Shown in pieces: positions 1 to 64,000 of a stretch of 64,000 nucleotides of DNA. The notes beneath the pieces are model-generated. The model saw only the letters and a list, made by a program, of their open reading frames with translations, did no database searches and was not told the DNA's origin. Position 1 is the first letter of the stretch. Each line of letters begins with the position of its first letter. The translations under genes were made by a program, and so were the position numbers. The DNA is taken from positions 24,913,739 to 24,977,738 of the forward strand of contig NC_049982.1 of NCBI RefSeq assembly GCF_000003815.2, given 5' to 3'. This stretch comes from Branchiostoma floridae. Its lineage: Eukaryota; Chordata; Leptocardii; Amphioxiformes; Branchiostomatidae.

Positions 1-759
1 CTCCAAATGTGCTTATATGTTGTACCCTTATGGGAAAGGCCCTTAATACAAATGTCAAAGATAGGGATGTCTCTGAGACATTAAATGGAGGTCCCGTGTT
101 TGCGGACGAATAGCAAAATGTAGTTAGGGCAGCTAAGAATCCATGAAAAAAAAATATATAGCACAAGACAATCATTGACAAACAATCCATTCTTTGGGAC
201 TGTTGATAAGATTGAAGACTTTATATGTTTCATGATGAAAAATCTTTTTAAAAAAAATCTGACTTGTACAAGTTATTCTATGCTAATCATTTGCTGACAT
301 CTTGCATGCAGTACACTTGAAATATATTCTGTAAGCAGAGTCATGAAGATTTTAAATAAGAAAATTGTGGAACCCCTTGCTGTAGTTTGTATAAGCCCAT
401 TAGAACATGAAATATATAGCTGCATTTTTTATATCAAAAACCCAACTAAGCAATGGAGAAAAGGACACTTTTTAAAGATTCTAAATTAAAATAGAACTGA
501 TAATCAGATATGGCATTAAGAAGTCGAAATGTACCAGATAATGTGCAGAAACAAATTCCAGGGTCATGAGATGGCTATAGTTATTTTATATTGATAGGCA
601 GTGTAAAACATGCTTTGTAAGTGTCAATGTCAAACTTGGATACTTTGGATATGTAATTAGCCCAGAGCCCCAGACTGTATATAGATAATCAAACTTTGTC
701 AGAAACTATATATATTTCCACCTTTACTGTCGCGCTTCACTTGTGAAGTCATTGTGCAT
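1..759. other. Noncoding AT-rich left flank
   Basis: I see no coding exon here on either strand. The stretch is AT-rich with many stops in every frame. It could be the 3' untranslated end of a plus-strand gene lying off the left edge, because a polyadenylation-like AATAAA occurs at about 1156, but nothing in the sequence proves it. Confidence 0.35.
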
Positions 760-989
760 ATAAGCCTTCTCACATTAGTTAGGGCGCATGTGCGGCGACA
801 GGAATTCTAGGTAATATGTCAAAGTGTAAGGCACACAAAAAGTAAACTGTCCTTGTCTTCACCATTATTTCGATTCGCATAACAATATCCAGACAGGTTT
901 TGTTTTCTTATTGTGTGCCTTACCCTTTGACATATTACCTAGAATTCCAGTCGCCGCACATGCGTCCTAACTAATGTGAGAAGGCTTAT
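760..989. repeat. Near-perfect foldback element (79-bp arms)
   Basis: The left arm 760-838 and the right arm 911-989 are reverse complements with about 3 mismatches in 79 bases, separated by a 72-base spacer. Arms begin ATAAGCCTTCTCACATTAGT. This is the structure of a MITE or foldback transposon, and the low arm divergence suggests a recent origin or arm homogenisation. A decayed relative of the spacer and one arm lies at about 51640-51805. Confidence 0.85.
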
Positions 990-1331
990 TGCTATGGTGG
1001 TTGTCTTGTATATAGAGTGCCTCTAAGGTTTGTGACCAAAATTTGTTGTACTTGATGTTTGTCCTCTACACTTGTCTACACAGTATATATTCATTGTTCT
1101 CTACATGTTTCAGGTGTATATTTAATATCACACACTTTCCTGTGGTATGATGTTGAATAAATCTATCTGTGTGCAGTGTGAACTCTGGCTATAGCGTTAT
1201 TAGTGTCCAACTTAATGCAATTGCGACTGATACATACCCTACAAGCACAGATATCTCCAGTTGTTAGAGATGAAGAATACGATGTAAAGTAGAAAGCCCC
1301 ACAAAAATGGCTAAAAGCACTCAGAAACAAG

Positions 1332-2446
1332 CCGGTGTGACAGCGATCTCGCCCCCCCGGCGATCTCGCCCCCCGGGGGGGCGTTTTCGCCCCCCTTTAG
1401 CGTTTTCGCCCCCCCCCCCAGAGCAGCTGGCTACTACATATTACAGGTGCGCTACCTGGTACTATACTGCACCTGGGGAGTAACGTATATGGTGTGTTAC
1501 CTGGTACCTATATGGCACCTTATTACCGTACCAAAAGATGTCATACCTCGAAAGTCGATCCTATATTGTTCGGTGCAAACATGACATTGAAATGAAAAAG
1601 ACAATTTTTGCAGCTGAGGTGGCATAAAAACAGTGCTACTGCGAACGTATAAATCAACACCGTCTATGGTACGGAATACGTCAGCTATAAGTTTTCAATT
1701 TGTCACAGTGTTTTCTTTCTTACACACGTACGTAAATAATAGTTTCTCATTATAAACACTATCTACGCGCAAGTTGATATAGCTGTTGCTAAATGCTACA
1801 CAAACACTGGTAAAGTACCTGTCTTAAGAAACACGGGTAAATGCATCAGTTCCTAAATACTAGAAAAAACAGTCATGTTGGAGGTGAAGATATCCCTTGG
1901 CCAGGTGCATATACCAAAATGTGCGTTATTCTAATTAATACCTAATATTTGCATAATTAATAAAGACATTACATAGTTCTTTTGTGGTCACTTCATGGTA
2001 GAGACTTCATATTGGAGTTGTGGTCACTTCATGGTAGAGACTTCATATTGGAGATATATAGGTTGCTTGAGGACAGGTGAATACAATTAAATACATCTTA
2101 TGTCAAGACTCAGGTATATGCAATAATGGGAATACAAGGGACCAAACCCTCCTTGTCTGAAACAAGTTCAACTATCTTATTACCATGTAATTACGTTAAT
2201 ATTGATACTATGAATGGAGTTATGTATCAAACTCGTGTACTTATATCATTCTGAAACTACATTTTGTGATTTATACCAATCAACTTTTAAAATGTCATGT
2301 AAACCCGTTTTTTTGGGGGGGGGGCGAAATCGCTAAAGGGGGGCGAGGTAGGGGGGCGAGATCACTAGCCGGGGAGGGCGAGATCGCTAGTGATTTCGCC
2401 CCGGGGGGGGCGAGATCACGGGGGGGCGAGATCGCTGTCACACCGG
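1332..2446. mobile_element. GC-rich TIR transposon, non-autonomous
   Basis: The ends are inverted repeats of about 26 bases beginning CCGGTGTGACAGCGATCTCG, seen at 1332 and as its complement ending at 2446. Just inside each end are runs of a short unit of the form GCGATCTCGCCCCCC or GCGTTTTCGCCCCCC (about 1345-1422, and its complement about 2311-2435). The roughly 0.9 kb between is ordinary AT-rich DNA without a transposase reading frame. ORFs predicted across 2266-2710 are by-products of these C/G runs. Confidence 0.75.
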
Positions 2447-3042
2447 TGCCAAACCTCTGAAACCGGCTCTGCATTCTCGTCCAAACCAAGAGAACGGTAC
2501 TCCAGAGAGGTGAAAACTAGCCCACGCGCGAAGCTTAGAGACAGTAGCAGCACGCAGTATATCATGGAAGATTCACAACGCCTCACGTCACACGCATCCC
2601 ACCCAGTACCCAACTCCTCTGATTGGTTATCCTCCCAAATCGGCTTAATTGACCACCTGTCTGTGGCACGCGGTGACAGGTGTAGCGCTATAAATAATAT
2701 ATCGTGTTAGGCCCAATAGACCGGCCCTGATTGTCCATCACAATTAGTAGATCAGCCAATGATAGCATGGCAAATAGCAGTTCGACCAATGAGAGAGCGG
2801 CTGCATTTGCATTTGTATCTATATGCTTCTTTTGTATTTCTACAATTTGACGAAGGCTGGCGACAGTGCACTACGAGGTCGATCTATTTATTTCATTTTT
2901 GTTGTGATTTTATAATCTGACAGCAAGACTTATGGTTTGAGAGCGTTGTTGTATGTCGTCCACATGATCTGCGTGTAAAAAGCGGCCAATAATAAGTACA
3001 GGCCCAAAGAAATTTAAAAGTACTCCACTCTACATAAAGAAA
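2447..3042. other. Noncoding intergenic DNA
   Basis: No exon with credible splice sites or recognisable protein similarity is visible. A CCAAT-like ATTGG occurs near 2622 and ATGCAAAT-like motifs near 2810, but these are not enough to call a promoter. Confidence 0.4.
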
Positions 3043-3269
3043 TAGTCAAACAGGCAGGATAAAATCCTCACAGACACAGCACGATTAAATCATTGGTGAA
3101 TTACTCCAAAGAAGACGTGACCTCTGGATTTTTGTATGATTGAGAAGACTATATCGGATGACTGGGTAGAGTCCGACTACGTATACGTTCAAACGAAGCT
3201 TTGTGGGTTCATGCACTTGGGACATAACTGTGATCAATAACACACTCATCAGAGAGCTCCATGACGGTA
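3043..3269. repeat. Direct repeat copy 1 (~230 bp)
   Basis: This segment is repeated at 4155-4389 in the same orientation with only scattered substitutions and one 8-10 base insertion in the second copy. The copies flank the TIR element 3271-4153 almost to the base. Confidence 0.85.
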
Positions 3270-3270
3270 A

Positions 3271-4153
3271 CATGCATTGGCATAATACCGGTTATAAGCC
3301 TTATACCGGTCGATTAAAAATAGTGGAACTTAAAGAGATCTACACATGCAACAATAGTTATTTCTGAGGTATGCACACTTCAGACATCTAGGTGTCCAAT
3401 ACATCATTTACAAAGCATCGATAACAATGCATTCGAAGACAACAAGACCAAACGTTTTCAGGTCATTTTCGGGGCAGGCGAGCTCGTCGTGGGACAAACA
3501 CACTGTCACGTTCATCGCCAGATTTGTAGATAATAATCACATGTGCTCACGGCACAAGACGAGCATGATTCAACAGCAATCTTGAATTTCTTTTTGTGAC
3601 CTACAACTCGTGTAAAAGTGTGAGGAACCGTTGCATTATCGCCCGGATCTACGGCTGAATGGGTCAAATTGAACGTACGCCGCCATTTTCCCGCCATTTT
3701 TAATGCTACGGCCAGCAGTAAAGTTTTACGTCATAGCGGTTGTGACGGACCAAAATTAAATGAAAATTCTTGTCAGTATACGCCCATTTTCTCATGACTT
3801 TTTGTATGCTCATGCAGATTTTTGTTTTGTGCAACTACTAACAGGAAAGAAAGGAACAACAGAGGATGTATAAAGGTACATAGCGGCAGTTAATTGTGCC
3901 GTGTTTCGTTCGGCCGGTATAGTGCACCCCCTTCCAACCACGCGCCCGTTCTCCGTGCAATTCCGCGGTGTGTTCCAATTACGATATTATGTTTTTAGCA
4001 GGACCAGAGAGACAAAATAATTTACACAGAAGAAGTGGCAAAGGTAAGCTGTGACAGCAACATGTAACTGGAGAAAATGATGCGTTGATCAATTGCCCAA
4101 TTAGCATTGCTTGAGAAATTGCAGTAAACCGACCGGTATTATGCCAATGGATG
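3271..4153. mobile_element. TIR element between two direct repeats
   Basis: The left end CATGCATTGGCATAATACC and the right end, read as its reverse complement, agree over 22 bases with one mismatch (3271-3292 and 4132-4153). The interior of about 840 bp has no convincing coding frame. The element starts one base after direct repeat 1 and ends one base before direct repeat 2. Confidence 0.7.
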
Positions 4154-4154
4154 T

Positions 4155-4389
4155 TAGTCAAACAAGCAGGATAAAATCTTCAAAGACACAGCACGGTTAA
4201 ATCATTGGTGAAATACTCCAAAGAAGACGTGACTTCTGGATTTTTGTATGATTGAGAAGACTATATCGGATGACTGAGTAGAGTCTGACTAACAGGCTAC
4301 GTATACGTTGAAACGAAGCTTTGTGGGTTCATGCACTTGGGACATAGCTGTGATCAATAACACACTCATCAGAGAGCTCCAGGACGGTA
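4155..4389. repeat. Direct repeat copy 2 (~235 bp)
   Basis: Second copy of the segment at 3043-3269, same orientation. It carries a small insertion near 4291-4300 relative to copy 1. Confidence 0.85.
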
Positions 4390-7300
4390 GAGGGAATGGC
4401 ACCTAATACCATATAATTGCAACTAATGGGTCCATATTTGGTGATATTTCAAACTTTATTACAGCATCTGGAAGCAAGAATACCTTTAAACGGTCTACTA
4501 ACAGACATTAAGGACCCTTACTGCTTCAAGTGTGGGGTAAAGGCATTGACAATGGATAACGCTTTAAAAGGAATAGTTTTTAAAGGCTCGACTGACATTG
4601 GCTGCATTCACTTGTAACATGTATCCGTATCATGAAAGTTGGCGGGAAGTTATATGAGTCAGACGTCTCGCATGGAAACCTTGACTTGACGGTGGCTGAT
4701 ATCGTAAACACCAGTGCCACAAACGGTTTATCCAAGCACAGAAGTGGTGCACTGACGTCACATGATATTGGAAGATTGCTGGATAGAGTGTGAGAATGCT
4801 TTCTTCAATAGGGGAGGGTTTCAGCCCAAATGAAGACGATCGAAGATGGGTGTTTCTAGCATTAGTGGACGTGCGTTGGGGAAGAGGGTGGCCAGCGTGC
4901 ATACCGGAGCGACTACTCTTCTAACATTATAACGTCACCAGAAAAAACAAACAAAAAAAACAAGTTGAATATTGAATTTCCTGACACTGACTGGGTGATA
5001 TCTAAGTGCAATGCTTGAGTAGTCGACGTCCCTTGGTTTGCCGTGTTGAAGTGACAGGTAACCTGACTAAATCGTTAGTCGTGCCTCTAATACTAGTACT
5101 AGTAGTAGCGCGCTTTGGTCGCGGGAGTGACAGCGCCTTCTGGCGTGAGTTAAGTATTTTGCAGCGTTCTCTTCCACCTATATACGTCACCTTCACAACA
5201 AACTCGGGCAACATTCCAGTACCCTATCGGTAGCTCCTATATACAACGTTGTAATTATAAATCCCCTCACCACGTCTAAGAAAAGAACATATTTGAACTG
5301 GATGTATAAACATTATTCTTTACTTGTTTATTTTAATAGAAGCTTGTCAATTCAATGATTGTAAAATAAGACAGTTCTTTATTCCGTATCAATGACGCAG
5401 ATACTGCGAGAAACGAAATGAAACAGTCCAGAACCTACTGGATGGCGTTACATATATATATATACTCTTGAACATGTATGGACAATTTGACCACACTAAT
5501 CATGCAATTCCATCATGGCGCGCCAGATATCTAAGAGTCATCTATCTGTCTACATGTACATGTATCTGTATCTGTCGATTAAATCGATGAGTGTTTATGG
5601 TGTCGTATACTGCAATCGAAAAATAACTCATGATCTATTGCAATAATCCAACTGTATACTAATCTGGATCAAATCTGATCTGTGCACAATTTTGGAGAAT
5701 TTTGGTTTATGTATCATTACGCTTGTTATAAAAATCATCAAAATGTCCACTCACCTTGTATACTTATCAACACCAAGTCATGGCATTCCCATAGACGGCA
5801 CACTACATGACGTGACTCTGGATTTCACAGACAACTCGATTTATTATGACCTTATTACGCTTCCGGGTCACATTGAGTCGTGCACGCGCACCTTCTACCG
5901 GATCGTACCGGCACGACATAAGTATTGATATATCAGGAAAACGATGACAATACAACGTTTACACATTCTCACATGATATGTGTATGAAGCGTGTTAAACG
6001 CATAAGCAAGTTACACACATAAAATACGATGACAACTTAATTTACTTTTTTGTCGCCAATTTCCCCCTACGGCTACACTAATGTACGACGAATTTGGTAA
6101 TCTCTCTGTGCTTTCTATGAATTATCAAAATACAATGTAAAATTTATCAAAATGCATCAAAAAGAGATTTGCATGCGCAGTGATAGAAGGATGGTCATCA
6201 ATATTTTGTGTGTGTGTGCGCGCGTGTGTGTGTGCACGTGCGCATTGAAATTAGGCACTGTTTTCGCATACATAAATAGAACATTAAGAATTTATCAAGG
6301 CTTTTAAACAAACAATAATCTAGCATTGCAACTTTGTACACATTTACTCTTTCCATTTTACACATCAGTCAGACATCCCCAAACGCACCAGGGGATTAGT
6401 CGAACTGAAAAGTTATGATTGAAGGATAAGCCTCTGTGCTTACCTCATCCCTCTAGGTTCTGTTTGACGTCAACTCTCAATTACCATGGGTACCCTTAAG
6501 CAGGTATCTTATTAGACTACGTCAAATTGCGACAAATTGTGCAAATGATCATGAAGTGCATTTTGTGGTCCTAAGTTGCGATTATTTGATTCAGAAAATA
6601 ACTTAAATCTAACGGAATTTTTTTTTTTTAATTCGTAATTTACAAAAAATGACGAAATACGTATATGTATTTTTTATAATACCTTTATACTCATGTTGCA
6701 CCAAGTATCATAAGTTTTGTCACTTTACACATTATTTTATTGTGTTTATTTATTCACTGAGCTTTTTAAAAAAATAGGTAGATAACACTGAGATTTCCAA
6801 CGAACTGCTCATTTTGGGCTTTATATGCAAATGTGTCGCAAGTTAATTAGTGTGACCAAGACAGAAAATTAGCTCAAATTCACAAACGTTGGCACAATTT
6901 CTTGGTGCTATTTGGCGCTACCCAGTGACCTAACCGCTTAAAATAAAGACTGGCTTATTAAAACACGGTGTTATGGAGACCTTCAATGCAGAGAATGTCC
7001 TAAAGACCTGGATGTATCTAAAGTGCACAAGCCTCTGGGTTTAATAAAACTGATCTCTATAAATTCCCTTCTTTTATCTCATTTTCTCATGTGCCAGTCT
7101 AAGGTTACCCCGTGGAGTTATAACAAATGATGTGATGTTAATAAGGGATTAATACTAGGGAAGAGTAATGAGCTAATGTATAGGATAATCATCTGTTTTT
7201 CTCCCTGCTCCCTTGGTTGTCTTTAGATTCTTTATTCGTGCCGTGTTTACAAAATTCACAGTACAGTGATAAAGTTCAGCATGTGCAGAAGCAAAGTTTG

Positions 7301-7553
7301 ATAAAGTAGTAATCCAATATTTGCGAGCAAAAGTTTCGCAGAACATTTTTTCCCCACATTGATGAAAATATCACTACCATCATTTTGAGGTTGTCTCCCG
7401 GACCACGTTCATTCTTTCAATCATAGATCAAAGAATATTTTGGTGTTTCAAATCCTTGACTTGTACGCTGAAATCCATATTTTGGAGGCAATAGAACTTA
7501 CATTTATGTGCCTGATAAATGTACTGTTTTAGTAACAGACGTAGTAGATATAA
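4390..7553. other. Noncoding intergenic DNA
   Basis: No gene could be supported. A 61-codon open frame from an ATG at 5743 to a stop at 5926 has fairly even codon use but no recognisable family, no introns and no promoter, so I do not call it. A GT/GC microsatellite lies at about 6208-6243. Confidence 0.4.
6208..6243. repeat. GT/GC dinucleotide microsatellite
   Basis: Alternating purine-pyrimidine run of TG and CG steps, a potential Z-DNA former. Confidence 0.85.
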
Positions 7554-7680
7554 TCACCAAGTAGATCTTGCGTGGCATGAGATAGCAAGATCTTCGGGTG
7601 GCCAGTTAACTCCTTTGCCGGCTAAACTCCTTCCCCAGCTTATGATACTATCTTATGCCACGCAAGATCTGCTTGGAGAT
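7554..7680. repeat. Foldback MITE (TCTCCAAGCAGAT family)
   Basis: AGATCTTGCGTGGCATGAGA near 7563 and its complement near 7650-7673 form a hairpin, with ends resembling TCTCCAAGCAGAT. Much cleaner family members lie at 54188-54340 and 36408-36500. A fragment of the same internal sequence recurs at about 7930-7980. Confidence 0.7.
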
Positions 7681-8247
7681 TAGAGTAAATACACTTGTAA
7701 GTTTGCTGCGGGATAATGATTGCTACCTGAAACTTCTGACAGTTTCTAAAAAAGCATCCAGTTGCTTGAGTATACGTAACTGTTATCTGAGGTATCTTAT
7801 TACCTGGATGCCAAACCTAAATCGAAGCATTGTTTAATACAATTTGATACAAATGAGAATCGGCCATGTTAACCTCCAACCAGATCCAAGATGGCGTAAT
7901 GTATAGTATCAAACCCACCGTTTTTGACTCCCTTTGGCCGGCTATACTCCTTGTCCAGCTTTTATACTATCTTATGGCACCATAGGGTCTGCATGAAAAT
8001 TACGGTCATGTATGATATATATGACGGTCACCTGAACTTCACCATTATGATTCTAATTCCGCTGATGTAAAATATTTATCATATCAATATTATATCACTG
8101 TACTAGTTTCTGCAAAACCATGAAATTATACCCTGAAACTCAACAGGCACGTGTCGGAATCAGGATGTCTAATCATAGGCCCCAGCAGGCCTAGAACAGG
8201 CCACGCGTGATAGTCAAAATACAAGGATGTAATGAACGAGTTTCTTT

Positions 8248-8270
8248 TGTGTGTGTGTGTGTGTGTGTCA
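8248..8270. repeat. GT dinucleotide microsatellite
   Basis: A run of about 11 GT/TG units. Open frames spanning it on both strands are artefacts of the repeat. Confidence 0.85.
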
Positions 8271-8279
8271 TATTTAACC

Positions 8280-9540
8280 TTGAACGTTTCCCCGAAAGGA
8301 TGAAGAGTGCCAAAATAGCTGTTGCTTTGCGGTTGAAGCTACTCGGTACAAACGCACGTGTGCAGAATACGGTCAAACGGTATGTCGTGGCCGTGCATGT
8401 ATATGAAGAGACAGCCTTGATAATAACCGAGCGATTTGCTCCATATTCATAGTTCTGTCGTTGAAAGAAAAAGAAAAAAATCAAAGTTTTTGAAGGAAAA
8501 AGTTGTCGATCAGGTATCAGAAATTGCTTGCTTCGCATTTACTTGTATAGTATAGTTTATTGCAGATTCTTGCCCGAGGGCTAATTGCAGGTAACATGGA
8601 AGGTTACATACAGTGCAAGCAATATACAAGAGTCTATATAACTCTAACAACTCTAGATTCTGGGTTGTTGAGTAATTCATGCATATTATGCTCTTCCATT
8701 TATTCAATTTTTCATGCTTACGTATCTATACATTATAACTACAACGGTAGCATTCTCAGATTCCTAAGTTTTTTGGGAGGCCCAAAAATAACCATACTGC
8801 CATACATGGCTTCTCATGCATATTCTTATTAACCGATATTATTCCATGACATGATGTTTGCATATGATAAGCAAACAAACAAAAATCATACGTGAACAAA
8901 ATCATTTTCCGTACTGAATGAATACGAGATGTCAAATGTATAACGTCTTCTTGTTGAACCGTAGACAATAAAAACCAACAGGTCTGTACACTTTGACAGT
9001 TTACGCTATGGCAGTGGGAACTCTGTACCAAAGAAAACAACATATCTATGATATGGTCACATATGATGTGATGTTTAGAACGTGAAGTCCATAAATGAAT
9101 AAATGCAGCATTACCAGAAGGACTACAGAATCCTAGGATTTGGGGGCGAGGTATTTTATGAATGCAAAGATTCAGTAAAACGGCAAAGACAGCAAATCGA
9201 CTCATAATACTCTAATTCCTTTGGCCTGAGGTAGTCACCACATAGAGTTTATCATCGATGCTAAAAATAGCTAAATCCATGTCACCGTTACAAATCAAAT
9301 CACGCATTATAAGATCCCTTGGTGTTAACTGGAATTTATTTGAAAATTCGAACAGACCAATCGCGACCAGGTTTTGAATCTGAAATAAGAGATTCGACTG
9401 ACCATGTCACAAGTGTGTACCAGAAATAGAAACAGGGCGTATGGCAGAAATAATAAGTGATAAATATAGATGAAAGTAATATCACAAAAGCTCCCTCCAT
9501 TGCAGGCTTGTGATGAAATGTCCCTAATGAAAAGAAGACG
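8280..9540. other. Noncoding upstream flank
   Basis: I see no supported gene. The 149-codon minus-strand open frame at 8756-9205 has no recognisable domain, an odd Cys/His-rich composition and no splice or promoter context; I treat it as chance. Confidence 0.4.
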
Positions 9541-9550
9541 AGCGTAATGG

Positions 9551-9608
9551 TGACGTCACGGTGACGTCAGAGGCTCCGGCGAGGCGACCATCAATTACCA
9601 GTATTTAA
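9551..9608 (+). promoter_or_regulatory. Paired CRE promoter of the three-exon membrane protein gene
   Basis: Two perfect cAMP-response palindromes TGACGTCA occur at 9551-9558 and 9562-9569, 11 bases apart start to start, so on the same face of the helix. A TATA-like TATTTAA follows at 9602-9608, which would place transcription start near 9630. CREB/ATF factors bind such sites in animals. A second TATA-like stretch (TATAAATATAAA, about 9992-10003) sits just before the coding ATG and could serve an alternative start. Confidence 0.55.
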
Positions 9609-9794
9609 CCGCCGCTATTACCCGGCAGTGGGTGGGAGTATCCAGCGCCTCAACGCACAGCACAAAAATCAATAATCTTCTTCATGCTTGAGTAAACGTG
9701 TAGAAGAGGTAACCCCGCATTCATACATACGCGAAGGACACCGTTGAGACTTGCAGTGGACAGCGGAACGGGAGTGGAAAATCTCCGTATCACC

Positions 9795-9887
9795 ATGCCT
9801 GACATCACGAAGAGCCGCTGGAAACCTGTTGGGAAACCCTTTGGTGTAACGCCACTTGTAAACGGCGTGCTTCGCGGGAACTCATGA
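9795..9887 (+). other. Upstream ORF, 30 codons, in putative 5' leader
   Basis: ATG at 9795 in a good initiation context (CACCATGC) opens 30 codons and stops with TGA at 9885-9887. A second short ORF starts at 9884 and overlaps that stop in the ATGA arrangement. If transcription begins near 9630, these precede the main ATG at 10029 and would be expected to lower its translation. This depends on an unproven leader without an intron. Confidence 0.4.
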
Positions 9888-10028
9888 GCCGGCGATGCGA
9901 AGATTTTACCGACTAAGATTAGGCTTAGTCTTGAAGATTTAGTAATGGTACGGACAACTCGTTTTTGCAGTTTAATCTGCTTGTGATATTTTTATAAATA
10001 TAAACCGCAGTGCTCTACACAGTTGAGC

Positions 10029-13000
10029 ATGTTATTGCAATATTCCGGATCAGAATGGGTCGTTGCCACTTGGATTGTTGTCGTTTTGATGACGAACGTT
10101 ACGAGGGAAGCAAGTGGTGGTCGAATCCCTAAAAGGACTGCAAGCATCGACAGCCTTCTACAATCCCTGGATAACAAACAGGTGCAGTTTGAAGACCTGA
10201 TGAACCGGCTGGAAGAGCAGCTTAACATTGGAGTCAACAGGACGATCGCTCCAGGTAGGTTTATCAAATGAATTATAATTGCCATGTATTGAAGTCCATC
10301 AACTTGATATATTCCGAATAACTCTAGTTAAAAACGGATATACATGTAGTTTACCCTACGAATAGAAGTGAATTCGTTGAACATTTAATATTAACTAAGC
10401 AGCAGCATTGAAAGATGTTTTGATTTGGTTATTCATATAATATTTTTCTGCATACAAAAATGATAACTGTATCAGCAACTTGGACAAGCTAACAGCTATT
10501 GTATACAGAAAACGTTCGTGTAGCCTCCAGATGAATTACAGCTAGATGCAACATATCTATATCGCCAACACTTTTTCGTCATACTTGAAGTTGAGCGATG
10601 TAAAAATAAAATCTCGAGTTGATTTCAAAATTCAAAATTACCTTTGCAATGCGTTGCAATGAGTTTTCGGTTACATGTTTGTCAATCTATCCTTAGTAAC
10701 TCTTCTTTTCACTTGCCCTGGGTCAAGAATTGAAGTGATCTCTGGCAGACATTACATTGAACAGCGCCCTCGAAAAAAAACGAGCCAAAATCTAGGGCTT
10801 GTTGATGTAAAGAACTGTGTTTTATCAAGATAAGAAATACAATGTTAAAGTAAGGTGGTATCTCATTGCACTTGAGGCACCGGTGTGGTACTGCAGGGCT
10901 CGAAAGACTACTCAACGAATTTCAGAGATAAATAACAAATTCTCCTACGTTTTGTGTATTTTAGTGTCTTCTAAGTCATACTTTTACGTATTACGCAATA
11001 TCTAAATTATAAAATACCAGCAAAAATAACATAACAGCGACTCAGTAAACGAACCCTACAGTGCCCCACCGGTACCCCAAGTGCAGTGAGATACCATTTT
11101 TATCCATGCCTTTTACACCAGTATATTTGAAGTGCACATACCGCGGGAATTACTGATTCGGCATCAGTAGATGTATGTTAATACACAGTTTGTTGTTCTA
11201 ATCTTACCCAGAAGAATTGTAAATGTAACAAACGTCAACGTATGCTGGATCTCGAGATATTTGAAGAGAGAGATTTAACCTCATCTTTCTGCTTGGAGCT
11301 TATCAAGTGATCTTTTCTGGTGATTTCACCACTTCCTAAGAGCTTACGGGGTAAGATCATAGATATCAACACATCAAACGCGTCTCAACATGAGTCCTGT
11401 TTTCCTTGGGCTTTCGAAACAAGTTTGCCTATGACTTTCTAATCTTACCCAGAAGAATTGTAGGTGTAACAAACGTCAATCTAGTGATATTTTCTGGTGA
11501 TTTCGCCACTTCCTAAGGGCTTATGGGGTAAGATCATAGATATCAACACATCAAACGCGTCTCTACATGAGTCCTGTTTTCCTTGGGCTTTCGAAACAAG
11601 TTTGCCTATGACTTTCTAATCTTACGCAGAAGAATTGTAAATGTCACAAACGTCAAAGTATGTGCTGCATATATCGAGATATTTGAAGAGAGACATTTAA
11701 CGACATCTATCTGCCTGGAGCTTATCAAGTGATGTTTTTCTGGTGATTTCACCACTTCCTAAGGGCTTATGCGGTAAGATCATAGACATCACTACATCAA
11801 ACGTGTCTCTACAAGTCCTTGGGCTTTCGAAACGAGTTTGCCTGTGACTTGATCTATTTGAAAGCCATGCTCTATTTCCTTTCTTGATCGTGTCTGAGGT
11901 TAAGTAGCAAAGCTTTATGGTCCTTCCCCTGCACGGAGCTCCGTCTAATGGATTGGAGTATCTCTAGGGGAATGGTTGTCCGATGACTTTCATCTCATTG
12001 CCTGTCTAGAGTTCACTCGATCCGCATTCAAGAGGTTGAATTTCAACTGAAAAGCGTCGATAGAAGAATGAAAGCTTTGAGATACAACTTGGATATGAGC
12101 AATTGATATTCCGATACAAATTTTATCTATATTTGAGATATTTTTTCGTTGTTGTTGCTACAAAGATACTGTGCCAATTTTTCCTAGAATGTACATGCAT
12201 GCTTTTATGTAACTAAATAGTGTCGCTAAAAGGTTAAAAGCTTGAAAATACCGATTTGATATAAGCAAAAGATTGTATTTCACATACAAAATCTATACTA
12301 TATTTCCATTGTTGTTGCTGAAAAGATACTGTGCCGATGTGTTCATTAATTTACGTCTATGTTTAATTTGCTTTCATATAAATCAGCTCAGTGTTTATAT
12401 TTTGCGTCAGATTTCATTGTATGTGGAACATTTGTATGGGTGGAAAATTCATGTAGCAAAAACAACGGCAAAGTAAACAATTTGCGAACCACGTTGCTCG
12501 GCAAGACTTTCCATGTGACTCTATCCCTCAGCGCAGCCAGCAATATAAAACACCTTGTTATCAATTTTTTCTGCCTCAGGGAACCCTATAATAGATATGA
12601 ATAGCTTATTGGAAGGTCTCGGAACGAAGCAAATCAAATAAAGCGTGCTCTCTTTGCCATCTGGGTTATATTTAGCGACATGAATTGTACATAGGCCGAG
12701 ATAAGTTGTAACAAGTCATCTGATTTGTCCCCTTGATAGAATAAGCTGTAACAGGCCATTTGATTTGTGCCCTTGATACAATAAGTAACAAGCCATTTGA
12801 TTTGTCCCCTTGATAGAATAAGCTGTAACAAGCCATTTGATTTGTCCCCTTGATAGAATAAGCTGTAACAAGCCATTTGATTTGTGCCCTTGATACAATA
12901 AGTAACAAGCCATATGATTTGTCCCCTTGATAGAATGAGTTATAACAAGCCATTTGATTTGTGTCTTTGGTTGCAAAAGTTGTGAAAAGTCATGCATTGA

Positions 13001-16000
13001 CTTTGTCCCCTTGATGCAATAATTTTTACATAATTGTATCTAGTTTTGTAGCAACATATTCTGCCATTTCCCTAAAGTGAAAAGAACATGTGTCATAACA
13101 CCTTGGTTGAATCTAAAGCCACTCTGAATAATTGCTGTACTTAGTGATCATAAACAAAGTAACGGGTCATACATGTAGGTTGATATGTCCCAATGCGACA
13201 AGGAAAAAGGCAAAGAATTCTAATAATTTGTGTGGTTGTATATAACTGCCCTAGGTGCATGTATGAAGGTCCCAAGGTTCAGCTGAACCGAGCAAGCGAT
13301 ATATCGGATGAATATAACAATCTAACTGGTCTTATGTGTAGGTTGATTTATCCTAACACTTCAAGCAAGAGAAAAGGCAAGAAACTTTCATAATTTGTGT
13401 GGTTGTCTAACAGATTGTATTTTCACGCTCCTTCAAGGTATATGTATTCAGAGCTTCACTGATATGAACAAGTGATGAATAGGGCGAATATCAAGAATCC
13501 AACAGGTCTTACATATACATAGTTTGATATATCCCAACACTTTAAGCAAGGAAAAGGCAAGAACCTTTCATAATTTGCGTGGTTGTCTACCTGTCCCAAG
13601 TTAGAAAGCTGGACTGAACAAGTGATGAATTGGGTGAATATCAACAACCCAACATGTAGGTTGATATATATATCCCAACACGCCAAGGGAAAGGCGAAAA
13701 GAATTCATAACTTTGTGGCTGTCTAACAGATCCAGCTGGCATATATTTCACTGCCAATTTGCGTACATGTATTCAAAGCTACACTGTACAAATGGTGTAT
13801 TGGGTGAAGACCCAAACATGCCTTACATGTGTAGGTAAATATATCCCAATACGTCAATGAAAAAGGCGAGAAACTTTCGTAACTTTGTAGCTGTCTTTAT
13901 TTCACTGGTACATACATTCAAAGCTGCACCTAACAAGTGATGTATTGGGTGAAGACCCAACAGGTCTTACATGCATAGGTAAATGTATTCCAACACGTCA
14001 GTGGACAAGATGAGTGAATTCTATTACTACTTAAGCTCCTGTCAAGACGCCCTCCGGCTGAGTTACCTCAACAGTCCGCCTACTCAAATGCAAATACAGA
14101 TACTGACAGAGACTACCAAGTTACATAAAAGCATAGTACAGAATTTTTTTTCGTATAGAGCATTTTCTTTCACTTTCGATATTACCGAAGCGGGCAGGTG
14201 CCGACAGCCATATTGGTGTCCTTAGTTTGAATTTCGAATTTCAAAGGACCGCAGCTCCATTTAAACCTTGTCCTGATGGGCCTATAGATGTTCAAGTTGC
14301 ACTTCCACGCTGCAACCTCCTTGCAAGGTGCCTTTATGTGGGTCCCGTATTTCTATGGGTTTATTGGGAAATTTCTCTCCTAAATATGGAATACCACAGC
14401 AAAGCACACCGAATGCGGAAGTAAATCTGAAGCAGCAACACAGACAATGTCAAGTGTAACTTATCTGATGATGCAATCAGCTTAGGGAGGTTAAATGAGC
14501 AAAACAATACCAGCAGGACAAGGCGTAATTTCATAGGAATGTTAACTTTTTTAAAATGTACTTTTCTGACATTTTCATCCGTGAGGTGAGTTATAAACTC
14601 CTAATAGAGGTTATTTGAGAGTGTCAGAAGATCACTTTGAATGTAAGAAACCGTTTTACGAGGTACGATTTACGGAGATACAAATATGTGCGTTCGCCGC
14701 AAAGCTGCTGTTCGCATAATGTCACGTGGAAAAGGTGAATAAACCATTCCATCTTCATTTGAATTTAGCACCCGTTAAACCGATATTTCACTCTAACAAT
14801 CTATCAAAACACTTTTAGCCAGGTCGATTAAATCTAATGCATATTATAGCTTCCGAGCAAAGCCGTGTGTGTCGAAACTGCCCACAAGGAAACTAATTTG
14901 TTTTTATTTTCTTGCGGTAATATTTCAGGATGTCCCTTGTAGCCGCCATAAAATGAAGGCTCCTAATGGTAAAGGCGCCCCACAACTTTATGGTAATAGT
15001 TTTTAACGGTTGAACCTTGGCCTCATTTGGCCACAGCAAGTAACTTTTATGGATGACATCAGCGCGCTCATTAATTTTCTCCTGATTTCAGGGGGAAAAA
15101 AGAATTTTTTTTCTTCGTGGATGCTCAACATGATGAGAAAGTACTGTGAGAAGGTGCCAAAATAGGCAAATAGAAAGCCTTATAATTGTCGTTGTAAAAA
15201 TGACACTCGACGAGGTAGTACAATCCATGAGTGTAGTTGCCTACTTGGTAAGTGATACCAGTCTACTTTTAGACTGTGTCATATATAGTGTCACTTTTGC
15301 TACACTAGTCAATTTCTTGAATGCAGGAATGAATGCCTTGTTAGCTGTGTGGCACATTTTGTCACTCTTATTCTTCTTACAACGTCTATGGGGTCTATTT
15401 TAAACATTTAATTTAGCCATCTTGTTTTTGTTTTTTACCCATCTCGTTTTTTTCGCGTTATCTCATTATTTTGCAGCCCGCAGAGGATGTCATCCATAAA
15501 ATTTACTTGCTGTGGCCTTACTTTCTAGCAGCTTCGATATATATGCTCAATGTGCGAAATCCTCTAATAACCTCTTTCCATGGTTGAATGCAAGGTTTTC
15601 TGAGGCTTACGTTTGCTTGGGGAAGGTTGTGTTAGAACTGAAAGATATCTAACATTCTTTTTTACACCTGGCGCCGCATTCCTCTTGGGCAGCATCTTCA
15701 CAATTGTTACAGCCAGTTAGACATGACGAATTGATACTTAAGGTGCTTCTAGAGACGTCACTTTGTATTAAGACTGCCTTCCACACTTTAAAGGCTGCAA
15801 CCACTGTGCGACCAAACACTTGACAGGTAGCTCATCGTATTTTAATACCGTGAAAAGACGCACATTTGTATTGCTTCAAGGTTAGGGAAGTTGGAGAAAA
15901 ACTTAGGAAAATGCAATATCAAATGTCATAAGTACCTACTGATATACAAGTGTCATCTTTATTCTCACAATTATTCTTGTTCATTTATGGTTGGGTGTAT

Positions 16001-19000
16001 GAAACTTTCTTTGTCAAAATGAAGCTTACGTTTTCCCAAAATGAATTATTCCATACTTTGTTAGTTAGGGAAATAAAATAATAAAAATGAAAGAAAAGAA
16101 AAGAAAGTAAAAAAATTAATGTCACGATATACGACTTTGATCATTCAAATCACACGTTTACATCGTGTTTTGTGTTCAGATCATAAAGCAATGGTAACAC
16201 AAACTTTACCCAGTTGTAGTTAGTTACTCAGTGGTTGGTCACCACATTATTCTAGTAAACTACATGATCGCTGAGTCTTTTCGCCTGCATTACTTTGACA
16301 TACAGACACAAGCGTGCCTATTTTACAATGATGCAACCCGACAGAAAACCACACGTGTGAGTTGCTGATAAAGCTACGGTTGAACCTACACATTTATCTC
16401 ACAAATACCCGCTGAATATTTTTTGCTTCCTGTCGAGACGTATTTCGCGCTTGGTCGTCTTTCATGTGTCAATCGATGGTCATAAGTTTACAAAATAACC
16501 ATCATGACAAATAGATAATGTTGGCCAGGATCCTGAATATGTTCAAAAGTGCCTATGGTGTTTCGTCGTGTCATAAATGTTTTGGATGGATGGGTGGGTG
16601 TTTGAGCCTTGACCAAAGTGTGCTAGTCTATTGGTACAAACAGAGATCGCTATTATGATACTTGTTGTTAGCATCTCCCTGTATATACGATAGCTTTTTT
16701 TATCTGAAGGACAGTCTATAACGCCATTTGTAGTATTTCAGCCGGGTACTCTACGGCTTAGGCACCAGATGGAAAAAGGGGCCTTGTCGGGTAGTTTAGT
16801 TGGGCTGTTTTTGTTTTTTTTTTCACTTTCGGGCGTTACCCCTTCGGGCGTAACCCCTACGTGACCCCGTGGGACACCTTGCGGCGCCGGGATATTTTTT
16901 TTGACCCGGCTGGTAGGCACTGGGTTGAACTTAAGAAGGACTTAAAATGAACCCGGGACCCGGTAACAAATAGACCGGCCATAGCCTACCCGTGGGGATC
17001 ACCGAGAGACGTATCACGGTATCCGCCAGTCCACCGGGACAAATCTGTGACTTCGGAACCCAGCCGGGGCTACATCCCTGACAGGCACCGGTGCAATCGG
17101 AACCCGGCCAATAGATACCTTAGCCTATGGCGGCCACAATTTTAAAAAGTGTATATCCAGGCCTTCTAAAGCTAAGGATGTCTGAAAAACCTCAATATAT
17201 GGGAAGTGTGCATACCTCCGGAATTCCTGATTCTGCATTTTAGTAGATCTCTTTATAGTCACAATTTTGTTTTTTATCCTGCTTGTCCTTTCCTTTGTTT
17301 CGAGTAGAGCACCCGTCAGAAGTATGAAAGTCATCGTTATGTGAAGTGGTGTTCGCTTTTGGACTGTGTACATAAACATCGATCAAGTAATTGGCGCTCA
17401 GACGTGTACATATTACGAAGAGGATCACGTCCAACACGTAGACAGAAGAACTACCGTTTCCCTAACGTACCATAATTGATGGTACGGATCATTACGGATT
17501 TAAAAGAAGCAATTTAAAAGCTTCTTCCACCGCCTGCAGGTTAAGTTATGTCACTCTGACTTTTTGAAAATAAATATTCGGCCTTGTGGCGAAACGTTGA
17601 CATTGAAAGAGGAACGTTTTGCAATAAATCGCCAAAGTCATTTATGCATGTATATCTAGGTGACTGGCGACAGATATGGCTTAAAGCGCTTATGACGTCT
17701 TTGCTGCGGGATAAGATGTAAAATGCGATAGATCAAAACGAGAAGCTTCTAGATCTCTTACTGCATACATATCTAAAAGGGGTACATAGGACACAATATC
17801 TGTGGAGGAACTACGGTGTGAATTAATATGTTTGGTACCCTCTCAACCAGGAATACGAAATTCTTTAAAATATATATTTTATATATTCATCTTCTTCAAG
17901 TAATTGTTCAGTATAACACTAGGGGAAAAGCAAGAGGTGGTCTAACCACTGATTTCCAATTGAGAATTGCTAATCAGCTCGATCCTGAGAGGCAACCATT
18001 GGATGTACCACACTACTTTACAATTCTGCATCACATGGAAATTAATCAACTGCCAATTATTCGCCATGCATTTGCTTTTATGCTTTTACATCAACAGTCA
18101 CAAACTTGCCAAGTTTCAAACAAATTCTTGTAAAGGATCTTGAGTTATAAATGAAAAAAACGCTGGGAGTCATTAACCTCCTCGATAAGCTAATAATCTA
18201 TCTTATTTGTTGCTTTGCGGAGCTTCTGAATCATTGCAATGCATTGGAGAGACCAAAATTGTACCATCACTCACTTGTGCATAAAAACAGTGTAAGGTCC
18301 TTATCTCTGTGAAACTGACGACAGATTTAATGTAAGCCTCTTGGAACCCCGCTTACGTCGACTTTGCTGTAAGATCTAACGTATGATACGAGCGATGAAT
18401 AAAAGTTTTTGATAAGCCAGTGATTAGTTTCCTCGGGTTGGTAAGCTACTGGATTATTTTGTACACAACCAAGTGCTTTATTCCACCGCCGTACAAGCAA
18501 AACGTACTTAAATCGGTGCCATCATTCTCTTTACTAGTCTTTACTGGTGAAGGGCGCCGGTCTCTATACAGTCTAGTCTACGGAGAACAGTTGTCCTGGA
18601 CACGATGCATATCTTCTTGCGTGTCTTCCTTTGCCCTCTCCAAACTGCGGAATATGTAATCCTACCCAATTTTGACGATTTCTCCTGGTACGGCCCTCTG
18701 GTGGTAGTATGTTAAACTTCGTGTTAGTACATGACACCACACTAGTCATGAGTGATTTTCGTCTAGCAACAAGGCCTACCCTTGACGAATGATAGTGATC
18801 ATCAATGATCTCAATGACAAATTTCTGTTCACTCATCGATTGGCCAATATATCTATAAAAAACGATTAACAATTTAACCATATCCATCCTCTATATTGTA
18901 TCCACGAATGACTTAGTCAAGTTTTCGGTACTTTTATCTTTTATTTTTGTTTTCTTGCTGCAGCAGACCACGCGATGCGGCCCCGTTCCACCAGACACGA

Positions 19001-21188
19001 CATCCGGGTCCTCCTGAACAGCCTGGCGGAGAAACAGGATCAGTTTGAGGATCTTCTGTGGAAACTTGAGCTGCTGTTGGGTAGGGCGTTTTTTTTTAAA
19101 CAGTTTTAGGTAATTTGTCTTATAATAAAACAAGGTCTGCATTTATCTTCACAAAATGTCAATTATCGTCATTTCATGATAAAAACGGCTTCATATAACT
19201 CTCATAATTCCACCGGAGGCCAGAATACTGCCACATGAGTCACATACATGGATTTAAAGAGATGTACCAATACGGCATCATCTGAGATATAAATGTGTAT
19301 ACACTTCAGATATTAAGATGTTGAAGACAACCCTTTTTAGAAATATATATGGCACCCGGTAGAACTATGAAAGTTGAATTATGAGACATTCGCAAGAACT
19401 CGTGTCTTGAACATTTACTAATATAGATATCTGAGGTATGGATAACTTCAATATTACTGTTGGATTTCGAGCTCTTTATTTTTTTCGTTTGAGTGTAATT
19501 TTCCAGTGTTTGAACTTTGGACAGAGTCACGAAATTGACGTTATCTACCGTCTTAATGCTCATATGCCTACCAGACACATTTCAGCATTAAGATCGGATT
19601 AACTTGCCTCCTATCACTTAGCCCTAAAGGTATCATCCTTCATGCACATTCAACTAGGAGTTTACAGAACTATATATGACATATTTATCTAGAATATATA
19701 GATTATGAATCACTCAATACTGTAGCTATCTAGATTAATGTGAAAGCTGAAAGTATTACAAGTACTCAGTCATCAATCAAATGCTATATACGTTACACAG
19801 TACTCTTCGCGAACGAAGATCATCTATAGGGTCATACTAACTTCTGATAGCTGATGAGTCCGATGCGTAAACACAGTACCAGTGAGGCAAATAATCGCGC
19901 AAGTTCTGGTAAGTAGCATAACTAACCATTGGACAATATAAAAAAAGGCAACATGCAGGGATTTTATTCAGCATTGCATAAAGCATCACTATAAAGTGCA
20001 AAGTGTAACCAAAACAAAATCGATGTTGAGTTGCCCCCAACAGCTCAACAAGTTTGTCCTTACCGTATAAATGTACCTCCTGCTACGATAGACCGTTAGA
20101 CCACATAAATGCAACCCGGGCGAGGGGATCAAATCTGCCCCCTTTCGATGGCAGGTTATATCCATCCATGGATAATCGGATTCATCCCTGGAGAAACGGA
20201 TCAAGCCTGGCTTGAAATTTGCCACAGAGGATGCAAGCCGCGGGGTGTTGCATAACACGTATGTCCTTTGTGATGAAATACTGAAAATAATTTGATTTTC
20301 AACTTGGGATGTTGCGGAACGATTGCAGTAATATGTGTGTAGTTCCAATTATTGAAGACGACACTGGTAAAGCCACAAGACTTTGCAGTGATGACGCACT
20401 TTACATAATTATGTAATATCTAAGGGAACAATATCGTCAATAAGCTGTTTTTGCAATGTTGATCCTGGAAGAAGAGGATCCTGTTCGGAAGAATTCATTT
20501 TAAATGTGAGGAAGAAAACCGCATTCACGCTAGAGAAAAAATAGTCTCGAGATAAAGACACTGTCATACGTTTTTCAAGGTTGGCAGGGGGAAGTTTAAA
20601 CATAAACAGAAGAAAATTTGATAAAGCTGCCATTAACTTTACGTGGAATACTAAGTCAGTGTGTCTTTTAACGTCTTTTTGAACAATGAAATGAAAGTTC
20701 ATCTGTGTTGGTAGAAGTCGTTCTTGAACTAATTAAACTGTAATATCCAACACAAAAAATTTACTCACTCACTTTTTCGACTGAACAGCATCAGTCATTT
20801 TCAAGGAATGAACAATCCACTGCTGTCGTGACGTCACGTTATGCAGATATAACACGTGACTCAGTGAGCAGTGGATCGTAGGTTGCAGGAATTCGAAGTC
20901 TATGGCATGACTTCTAGATATTCTTACATGTACTTACATAACTTCTTGTCCTTTTTTTCAGATTCTGACGAGATACAAGACATGTCGCAAAACGTGACAT
21001 CGTCATTTCTCAACGACACTTCCGGTCTTATGCCCGGGAATTTAACGGAAGCGGAAGTGAGGTCAACCGGCGAGCACGACGCCGTGACAAAGACAATGGT
21101 TACCATGGTGATCTTCATCAGTCTGATCGTCTACGCCATGATTATCAAAGGGATCCTTTTCTGCAAGGAACTACAGAAACACTGGTGA
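10029..21188 (+). CDS. Unrecognised single-pass membrane protein with duplicated QFEDL helix
   Basis: Three exons join in frame: 10029-10254, 18967-19080 and 20962-21188, giving 188 residues. All sites are GT/AG and both introns are phase 1. Residues about 9-22 are a hydrophobic signal segment. Residues 39-65 and 87-113 are two copies of an amphipathic helix with the pattern LLxSLxxKQxQFEDL, offset by exactly 48 residues. Exon 3 gives a glycosylation-rich linker (N-x-T/S at 124, 131 and 140; also 23 and 70), a membrane helix at about 159-180 and a very short tail ending KHW. Predicted topology is extracellular N-terminus, cytosolic C-terminus. Exon 2 is symmetric and looks like a duplication of the end of exon 1. 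Its acceptor is a tandem CAGCAG, so one residue may be optional. Single-helix channel subunits (KCNE-like) have similar layout but no clear sequence match; I do not assign a family. Extra exons in the 8.7-kb intron cannot be excluded. Confidence 0.7.
10856..11098. repeat. MITE, copy 1 (ATGGTATCTCACTGCACTTG ends)
   Basis: Ends read GGTATCTCATTGCACTTG and, inverted, CAAGTGCAGTGAGATACC. A second copy with the same interior (a segment around CAACGAATTTC and GTCTTCTAAGTCATACTTT) lies at 21437-21672. It lies in intron 1 of the membrane protein gene. Confidence 0.8.
11196..11850. repeat. Tandem repeat, three ~240-bp units
   Basis: Units start near 11198, 11438 and 11613, each beginning with CTAATCTTAC followed by CAGAAGAATTGTA. 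The second unit lacks about 65 bases of the middle. Units share the block from the AGTGATnTTTTCTGGTGATT region to the GGGCTTTCGAAAC region. This is satellite-like DNA inside intron 1. Confidence 0.85.
12703..13020. repeat. Minisatellite, eight units of 37-44 bp
   Basis: The unit is of the form AAGCTGTAACAAGCCATTTG followed by ATTTGTCCCCTTGATAGAAT. A 37-base variant alternates with 40-base units in a higher-order 40-40-37 pattern. All three minus-strand frames stay open across it, giving spurious repeated peptides. Confidence 0.9.
13160..13990. repeat. Degenerate tandem repeat, about 150-170 bp units
   Basis: A motif of the form TACATGTAGGTTGATATATC, then CCAACAC, then a GAAAAGGCAAGAA-like block and a TTTCATAA segment, recurs near 13170, 13335, 13510, 13660, 13825 and 13970. 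It ends about where non-repeat intron DNA resumes. Confidence 0.75.
14930..15650. repeat. Large foldback element
   Basis: CCACAGCAAGTAACTTTTAT near 15040 is inverted near 15490-15520, and further blocks outside pair less well (CTAATAGAGGTTATTTG near 14600 with its complement near 15565). The centre is about 15270. The 85-codon open frame in the loop is not supported as a gene. Confidence 0.6.
15651..18963. other. Remaining intron 1 sequence
   Basis: No exon is supported. The 101-codon open frame at 17828-18133 has no flanking splice signals in phase with the gene and no family. A GC-rich patch at about 16735-17130 with repeated ACCCCTTCGGGCG motifs is probably a decayed repeat. Confidence 0.4.
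20829..20836. promoter_or_regulatory. CRE palindrome in intron 2
   Basis: A perfect TGACGTCA lies 133 bases before exon 3, next to an E-box CACGTG at about 20853. It might mark an internal promoter, but it may be chance. Confidence 0.3.
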
Positions 21189-23688
21189 CAGAGAATGTGT
21201 AAATTCTTTAAATGAAACATTTTTGAGAGGGCAATACGACATTTCAATATAATCGAAGCAAAGTTGGATTGTAACGTTATATTGTCGATGTAGGTTCGGC
21301 ATGTATAGGTAATTTGATACGCAATTAACGTAACAAATAATCAAGCTACTGGATAAAATCTGGAAACGCTTAAACGCTTCCATTGCTTTTGTCAGTAACT
21401 AAAGGAGAACCTGGAGTTCCCAAAATGTTGCCCAAAGGTCATCTCACTGCACTGGGGGCACCTGTGTGGCACTACGTGGATCGAAAGATTACACAACGAA
21501 TTTCGGAGATAAGGAAAAATTACGTTTTGTGTATTTTGTTGTCTTCTAAGTCATACTTTTACGTACGTAATATCTAAGTTTTAAAAAAAATCGACGAAAA
21601 TAGCACAACAGTGCCGCAGTGAACGAACCCCGCAGCGCCGCAGCGTTGCCCCAAGTGCAATTAGATATCGTCTTAGGTGTCAAAATTTCCAATACTTGGG
21701 ATTCTGCCTTACCATCCTGCGAGGCGACATAAGCTCTAAGCTTGGAACAGGCCACAACCTTGTCTTGGCTTTGTCTTCTATTGTGCCATCTTAGAATTGT
21801 CTTCAAATGATTAACATATTAATTCAGATTTTGGATTTAAAATAGCCCCAGGTAAGCCTCGTTCAGTCATGATCGCTGACGAAAGACAGTGGATGCTGCC
21901 TCAAACGTCTCGCCGTTTCCAAATACTATCCAGTTTCTTGATTGAATAAACATCATGTTGCAGCGTTGTTGTTTTTTCAAGCAGATATTTGGATGGAATA
22001 CTATTTATAGTGTTCACCGACAAGACAAAGTGGTGTAAAATTTTCTATGTATCTATCCCGATCTTCATGTATACATGCTTTTCATTTGACGTCATCTGCG
22101 CCATGTTGGATTACAGTGTACGTCTGTAAACCACACGAAGATGCTACTGCTTAATTTAATTACCCGTCATCATGGCCGTCAGATGATTCAAATCATAATT
22201 AGTATGACGTCAAAGAAAAGCCTGTATTGCGCTACTTTTTTCATTGTATACCTATAGCGAGTCATCGCAATGTACGACTCATCAAAAGTTATCATAATCA
22301 TGTAAGATTTGTAAACATGTCGTGCTAGACAACGTTTTGCAACAGTATGTTGATATCTTAAGGTGCTAATCTGTCTCGTGGCTAATTATGAAATTACATA
22401 AATTTTTGTGGAACGTTACATTCATCATGATCATAACCGCACGGAATGTAACTGTCCGGAAGTAAACGTGCATGTATATTCTGTATGTATGCAAGATGCG
22501 AGGGCAAGCATTCCTGCACTTTGTACTGATGAGTGATCCTCCTTAATGTATGTTGTAGATGGTAGAAGTAAATGTTAGTGTCGCTCTGCTACAGACTATT
22601 GCCACATTCAGATTTGTACAGTATATTCACACTGATAGAAAGTTTTGATATTGTTGTACAAGCATGTTCACCTTTTGAACAAGGTTTTCTTTCGTCCCAT
22701 AGCATTATGTTCTTTAGTTCAGCAAACGTTTCGACAACCATCTGTCCTCGTCAGCAGTGAATAATGAAACAATCAATTATTATCATATTCAGAAGAATTA
22801 AAGAATGCTGTAGAACATAAAAACTAATTTCAATTGATCTACCAACCTGATGAAATTTTAAAGATTAATTGTTGGGCGGAAAATGAAGCCTATAAGTACC
22901 TGCGTTTAGTCTTTTATGCTCGATTTCAAACGTTTTTAGATAACATTGTATGTAAACAGAAGAATTGTATAGTAAACAATCAATTGTATGTTAACAATCA
23001 ACTGTACATAATCCAAGTGAATGTCGTTGTTGCAATTTGTAACCCTGTATTTTAACAATGAATTACAATTTCATTTCTCCAAAATAAAAAAAAAGAATCA
23101 ACAACATGGTTTTCAGTTAAATGCAATGTATCCGATGTGCAATGCTGCCTGGATACCTAAGGACATGATGTCGCAGTAGTCTAGCATTGGCGTCCACTGT
23201 CTTGGTAATTTCACTATAATTATAATCTGCTGAGCATCAGTAGACGATAGGGTGGACAAGGAATTGCACGCCCCTCCTTCACCTCAAAAGTCATGTGCAT
23301 GCCAGCAAACAGGTTCCCAAACTCACGTCGGCAAGTGTCTGTTTGCAGACACCATTGTCTCTCGAGACAGAAGGATGCAAACAACATGGATATCAAAGCT
23401 ATACCACTCCCATGCAATAAGTGAACAACTTCTAACCGAGCAAAGCCTGGGGAAAATGCAGTAATGGTGCCATTTTCAGTCATAGCAATCCATTATGCTC
23501 AACCTTTCAAATGTGTGAGGAGGCGACTGTACTAAGAATGTCTCCCCAGGGCAGTGGATTAATATCTAGTGTGACTGTCAGGGTCAAGGGTTTACACCTA
23601 GTTAAATTACTTGTCTTTGGAGCCTGAATAATAAATGGCGATTAACGTTGAACGCAGCCTGTCAACATTGATGCCAACTTGCCAATGG
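21189..23688. other. 3' flank of the membrane protein gene
   Basis: No coding exon is seen. Candidate polyadenylation signals AATAAA occur near 21944 (inside a repeat with GACGAAAGACAGTGGATGCT near 21880) and near 23083 just before an A-run. Neither is decisive. Confidence 0.4.
21437..21672. repeat. MITE, copy 2
   Basis: Second copy of the element at 10856-11098, in the same orientation. Left end CATCTCACTGCACT, right end complement near 21650-21672. It lies about 250 bases past the stop codon of the membrane protein gene, so it may form part of its 3' UTR. Confidence 0.75.
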
Positions 23689-24073
23689 TTTAGTTTGGTT
23701 TGGTTTGGTTATACAGATCTCCATTAGTGACTGATATGTCATTATTCTTCCTGGAGTCCGGGTGATTTGTAGAGAATCACCAATTCTAGACGGAAGGATT
23801 TTGCACCATCCTACACCGCACCATCGCACGTGTGGGGGCTCCTTAACGTGCCTGGAGTACGGCTCTCCGCAGACACGGGACCTCCATTTTAGGTCCTATT
23901 CGATGGACGGCCCTAGCCGAAGCTAAATACTCATTTTCACCTGAGTAAAGTGAGGAAAGTCGTGTAAAGTGCCTTTCCCAAGAGCACAAGATCGTCAGCA
24001 CGGCAGCCGGTTTTGAACTCGAGACCTCTCGGTCCCGAGCCGAACACGCTACCTCTACGCTACACGATCCCAC
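23689..24073 (-). mobile_element. tRNA-derived SINE, full length
   Basis: Read on the minus strand, the head (about 24073 to 24000) has an RNA polymerase III A-box-like TAGCGTAGAGG and a B-box-like GAGTTCAAAACC in tRNA order. The body continues to a CCAAA-repeat tail at 23689-23710. This tRNA head, body and short-repeat tail define a SINE. A second copy lacking the tRNA head lies at 29157-29510. Confidence 0.75.
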
Positions 24074-24133
24074 AAGGAAAATGAGATGAGGTGCCCTCAA
24101 TTTCAGAACATTCAAGCACTAATGCAGCACTAA

Positions 24134-24498
24134 TATATAAGGCCATGTTGATTTGATTATATATGGATGACATTCTCTGTGACTCCAAAAACTGGCGCCA
24201 GCGTACGAATAAAGTTTCACCAAAAACATGCCTTCGTTATGGACGGGAAGGTTGAGTGAATGTCAAATAACCGAACAGAGTACCGAACAACAGCTAGATT
24301 CCTAATTTTAGTTCGCTAACATTATGTTTGGCATTTGAATCAACTTTGGCATTAGTTTCCGTTTTTCGACATTTGCTTATCATCTTATACTACAGCTGAT
24401 TAGTACGATTTCCAGTATGCTTATTATTGGAGGGGGGGGGCGACAAAAAAATGATATGTGCTGATTTCATCCGTTTCATCACATCAACATGGCCTATA
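24134..24498. repeat. MITE, TATAAGGCCATGTTGATT family copy 1
   Basis: The left end TATATAAGGCCATGTTGATT pairs with ATCAACATGGCCTATA at the right end. A second copy lies at 42136-42480 in the ARL3 3' region. Confidence 0.8.
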
Positions 24499-24821
24499 AT
24501 CTTACACAATCATATAGATTGCATTACGTCCAGGCGATATAGATCAAGAAATAAAAGATAAAAAGAAAAACGCATCAATGATATGAAACAACCCCATACA
24601 AATTCTATCTTTGCGTCTGATGCAACACGTAAGTCGTAACCACTTCGGTCAGATACTAACCGTCTAGACAGTCTAAACCACAGTGGACATCGTAACACCA
24701 TATCCGACGCCACTGAAGACGGCAATCCATTGGTCATCTTGGTAATGCTGGTATCAAGAGGTTTTCTTCCGTTTGAAAACTACGCAGAGAACACCTATTT
24801 CTGGATCACGTTAAGCTAAGA

Positions 24822-25145
24822 GCACAACCCACCGTACGTGCAAATACGTGCTGTCTACGTGCCAAAACGCGGGCAATCTTTCGGGATCCGCAAGTGGTAA
24901 GTACCGCCTTCGTACAAACTCGCAGGGCATCCGACGGATTTTGGAGCACACAGACATGCCGTAGAACTTTACGTATACGTACAGGCAAAACTTTGTTTGC
25001 CCTCGAGCTGCCGATTTGCCCCCCATACGTGCCAGTACTACGGGCGACGCGCCTGCCCTGTACTAACTGAACGTTTTCAGAAATACGTGGCGGACGTGAC
25101 CTCCAAAAAAACGTACGGACAAATTGCACGTACGGCGGGTTGTGC
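24822..25145. repeat. MITE with GCACAACCCGCCGTACG ends
   Basis: GCACAACCCACCGTACGTGC at 24822 is inverted at about 25126-25145. Open frames on both strands between them are by-products. Confidence 0.75.
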
Positions 25146-26648
25146 CATTAGCTTTAGTGGTGCAGCTATTCCCCGTTGTGCAACGTTAGCATTACAAGCG
25201 AATTTGAAGACTCTTCCTCGTCAGGCTTTGCGGACGAAATCTATCAGCTCAAAGCAAGAACATTAAAGGCAGACAAGTGATTTCTTTCATTTCTCTATAA
25301 GTATACCTTTTTCGCAACTAAATTACCAAATATGCTTCTCAATCTCGGACTGACATCAAATATCTATTTGAGTTACAAGTCATGGAAATTCCATAAGAAT
25401 GAGAACCAAAGCTTTCTCTTTTAGCAAAAATCATTTTTACTTTTATTCATTCTCCTAACATTTAAAAAAAAACGTAATCCTACCAACCCTGTATGTAAAT
25501 TCCTGATGAATAAAATAAGCCTTGTACCATTACCCACAATTAATCACCATAAACTTAGCACCATGCAAAAATAAACTATACAACATCCACAGAAACTGTT
25601 ACAGTAATACAATACAATACAATGCACCTGTATTGCAAATTTCTGTAAATTCATGAATCATGATCAATTATGTCCATGACCTGTGTTGGAAGAAATTTAT
25701 TTGCATTGTACTAAATACACTTAAGTTTCGAGGTTTACAGTTCTATTATATAATGAGGTGCTGCCATGTATTTTTTTGACACAATCAACAAACCATGTAA
25801 AACACATATCACTCTTAATTAAAAAAGGAGAGTTATGTGCAATTGCTGAGAATACTGGAGTTGTTCACCTGACTAACTGCCCTTGAAAGAGAGGGCACAT
25901 AAAGCTCCTGAGAGCAAAAGATTGTATGGCACAGGCTTGACTTACAAAGGCACAATTTTTAGAGACTAGCTATTCGTAGATGTCTGTTAGTACCCACTAC
26001 CAGAAGACCCCACTATTTTTGGTATAAAATGTGTTCATTTTGTTACACTTTTGCCATTGTTTCAGAAACTTCTTTCACAGGTCTATACCATGGGTAAAGT
26101 ACATACTTGGCACACAGTAGATTGCAGGCTCCCCAGTCCCCAAAACTTTAAAAATGGTACATAGTGGTTCCTTTGCTTAGCACTGAGTCTTGGTACTCAT
26201 GCATGGGTAAGAGAAAGAACACACAGACCCCAACATTAAAAAAATTGTACATATTGGTTCCTCTGCTGTACTCATGCACGGTAAAGAGAAAGTTGCTTCT
26301 AGTAAATTATACAATACTGTAAATGCAGAAACTTTTGTGGTGGTTTAGTGTTTGCGGTTTTTGCAGTGGCCACTTCACTGCGAATTTAAAACCACCATGA
26401 ACATTTTTTCCATGGCAGTAAGAGTACAGCGCATGGTGCTACCGTGAACTTAAAACAACCGCAAAATTAAATCCCCGCGAAATTAAATGCATTTACAGTT
26501 ACTGCAGTCCCCTGCTGTAGTACTATGATTGCACACTTGTGCTGCCCAAGGGCTAAAGAAATAGAGATGGGCACCATCCTATATGCCAACATTTGCAAGA
26601 TATCAAATGCCATGCTCATATTGCTATCTTGACTAAAAACTGCCATCA
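25146..26648 (-). other. Probable 3' UTR of sideroflexin-2 and downstream DNA
   Basis: No exon is seen. Minus-strand AATAAA candidates occur at 25696-25701 and 25442-25447. The stretch also holds the MITE copy at 26315-26500. Confidence 0.4.
26315..26500. repeat. MITE, TACTGTAAATGCA family copy 1
   Basis: Both ends read TACTGTAAATGCA inward. The interior holds AAACTTT, CGCAGTGGCCACTTCAC and GCGAATTTAAAACCAC blocks shared with copies at 29682-29900 and 34648-34795. Confidence 0.85.
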
Positions 26649-29600
26649 TCACAGCCCCTTGTTGAAGTACACAGTCTTGATCGTGTCTCCATATTTCTCC
26701 TGGATGGATGCTCTAAGATCAGGCTCCAATTTCTCTACAGCTAAGGAACTGTGGAGAAGAGAAGACAAAGGTTTTACACTGTATCAAATAATTTAAGACC
26801 TACAACTTGCTATCCACCATGCTAGATAGAGATGCATGGTCCGACATCGTTAATGGCACCTAATATGAGGATGAACTGAACTGAACTGAACTGCACGATG
26901 TTGCATGTACAATGTTTATAGTATAGTTTGGTTTGGCTGCCTTGCTATTTAATTTAAACTAATGAAATTTGTATTTTCTTAAATAGATGGTCACCACATA
27001 ACAAGAACAGGAACTTTGAACTCAATGTGTGAACTGACTGGACCTGACCAAAGGTTGCTCCAAGGGTACAGCAGGCAAACATGAAATATTCTGTAATTAT
27101 TATTAAGCATCTCTTCTCCCTAGATCGGAAACATCATCAACTGTCAAGGAACAAGAAAAGTTAGGTGTAACGGGTCGTTCAGTATAATATAACCAGCTGC
27201 TGCCACGCCACATGCCTGCAATGCTGGTGTGTTACACCGAAGGACGGATATATATACCGGCTATATAGATACAGATACAGAGGAGAAGCAGCTATTACGA
27301 AGGCTACTTAGGAACTTCTCTACTCCATTCAGCAAGTACTATCACAACATTTCCAACAGATATGAAAAAGGCAAACAAACTAGACCCAATACTACAAACA
27401 AGGCTCTACCCCTTGGGCATTGCCAAAAAAAGTCAAAGATGATGCAAGAAATGAATTCTTATATGCAAAAGAAATATGCTATATGCAAAAGACTACAAAA
27501 ATGTTAGTCAGTGCCTTACGATTTGGGAATCAAGTCATTACAGTTATACCAAGTAAAGAAGTATGCAGTGAGTAACAGTAATTACAAAATCGATAACAGA
27601 AAGAAACTTACGCTCTTTGAGGGAATAGGGCACAGGCTGTAGGCACCATGAACACAAGGCTACATCAGAAAGAACAGATTTTGTTTTAAACCAGGCTAGC
27701 AACATATCATATATCTTAGATACATGTAACATTGAAACAAAATTGTTCAAATAATATCTATTTAGTACAATGTATACAACATTTGTCAGACATTTAGGAT
27801 TTGTAGCACATTGTAGAGCATTTGCAGTTGTAGATCTCTTTTTGTCATTGGTAAGATGAGCACAAAAAAGTATTGAGAGTATTAAGGATTACTTACAAGC
27901 ATCCAACCAACATGACTTGTATGGGGCCATGGAGGAATGTTATTCTCTGCATGGGGAAAAAAAGAATCCATATTAGCACTTACTTTAGAAACGGTACAGG
28001 CAATGAAATAATCTTCAAAACATCAAGCAATGATATTGTAACCAAGCTGTAAAATAGTAAATTGAACCTAATATGCATCATCAAAATGCGTAACAAAGTG
28101 TCTTCACTGTCCTGACAATTTTCTTTTGAAAACACTCTGATAATTACAAAACAATGTGCTTTAGAACAAAAGGGTATAGTGTACTGAATATGATGTAACA
28201 TTATTTGAATACATCCGATTCAAAGTCTTTTTTTAAAGATTATGCCATTGGGAAAGTTTAAAGGTAGCCTTTTTGAGACCTGGTATAGCAGCAGTGAGTT
28301 GTTATGCACTGTGTCTAAAGCACAAAGCATGTGTGCCCTGGGCAAAGCACTAAGGAAGTACTCCCTACTGTGACCATCCCAGCAGCTAGAGTCGTGAATT
28401 GACCCCTATAAATATATAAACTAATAAAAATCCCAGAGTGTCTACACGCTGGAAACAAAGGCAGGGACAGATTAGCATAAAATACTGGTCAAAAATTCAA
28501 ATATATTTCTCTACTGGTTTTCAAGGAAACACTATCAAACCCTGCAGAATGATCCAGATAGCTGTAACAAAGTTACATAATCGAGGTCCTAATAACAGCA
28601 ACTTTCAAATATTGGGAAACCAACCTTGTGTTCAAATTGAAACTTTCAACTCTGCTTTGCCAACTTTGTATCAAAGTGTCTTTTTGTATCTACAATACAT
28701 GATTGCTTGAAAATCTTAGTTTTAACTGAATTAGCTCTGATATTTATGTGTCTAAAAATATGGCTAATAATGTGGTGTCTGTTTGTATGTGTACAAACAG
28801 GGGCTATGTAGACTGTACAGGTAACTGTCAGTTATGTCTCACAGTACCAGAGTAAGACAAGCCAGCATTTTCATTACTTTATATTCTGGGTTAGGTACAG
28901 TTTTATGTATAATCATACTTCAATACCTTATGTAGTATCCTAATATAAAAATTGAATTGAAAATAAATTTGTGTTGGTCAGCAGTCTCAGTCAGCCTTCC
29001 CCGATGTGTACTCCACCACAGTTAACAGTAGACTGAGCTCTAGTAGTTTACGTTAGCCGAATTTATTGGGTGGTTTTATAGTACGGGGTTGGTCACACTC
29101 AGGCATAAATTTGGAAGGCAGAGCCCATCCATTTCTTTCCACTGCTTTTTACACTAGGTTTAGTTTAGCTTTGGTTTGGTTATACAGATCTCTATTAGTG
29201 ACTGATATGTAAATATTTTTCCTGGAGTCCGGGTGATTTGTAGAGAATCACCTATTCTAGACGGAAGGATTTTGTACCATCGCACACTGCACCATCGCAC
29301 ATGTGGGGGTTGAACTCTTTAACGTGCCTGGGGTGTGGCTCTCCCCATACACGGGACCTCCATTTACATCCTATCCGAGGGACAGCTCAAGCTGAAGCTA
29401 AGTACTCATTTTCACCTGAGTAAAGTGAGGAAAGTTGTGTTAAGTGCCTTTCCGAAGGGCACAAGATTGGCAGCAGCACGGCAGCCGAATTCGAACCCGA
29501 GACCTCGGCCTATCCAAAGTCAGGTATTTATTTTTTTTACACAGGGTGGAGTGAGGAAAGGCCTTTCTCAAGAGCACAACATGTCAGGGGATGTAAACCC

Positions 29601-32600
29601 ACAATTTCAGTGGTCTGGTCCAAAGACCCTAACTGTTACAGAGGCACAGCAGACTATAACCAGTTAAAAAGAAAATTTTGAGTTACTGCAAATGCAGAAA
29701 CTTTCGCAGCAATTTAATGGTCATTGTTTTCGCAGTGGCCATTTCACCGCAAACTTAAAACCTGTGACCACGAACATTTTGCCATTGTTGTAGGAGACTA
29801 CAGTGCATGGAGCTACTGCAAACTTAAAATCACTGCGGAAAGTCCTTTTCCCCGCTACCGCGAAATTCAATTCTCGCGAACTTAAATACATTTACAGTAT
29901 TTAGAACACGAACCTGCATCCATCTATACCTCTCCAGTTTCTGCATGATGATAGGACAGAGCACTGAACAGAAAGGGAAAAATACACAGTTATAATATAT
30001 TCACCAAGAACCACTTCATTCAATAGTCACAGAAGAAGATGGCTGTCAAGAAAACTTTTTAATTATGTCTGCATGCAATAACCCTAAAGACTTGCTCATG
30101 GAATGCTAAAAAATTCATACACATACAACACTAATAATGATATTATGTATCATGTGCATACATTGCAGGGAGGAAATAATTATAAAAACATTTCATACAT
30201 GTGTATGTCAGGTAAAAGTATGAGATGGCACATGTTGAAGACTCTAGTAGGAACACCAAGCACATTCATCTTAGTAAGGCTGACCTACATGTAGATAGAA
30301 CTACAACACATTAAACATAACCTTAGTCATTCTGGCAAAGGTAATAAAAGGATGATACTTACACATCCCAGGTGCAGCCATGGATACTCTGGACACAAAC
30401 ACTTGGAAAATTCCCTTTTTTGCTGCTTTCTAAAGTCACGAAAAGTAAAATTATGAGATTCAAAAAGTAGTGACTTTTAATATAACGTCAATACATACCG
30501 TCCCTTAGCTTCCAAATTGAACGTAATCTTTTAAATCCCTGACATTACTTCACAAAATTTGTTATGTTTGATTCACATGTATCTTTTACAAAACAGTGTC
30601 AGCTTATTTCATACTCAAACTTAATGTGTTCCTTATCCTTACCTTGGACTTCCCAAGTTCATTCCCATTGCCATCAGTAACTAAAATGCCATTCATGAGT
30701 TCCCTGTTAAGGAAAGACAGGAATATATATAATTATATATTAGGTTACACTCTTTAAGAAAATCAGCATAGGGTATTTCCATTGGGGAAAAAATGCTAGA
30801 AAACATCAAATAGAAGTGTGTTGCAAAGAGAATCTTGGACCACCGTATGGGGTCAAAACTGACCCCAGACGTATATCAATATGTGCCATTATGACATTTC
30901 TGATCGAAAACAAATTGCCTTTCATGAGTTTGTTTGTATATATGTCCTATAGCTTCTCATACGTTTCTACCAAGATTGGCTAATTTTTTATTAAATTATC
31001 TTAGAAAGTTTATGCATGGTCCAGTGGGGTCAAAACTGACCCCAGCATTTTTTTAAACAAACTGTAGCAACCCACAACCAAACAACTTATTGTATGATAA
31101 CGAAATTTTCAGAGAATGATGAACATTTAATCCAAAATTATAGTGATAACTTTTGTGCAATTATCATGTTATTTGACGACATTATGACGTCATCTAGCTA
31201 AAATCAGCCGCCATCTTGGATTTTGACTGATGACGTCATCATATTAGCATAAATTATGAATATTGAGTCACGAAATTTAAGCTTAATTTCATAAGATGTG
31301 ATAAACAACTGTTGTTTGCCAAGAAAACCTTAAAAAATAAACGTTTACTACAAAATTAGAATATTTCATAATAAATATGTCTGTCAGATTTCCATTGCCA
31401 TGGCAACATGAAAAATGCTAAACATACTTTGTTCACTGAAAATGTTTACTATCAACATTTTCTAAAAAGTTACCAAGTTTGGTGGCCCTAGCATAAGCCA
31501 TTCAGGCGCTATACGACATTGAAGTTGGTACAGGCATCAAAAACCTCCTACCCGGTCTGAATAGTGTTGGTGCAAAATTTGGTCCTCACTATCTTTTGCA
31601 TAAATTATGATAATGAGCTAGAAGTATTCTCACCTAATCATGTCAGACTATCTCACATAGATTAACGAAACTATACATATATACAAATCCCAAAAAGAGT
31701 CACGCAAAAAAATGCATTTGAATGTACAAAACGTTATGGGGTCAGCTTTGACCCCATACGGTAATCTACGTCACAAAAAAGCTACGGTGGTTTGAGGGTT
31801 AAGATAATGTTTGATTCCAAATTCAAATGCAAACTTTCTTCAAAGTAGTAACATTACTATACTATTGAAGACAAGATTTCTTTAAAAATGCTTAACATTT
31901 GCCAAAATTCACTGTACAAAGTCCATGCTACTTAGATCATGTTGTCCAGTGGCTTTGCCTGTTTAAGTCCATTTTTGTTTACGGATTATGTACATTTTTG
32001 CATACAACAAAATGACATTTGAGTTTTTTAAACTTGTTTTGTATCGTTACCTTTGTCTCATGAGGGGTATATTAGCGAAGTTTCCTGCAGCCACTGCTGC
32101 AAAAGGCACAAAGCGCTGCATCAGCTGTGGGGCTCTCTGTAGTCAAAATAAGTCACAACCAATCAGATGACTCACAAATGAATATTAATCAGCAGTCAAC
32201 ATAAACCACAACCAATAAGATGGCTCAAATTTTCATGGAAGCTCATCTGTGATAGTACAATGCTAAACTTTCTTCAAACACAAACAAAAAATTTTAGTTT
32301 CAGTTTCAATGACCATTGCCTTCTGACCCTTCAGAAACCTGCAATACAATTGTGTAACTATGATCATCATTCTCACGACAAACCATACTGCTGTCACTGT
32401 TGTTCTTGGTTTTTATCTACAAAATATGCAAGATTCAGAATAAGTGTTACCGATGTGAGAGAGTTAAGGCCCACAGACACTGCTACAGCTGCTGTGGTTG
32501 CTGTGACGTAAGCTGTACCAATCTGTCTGGAATAAATCAACAAGAAAACAGGTAAAACCAAAAGTCGTAAAGTTTTGTAAGTCCATTCTCCTACGCAGGG

Positions 32601-34365
32601 ACATCCAACCACCAAACTGCCTGTCTGGATGTGCCCTGCTCTTTCAACCGTCACCCTTAGTTCCTGACCGCCCTGCTTGTAAATATTAATGCCTTATAAG
32701 TTATACATGCAAGACAACTTTTGAAAACGGAAAGCCTATTCTCTGACTGGCTGACAGCTGGTTTGGGGGGCCGTCCATGGCCACAGGAACTAAAAGTGAT
32801 CCACACAGGTGGTTCGGCTGTTGGATGTCTCTATACGTAGGAGGATGTGTAAGTCTTACAAATCCAACTTCGGATGCAAAATAGCAATGAAAAGTTTAAT
32901 TGCACTCATTTAGTTTTACATGATTGTACTTTTTACTTACTTGGTAGTTATTGCTGATGCTGCATTCCTGTTGGTGTAGTTGACCAGAGCATTGAAGGAC
33001 TGATTAATCCACTGCCAGAATACTACTGCTGGTATTGTCCTGTGATAACAAACAAAACATCAGAATCTAAAACAGTTGGATTTCTACAAGGCAGTTAAAT
33101 GGCTCACATACTAACAGCAGACTTTGCCCCCTTACCCATATGACATTTGCCATCCTTCCAGTATAATGAAATGCTTCATTCCATACATTAGATTTGCAGA
33201 AATACAGATAGAAATACAGACAGACAAGCCCCCCCCCCCAAAAAAAAATCGTTTCTTGCTTAAAATCTGAGCTGAAATAATTAGAAGTGTGAAAATATAA
33301 AAAAAAAACTAGTCAAGTATTTGAAAGGGCAACTCCAATCTTTCTCAAGGAAAAGCTAAAATTGTTGCTCAGACAATTATGAATTTGGTCAATTCCAAAT
33401 TTTGTGTTGAATATGACAATTTAATTTGGCTTCTGAATTGTTCCCTTCCTCAAAGTGAGGAAAAACATTTTATCTTTATAAACCTTCCAACCTGGAGTCA
33501 CATGATTTGAACTGACCTATAGAATTGCAGCATGAATCCCGTGATTAGCATACCACCCGGCACCTGGAAGGACATCCGACCAATCATGTTCTGCAGCTCA
33601 CCCGAGTCCGGGTGGAAGGCAGAGTCGTACAGCTTCTTGGCATACCACAGCTGCTCCTCTGTTGTGCCAGGTGGCGTGGCACCTAGTCTGTGGAGTGGAA
33701 GTAGAAATTACAATGGACACCTATTCAAAACAATCTAGACATCATGTGAACTAAACTACAATATACATATTTTCTCTATACCACATATTCTTACAAAAAC
33801 AATCTTCTTCCAGCAGTCGTCCAACCCCTTTATCAGTGAAAATTTTGGAATATTCAAGTCAAACCCTCCAGAAAGTTTAAATAGACATAGATCATTTCCC
33901 TTTTAATGTATCCATATATCTCAATTTCATTCTTTGGTAAAGTACATCACTGTATACCACTGTATACCACTGTATACTGGATACCACTGTCTTTCTTTGC
34001 AATTAGCCTATATAGGGCCTGATCTTGCTTTTATGATTATATCTATAATATTTCTATTAACTGCAATAATTATTATTTATAGAACTGATATACTACAGAA
34101 TTGTTTCAACAGACAAACTAAAAACAACAACGAAAACCCCCATTCATCTCATATCCCAGAAGTAATATAAAGGAAAGGTAAATGAAAGGTGACTTTACCT
34201 GTATTTTGTGACCAGATCTCTGGCTTCGTTCAGCGTGCCATCACTGCTGAGCACAGTTCTCATGTCCGTCAGGTTAGCGAAGTGCTTCAGTCTGCCCAGG
34301 AACGTGGACTGGTCCCATCTGGGCTGGTCCAAGTCAATTCTGGGTACCTCAGAACTTGATGTCAT
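26649..34365 (-). CDS. SFXN2: Sideroflexin-2, mitochondrial serine/amino acid transporter
   Basis: Eleven coding exons, minus strand: 34365-34199, 33687-33517, 33039-32941, 32526-32451, 32136-32051, 30703-30643, 30429-30363, 29963-29914, 27946-27897, 27659-27612 and 26748-26649. They join in frame to 324 residues with GT/AG sites throughout; vertebrate SFXN2 is about 322. The family sits in the mitochondrial inner membrane with about five helices and imports serine and related amino acids. Visible family marks are [13 protein letters not shown] near residue 13, HPDSGE at 81-86, [16 protein letters not shown] at about 124-139, [16 protein letters not shown] near 179 and the C-terminal YFNKGL. 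SFXN2 fits better than SFXN1/3 because of [20 protein letters not shown] and [16 protein letters not shown]. The start is the first in-frame ATG after an acceptor at 34374 (8-base leader in this exon), so an untranslated exon must lie upstream toward the ARL3 promoter. The exon at 29914 has a weak donor, GTTCGT. Confidence 0.96.
27158..27285. repeat. Interspersed repeat with ACAGAT tail, copy 1
   Basis: GTTAGGTGTAACGGGTCGTT starts a block that is matched at 40399-40530, including an ATATAACCAGCTGCTGCC segment and a tail of ACAGAT units. A microsatellite tail fits a SINE or the end of a LINE. It lies in the last 500 bases before the SFXN2 final exons. Confidence 0.7.
29157..29510 (-). mobile_element. 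tRNA-derived SINE, head-truncated copy
   Basis: It matches the body of the SINE at 23689-24073 from the tail TTTGGTTTGG through CCTGGAGTCCGGGTGATTTG to the TTCGAACCCGAGACCTC region. The A-box end is lost. It lies in the SFXN2 intron between the exons ending at 29914 and starting at 27946. Confidence 0.75.
29682..29900. repeat. MITE, TACTGTAAATGCA family copy 2
   Basis: Same family as 26315-26500. Its right end is only about 11 bases from the GT donor (29913-29912) of an SFXN2 exon, so it provides almost the entire intron start. Confidence 0.85.
30835..31803. mobile_element. piggyBac-like non-autonomous element in SFXN2 intron
   Basis: Near the left end, ACCGTATGGGGTCAAAACTG is inverted at 31738-31762 with one or two mismatches. 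The right edge ends in GAGGGTTAA, with a TTAA as expected for piggyBac-type insertion; the left TTAA is not clear. The interior shares long blocks with 36959-37909, including CCGCCATCTTGGATTTT followed 20 bases later by TGACGTCA. Exact TGACGTCA sites are at 31185 and 31231. A near-palindrome ATTGCCATGGCAAC is at 31394-31407. It has no transposase frame. Confidence 0.65.
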
Positions 34366-34647
34366 GGTCGAAACTGGATCAAAAAGATTGTATGAAAGAG
34401 ATACGAAAAGTGTAAATGTAAGTACCATGCATATGAATATCATTGATTACAGTTACTAGTAAAGTTATCCATGTTACTGTACATACAATTGACAATTGAA
34501 TGAAAATATAGTAATTATGTGGCATAAAATATAATCATGATGACAATAATACAAATCGCTTCATTTTTAAAATTTTGTCTGCAAAGAACTATTGATTATT
34601 TTATCAGGGTCAAAATTTGAAATAAAAAAAAATGAACAGGTACAATG

Positions 34648-34795
34648 TACTGTAAATGCAAAAACTTTCGCAGTGGCTTAATGTTCGCAGTTTTCGCGGT
34701 GCCGACGCTTCACCGCGAATTTAAAACCACAGCGAAAAGTCATTTTTCCCACTACTGCAAAATCAAATCCCCGCGAACTTAATTGCATTTACGAT
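34648..34795. repeat. MITE, TACTGTAAATGCA family copy 3
   Basis: Shorter copy of the family at 26315-26500, about 280 bases upstream of the SFXN2 ATG exon and therefore probably in its first intron. Confidence 0.8.
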
Positions 34796-35639
34796 ATTGG
34801 AAATCTAATTGATCTATTACTATTCTAAGGCAATCAGAGATGGTAGACTTAGCGAAGGAGACTAGAAAGTATGTAGTTCTTATAATCTAAGACCCTTACC
34901 CCCACGATTTAAAAAAATGAAAACAGGATTTATCTACTCATTTATGATTGTGAACTTGCAAATCAATGCTGTCATAATATATATGTTAAACCATAAATTA
35001 AATAAATAACCTTCAAGTCCATGGTCAACACACAACATGCATAAACTGCATACTAGTACTAAGAAAGAACAGAAAGATATGAGGACGGTCAAGCCCTCAA
35101 CAATTCTGTCACCTACTTTAGAGTAGAAAAACAGCATATAATCTCGCTAAAGAAAAGATTATTGCACGAAAAATACGCACATACCAAAGCAAGAACCGGT
35201 CAAAACCAGTCCATCACAAATTGTAAACACCCGTGCAGACAACGTACCCGTACCCTAGAGATCTCGCGACACAACAAAATTAAAACACCCCAAAACGACA
35301 CATTTCTCAGTAAACAATCGTCAGATTATGACGGACATGTTTCTGAATACTCTTCTACACACAACAACAAGAAAATGTACCTTAATTTATATTGCAATCT
35401 CTTGAAAATGCTGGTTTTTAAATTTCAAAACACGAACGCTACGCGCCACGTCTCTTTTTCTAAGTAGGTCAAAAGTCGTTTCAGGTCAAAGGTCTTCGGC
35501 GAGTTCAAACTTTTCAAGCTTTAATTATCATATTCCTACTAATACCATAGTTAGTTTGAATTATTCGCTATTTTGTCAATTATCTATATACATCTTGTAT
35601 ATTAATATAGTCAAAATAAATTTTTCAAAGATGAGCAAA

Positions 35640-35756
35640 GTTGAAAGTTGAAAGGTTGATGTTTGCGTGAGGTTAATATCCCATCATCCAATGCGATGTG
35701 ACGTCATTGGCATAGTAACATTACCGCTTGGAGGAAGCGCTTAGATCGTGAAAAAA
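35640..35756. promoter_or_regulatory. Compact CCAAT-CRE-CCAAT promoter between SFXN2 and ARL3
   Basis: A perfect CRE TGACGTCA at 35699-35706 is flanked by a CCAAT box at 35688-35692 on the plus strand and an inverted CCAAT (ATTGG) at 35706-35710. The ARL3 ATG is at 35757, so the cluster is about 50 bases upstream of it. NF-Y plus CREB/ATF sites are typical of divergent housekeeping promoters. No TATA box is present. The SFXN2 ATG is 1.4 kb away on the other strand; its first untranslated exon was not found. Confidence 0.6.
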
Positions 35757-38700
35757 ATGGTAAGTTTGCCTGTGTTTTCTCGTATATTCTGCAATTTTGA
35801 GGGTAAACACATGTTTTTGGAACGTAAGATAGGTGTTGGATCATCAGTGTCGACACAATAACTCCACAGAGGGTGTAGTTTTGCGAAAAATCGGCTATCA
35901 CCTGCTCTGGTTTCTAAGATGACGATTTTCGTGATGCCATGCTTCTATCTTTTTAGAGATTCGCGGCGCCGGTTTTTGCTAGACAGATTGTGATTATCTG
36001 AGCTTCAAAATTACAAGATTATGTTCCGAAATGACATGGAGAAACCCATCCTGTCTTGCTCCGTTTTGTATTTCATCTAATAACATTTCTGTAATTGTTA
36101 AGGGTTACAAAAAACTCTTCTAGTTACTGCCACCTGTTCCAAAACCTTAAGAATTCTACATTTTTCTGCCAATCTGCCAGGTCTGATTTCAGTTTATGTA
36201 TCTACTAGTAACTGACAATCTTATAGTTTGTTTATTCTAGAAGATGGTAAACCTATAGTCTGTGTGACGACTTATTACCATCACGGTGTAACTGTAGGTT
36301 AAGTTACAGTGTAACTCTTAGCACATTGTAATCATATTTATAGATATGACATTTTGATTTATATGATTCATATTATCATGTCACTTGAACATTTGTATTG
36401 TATGACCCATCTCCAAGCAGATGTTGAGAATATTGTAAGATGTTTTGCTTGCCCCAAAAAACAAGTACAAATTTTCACCCTAACATCTGCTTGGAGATGG
36501 TTCCTAAAACACAGAAATATGCTTGGACTTTACTGTAAATCAATTAATTTTCCTAGTAGTAAAAGGGGAAATTAGGTTTCACAATGTTTAAATTGTGCAG
36601 CTGAAATAATTCTTTAAATTAAAGTATAAATACACTGAACTGAAACGCAGTGTGTATTTAAGGCAGTCACCACAAAAATACAAAAATGAAACCATCACGA
36701 ACATTTCAAGGTCTACAGTACAGTGTGAATATCTTTGAAACACATAAAACGCACATTGATCGCCCCAACACTACTTGTACTAGTCTAGTATTCTCTGGAG
36801 ATGCATGTGTTGATGTCTATTTGTTAGGTTGCAATCAGAAAAAAACCTGTTTGACAGGATTTGCAGGAATTAGGATTTGCTGTTGATCTTGTTGTTTTTG
36901 CAGTAACCATGGTTACTGATTGTTGCACTGTGTAATTTTCATCCACTGTTGGTGCTCGTTAACCCTATTCAGACCGGGCTTTTTTGGTCATCCCTGGACC
37001 GGGGGGGGGCTTTTGAGGCCCTCCACTTCTAGGTCCTATAACTCTTGAACGACGTGCCGTAGGGCCACCAAATTTTTTGGACGTGATGTCGACATAATAT
37101 CTGACAAGTATATGACGTTTGACGTTACGTTGACGTAAGATGACGTAATTATGACGTCATCAATTTGATTATATTGGCCGAACCCATGAAAAAAGGGTAT
37201 TCTCAGAAAACTTCAAGTTATGCTACAAAAATGAAACAACAAGTGCAGATAACAGAATAATAATGTTAAGTACGACTTGCGTTGGCAATAGCAACATCAA
37301 TGACGTCAAAATGACGTCATAAAATGACGTCATGCACATCTAAGATACGAGTTGGGCTCCGCCATATTATATCCACCACCTTGAATTTTTAAAAATACTT
37401 TTTTTGCAACAAATAATCACAAAGGGCAATGGAAATAGACTAAATTCATTCATTTAGATGGTATTTGATGAAAAAATACCAGGTAGTTACAAATTTTAAG
37501 GGATAATTAGCTTGTTATTCTTGATCTGGCCATACGGTCCGCCATCTTGGATTTTGGGCTGATGACGTCATCAAATTAGCATAATTTATGCATATATAAT
37601 TATGAAAGATATGCTAAATAATACAAGATTTTATTTATGTAACAAAATAGCAGTAATATACCAAATAAATGTGAAAAATACATTGCTAGAGCCAAAAATA
37701 GTGATTTTTGGCAAAACTGCCTGTCAACAAACGGTTGCCATGGCAACACGAAAAAATGGAAAATTTGTCATACTTCGCAAAATTGTTGTCAACAATATTT
37801 TAGGAAAACTCACCAAATTTGGTGGCTCTAGCGTAAGCCGTTCTGGCGTTATAGGACATCGAAGTTGGCGCGGGCCTCAAAAGCCCCCCCCCGGTCTGAA
37901 TAGGGTTAAATTCCCCATGACATCATCCTAAAGTGTTATTCCTAAAGACTTCTAATGCCTTTCCATTGTATTCCTTACATTACCAATGGTACAGAATTGT
38001 TTCAATGTAGACAAACTGAAAACGCTGTAAAAACACAGGAATCCTTTTCAGTCCTCTAACATCCCTACAAAAAGTAATGAATTCTTGACAATTTTGCATT
38101 TAATTTAGTTTTATGTTCGTGGTTTTCTTGAACGCTTCACCTCGTAATTAAAATTGGCATTTACATTACTGTATGGCTAGTGTACGGTATGTAATGACAG
38201 TGGAATAATGCACCTAAAACCACCTCAATCACTCCATTTTCTCTTTACCGTGAATTGAATTCACAGCAACTGTAAAAGGCATCTACAGTACCTCGACACT
38301 TGTTAACCAATGTGCCATTGTTTGTATTTGTACTCGTTTTTAGACTAAGTCAACAAGATTAAAAGGATTTGTCACCTTATTTGCATGTAAATCAGTGTTA
38401 TACTGGTTGTCATCACATGATCACTACATGGATGTTCTTGTTCCCAGGGTCTTCTAGCCCTTCTGCGTAAGCTGAAGAGCAATCCTGAGAAGGAACTGAA
38501 AATTCTCCTCCTGGGACTTGACAACGCTGGCAAGACAACTCTACTTAAGCACTTAGCGTCAGAAGATATCTCGCATATCACTCCCACACAGGTACGTATA
38601 TATGGGCGTATACATGTATGTGTGTACAATATAAGGGGTTGAAATACTGCTCTCTTGCGTATGCTTACCAGTTGCAGGTAGCATTCCAAAATATCTATAA

Positions 38701-41700
38701 AAAAATTTAACATCAGGAATGGTACAGTAACTGATTAAGATATATAGGTACAAGTCTGATACATGGTCTGCAATGATGATAGCCTGGATACCTGGCCCCG
38801 GCCTAGCCTCCATAGCAGGCTCTCTAGGCTGCAGTGAGAAAGGCCAGCAATCAGCGACCCAGTACAAAAAGGAATGGCCAGCAAAAGTGTATTATGAGCC
38901 AAAAAAAGGCCCTAGGGAGCCTGCTATGGAGGCTAGCCCCAGCCCGATATTAATGATATCTTTTGTGCATCATAGTCATTAAGTCAAACCTAGGCTGGGT
39001 GGCTGCTGTAAAATTTCATTGGGGTCTTGTTGGCCCTGGAAACAATTGCGATGAGTTCAGTCTGCAGATTTCAGTCATTGTATTAAATGCAGAGAAACCT
39101 TTTTTTCAATATGATCTCAAATCAAAGATGGTTCCTATTTCAAAGCCCATGCAATGTTTCCATTTTTCCTGGGATGAATTTTCAACTTTGTGGTAGGAAC
39201 GGCACAATGTTATGATTAGTCAAGAGTATTGTTAATCAGTGTAGGTTTAGGTGTAGGTAGATATTATAAGGACCTGTTCAAATTTTACCTGCACTTACCT
39301 GTATATGCAGGTGCCAGGTATGTCAAGCCTAGACCATGGTTAGCAAGCGAAAGTTGTGAGCCAGCGGTCACTAGGGAGGATGATACTCAGGCTAACACAG
39401 CCCTACCTACATGTAGACTAAGAGAATTTTTGATGATTGTGTTTGTTTAGGATATTATAATTCTTCCTACAATTTCAATTGATAGTGCCACTGCTTGGGA
39501 ATACTTGCTAATTATGTACTCAAACACAATGTGTTAAGATGGTGTTATTTAGAATTCCATTGCAGTTATTCAATTTTAATGCTGTAATACTGACAACATG
39601 ATTTATTTTTCAGGGTTTCAACATCAAGAGTGTGCAATCATCAGGCTTCAGGCTCAATGTGTGGGACATTGGAGGTAAGGTATCTCTTGATAACTCATAA
39701 TTAGTTTATCATAGTGGCCAGTAGTATCAGTATAATATGTGATCATTTCAACTGGGTACAACTAATATTTTTAGAAATTGTGTTGTGTGGTCCTCACTAA
39801 TGTGTTGTGCAGTCCACACCTAGATATCTGAAGTGTGCAAAAATTGTAGATTACTGATGCTGCTTCATTATGATTACCTGATAAATGATTAAATACCTTT
39901 AGATTTACCATAATTTTCCAATGTTGCAGTATTAGAATATTGTAACTGCATGTAGGTTTGCAGGTAGTTAATTCTGTGGAAGAGAAAAATAGAGCGTTTG
40001 CAATAATGGTTCTAAGTTTGCGGTTGAAACAAATAGGCATCCAGGCAGAAGGCTAAACAAACGCAAAACATTTCCATGCTGGTTTTGAGTTCGTAGTGAA
40101 GAGTACATGTGAAAACTGCGAACAAAAAATTCTACAACAATTTCTGAATTGTAATGTATGTAGTACATGAGAGAATTATGAATATGAGACTTGATGTTGC
40201 ATGTGGCACTTATTAACTAATTTACCATGAATAACTTATGAAAACTCTTGTTGTCGTTTCCCCAGGTCAGAGGAAGATCAGACCCTACTGGAAGAACTAT
40301 TTTGAGAATATTGATATCGTGGTAAGATAAATTGTTTTTACATGTCAGCGTAGACTGAGATTGCAATCTGATATGATGGAGACTAAAGATGTGCAAAAGT
40401 TAGGTGTGACGGATCGTTCAGTGTAATATAACCAGCTGCTGCCGCACCGCGTGCCTGCGAAGCTGGTGTGTTACGCCGAATGTCGGTTCTACCGGCTATA
40501 TATACTACAGATACAGATACAGATACAGACTACTAAACTTTTTGTGACTCCTTTTGGTCTGGAGATCAATTATTCACCTTGAAGGTAGAAATTTACTCAA
40601 TCTTCCTTTCAATCTATCACTAGTATCAGAAAGGGATAAACACATTAACAGGTTACTATAAGTTTTAAAATTTTTGCAGAGTTTTTATTGTCTTATTTTT
40701 TGGGGGAGGGGCAAAAGTTATCTCACCGCAAACCCGGCCTATGTCTTGCTTTTGATTAAATACTATGTTTATTTCAACCTTCCTCCTCCTATCTCAAATA
40801 ATAAATGTACTGTTTTTTTTCTCCACAGATCTATGTGATAGACAGTTCAGACCGCAAGCGGTTTGAGGAGACAGGAGAGGTAAGTTTCTCATGCTCAAAA
40901 AAAGTTGATTGTAGTTGTTCCTGTGTGTGTGTGTGTGTGAAACTTTGTATGCCTCTATAAGTATATCATGTAAAAACTGTATATGTGTAAAAGCTGTGTG
41001 TGTGAGTGTGAGTGCATTTAAAGCCTTAACTTAAGCCAACAGTTCAGATGACCACATAAAGTTTTAACCTTTTCCATGCTAAGCTTGCCTTTTGGCACGA
41101 GATGCCCGCTGTTGACACGGTTAAACAGCATGCTAAAGGTTAATGTACTACCTTTGTATTTGCATGTTTGAACCCCGTATTATTACCTTTGCTGTATTAG
41201 GAATTGGCAGAGTTGTTAGAAGAAGACAAGTTGGCGGGCGTGCCCATGCTCATTTTCGCCAACAAGCAAGACCTGTTCAACGCTGCGAATGCCTCGGAGA
41301 TTTCGGAAGGCCTGGGCCTGGGCTCGATGCGGCGCAGGTGGCAGATCCAGCCGTGCTCCGCCATGTCAGGAGAGGGTGTGCAGGTAGGTTGGGTTTTTTT
41401 TGGCCACACCTCAGGGGTGGAGCATTTTTGACAAGTGGTTGCTATTTGCTTCTCTGTGTTTCAAACACATCCCCAACTATAAAACAAGAAATTCATTACG
41501 ATTTATGCAGTCTCTTTCTATGTAGTACATATATGGGTCCCGGTAGTCCAGATGAAATCTGCGTATGAACTTATATTCAAACTGCATTCGTTGTATGCAT
41601 ACTGCATTCAATATGCATACAGGTACATGTACATGCAGATTGCATTTGATGTGTGCATACTGCATTCAATATGATTATGCAATCCACACACACTCCTGAA

Positions 41701-41919
41701 TATAGCCCAAATTTTAGTGGATATGCATTATGATATGATTAAGTAACTTGACATAATCTGTAATAAGATACATAGTAACATTTTTTTTACTCTAATGATA
41801 CTGTATTTTTTTGCAAATTCTCTGGGGCAGAGACATTTCTTACAGTATCATTAAACATGGTTGTTTTTCTTTTACAGGAGGGTATGGAATGGGTCATGCA
41901 GACGGTCAACAAGAAGTGA
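35757..41919 (+). CDS. ARL3: ADP-ribosylation factor-like GTPase 3
   Basis: Seven coding exons: 35757-35759 (the ATG alone, followed by GTAAGT), 38448-38591, 39614-39674, 40266-40321, 40829-40879, 41201-41383 and 41878-41919. They join in frame to 179 residues; vertebrate ARL3 has 182. ARL3 is a small GTPase that releases lipidated cargo from UNC119 and PDE6D inside cilia. Visible motifs are the P-loop GLDNAGKT at 24-31, the switch-I region [11 protein letters not shown], the switch-II WDIGGQ at 66-71 with the usual Gln71, NKQD at 126-129 and CSAM at 157-160. The closest relative, ARL2, differs in the N-terminal helix; [10 protein letters not shown] and [13 protein letters not shown] match ARL3. 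One residue is missing before WQIQ compared with the vertebrate protein, and the end is ...TVNKK. It is divergent from SFXN2. Confidence 0.97.
36408..36500. repeat. Foldback MITE (TCTCCAAGCAGAT family), short copy
   Basis: CATCTCCAAGCAGATGTT at the left is inverted as AACATCTGCTTGGAGATG at the right. It lies in ARL3 intron 1 and shares ends with 7554-7680 and 54188-54340. Confidence 0.8.
36959..37909. mobile_element. piggyBac-like MITE with CRE cluster in ARL3 intron 1
   Basis: It is bounded by TTAA on both sides (36959-36962 and 37906-37909), and the ends are inverted repeats AACCCTATTCAGACCGGG. Target duplication of TTAA with CCC-starting ends is the piggyBac signature. There is no transposase frame. 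The element carries five exact TGACGTCA palindromes (37152, 37301, 37312, 37325, 37563), a YY1-like CCGCCATCTTGG at about 37539, and a perfect 14-base palindrome GTTGCCATGGCAAC at 37734-37747 that fits the RFX X-box consensus. It is related to the element at 30835-31803. Confidence 0.8.
38772..38960. repeat. Foldback MITE in ARL3 intron 2
   Basis: CTAGCCTCCATAGCAGGCTC near 38809 is inverted near 38911-38937. The 68-codon open frame through it is not a gene. Confidence 0.75.
40399..40530. repeat. Interspersed repeat with ACAGAT tail, copy 2
   Basis: Matches 27158-27285, same orientation, ending in four ACAGAT units. It lies in ARL3 intron 4. Confidence 0.7.
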
Positions 41920-42135
41920 CACGGCGGCTGTATCAGCCCCTTACACAGCCTCACCTAATGCAGGGATATCTCAATCGACTGTATGGCCTGTACATGTACA
42001 TATAAGTACCAACTGATCCACAAGACTTCTGAACAAAGAAAGAAAAAAAATCATTCTTCTCACAATTTTTATCTCATAAATATGTACAGCTGGTAGAAAA
42101 AGGCAAGGCATTCCCACAATTTTTGGCGACTTACA

Positions 42136-42480
42136 TATAAGGCCATGTGGATTTGATTATATGGATGACATCTTCAAAACTGATGTGTGTGTGTGTGGAA
42201 ATGAAAAAAAAATCTTGTCAAAAAAAAGTTGCTTTTATGATAAAAATCTAAATTATAAGTGGTTAAGAAAGTTGAACACACATACTCTGTATGACATACA
42301 AATTCTGAACAATTATTTTTTCATTTTTGTTCTTTCACATTTTCTTTGACTTTGGCATTCTACGACATTGGTATCAATATTGCATAATATATCCTCTCAT
42401 TTTGCAGCTACTTTGTACAATCAATTTTTTTTATCATCGAAAATTGATGTCATCTGTATAATTGAATCAACATGGCCTGT
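42136..42480. repeat. MITE, TATAAGGCCATGTTGATT family copy 2
   Basis: Left end TATAAGGCCATGTGGATT, right end complement near 42466-42480. It matches 24134-24498 at the ends and lies about 220 bases past the ARL3 stop, so it is probably part of the 3' UTR. Confidence 0.75.
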
Positions 42481-43189
42481 AAATGTGTATTATTATTGTA
42501 ATTCAGCACACATTCCATGCTATATGGTCCTATAACAAATGCATTTTCGCGAGTTGATTTCTCAATAGTACTTATTGTAAGGAAGAGGCGGTACATGTGT
42601 TTGCATTCCATATAGTGGGGGGGAAGCTTAGTGAAAATTGTTTAAGAAATGTGTTTAGGTAATGTCAGAAAATACAAAAGAACAAAGATTCAGAGAGATA
42701 GGCTATGTTTTAAGTATTGCAGTTTGTAAGAACAGTGTTTTTTGTGTCTATCCTCAAGACTGTATAGTCTTTGTATGCTGTATGAAGTAATTACCAATTT
42801 GTGAAAGATAGATAATACACAACAAGTGTGCTTTGAATCCTGTCATCTTTTATCATGTGTGAGTTGGCAGAATATGTGTCTGGCAGCTTGTAATAAAAAA
42901 AACACAGCTTTTTCCGTAATTTGGTAGACGAGCTACGCTATTTCCAATAAAAGGTGTTTTGGATGTAGAACCTGGTTGAGTCACAAAACAATGTGTACTT
43001 GGTAAAATATACTCCTTTTTTGTAACACCAGGAACATTTTTTGTGGATACAATCATTAAAGAGTTTTGTAGAAATAAAGTGAGTAACCGACTGCTATAGG
43101 TTATATGAACACAGGCATTTTGCATTTTTTTACCCATCCCACCCCAAAGATAACATCCTATTTTTAGTAGGTTGAACACCATGTTCATA

Positions 43190-43545
43190 TACATGTATGG
43201 TATTTTGGTATTTAACACAAATCCATATGCATATGCAGTGGAAAACACAATGTGCATATAGTGTTGCACATCATGCGCACATATGGTGATGAGAATTGTA
43301 TATAGTGTTGAACAGTCCCTGTGCATCAATAATGTTTAAACACAATGTGCACATAAAGTGTTAAACACAATGTGCACATAAAGTGTTGAACACCATGGCT
43401 TGTACAGTGTTGAACACTGTGCATTAATTAAACACCATCTGCACGCATTGAACACCATGTGCTTGTATAGAGTTGAACACCATGTGCATCAATAGTGTTT
43501 AAACACCATCTGCACGTAAGGTGTTGAACACCATGTGCTTGTATA
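43190..43545. repeat. Degenerate minisatellite
   Basis: Units built on GTGTTGAACACCATGTGCA or AACACAATGTGCACATAAAG recur about ten times with variable spacing. Confidence 0.75.
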
Positions 43546-43914
43546 AGACAAAGAATTCTCCAGATCTTAATATAATTGTAAAAAATAATTGACTTCTCAC
43601 ACCGGGCAGTATTTGGCAAGCCACAACAATGACAGAGGAACAGTCTTATTCCAACAGATTTTCTGTTACCAACTGCAGTGGTTCTAAATGCACTACCTCT
43701 ACAAGAAATGCACTGAACATGCATTTATACACTGTAGTGGTTTTTGTGCTATCCAAGCACAATTTAGATAATGCTAATGAACTGTTTGAAATGTAAAGGT
43801 AATGGTTGCAGTAATAGTGGACAGTATGGTGTACATCTACATTGTGCAGCTTCGAAAGATATTTGCTTCACTAGACCCCCTAAAGATACAGTGCCTTGCC
43901 TTATGGCTTGATTG

Positions 43915-44085
43915 CTGATAACCCATTTCACAGTTCTTAGTGCTTATGTGCAGGTGCGATGCATTACGGTCAAAGTTAAAGCCTTCAAGCACATGTGGAC
44001 TAAGAATGGTGAGATGCCTTGAACTTTGACCTTAGACCACAATGCATCAGGAATGCTCTTGAGCAACTTTGAAATGGCTTATAGA
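43915..44085. repeat. Inverted-repeat element with GATGCATTGTGGTC motif
   Basis: GTGCGATGCATTACGGTCAA near 43953 is inverted as TTGACCTTAGACCACAATGC near 44027. Related blocks occur at 51060-51315 and 57870-57965, both near the sialyltransferase genes. Confidence 0.6.
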
Positions 44086-45160
44086 TGAGTTAACATTTTC
44101 ACGGATATCAAATTGCTTGCTTTACAGGAGGGACAAAAACATTTTCTGTTGTCATACGAGCACGCTAGATTTTCAACGTATGATAGCTTGCACATAAACA
44201 TGCACAATATATGTTGCTAGAACAAATTTCAATGTTGGGGTCAAATATCATTCCTCTTTGATGCAAGCTGTTTTGTGTCACCTACAATTGCGTTAAGTAT
44301 TTCAAATGGTTTTATGATATGTCAACAACATGAATTGTGATAGAAACCCCAATGTTGGTAAGTCCAAGGTAAATGCATGTTTGACACAGAGAATTATAAA
44401 GAAATGCGTTACGGTCTGGAATATGTTGTACATATCATGGTCCCTTGCTGCTGAGTAAACTATGTTACAACATATATATGTACATTGGGACTACATCTTT
44501 TTCAGTCTCACAGAAGGTTGGATTATTGAACACTGTTTCTAACTCCCAATAAAAATGTGTTTTCAGTGTTAAATGTGTTCTATAGTGACAAAAACTGATT
44601 TAACAGTTAAGTTCTCACTCAGAAATGAAATAAGACAAAAAGCGTTTGGTTTTGTAACAGATTTGATTGTTTTTTGTTTGTTTCATACAATTTGTTAAAG
44701 TCAAATAGCTTTGGCAGTCCGCGTAATATGAAATAAAAATACCACAAGGATAACATCATATCTTTTGATGTTCTTTTATTTTTTACTCTTAGAATTTGTG
44801 TGAAACATCATTTTGAATTTTTCTTTGCTGTTTTATTCCTTTCACTTCTGATATCCATGCATCAATTCCATTTAGAAGGTAATATTATGGTTTAACAGTT
44901 GCAACATTTATGGCTGACAATGGAGAAATTATGTTTTTGGCAACGCCTCTGGGGCAGAGGCATTTCTAATTGCAGTTTTGTCCAAGAATTAATGAATTGG
45001 ATTCATAATTGACATTTTGTGTAGTACAATATGCCTTCCACTGTCAACCTGTATCTGTTCTGTATTCTTTGTTAAGAGCCTCAAGATTACAGGGAAGTTA
45101 AGTTACTAATAGGTAAAGGGGAGTGTTCAGATAGGAGGGGCAAGAATCCCATATATATAT

Positions 45161-45447
45161 ATGTGTGTGTGTGTGTGTATAGCAAAACATCTAGTTACTG
45201 TTAGAACTATTCAAAAACACCTAACTTTTAAAGGCTTGTACATGCCACGAGGAGATCCCCCCCCCAAAAAAAAATCTATATGTAGGTTTGAGAGGATTTT
45301 GCTAGAGTTGATTGGGCAACCAGAAACAACATTTTCTTCTAAGGCTCAGCGATTCTATTCTGCTATAGAATATCAGGCTATATTTTGACAGAGAGTATGT
45401 AATAAAAGCAAAAAAAAATACCATGACAAGGTCATTGCGTATATCAC
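45161..45447. other. Intergenic DNA between convergent ARL3 and sialyltransferase A
   Basis: It has a TA/TG microsatellite at about 45152-45178 and no gene. Confidence 0.4.
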
Positions 45448-45453
45448 TTTATT
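45448..45453 (-). terminator. Polyadenylation signal of sialyltransferase A
   Basis: Minus-strand AATAAA about 215 bases past the stop codon at 45664; the first good signal downstream. Confidence 0.5.
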
Positions 45454-45663
45454 TTGTACATTTTCTTCCAGTAGCACATTTTGAATATACATCTTGCCAT
45501 AAAGTAGGTGATATCCACAAAAGGCACAACAAATATATAAATGAATAATGCGATTTTATAGTATATCAAAACCTATTGAAATCTTTATAAGATTAAAGAA
45601 ATTTTCAAAATCTATCAACTTCATTTCATGCCCCCAATATGCTTTGATATCTTCAAAATTCTT

Positions 45664-48600
45664 TCATGGTTTCTTAGCGTTTGCTCCAAAAGATTTCATC
45701 ATATACCCAACATTGTTACTTGTGTTTTTGGCAGCACCTCCGGGGCGGGGCCTTGCTTTTTTTTTGCCAGTCGAACGTGGACCAATATTGCGTGAGCACT
45801 GCATGTGGACCTTGATGACGCCATCTAGGTGCATTTGCCGTATTGAGAAGAACTCCAGTGGCATGTTGTGAGCGTTCTTAACAAAGACCGGCGCCTTGTA
45901 GTAATGGTAAAACACTTTCCTGCCTTTGTCGTCACGTGAAAAGGGCCAAAAACCGTAAACGTGGACTTCATCGCACAGGGTCAGTGCCATGCTGATGATG
46001 TAGATACCTGGATAACATGATGCAACAAGAATAAGTCGATGAAGGTTAGATAGACGCCAAATAGCAATTACTCAAGTAACTGGTCAAACTTTTCAGGCAA
46101 CATACTTCCAATACACTTGCCTTACTTAAGCCTAAATGGAGAAATGCGCCATTCTAGATTAACTACTTTAAGGCACACTGTACTCCAGAGGAGAGTGCTA
46201 TTTCCTAAAAGACCACATTTTTAGGTACACAAAATTGACAAAATTTGTAAAAATTAATCACAGATGAGCAAATAAATGGACCATTTATAATCCGGTAACT
46301 GAATATATGCAGACCCATAAGGTGTGATGCATGATGGGAATAATGCCTTAACTATTAGTTCCTATGGGATAATTGCTAAAGTTCCAGGTCAATTTTTGGG
46401 TCAAATTAATAAAAGAATTAACTTGATAAGGATGGAAAATGATGAACAACTATTCAGACACATGCTGCAAACATTGCATCACTACTTCATCGACATCCGA
46501 TTGTTGAACATCATCACTTAATAGCTACCTGATGTAATCTTTCTGGGAATTCCACGGTTTCTCCAGTAGTTGTCAATGCACATGAAGTGATGTGGATGCT
46601 CATATACTCCACTCAACTTGCCTTTCATGGCACCTTCGATAGCGCTGATCATGTAGTTGGTATAATCTGTTGATTGGGCAACAGACAATATGATAAAAAT
46701 GATAATTGCATGTTTCATTAGATTCCTAGACTTATAAAAGGCAACAGTACACTTCCGGACAAACACTTTGATTCCGGAAAACCTCAATAATTTCAAAATA
46801 GATTGACCAGATAAATTGATATCTGTAGGTTTGATATATCAAAGGATAGCGAATATGAAGGTTGCAATTAGATGTCTCTACAAAGAAAGGCTGCAGAATT
46901 CCAAAATTCTGTTTCAGGGTCCCAGAAATCTGGCAGAATTCTGGCTCGGATTCCCAAAATTCTGGCAGAATCCGCAAAATTCTGCATAATTGGCCTTCTT
47001 CGTGGAGACATCTACATGTAATTTCAACCTATGTATTCACCACCCTTTGATATATCATACCTACAAATATTAATTCATCTGGTTAATCTATTTTGAAATA
47101 AATTAAGGTTTTCCAGAATTAAAGTGTTCGTCCGGAATTATACTGTCGCCTGTTTTATATGTTTTCTAGATGTAACAATAAGCATCAAACAAGCTAATGA
47201 CACTAAGAATTTCAGCCGCCCTTCTTGCATCAATTAACCAATAAGGTCGAATTTGTGACCTCCTTGTCTAATTACCGTATTCCATGATTGGTTGCTGTCG
47301 GTTTCTCACATACCACCATATAAGGGTGTCTGTCAGCTCTATAGCTGAGGAATTTAAGTCCCCATANNNNNNNNNNNNNNNNNNNNNNNNNNNNNNNNNN
47401 NNNNNNNNNNNNNNNNNNNNNNNNNNNNNNNNNNNNNNNNNNNNNNNNNNNNNNNNNNNNNNNNNNTGTTGGGTTTCTTTAGTGACAGGATTCCTCGGTA
47501 CGACGCCATGTCTTTCAGAAACTTCTCTCTCACAGAATTGTCCTTCATTTGCATGTACCTGTAAAGTACATGTGCAACAATCGGCGACCAATACATGTTG
47601 TCAACCTTCAACGTTTTGATACACAGCTTGGTAAAGGTGGGGTCACACATGCTTATATATTTATGTCCGTTTGAGGTGCGTATGAAGCTCTTTGTAGCTA
47701 CCTGCTGGCCCCACAGGCCGGGGGAAAATAGTACAAATATAGATACATAACATGCCAGATGATTTAGCTATCGAGAAGTATGGTTACCGACCCAGCTAAC
47801 TCGTCTGACATGTTACCTGTTTACGGTTGTCCAATTTCTATTATTTTTCCAACGACCTGTGGGGCCTGGTGGAGGCAAATACTCCCATGCGCGCCTCATA
47901 TGGCCTTAAATATATACGCATGCAAGTGTGAACCCACCTTTACCAAGCTGTGTATCAAAATTATGATATAGATTTACACCAAGCTTTTATCAATGAGAAC
48001 GGAAGGAAGGTCATCAAACTTAAGGGTTTGAGTAATATCTGGCGGCTACATGTGGAGTCTCTTAATGATAAACAGAAAGTGTTGACTAATTGTACTAGCT
48101 GATCATGAGCGACGGTTACTTAGTATCAAAAAACGAACAAAATATATCCTCAGTTTACAAGGTAAGATTTTCAGGTAATTGAGCTGTTACATTGAGGTAA
48201 ACTTCACATTCATTATATTCTATGCTTGTTCATGTACACATTTCACTATGTGTACACAGATCACAATATCGATATCATATTACACCATACAATACAATAT
48301 CAATATCAGACGGTATTGTATATGGTGGACTGTACCACTTACAATTTCAGCATGGATATGGGGGCCGTGGTGTAGGTCGATTTTACCCCAGCATCGTTCT
48401 TGTAGATCTGTTTCTGCAGTGGTGGCAAGTTGCACCTGACGCAAAAAGATTAATGAACTAGTGATTTAAATATTGACAACCTTATACCTTTATGACATTT
48501 ATTCTATGCAAATGACTTATATATTTGCATAATTTATGCATGGTATTTTTTACTTTCAACTAAGACATACCACAAGTTGCCATCATTTACCATAAATTTG

Positions 48601-51486
48601 TAATTTTTGTATCAAATACATGTAAATTAGTTCCTTGTTTGCATAAAAATGGTTCAGATAGGTAGGCCGCTCTAAAATCACCTGAACACGGCGTCAGCAC
48701 TGTCGATGGATGTTCCACACCGGCTTCCGCGCAATATACCACTGTTTCCCACTACCGCACACTTCTGGTAATGTTTATTCCTAAAGGGAGACTCCTGTGG
48801 GGGAAAAGTCACAAATGAATCCTTCCTTTTTCTTGAAAGTCGCCTGTTCAAGGATATATAGTGGGTCATCGAATCTCGAGAACACCGAAGAAATGGCTAA
48901 GCGTCATACTCTGGGTTGACATTTGCATACGATCCATACATGTTTATCCGAGTTCTCTACTAAATGTATTGTATTGAATTGTTTCTACCAGTTCCTTCTA
49001 GTGACGCTGAAGAAGAGTATGAGAGGAATGGATATCACTCGAAACGTTCAGAAGCAAATCTCCGTTTTTATCCAGTTGTGGAGATTGAATTTGAATTCGT
49101 ACTCAAAGACTTCTTTACAAGACAATGGTAATGCAAGGAATCAAATAGATTTGAACAGTTGCTTGAATTGAGTGATTTGTATTCAGTTGCTGGTGAACTG
49201 AGCTGAGTTGGTTGACTATATATATATATATATATAACTGTGATCTCGCGTATGTTGCAATTGGTGATTTATTGTGATTAATCTATTCGTATCAATTACA
49301 TCAATTAAAAACAAACCAATGTACAGAAAAGAAAAATATATAGGGAGAGAGCAGAAGCCTACAAGGATTTTTGTGAGCACCACAGCTCAGAAACTAAATA
49401 GTATCAAAAAGTCTCAAAGTCTCAAAACTAAAAAGTCACAAAGTCTCAAAGTATGAAATGTTTACTTAATATAATCAAATTGAACAAAATTTGATAAGAA
49501 AAAATATACAATAAAATCATAACATGATTGAGGTACTTTGATGAAACAAGAGTTATATTACAAGTAATACTAGTAAAAAAAATACAATTCATAATTTACA
49601 AATATAAAGAAGTTAAATGAATTTTGTTTGAAATTGAGAAGAAGAAAAAGAATAAAGTCAAAGAATAAAATTGTGAATGACAATGTAAGATTACAATTTT
49701 GCTATCATATCATAATAATGGTTAACTCGTATACCACGTACCTTTGGTAAGACTCTGTAGATGTCCCTGGTTATTTTCAGAGGAAGTTTGCGGTTGAGAA
49801 CGTTCGGTAGCTGGTCTCCAACTTTGACGTTCCTCTTTGTCATGACGGACGACTCCACATCACAACACCCTGCCAACTCATCCCTATTGACGGAAACAAA
49901 ACAAGACATGTCCAAATATCAATTAATCAAGCTACTGAATATGACTTTTGAAACTGTGAGACATTTCTGACAATATTCGTGATCTTTCTTTATTTCGTCA
50001 TTTAACGCCCATAACCACCGCGACAAATCGCTAGATCCTGGAACTAAAAAAAACAGGAGCTAATTAACTCATTTGCATCAAGTTACTATCAACTTGGCTT
50101 TCCGTTGGTTCCTCTTTGCATATCAATTATTAGTTAGGAGATCTTTAACAAGATCTCTTCAGTGTCACTGACGAAAGATAGCGAGTGTTATCTAAAACGT
50201 CTGACCGTTTCTAAAATCATATCCAGTTGCTTGAGTAACAGCTATTCAGCGTTTGTTATTACCTGGGTATTTAAACTTCATCGATGTAAAACTTAATGTC
50301 TTCGTGGCAACAAAGACTATGTATGTTTAAGAAATTGATCAAGTGATGCGCAAAAGGGACACATTGTCTACTACATGTACTCACCTTATCTGCTTAGAAA
50401 GCTCCTTATTTTCCTTCCATGTCCCCTTAAAGGCACGCATGACTTCAACGAGATCTTTAGACCTGTTGATCCGTACTACAGTCGAACCTGCAGCTGTTCC
50501 GACAATGCCAAGCTTCCGGGGTCGCAGTTTAACTGAACAGTTATTTTCTGGCGAGTCATCTTGATGGAGATCTCTGCCTGTTCGATCATGAGCCGTGGTT
50601 TCTCTATATGACCCATCCTCTGAAGTGTTGTAAAGGTGTTCCTTAGATATTGTGTGAACGGGGCGAATAATCTCTGCCTCCGTGTCTTCTAAAGTCTTTT
50701 CTTTTTTGAAAACTCCTGGGAGAATCGCCCCAAGGTCTGCTACGTGACAATCGCCTCCGGTATTCCCCTCTAGGCTTCTTTCCACACTGGGTCGTGAAAT
50801 ATAAAGAAAACCAAACGATGGTAAAGAGCTAAGCTGGATCAAAAACAACACAGAAATGTTCATAGAATTTTCGACTGTCTGTTTTGCGACCTGCATCAGT
50901 TACGAATGACCAATTCCTTAACCACGTGACCTTACAGACATGCACATAACGTCAGTATTTGGTCATAAATTTAGACTGCCTGTTGAGTGATGACATGTGT
51001 GTGCTTATGTAGGTAATATAACACCAACATCGACGGGCGGCGATATCAACTTTCTGGCAATAAGCTAACTCACAGTTCCGAGTGCGCATGTGCTGAGATA
51101 TAGATAATTGTGGTCCAGCTGCAGGTCATAGTTCAAGATCCATTCGTTGATCAATCAATTTCTTCAGAAGTCTGTGCGACGTTTTTGTCACAAAAGATCT
51201 TCTGGCGTGCTTAAAAGCAGTCTGGACAAGTCTGAATTTATCAGCGAAGGGATCATGGACATTGAACTAAGGCCACAATGTATCAGGACTGTAAATTGGA
51301 ATTTGAAACAACTGTAAAATGGTCTTATTTTGACCAAATGTAGACATAAAGTAGTGTTACATACCGACTGTTGGGAGAATCTGAGACGTCAATCAGCCAA
51401 ACGGGTTTTCGTCCAACCAGCATGATGGTACCAGTGCAGGCTACCAAAAGCAAGCTGACTGCAACGTTGTATATTCGAAACCGCAT
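45664..51486 (-). CDS. Alpha-2,8-sialyltransferase-like protein A (ST8Sia family)
   Basis: Eight coding exons, minus strand: 51486-51365, 50786-50385, 49883-49742, 48794-48682, 48435-48343, 47558-47467, 46666-46529 and 46007-45664; 481 residues. ST8Sia enzymes are type II Golgi proteins that add sialic acid from CMP-sialate in alpha-2,8 linkage to sialylated glycans. Seen here: a hydrophobic anchor at about 5-24, a long low-complexity stem (about 41-175), sialylmotif L starting [20 protein letters not shown] at 234, motif S from about 343 to 390 ending [12 protein letters not shown], motif III HYY at 402-404 and motif VS H414-x4-E419. The Asn-Pro-Ser usual in motif L is replaced by Ala-Pro-Ile-Ser. 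The C-terminus extends about 45 residues beyond the usual end and is rich in Lys/Arg/Pro/Gly. The exon at 47467 ends exactly at the assembly gap, so its donor is hidden; the tandem paralogue supports that end. Substrate cannot be predicted. Confidence 0.93.
46745..47153. repeat. Nested ~410-bp palindromic foldback element
   Basis: Outer arms (about 46745-46860 and 47010-47153) are inverted, from GCAACAGTACACTTCCGG to its complement, with patches such as TTTGATATATCAAAGG. The centre is a second inverted repeat, GATGTCTCTACAAAGAA against TTCTTCGTGGAGACATC (46873 and 46997), enclosing several AGAATTCTGGC-type units. It lies in an intron of sialyltransferase A. Confidence 0.8.
47367..47466. other. 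Assembly gap (100 N)
   Basis: Exactly 100 N, a common convention for a gap of unknown size. It starts at the 3' edge of a sialyltransferase A exon and hides that donor site and an unknown amount of intron. Confidence 0.99.
47606..47965. repeat. Inverted repeat next to an exon
   Basis: TTTTGATACACAGCTTGGTA then AAGGTGGG at 47612 is inverted at about 47929-47962. A second pair of blocks (CTGGCCCCACAGG against CCTGTGGGGCC) lies inside. The left arm starts about 50 bases before the acceptor of the exon at 47558. Confidence 0.75.
49217..49236. repeat. TA microsatellite
   Basis: About ten TA units in an intron of sialyltransferase A. Confidence 0.8.
50165..50270. repeat. Interspersed repeat, TGACGAAAGATAGCGAGTG type
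   Basis: A block running CACTGACGAAAGATAGCGAG, ACGTCTGACCGTTTCTAAAA, ATCCAGTTGCTTGAGTAAC. Diverged copies occur near 7737-7780 and 21876-21960. I recall this block as common in amphioxus sequence, but cannot check here. Confidence 0.55.
51060..51315. repeat. Inverted-repeat element, relative of 43915-44085
   Basis: AGTGCGCATGTGCTGAG near 51078, GTGGTCCAGCTGCAGGTCAT near 51111 and GGCCACAATGTATCAGGA near 51271 match blocks of the element at 43915-44085. It is in intron 1 of sialyltransferase A. Confidence 0.5.
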
Positions 51487-51639
51487 TGCCCTCGATCAAT
51501 GGCCAAAACTGTCCAAGGATGCTTTTAAAATCAGTAAAGAGAAACTGTTACAAATGAAAAATCGCACGGTGTTAATTTGACAGTATGAATACTTCATAGA
51601 GCCCAGAACGCCCCCCCCCCCCAAAAAAAAAAGATTAGG

Positions 51640-51805
51640 TAAAGGAAAAGGCCTCATAAAAGAAAACAGTCTCTGTCTAAACCATTGTTTCGATTTGCAT
51701 AAGAACGTCCAGACGGGTTTTGTTTACTTTTTGTGGGCCTTTATCTTTGACATATCACATATAATTCCTGTCGCCGCACATGCGCTCTGATCTCTGTGAA
51801 GGGGG
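51640..51805. repeat. Decayed copy of the foldback at 760-989
   Basis: ACCATTGTTTCGATTTGCAT, then GTCCAGACGGGTTTTGTTT, then CTGTCGCCGCACATGCG match the spacer and right arm of 760-989. It lies just upstream of sialyltransferase A. Confidence 0.65.
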
Positions 51806-52279
51806 CTATTTACCACTTTTAATCATTCAACAAAAAATTCCAAATCAATCCTTCTGAGTTTTAATCTCATATCCTTGCATCAAGACATGGTTGATGTTAC
51901 TAAGCATAGAAAAACTCGTGGCAAAATGACTGCCACCCAAAATTGGGAGCAAATCGAAGATCATGTTGTGATTTTACTAAACAAATACGCTCATACAAAC
52001 TCGACAAAAACAATGACTATACCTTTTGCTCTGTCGCAGCCAAAACCCCGGGTATCAACTAGCGTAGGCTTACATGTAGGGGTCGTTTTGCCGCTGGTCA
52101 TCACAAACAAGCTGTTGCTCCAGAACAAGGTACGTTGAATCTTTGACAAAAACAATTTTTGAGCCTACATGACGACCAGGCTCATTCTTTGAAATGGAGA
52201 TTTTGTGCGAAATTCCTACGACAGATTCTACTGCCCCACTCTCAAAAAGACATAACAATGCAAATAGGACATGCAGTCC

Positions 52280-52330
52280 TCATTGGTTGAACCGATAATT
52301 GCTATTCTCTCATTGGTTTAGCTGTTAATT
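52280..52330 (+). promoter_or_regulatory. Two inverted CCAAT boxes
   Basis: CATTGGTTGA at 52282 and CATTGGTTTA at 52311 lie upstream of a possible exon ending at a GTGAGT donor (52423). They could serve the small plus-strand candidate gene or the divergent sialyltransferase A. Confidence 0.35.
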
Positions 52331-52769
52331 ATGATGGACAGTCAGCCAGGCTGCAATTCCAGGCGTGCTGGCATTTTAAACACGTAAATTGAACTTCAAC
52401 GAAAAGCTCAAACTTCAAAATTGTGAGTTATACTTGCCATATATGTATGTGTTTTGATTAGTCTGCTACTTTACATCGGTAACATCGGTAGATCAGATAT
52501 ATAATACACTAATGAGGACCTAATTTACACAAGGTGAAAATATACTTATTCCATATTGGTTGATCATGGCAATTTATTACTTGGGGTATTTGGAAGTTAA
52601 AGGACTCCAAAACTTTAGAACGGAGTGTTATTTTTCAACACATATCTAATTCGAAAGAGTAAGGCCGTGTATTATACTTTGTGTGATAGAATATCCATTA
52701 GCCCCATAAGCATCTAAGCCAATTCAGTTCTCTGGCAAACTCCCCAAGTACCCTCGAATCCGTCCCAGC

Positions 52770-53045
52770 ATGCAACCTGCTATCCGTTGCGGTGGGCTTG
52801 GAAACAATGTCGAGAAGGAGGAAGAGATCACCAACTTATTGTTTCCGTTTCAACAACAAGTCTTGAAGAAGAAGGTTTACCAAGGTATGCATCATATACT
52901 GGGCGTTTCGTTGATTTTTAAAGATGTTGAGATATGATATGGAGTGAAATATTATTTGCACGACATGATTACAGTGACTGAGGGCGTGCATGCCTTAGAT
53001 TATAATGTACTAGTATGTGAAATGGCGCTGTGCCTTCAGAAATAG
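52770..53045 (+). CDS. Candidate small spliced gene, 61 codons
   Basis: Two pieces join in frame: 52770-52884 (ends CAAG before GTATGC) and 52975-53045 (after TTACAG, ends with TAG). The intron would be 90 bases. The product is 61 residues starting MQPAIRCGGLGNN, hydrophilic in the middle (VEKEEE, VLKKKV). The first piece is open further upstream to an acceptor-like CAG at 52725-52727, adding 14 codons without an ATG. An AATAAA at about 53145 follows at a sensible distance and CCAAT boxes lie upstream. No family is recognised. Intron signals could be chance; treat as a lead. Confidence 0.3.
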
Positions 53046-53099
53046 TTTTCATGGAGATAAGAAAACCTTTATTTTGTTATCATGCGTTTTGTGATATCG

Positions 53100-53850
53100 A
53101 CAACTGGCCTTGCTCTGTTGGCTTAAGACGGCCCATTGCCTGGAATAAAGTAGCATTCTATACATCGATCGTAACTTTTGATTGCTCGGTCGCACTACGA
53201 TGAAACTTCACACAGTTTTAGTACTACTTTAAACAAATTGAATACTTGTGATTCTTTTTTGTACATGCCGGATTTTGGGTTAGAAATAAACATTTTGGTT
53301 AAAAAAAGTGTTGTTTATTTCATGAGTCTAGTCCCAGCTGGAAACAAGACTTTAAATTATGATATTCTAAAGGATGAAAGCCAACCTTAAACTTATCATT
53401 TTTATCCGCGGCTATTTTGTTTTAAATTAGGATTATATTGTTTTTTTTGGGGCGGAAACATCAGAAACGACCATTTTTTCGTTGAAAATGCACCATAGTC
53501 AAAAACATAAAATGATTAAACAAAATAGCCGCGGACAATTTTGATAAGAAAGGGATAATAGGTAAATCTTGAGTACAAAAAAGATCAGTACTCTTATTTT
53601 GAGCTGGGACTTAAGCCGTAAATGTCATAACTTGACCGCACAGACACCGACCAAGGATAAAGGGTCCTTACGGTGCCTGTTAACGTTGAAAAGTCGCAAA
53701 TAACTACAGGTTCGAACGCGCGTTCGGTTCGAATTACGTAATGGAACATCATAGAACACGCGTTCGAATTCGGCTGGACAAGGGAACACGCGCCTGAGCT
53801 CGGACACAAATCGAGCGTGCCTGGGCCGTCTTAGCTCAACAGAGTGTGTT
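53100..53850. repeat. Large foldback element between the sialyltransferases
   Basis: Three nested pairs are visible: GGCTTAAGACGGCCC near 53120 with its complement near 53823; GTCCCAGCTGGA near 53330 with complement near 53602; ATCCGCGGCTATTTTGTTT near 53404 with complement near 53517. The right part carries repeated AACACGCGTTCGAA-like motifs. ORFs at 53594-53948 lie inside it and are not supported. Confidence 0.7.
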
Positions 53851-54187
53851 TGTCTGCGCGCATTTATGCCGAAAATATTGACGATGAAGTGAAGTGCCGA
53901 TACGGAAGAAACTTCTGTGACATTTGGAAGTAAAGCGAAAAGGAACATTTATATATAATACATTGATTATGCAAATCAGGACAAACTACATATTAGATGA
54001 GAAGATGCTCAGCCCATTTGTTTAGATAAAATTACTTAACAAGTTCTGTTATTCGACAGTAATTCGATAAACTGACGTAATTCAAACTTCATTTGCATAT
54101 CAATGTCGATGGGGCGTGCGTGTTATCTTGGTACTGCATCAGAGGTCCCATGTTATGCATGTTGTGTCCTAGATGACAACTGATTAA
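53851..54187. other. Intergenic DNA
   Basis: No gene, RNA or clear repeat seen. Confidence 0.4.
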
Positions 54188-54340
54188 TCTCCAAGCAGAT
54201 TCCTCCGGTGGCATAAAACAGTAACATAAGCTGGGGAAGGACTTCAGCCACCGCGGTGGCCAATTTTATCCCTCTGCCGGCTGAAGTCCTTCCCCAGCTT
54301 ATGTTACTGTTTTATGCCACCGGAGGAATTTGCTTGGAGA
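54188..54340. repeat. Near-perfect hairpin MITE (62-bp arms)
   Basis: The arms 54188-54249 and 54279-54340 are complementary over 62 bases with about one mismatch; the loop is 29 bases. Ends read TCTCCAAGCA. Same family as 7554-7680 and 36408-36500. Confidence 0.9.
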
Positions 54341-54787
54341 TCAACAACTGATCACACATGTGCGAAGTGCGAATGCCTGTCAAGAGTCCTTGGTGACATA
54401 TGGTCTGACTTGTCTTTATGGTGTCAGGTAGCTTTTGATGTAATTATAAGGAAGCCAATGGTTTATAGATACCCCCCCCCCCCTCTCCCCGGCTCGCTCT
54501 AAAACTAAAGAGGCGTTTCCTTAAATGTCTTCAAATACACCATGCAGTTATGTACACTATCATGATGATCTATGATAAGAGACAGCGTGAGACTACATTA
54601 TCATACAGGACATGTACAGTGTAGGACCATTAGAACTTTGCAATCTGTGTACATTTGTGTGTCAGATTGTAATTTTACAATATCATGCTGATATCACGCA
54701 AAAGGCTTGAATCTTGGTAAAGTAGATAAACAATTCTGTGTCGGGAAAATCAAAGACTAGATAAAAAAAAAGACGCAGTCTTGATGC

Positions 54788-54793
54788 TTTTAT
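54788..54793 (-). terminator. Polyadenylation signal of sialyltransferase B
   Basis: Minus-strand AATAAA about 135 bases past the stop codon at 54928. Confidence 0.5.
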
Positions 54794-54927
54794 TCCTTTT
54801 CTATTAAGTTTTTCCAAGCAGTGTCTAGCATTTTGTTCTGTGTCAGTTTTTTTAGATAACGTTTTAGTCAAAATCTCCTGCGACTGAACTTTCTTTAGAC
54901 ATTTCAATTCGTATATAAATCATTTTG

Positions 54928-57900
54928 TCATCTTGATCCTTCCTTTTCTTTCTGCAAATTTACTAAATCTCCGATCGGATCATTTATTGGTCGACTCAGA
55001 TCAGGCTGGCCATGATCACGTGAATGCAGGTTGCTATCACGTGACTGCTCGGGCGCATCACGTGAACAGCGCATGTGAACCTGGATGACGCCATCTTGGT
55101 GGAGACGACGTATTCTCATGAACTCCAGCGGCATGTCGTGCGAGTCCTTGGTAAAAACCGGTGCCTCGTAGTAGTGGTAAGCCACCGCATTGCCCTTGTG
55201 GTCGCGAGGAAAGGGCCAGAAGCCATATACGTGGACTTCGTCACACCGCGTCAGGGCCAAACTGAGGAGGTAGATACCTGCAGAACCGAACATTTATAGA
55301 AAGAAAATACGAAATTAAAAAAAAAAATGACCCCGAAAATCTTAAAGCTGAGCATCTTGAAGGATTAAGACTTACATATGTAACATTCAGTTCATTATTC
55401 ATTCATTTCATCCTATTACAACATTATATTCATTGAGAATTTAAAAAAAAATAGTGATTGCTTAATTCAGTTTCATACATTGAGGGAAGATTTTTTAGGA
55501 TATCCTACTCTTCTTGATATGCAATTGGCAACGCATTGTGCACTGCAGTAGCAGAGTACAGTGGACTTCTAGACTACTACGCATTGTTATGTATACTCAA
55601 ACAAAGAACAAAAACTAGTATTTTCTGTCATTTCATAGGCATTTTAACAAAAAGACATGCTGTATCTCAGCATGGTACCGTGTGGTGTTTTTAAGAGAAA
55701 ATATTCAAGCTTCATGATGCATACGATGTCAAATCTAATCTTTAGATGCACGGACTTTTATGTGGCGGTCTCAAGCTAAGTATAGGTATAATTATGAGAG
55801 TTGACCTAACCTGAGGTGATTTTCTTCGGAATGCCGTGGTTGTTCCAGTAGTTGTTGGTACGCAGGAAGTGGTGCGGATGTTCGTACACCATCTGTAGCT
55901 CCTCACCCCTGGTAGCTGCGATAGAATCTATCATGTACTTGGTGTAATCTGCAAATCAGACAAGAGACTATTAGATAGATAAAGATGTGAATTATGTTCA
56001 CCTCCTTGAATTGAGGTGTTTTTCGTGTTCTTTCTGTCTGTTTCAGCATTATTTAGCCATAACTATAATAACTATAAACCTTATGGAAGGATTGTTTATG
56101 GGTAGGTCCTTCCAGGGAAGACGAACGATAAAGTCTTCTCGGTACTCGTTTTTCCGACTTGTGTTCTGGACACACTAATAATGTATTGTCTAGATTCTGA
56201 TTGGATTTACATATCACTGCAGCTAGGTGTCGCTGCTGAAGTATGAAAACTGGGGCCCCAAACGTGACTGAATCTACTACTAGTTATATGAAGGGAAATG
56301 TTATTGATACTCACTGTTGGGTTTCTTGGCTAGCAGAATACCGTTATATTGCTCCATGTCCTTTAAAAACTGCTCTCTCACAGACTCGTTGTGCATCTGA
56401 ATATACCTGAAACGATTGTTGCAAACGATTGCCTAGGCTCATGTCAAACGGGCTTGCTGATACTCAGTATTATTTTCATGATTGTGCCATGTACGGCTGC
56501 CATCTAATAATATTGAATCAGTTGCAGAGAGGTACAGGTACACGCATAATACCCAAATATCATTAAGATTGACAATTGCATCCAAACCTCATATAGAGTC
56601 ATTGTTTTGTCGTTGTGACGAACATTATGCAAAATTTAACTGATGCATGGCTGTTGGTGTTCTGGAGGCAGAACAAATTGAACTCGTTAGATACAATATG
56701 TATTGACTTTCTAGCCTGTGCATTTGTGAGTTTACCCAGACAACAGAATATACCTATGTACATGGACTACACTGAATGTGAATGGCAACATGTTAGGTAT
56801 ATCTTTGTGCCTTGGAAGTACCTAACGTTTGGACTTTTCCACTTACGTTTTCAGCATTGACAATGGAGCAGTGGTGAAGCTTGATTTTTTCCCAGCGTCC
56901 TCTTGATAGATCTTCTTGCCAAGCGGTGGCAAATTACACCTGCAAGATAAAACGTTATTATCTTTCAAAACAAGATTGTTCTGAGGCTAGATCACAATCA
57001 ATCACTTAGCTCTAATTTTTTTTTTGCAAAGTTGTATTATGGCCCTCAAACCAACACTTTTTAACCTCCTTGCCCAGACACTGCGGATTTAAAAGGACAT
57101 CACAGTGTATACATGGTTTATAGCCTTTAGGCTCAGGGAGTAGTGTCGTTCCCCTAGCCACGTTGTCAGGAACTGCAGGTGCTAATTTGTTCGTTACTTT
57201 GAAACACAGTAATTGGCTAACCTGAATACTGCATCTGCACTGTCGATGGATGCACCACAGTAGCTTCCCCGCAAGATGCCGCTGTTTCCTACCACTGCGC
57301 ATTTATCGAAGCGTTTGTTTTTAAAAGGCCAGTCCTGTGTGAGAACACATTCATCTAATTGTAACTACGTATACAGTTGACCGACTTTCGGCTAATGGAT
57401 ACACTTATGAAAATGTGAGCGAATTGACTCACAACGTGTACATGTTAGTTTAACTGTTATTCTGTTATGCTACTGTAATTCAAAATGATACTTTTTTTCT
57501 TCAAAAAGCCTACCTTTATCAAATTTCTGTAGATGTCTTTGGTCATTTTCAGAGGCAGTTTTGGGTTGAGAACGTTCGGTACGATTTCTCCGACTCTAAC
57601 GTTCCGTTTCGTCATGAATGACGACTCTGCCTTACAGCATCTTGTCAAGTCACGCCTGAAACATAAATTTTAAAAGGAAAACAACTTGAAAACGAACGAA
57701 CTGATTTATACCCAACGATAGCGTGCTTATGTCTGCAAAAGAGGCAATATAAGGAGATTGCCCAACTGCAGCCTCATTTTGGTGCCAATGACCCTGGATA
57801 ACCCCGGAAAATCTAACATTGCCGCCGTAGCTGGAAAAAGATTTTTATGATATTCCCAAGAGACCACCTTCCTGCAGCAGTTTGAAATACGATTCCTTGT

Positions 57901-59412
57901 GCGCATGTGCAGCCGCGATGCATTGTGGTCTGAGGTAAAAGTTTAAGGCCTCCCCCGTGTAAACAATTTCTTTAGTCTAGATATCTCCCTTGATGTATTG
58001 AAACAGATTCCTTACACGTATTTCTTAATCGAATTACAGTAATATGTCTATTACAAAGTGTTGAATGTGACAATAAAAAGATGTACTCACTTCATTTCTT
58101 GAAAAAGCGTCTCGTTTTTTCTCCATTCTCCTTCGAAGGCGCTCATTACTTCCTTCGGGACCAAGGGACTGTTGTTGTTTTCTACAGTAGACGATTCCTT
58201 GTCGGAGATTCCAAAATTCTCATCACTAGATTCCTTAGTATCTGAACAATTCCTATTGTTGAGAAGTTTTCCGTCGGCTTCTTCGAGTATGCGGTCCCTC
58301 CTGATGCCTTCCTTGAGTATGACGTCTATGAGGCGAGAGATCTCGTCTGCAGTATGTCGCCGGGTGGCGCTGTTCACGTCTCTCGCAGAAACGTCAGGAG
58401 GACATTTTCTGGATCCTTTGACACCACAGTTGCAGCCGCACTTAGCCTTCAGGCTTCTCCTGTCGTCCCTTTTGTACCCAAACGATGTAAAGAAATAAGG
58501 AATAGGATTTTACCCATATGTATACCGACGAAGCTGATCACGATCATTTTTCTATGTGTGAGTATTGAGTCCAGACATTTCGCAGTGGCGTTTGGATTGT
58601 AACATCCTCTCAGGCCCGATCCCGGCGTGCCAGTCCGCGATTCGCCCTTCGAACTTTTCAACTACCTCTAGCGAATCACGGCACCGCCTATGGTTAAGAG
58701 GCAACGTGATTGGCTGGTAACTCCCCCAATCAGCAGGAGGGGAATGATATATTTAGCTGACAGCTTGCCAGCGGTAATGCAGTGAAAAGGACAGAAAACA
58801 GGCCGGCCGGTGCACCAAGTACACAGGCGTAGTGGGTCCGGCAGAGGACCAATGTCCCCTTTATATACAATTTTCAAATACTAGACTAAGTACAGAAAAC
58901 ACTTCAACAGACCAACTTCATACTGACCATGTAAGCATGAAAAGGCGTTTACTTTTTATCCATGTAAATTATATTGATATGATTTACAACAAAATGCACA
59001 AATCAAGACGACTCATTCTTGATCCCCAATGCTATTCACTACATCGCCTTTCTGTTGGTTATTCATTTGATTCATTTTTACATTAACTTTGCAAAAAAAA
59101 ATACAGCGTATTAAGGCCATAACTATCACAAAACGCAGAGATTGCTCTCACAGGAACCTTTTGAGCCCCATGGATAGCTTTGTCAATATAACATTATTGT
59201 CTATTTCCCGTGGGTAGTCTTAACTCAAACCACTATGATCCTACTAAATAGACTAAGCCCCTAACCACCAAAGATGCTGTAGTGAATACACACCTGTTGC
59301 CGTGAGAATCTATGCCAACCAGCCAGCTGATGTTACAGCCCACCATTGCGATCGTGACCAGGTACACTCCCAGCAGTGCGATGGCGAGAACTCCCGAGGC
59401 TCGAAACCTCAT
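54928..59412 (-). CDS. Alpha-2,8-sialyltransferase-like protein B (ST8Sia family)
   Basis: Eight coding exons, minus strand: 59412-59294, 58468-58091, 57655-57514, 57334-57222, 56939-56847, 56406-56315, 55948-55811 and 55277-54928; 474 residues. Exons 3-7 are the same lengths as in paralogue A (142, 113, 93, 92, 138) with the same phases, proving tandem duplication. Visible: type II anchor about 7-26, motif L from C225 ([20 protein letters not shown]), motif S from about 334 to 381 ending [15 protein letters not shown] at 393-395, VS H405-x4-E410. Motif L has Ala-Pro-Leu-Ser where Asn-Pro-Ser is usual, as in A. The stem contains a cysteine-rich patch [14 protein letters not shown] near 49-62, absent from A. 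Exon 2 may instead start at 58459 (three residues shorter). The tail after the core is hydrophilic and unlike A. ATG 59412 is chosen because MRFR matches the start of A; the frame is open further upstream. Confidence 0.93.
57870..57965. repeat. Third relative of the GATGCATTGTGGTC element
   Basis: GTGCGCATGTGCAGCCGCG then ATGCATTGTGGTCTGAGGTA matches blocks at 43915-44085 and 51060-51315. It is in the intron between exons 2 and 3 of sialyltransferase B. Confidence 0.5.
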
Positions 59413-61370
59413 TATCCTCGGTGCCGAAACCCTGGAGAAACGTTCCAAATTCGTCCCGTCGATTAGTAGGCAAAGTATGGATATATGCAAAACATATGTA
59501 GTCAATGTTGTAAGAAAGATCTATGATTTTATGTTGCCCCGGTCCAGGTCACTAATTGACTCGGTCTCGAGCATGGTGGTCCCAAACGATCCCATCATAC
59601 GTTGCACCAACTCTCGCGAGACAAACGTGACTTTGTTAATCCCAGGTGCAGGTGCAGCCCTATCTTTTCTTCAGACTATAGCTATTTCATTTCGTGGCTC
59701 TTTGAAAAAAATAAAACCCAGTACAAAATTTGATATAGTCCAAAATAAAGTCCAGTATTTACTGGTTGAATGATTAAGTCTTAGGCGTTGCAAATACCAC
59801 AGTAAACTAAGATGAACATGTTGAGTTTTGAGTTGATTTATCAGACATCCACTCACCAAGACGGTCTATGAGAATGTTGGCTGACATATTGCCATTCTAA
59901 ATGCAGGCATGTTTGTATTTGGGATGTCGATATGTTAGCAAACATTCTCATGCAGCGTTTACAAATGTCAATCACCTTTCTTCCGCCTATTGCTACAGTA
60001 CATAAATAATGAGAGGGTGACTATGCCTTTTGTCCGAACGGTTTGCACGTTCAATTTGTGTAATCTGCCGCCCCGGGTTCGATCCCGGGCATCGGCATGT
60101 TGTTTCTTTCTGTTCTACTCGTCCTTCTGGTTGTTTCACCATGTCTACATAGGGGGGAGGGGCGTCGCAGAGTACTAAACAAGTATCTTTATCTAGTCTG
60201 TAATTGTATAGCCCTGGTCTGTCTGTAAGATGGCTGATATGCGGCGTCTTTTTCTTGGAATTTACTTTTGAACTGTGAACTTCTGTTTTTTAATGCATTT
60301 TTGTCACTGCCATTTATAATGAATAAGGCGCTGCTCCTATGAAGCCTTTAGTGTACGACAAGAATGTTAGCATACTAGTATGTCTGTCGCATATTTTGTA
60401 TGTGCTGTCCATACACTTTTCTGGGTGTCCTCTGACTGTCTTGTCTTGCAAATTACGCCTTATTTGAACACATGTTTAACATACTGTTGTTACAGGTATG
60501 CAATTAGGTGTAAATAACTCGAATCCGGTTGATAAACAATTGTTCCCGATAAACTGTCTAGACCACCATTTTAGAAAATGAAATTGTGTATTCAATAAAA
60601 TTACCTCTAACCAATACACTGTAAAGAGAATGGATATACCTTCAATAGAAAAAATATAGTTGGAAGACAATGATTATCTCACCTGCAAATCACAATGGTA
60701 ATGCAGTCGTCTACCAAGTCAGACATAATCCAACGTGTTAACTCAGGGGCGACCGAAGATCCGAAGATTTAGGACGAAATCCTTGAAGAATGTTGAAAAC
60801 CGAGCGTCTTCAAGGGGCCTAAGACGTCACCACGCAGTCAAAGGAACTTACGAAAGTCATAGCTCAGGAAACTAGATACGGAGATGTGGTCTAAGCGAGA
60901 GAGAAAGGCGAGAGAAGAAGATTTGTCTACGTTTTTCAGAACGGCCTGTTCGAATGAATGAGCCAGAATGTAGATAATTGAATTGTATTACGTGTTCTCC
61001 AACCGGTTGAACAAGTTACCCACACAAAATGGGATATGCCATGAAAAATCAAAGGGGTGCGTTTTAATCCCCTGTGTTGCTACCGCAAAATTAGACCAAT
61101 AAAACTTAAAAGAACACGTTTTTCGAGAAGACAGAAGTTGGTCTCGTCCACAGGTCGTTTCCATAGCAACGATGACGTTGGTTGGACGCACCCTCTTCTT
61201 CCGCTAATTTCGAAGCAGATGTTTAGGGGGCCGGGGAAAAGCGTAACCATTTCTTCAACCCAACCATTCTAACATCTGATAGAATATTAACTACATCAAC
61301 ATAGCTCTGCCTTCCCCATAACGATATTTTTTACTTATGACTTCACAAAAGAAAGAACATCATATCACTC
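59413..61370. other. Intergenic DNA between sialyltransferase B and NEURL
   Basis: No exon supported. The in-frame upstream extension of B to 59505 could be 5' leader. A tRNA-like fragment lies at about 60065-60097. No promoter elements stand out. Confidence 0.4.
60065..60097 (+). other. tRNA-like 3' fragment or SINE relic
   Basis: CCCCGGGTTCGATCCCGGGC followed by ATCGGCA has the form of a T-arm (B box GGTTCGATCCC) and acceptor strand. I find no matching 5' acceptor strand or anticodon arm upstream, so it is not an intact tRNA gene. Confidence 0.35.
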
Positions 61371-62052
61371 CTTTATTTGGAGTGGAAATTTCAATGGCCA
61401 CAAAGCAATGAATGTAAACTATCACATGTAGTATATCACATTCTGGGTCAAAGAAAAGACAGAGATGATATGTTTTCTTATTTTAATGTAACATAAGTGG
61501 TCATGGTATAATCATATAATCTATGAAACTGTACAATGTCATGGAATCTTTAGCTTCAATAATCACCAAAAGTCACTTGATACAAGTACAAGTATGCAAC
61601 AACAACAACGTGGTAGCTAGCATTTTGACAGAACTTAGTCACCTACAATAATTATTACAACGTAATCGAACCGCAACAATGTAACACCTTGCGATATAAT
61701 GCAAGCAGATACATATTATATTTCCCTTCAAAACAGTGAAGAAAACATATCTTTCTTTGCTTATTGATACAACCTGCAATGTATATTTCGCTAGAGGTCA
61801 TGTTTTGCGTATAACGGTCTTGGTATCTTGGGTAGCTTTTCGTAGATTTACGAAGACCACAACTTAAACAGAGACTATTTTTCTGAATAAAAGACTGCAT
61901 TGTATGAAATCTTTTTGTCGCCATAAGAAAATATTTGTGTCATCTTTATGCCTGCAACAGTTTCGCGTTGTCATGCCGAAATGCTTAAAACGTCATGGAC
62001 AATCGTCATCAGTTCTGGTGCCACACGTCTTCAGTTTTGACGTAGTTCGTCA
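61371..62052 (-). other. Probable NEURL 3' UTR
   Basis: It follows the stop codon at 62053. A minus-strand AATAAA at about 61372-61378 is a candidate signal. Confidence 0.45.
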
Positions 62053-63859
62053 TCAGAACGCGAGCAATCTGATGACCTCTTTCACTGGTGAACTACAGAC
62101 AGGGCAGTACGCTTTGGGGATGTACTTCTTGAGTTTGATGGCACACAGGTGGCACAGACAGACGTGCGCGCAGGGATACACGACACTGTCCTTCGGTCGT
62201 TCTTTCTTGTAACACATGGAGCACTCCGTGTCATGGTCTAACTCCGCCTGTTTGGGTTTCGTTCCCATCAAGACGTCATCTAAGTCATCTTCCTCCTCGG
62301 CATGTTCCACCTGTCGTAGGGTGTCTTCGCATTTCATGACACCTAGAGAGGAATTCAAAACATATAATGTAGAAACCGCCACATATGGTAAGAAAGAGAA
62401 AGATACTAAGGAACAAAATCATCTGTTTTCACATTATTCGGATACACGTGAGCTAAACAGCTTGCCACATGCAACATTAGTTTTATCTCTGTGTCTCTGG
62501 TACAAACTTTCTGAGACTCTATCAACCCTATTCACATGTTGTAAATTATGAGTAGTCCGCTAGGTGCGCTTTTCGACCAAGAACCACCTGTTGCATCACT
62601 TTAGCAAATAGAAACCTATTAATACGTATGTTTTGCGGTTAACCCTTGTAAATAAACCAGCTTCATATATGTACTGTACTTTGATACTCCAGAACTATTT
62701 ATTTGGACGTAGGTTATCTCACAATTTAGTTACAAGCTGCAACTAGTAATCTGTAATCTACAAGCAGATGTAAGGTTTTAAAAAGTGTTATTGACAAGTT
62801 TTCAATGTTTTCCCGTGTCTAATCAGTGTGAGAAGCAAGCATAGTAAAACGCACACCACAAAAACATCTACATGGAGATGTAAATATAATTTGTACTTAC
62901 CCAATAGTCTGATAGCCTGCGTGCTTCCGTACACGTCAAACAGTGCCCACAATGGACCAATGTTAAGGTCAACGTTCAATAGCACGATGGAGCCTGCCCC
63001 GTTCACATCGTAGTGAACATTGCCCTCCTCCGTGATCATGAAGCTCAGTTTGTCTCCGCTAGATGGCACTTTTATTTCTCTACTCAGCTTCCAGTATTCC
63101 GAGAGTTCTGACCGTTTCATGACCAAGATGTCGGCATTGTCCGGCAAACCCGTCTTTTCCGTATCGCTGGCGAGCTTGGCGGGGTCACACGCGGTCACGC
63201 CAAACCCCATCGCGCCTGCGTACTGGGCGTTCACTTCCAGGACTTCCACGAACAGCATCTCATTGGTCACCATGGGTCGTGACGTAAAGACCAGGCTGTT
63301 CCAGAAAGTGTTCCGTTTCCGGCGCACCACCTTGTGTTTGTCCTCCAACCGGATGTTGGTCCCGCGCATGTCGTTGAAGGAGATGCGGGAGGAATGGTCG
63401 GAATCATCGTCTCCGTCGCCCTTGTGGTTTCCCACCGACTTCTCGAAAGCCTCGACCGCTTCTTTCGCTGCTTCTTCATCTGCAGGATTACAAAGAGAGT
63501 GTAGGATAATTGATGACAATCTTTTTCGTAGCTTTTAAGTTTTTAAAGAGTCACCATGGGTCACAAACACACACACACAAACACTCTCTCTCTCTCTCTC
63601 TCTCTCTCAGTCACGCGCACACACACCCAAACGCACACACACACACATGCACACATACTCACCAACAATTGAAATCTCCTCTGTCTTGCCGAAGATGTCA
63701 ACAAGTGCCCAGAGTGGCTTGGTGTCATCCAACCCCTCCAGAAATACCCCCTTGTTCTCTAAGTTGATTGAATAGTGGACTGTGCCCTTCTCGGCAAGGT
63801 AGAAAGAAAACATGTTGTCCTTCTGTGCGTATTTCTCCATCATTGGAAGCGCCCAGTAT
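62053..63859 (-). CDS. NEURL1: Neuralized-type E3 ubiquitin ligase, C-terminal part (partial)
   Basis: Three exons, minus strand: 63859-63663, 63479-62901 and 62342-62053, joining in frame (phases 1, 1, then stop). The first gives the C-terminal half of a neuralized homology repeat (NHR), ending VDIFGKTEEISIV. The second gives a complete second NHR, with GFGVTACDPAKLA and LPDNADILVMKRSELSEYW, ending WALFDVYGSTQAIRLL. The last gives an acidic linker and a C3HC4 RING: CSMC, then CAHVCLCHLC, then CPVC, close to the C-terminus. Two NHRs plus a terminal RING is the NEURL1/NEURL1B layout; these E3 ligases promote endocytosis of Delta/Jagged Notch ligands. The N-terminus lies beyond the right edge. 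NEURL1 against 1B cannot be separated from this fragment, and one ancestral invertebrate gene is likely. Confidence 0.93.
63565..63655. repeat. CA / CT compound microsatellite
   Basis: A CA run, then a CT run, then CA/CG units, in the intron between the two NHR exons of NEURL. It ends about 8 bases before the donor of the upstream exon (63663 on the minus strand), so it is the first intron sequence. Confidence 0.9.
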
Positions 63860-64000
63860 CTGTCAAAGAGAAAGGGCGTTAAGTAATGTGTTCTCTTTGT
63901 GTCGTCCTGAAATTTCCAACGTTAGATGTGACAGGCCTGTACATAGAGATATTTGCCAAGGATGCTGACAAGTTTCTTTTCGTTCTACTACGTACAGCAC
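63860..64000 (-). other. NEURL intron, running off the right edge
   Basis: Upstream of the acceptor at 63860; no further exon is seen before the edge. Confidence 0.6.

Follow-up and report, generated by a model that had tools for sequence, protein, structure and literature searches.

A three-exon gene for a membrane protein, very likely a real coding gene, was identified on the plus strand of the window (the whole stretch of 64,000 nucleotides analysed, C4:24913739-24977738), and two further loci in the genome carry relatives of its last exon. We are highly confident that the three loci form a paralog set and that this set is defined by the membrane helix and the tail that follows it. An earlier reading made from the letters alone (the sequence-only reading) had put the weight on the duplicated QFEDL helices of exons 1 and 2; on the sequences compared here, the weight shifts to exon 3 with the membrane helix and the tail, which is what the relatives share, and away from the helices.

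Joining 10029-10254, 18967-19080 and 20962-21188 gave a frame of 188 residues with no internal stop. The coding part of exon 1 (10029-10254, plus strand) is an open frame that ends in phase 1 at the donor CAG/GTAGGT and encodes a signal segment (approximately residues 1-30), a dibasic KR at residues 35-36, helix copy 1 and the sequons N23 and N70; an in-frame stop lies at 9984, 45 bases upstream of its ATG. Over 9001-22000 it was the sole candidate that passed a set of first-exon rules (an ATG, at least 45 codons, a hydrophobic N-terminus, a phase-1 donor and GC3 above GC2), which were set after exon 1 was known. Intron 1 (10255-18966, plus strand) spans 8.7 kb and is followed by exon 2 (18967-19080, plus strand), which is 114 bp long and symmetric (1-1), carries helix copy 2 and ends at the donor TGG/GTAGGG; the frame would be preserved if it were skipped. 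A tandem CAGCAG acceptor is read in the sequence at 18961-18966 (plus strand), and use of its first AG would give exon 2 one extra residue (Ala). Exon 3 (20962-21188, plus strand) encodes a stalk with the sequons N124, N131 and N140, the membrane helix and a short tail, and stops with TGA at 21186-21188. The two acceptors read TTGCTGCAGCAG/AC and TTTTTTTCAG/AT. The 3' ends of exons 1 and 2 are both in phase 1, the acceptor phase of exon 3 fits either of them, and the proposal that the two helices lie on separate exons with phase-1 ends was borne out by the 188-residue splice reading.

The GC content at codon positions 1/2/3 was 0.52/0.37/0.53 in exon 1, 0.68/0.30/0.76 in exon 2 and 0.44/0.35/0.65 in exon 3, and the GC content of the introns was 0.39 and 0.37. 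When compared with 232 other stretches, each at least 60 codons long and free of stops, from which known coding places had been left out, the difference between GC3 and GC2 was equalled or exceeded in 3.9% of the stretches for exon 1 and in 0% for exon 2 and for exon 3. The GC3 of exon 1 was reached by 9.5% of the 232 stretches, and the GC evidence for this exon alone is modest. The GC3 of exon 2 was reached by none of them (0/232), an extreme that weighs less because exon 2, with its 37 codons, is shorter than the stretches it was compared with.

The two helix copies, at residues 43-65 (10155-10223, plus strand, LLQSLDNKQVQFEDLMNRLEEQL) and residues 91-113 (19011-19079, plus strand, LLNSLAEKQDQFEDLLWKLELLL), are identical at 14 of 23 positions without a gap and at an offset of 48, and among the 23-residue pairs with an offset of 24 or more they have the top score. 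This repeat had already been noticed in the sequence-only reading and it held: 14 identities were reached in none of 2000 shuffles of the whole protein (maximum 11) and in none of 100,000 permutations of copy 2 (maximum 11). At the DNA level the copies are alike at 40 of 69 bases (58%), the mismatches over the 23 codons being distributed 8/7/14 by codon position (a contrast that is weaker over 29 codons, 12/12/17), and different codons are used for 9 of the 14 identical residues. Together, the low DNA likeness, third-position mismatches and differing codons are typical of old duplicates maintained at the protein level. Exon 2 had been taken for a duplicated symmetric exon. This description is too simple because the first coding exon, in which copy 1 lies, is asymmetric; either just the 3' portion of exon 1 was duplicated or exon 1 has lost an intron that preceded copy 1.

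A helix was predicted at residues 36-70 (block pLDDT 68-81 for residues 41-70, single-sequence model of exon 1 alone). The heptad pattern of copy 1 was equalled in 101 of 20,000 shuffles, and that of copy 2 was not significant alone (2215 of 20,000 shuffles as good). The genome searched comprised 513,431,437 bases in 431 contigs, and no further QFEDL helices were found elsewhere in it by the protein, 41-residue helix and pattern searches. Of these, the 41-residue query was insensitive, finding copy 1 and missing copy 2; the back-translated KQxQFEDL pattern AARCARNNNCARTTYGARGAYYT, which is blind to any copy without those letters, gave better evidence, with two exact matches in the genome, one per helix exon, and none for the reversed control. 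The suggestion that the long first intron could host more copies found no support: a six-frame profile scan detected no third copy in intron 1 or in the window (the two known copies scored 84.5 and 83.5, and the best other 23-mer 23.5).

The peak hydrophobicity of the 188-residue protein was found at residues 163-181 (mean 2.55), the membrane helix core being residues 160-181 (21099-21164, plus strand, VTMVIFISLIVYAMIIKGILFC), and the membrane segment was modelled as a long helix (block pLDDT 89-96, single-sequence model of exon 3 alone). The protein has a single cysteine, residue 181, which sits at the membrane border, and the tail behind it has 7 residues, not the 10 given earlier. All five N-glycosylation sites that had been counted are present as sequons (N23, N70, N124, N131 and N140), but the mature protein is likely to have at most four because N23 is located within or next to the signal segment.

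With the 188-residue protein as the query, the genome search returned six places, namely the three exons, two paralog loci and one match at E 4.9 (C164) that was set aside as chance. L010 (C4:14.687 Mb) matched with 39% identity over residues 114-185 (E 2.1e-4) and L008 (C4:24.827 Mb) with 46% over residues 148-187 (E 9.7e-4), in both cases in the membrane exon only. When L010 was used as the query, exon 3 was found at 3.3e-5 and L008 at 0.008, and when L008 was used, exon 3 was found at 4.5e-5 and L010 at 0.006; each of these reverse searches gave exactly three membrane-exon loci, all on one contig, and as such searches score the best candidates only, further relatives may exist. Weak tblastn matches on L009 and L010 were, seen in context, not exon-like.

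A three-way alignment had 12 invariant columns, including the N and T of sequon N124, which is the only sequon aligned in both paralogs. The membrane residues that are invariant in all three (3/3) are a V, the motif Y-A..I...LFC and an L three positions after the Cys, and the core Y-A..I...LFC..L has K or Q at one internal position. All three proteins end exactly 7 residues past the membrane Cys, with the tails KELQKHW, RELRHFN and KQLRKYH. Relative to the window exon, dN/dS was 0.49/2.13 for L010 (about 0.23, 36 codons) and 0.43/2.89 for L008 (about 0.15, 22 codons), ratios that are rough given that dS is near saturation; between L010 and L008 dN was 0.40 and the dS estimate returned -1. Given the existence of the paralogs, the equal C-terminal ends and the low dN/dS, exon 3 is very probably a real coding C-terminus, and the membrane core is its conserved part.

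About 14 kb upstream of each paralog was scanned for a helix exon and no match above background was detected, the best place at L008 being the N-terminus of its own frame (16.0 vs 15.0 for the next place, not significant). Under the first-exon rules, no candidate for a signal exon was obtained in the approximately 14 kb upstream of L008 and none that was convincing upstream of L010, where the two candidates (66 and 63 codons) overlapped and were of low complexity. In L008 a possible phase-1 acceptor is found 46 bases downstream of the ATG, at the position corresponding to the start of exon 3, and a more distant upstream exon is therefore possible. In L010 the most pyrimidine-rich acceptor is located 51 bases before the ATG, in the would-be leader. 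Since the paralogs seemingly are without exons 1 and 2, the joining of these exons to exon 3 rests on the splice sites, the phase and the coding signature. The common core of the set looks like the membrane segment, and the duplicated helices resemble an add-on.

This pattern raises the question of whether exon 3 alone, read as 68 residues from Met121 and preceded directly by a promoter or a non-coding exon, is the main coding part, with exons 1 and 2 belonging to a separate or minor product. Both paralogs were read as single open frames (75 and 77 residues) beginning with an ATG that precedes a sequon by five codons, and the internal ATG of Met121 (20982-20984, plus strand) has a G at -3 and lies 3 residues before the conserved N124, so that a short form of paralog size can be hypothesised. 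Between about 105 and 133 bp upstream of exon 3 are also found TGACGTCA (20829), CACGTG (20853) and TGACTCA (20857). However, the palindrome TGACGTCA has 15 sites in the window vs 0.88 expected from shuffles (e.g. 9551, 9562, 20829 and 37301-37332) and therefore marks no promoter, near the exons or elsewhere; its sites are spread through the window. Exon 3 has a good acceptor whose phase fits exons 1 and 2, and the coding signature of exon 2 is strong; with these points against it we consider that exon 3 as the main coding part is unlikely.

No match above threshold was obtained in Pfam, NCBIfam or PDB for the protein or for the relatives searched, in agreement with the earlier statement that no family is recognised. 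In Pfam the 188-residue protein gave FIN1 (0.0077), Nsp1_C (0.14) and HEPN (0.21), and the L008 paralog gave DUF4492 (0.013), Use1 (0.049) and Peptidase_M56 (0.06), all below the cut-off, and there were no Pfam matches for the L010 paralog or exon 3. The NCBIfam match mycoplas_twoTM (0.027) was below the cut-off as well, and the PDB match was to TFIID subunit 4 (E 1.4). A profile of the three members compared with solved structures gave AhpD (1.1) and a viral fusion glycoprotein (3.1). Among the literature titles listed as matches, in a coverage that mostly excludes subscription journals, none dealt with such a protein. The gene looks like a real lineage-specific gene that fits no family searched.

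Our preferred reading, put forward tentatively and at slightly less than even confidence, is a one-pass membrane protein with a signal, two helices of about three heptads each, a sequon stalk, a membrane helix and a 7-residue tail, acting by a mechanism of the accessory type. That its role is that of an accessory membrane subunit is a more doubtful proposition, though still a plausible one. The earlier view of a small membrane protein of the cell-surface type is supported and the term small subunit is compatible with the results, whereas nothing was found in support of an adhesion peptide. In the accessory-type mechanism the conserved membrane core would probably pack against a larger membrane partner, e.g. 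a channel or a receptor, and the duplicated helices might pair, either as a hairpin or across subunits, and could in this way set stoichiometry or hold a partner on the outside. In the short paralogs approximately 45 residues precede the membrane helix, and this helix could be enough for insertion, whereas the long member, with approximately 130 residues in front of its membrane helix after signal removal, would need the signal of exon 1. If exon 2 were skipped, the frame would be kept and one helix would be left.

We take the short form to be the core of the family and the signal and the duplicated helix to be an addition in the window member; the opposite history, a loss of signal and helices in both relatives, is possible. 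A more elaborate version, which we regard as speculative and rather improbable, is an unrecognised lancelet family of accessory subunits, marked by the Y-A..I...LFC core and the 7-residue tail, in which one gene would make both a short exon 3 form of KCNE size and a long form with a signal and a duplicated helical ectodomain, and would vary the number of helices in the long form (one or two) through exon 2 skipping. Small one-pass proteins that tune channels or receptors change rapidly in evolution and are missed by family searches, and a set of three members, one of which has a signal and a duplicated helix, would show a minimal membrane regulator gaining an outer domain. Should the role be wrong, the family nevertheless stays well marked and has no model in the searched libraries, in what seems to be an important chordate outgroup; restriction to lancelets would make it an ordinary lineage-specific gene family.

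The arrangement of helices on separate exons also invites comparison with precursors of the PACAP/glucagon type, in which there is one helical peptide per exon. A membrane-anchored precursor of helical peptides, cut at a KR before copy 1 and releasing one or both helices as ligands, would agree with the KR at 35-36 directly before copy 1, with the two similar helices on separate exons and with the helix predicted over 36-70. Yet before copy 2 there is no second dibasic site (RPR and TRHD only), the spliced product has no amidation site, and the GR obtained on reading into intron 1 is the product of any phase-1 G/GTAGG donor. Models for class B1 peptide hormones (PTH, CRF, glucagon) are contained in Pfam, and none of these families was matched by the 188-residue protein at E up to 10. 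Unlike such precursors the protein has a membrane anchor, and it is the membrane part, not the helices, that the relatives keep. We regard this explanation as improbable.

A diverged KCNE (MinK-type) potassium-channel subunit would agree with the small size class, the N-terminal sequons outside a single predicted membrane helix and the apparently single coding exon of the paralogs, a layout that is also that of KCNE genes. KCNE proteins have a basic juxtamembrane motif and a longer cytosolic tail, whereas the tail here has 7 residues without that motif, and the window member has in addition a signal segment and a duplicated helix. The KCNE profile PF02060 was absent at E up to 10 for the 188-residue protein, exon 3 and both paralogs, and no KCNE was found when the three-member profile was compared with solved structures at E up to 10. 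None of the three PF02060 matches in the genome reached the cut-off (best E 1.27) or lay at any of the three family loci, in a search whose sole control-genome match was to one prokaryote, below the cut-off, and which had no animal positive control. Taken together, a KCNE subunit is very unlikely. Two of the genome matches, L015 (C4) and L017 (C270), are near-identical stretches with 90-codon frames and weak KCNE-profile scores (E 1.27 and 2.25), and are probably duplicates of a single stretch in which no convincing gene was seen.

RAMPs have a signal, a helical ectodomain and a short tail, and the single membrane helix and the short tail are predicted here as well. Four conserved cysteines are described for vertebrate RAMPs and lancelet RAMP-like proteins, and a predicted transmembrane domain for the latter, in one report (PMC6283891). 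In contrast to these four, the ectodomain of the window protein has no cysteine and its sole one is residue 181.

Finally, random or decayed frames, with exon 3 as a pseudogene or the repeat as a product of chance, would be in line with the finding of no homologue outside this genome, but with a repeat above all 2000 shuffles, synonymous differences between the copies, paralog dN/dS well below 1 and equal C-terminal ends this is a highly improbable explanation.

Intron 1 contains two tandem arrays (11302-11656 and 12701-12962), with units of 177 bp (2 copies) and approximately 40 bp (6.7 copies), and a dispersed MITE-like repeat (10856-11096) with inverted arms of 47 nt that are 85% complementary and 147 nt apart; a relative of this repeat lies just 3' of the gene (21434-21565). 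Elsewhere in the window, 10 of 45 open frames of at least 90 residues were scanned against Pfam and four, each on the minus strand, exceeded the cut-off. Two similar GT29 sialyltransferase pieces (45667-45990 and 54931-55293, minus strand), which we take to be ST8Sia-like, are apparently paralogous neighbours. The frames 50384-50896 and 58090-58377 share by eye a similar C-terminal stretch, EVM.AF.G.W..N..L, and may be upstream exons of the GT29 pieces. At 62056-63519 (minus strand) a Neuralized domain and a C3HC4 RING piece were found, apparently from a Neuralized-type gene.
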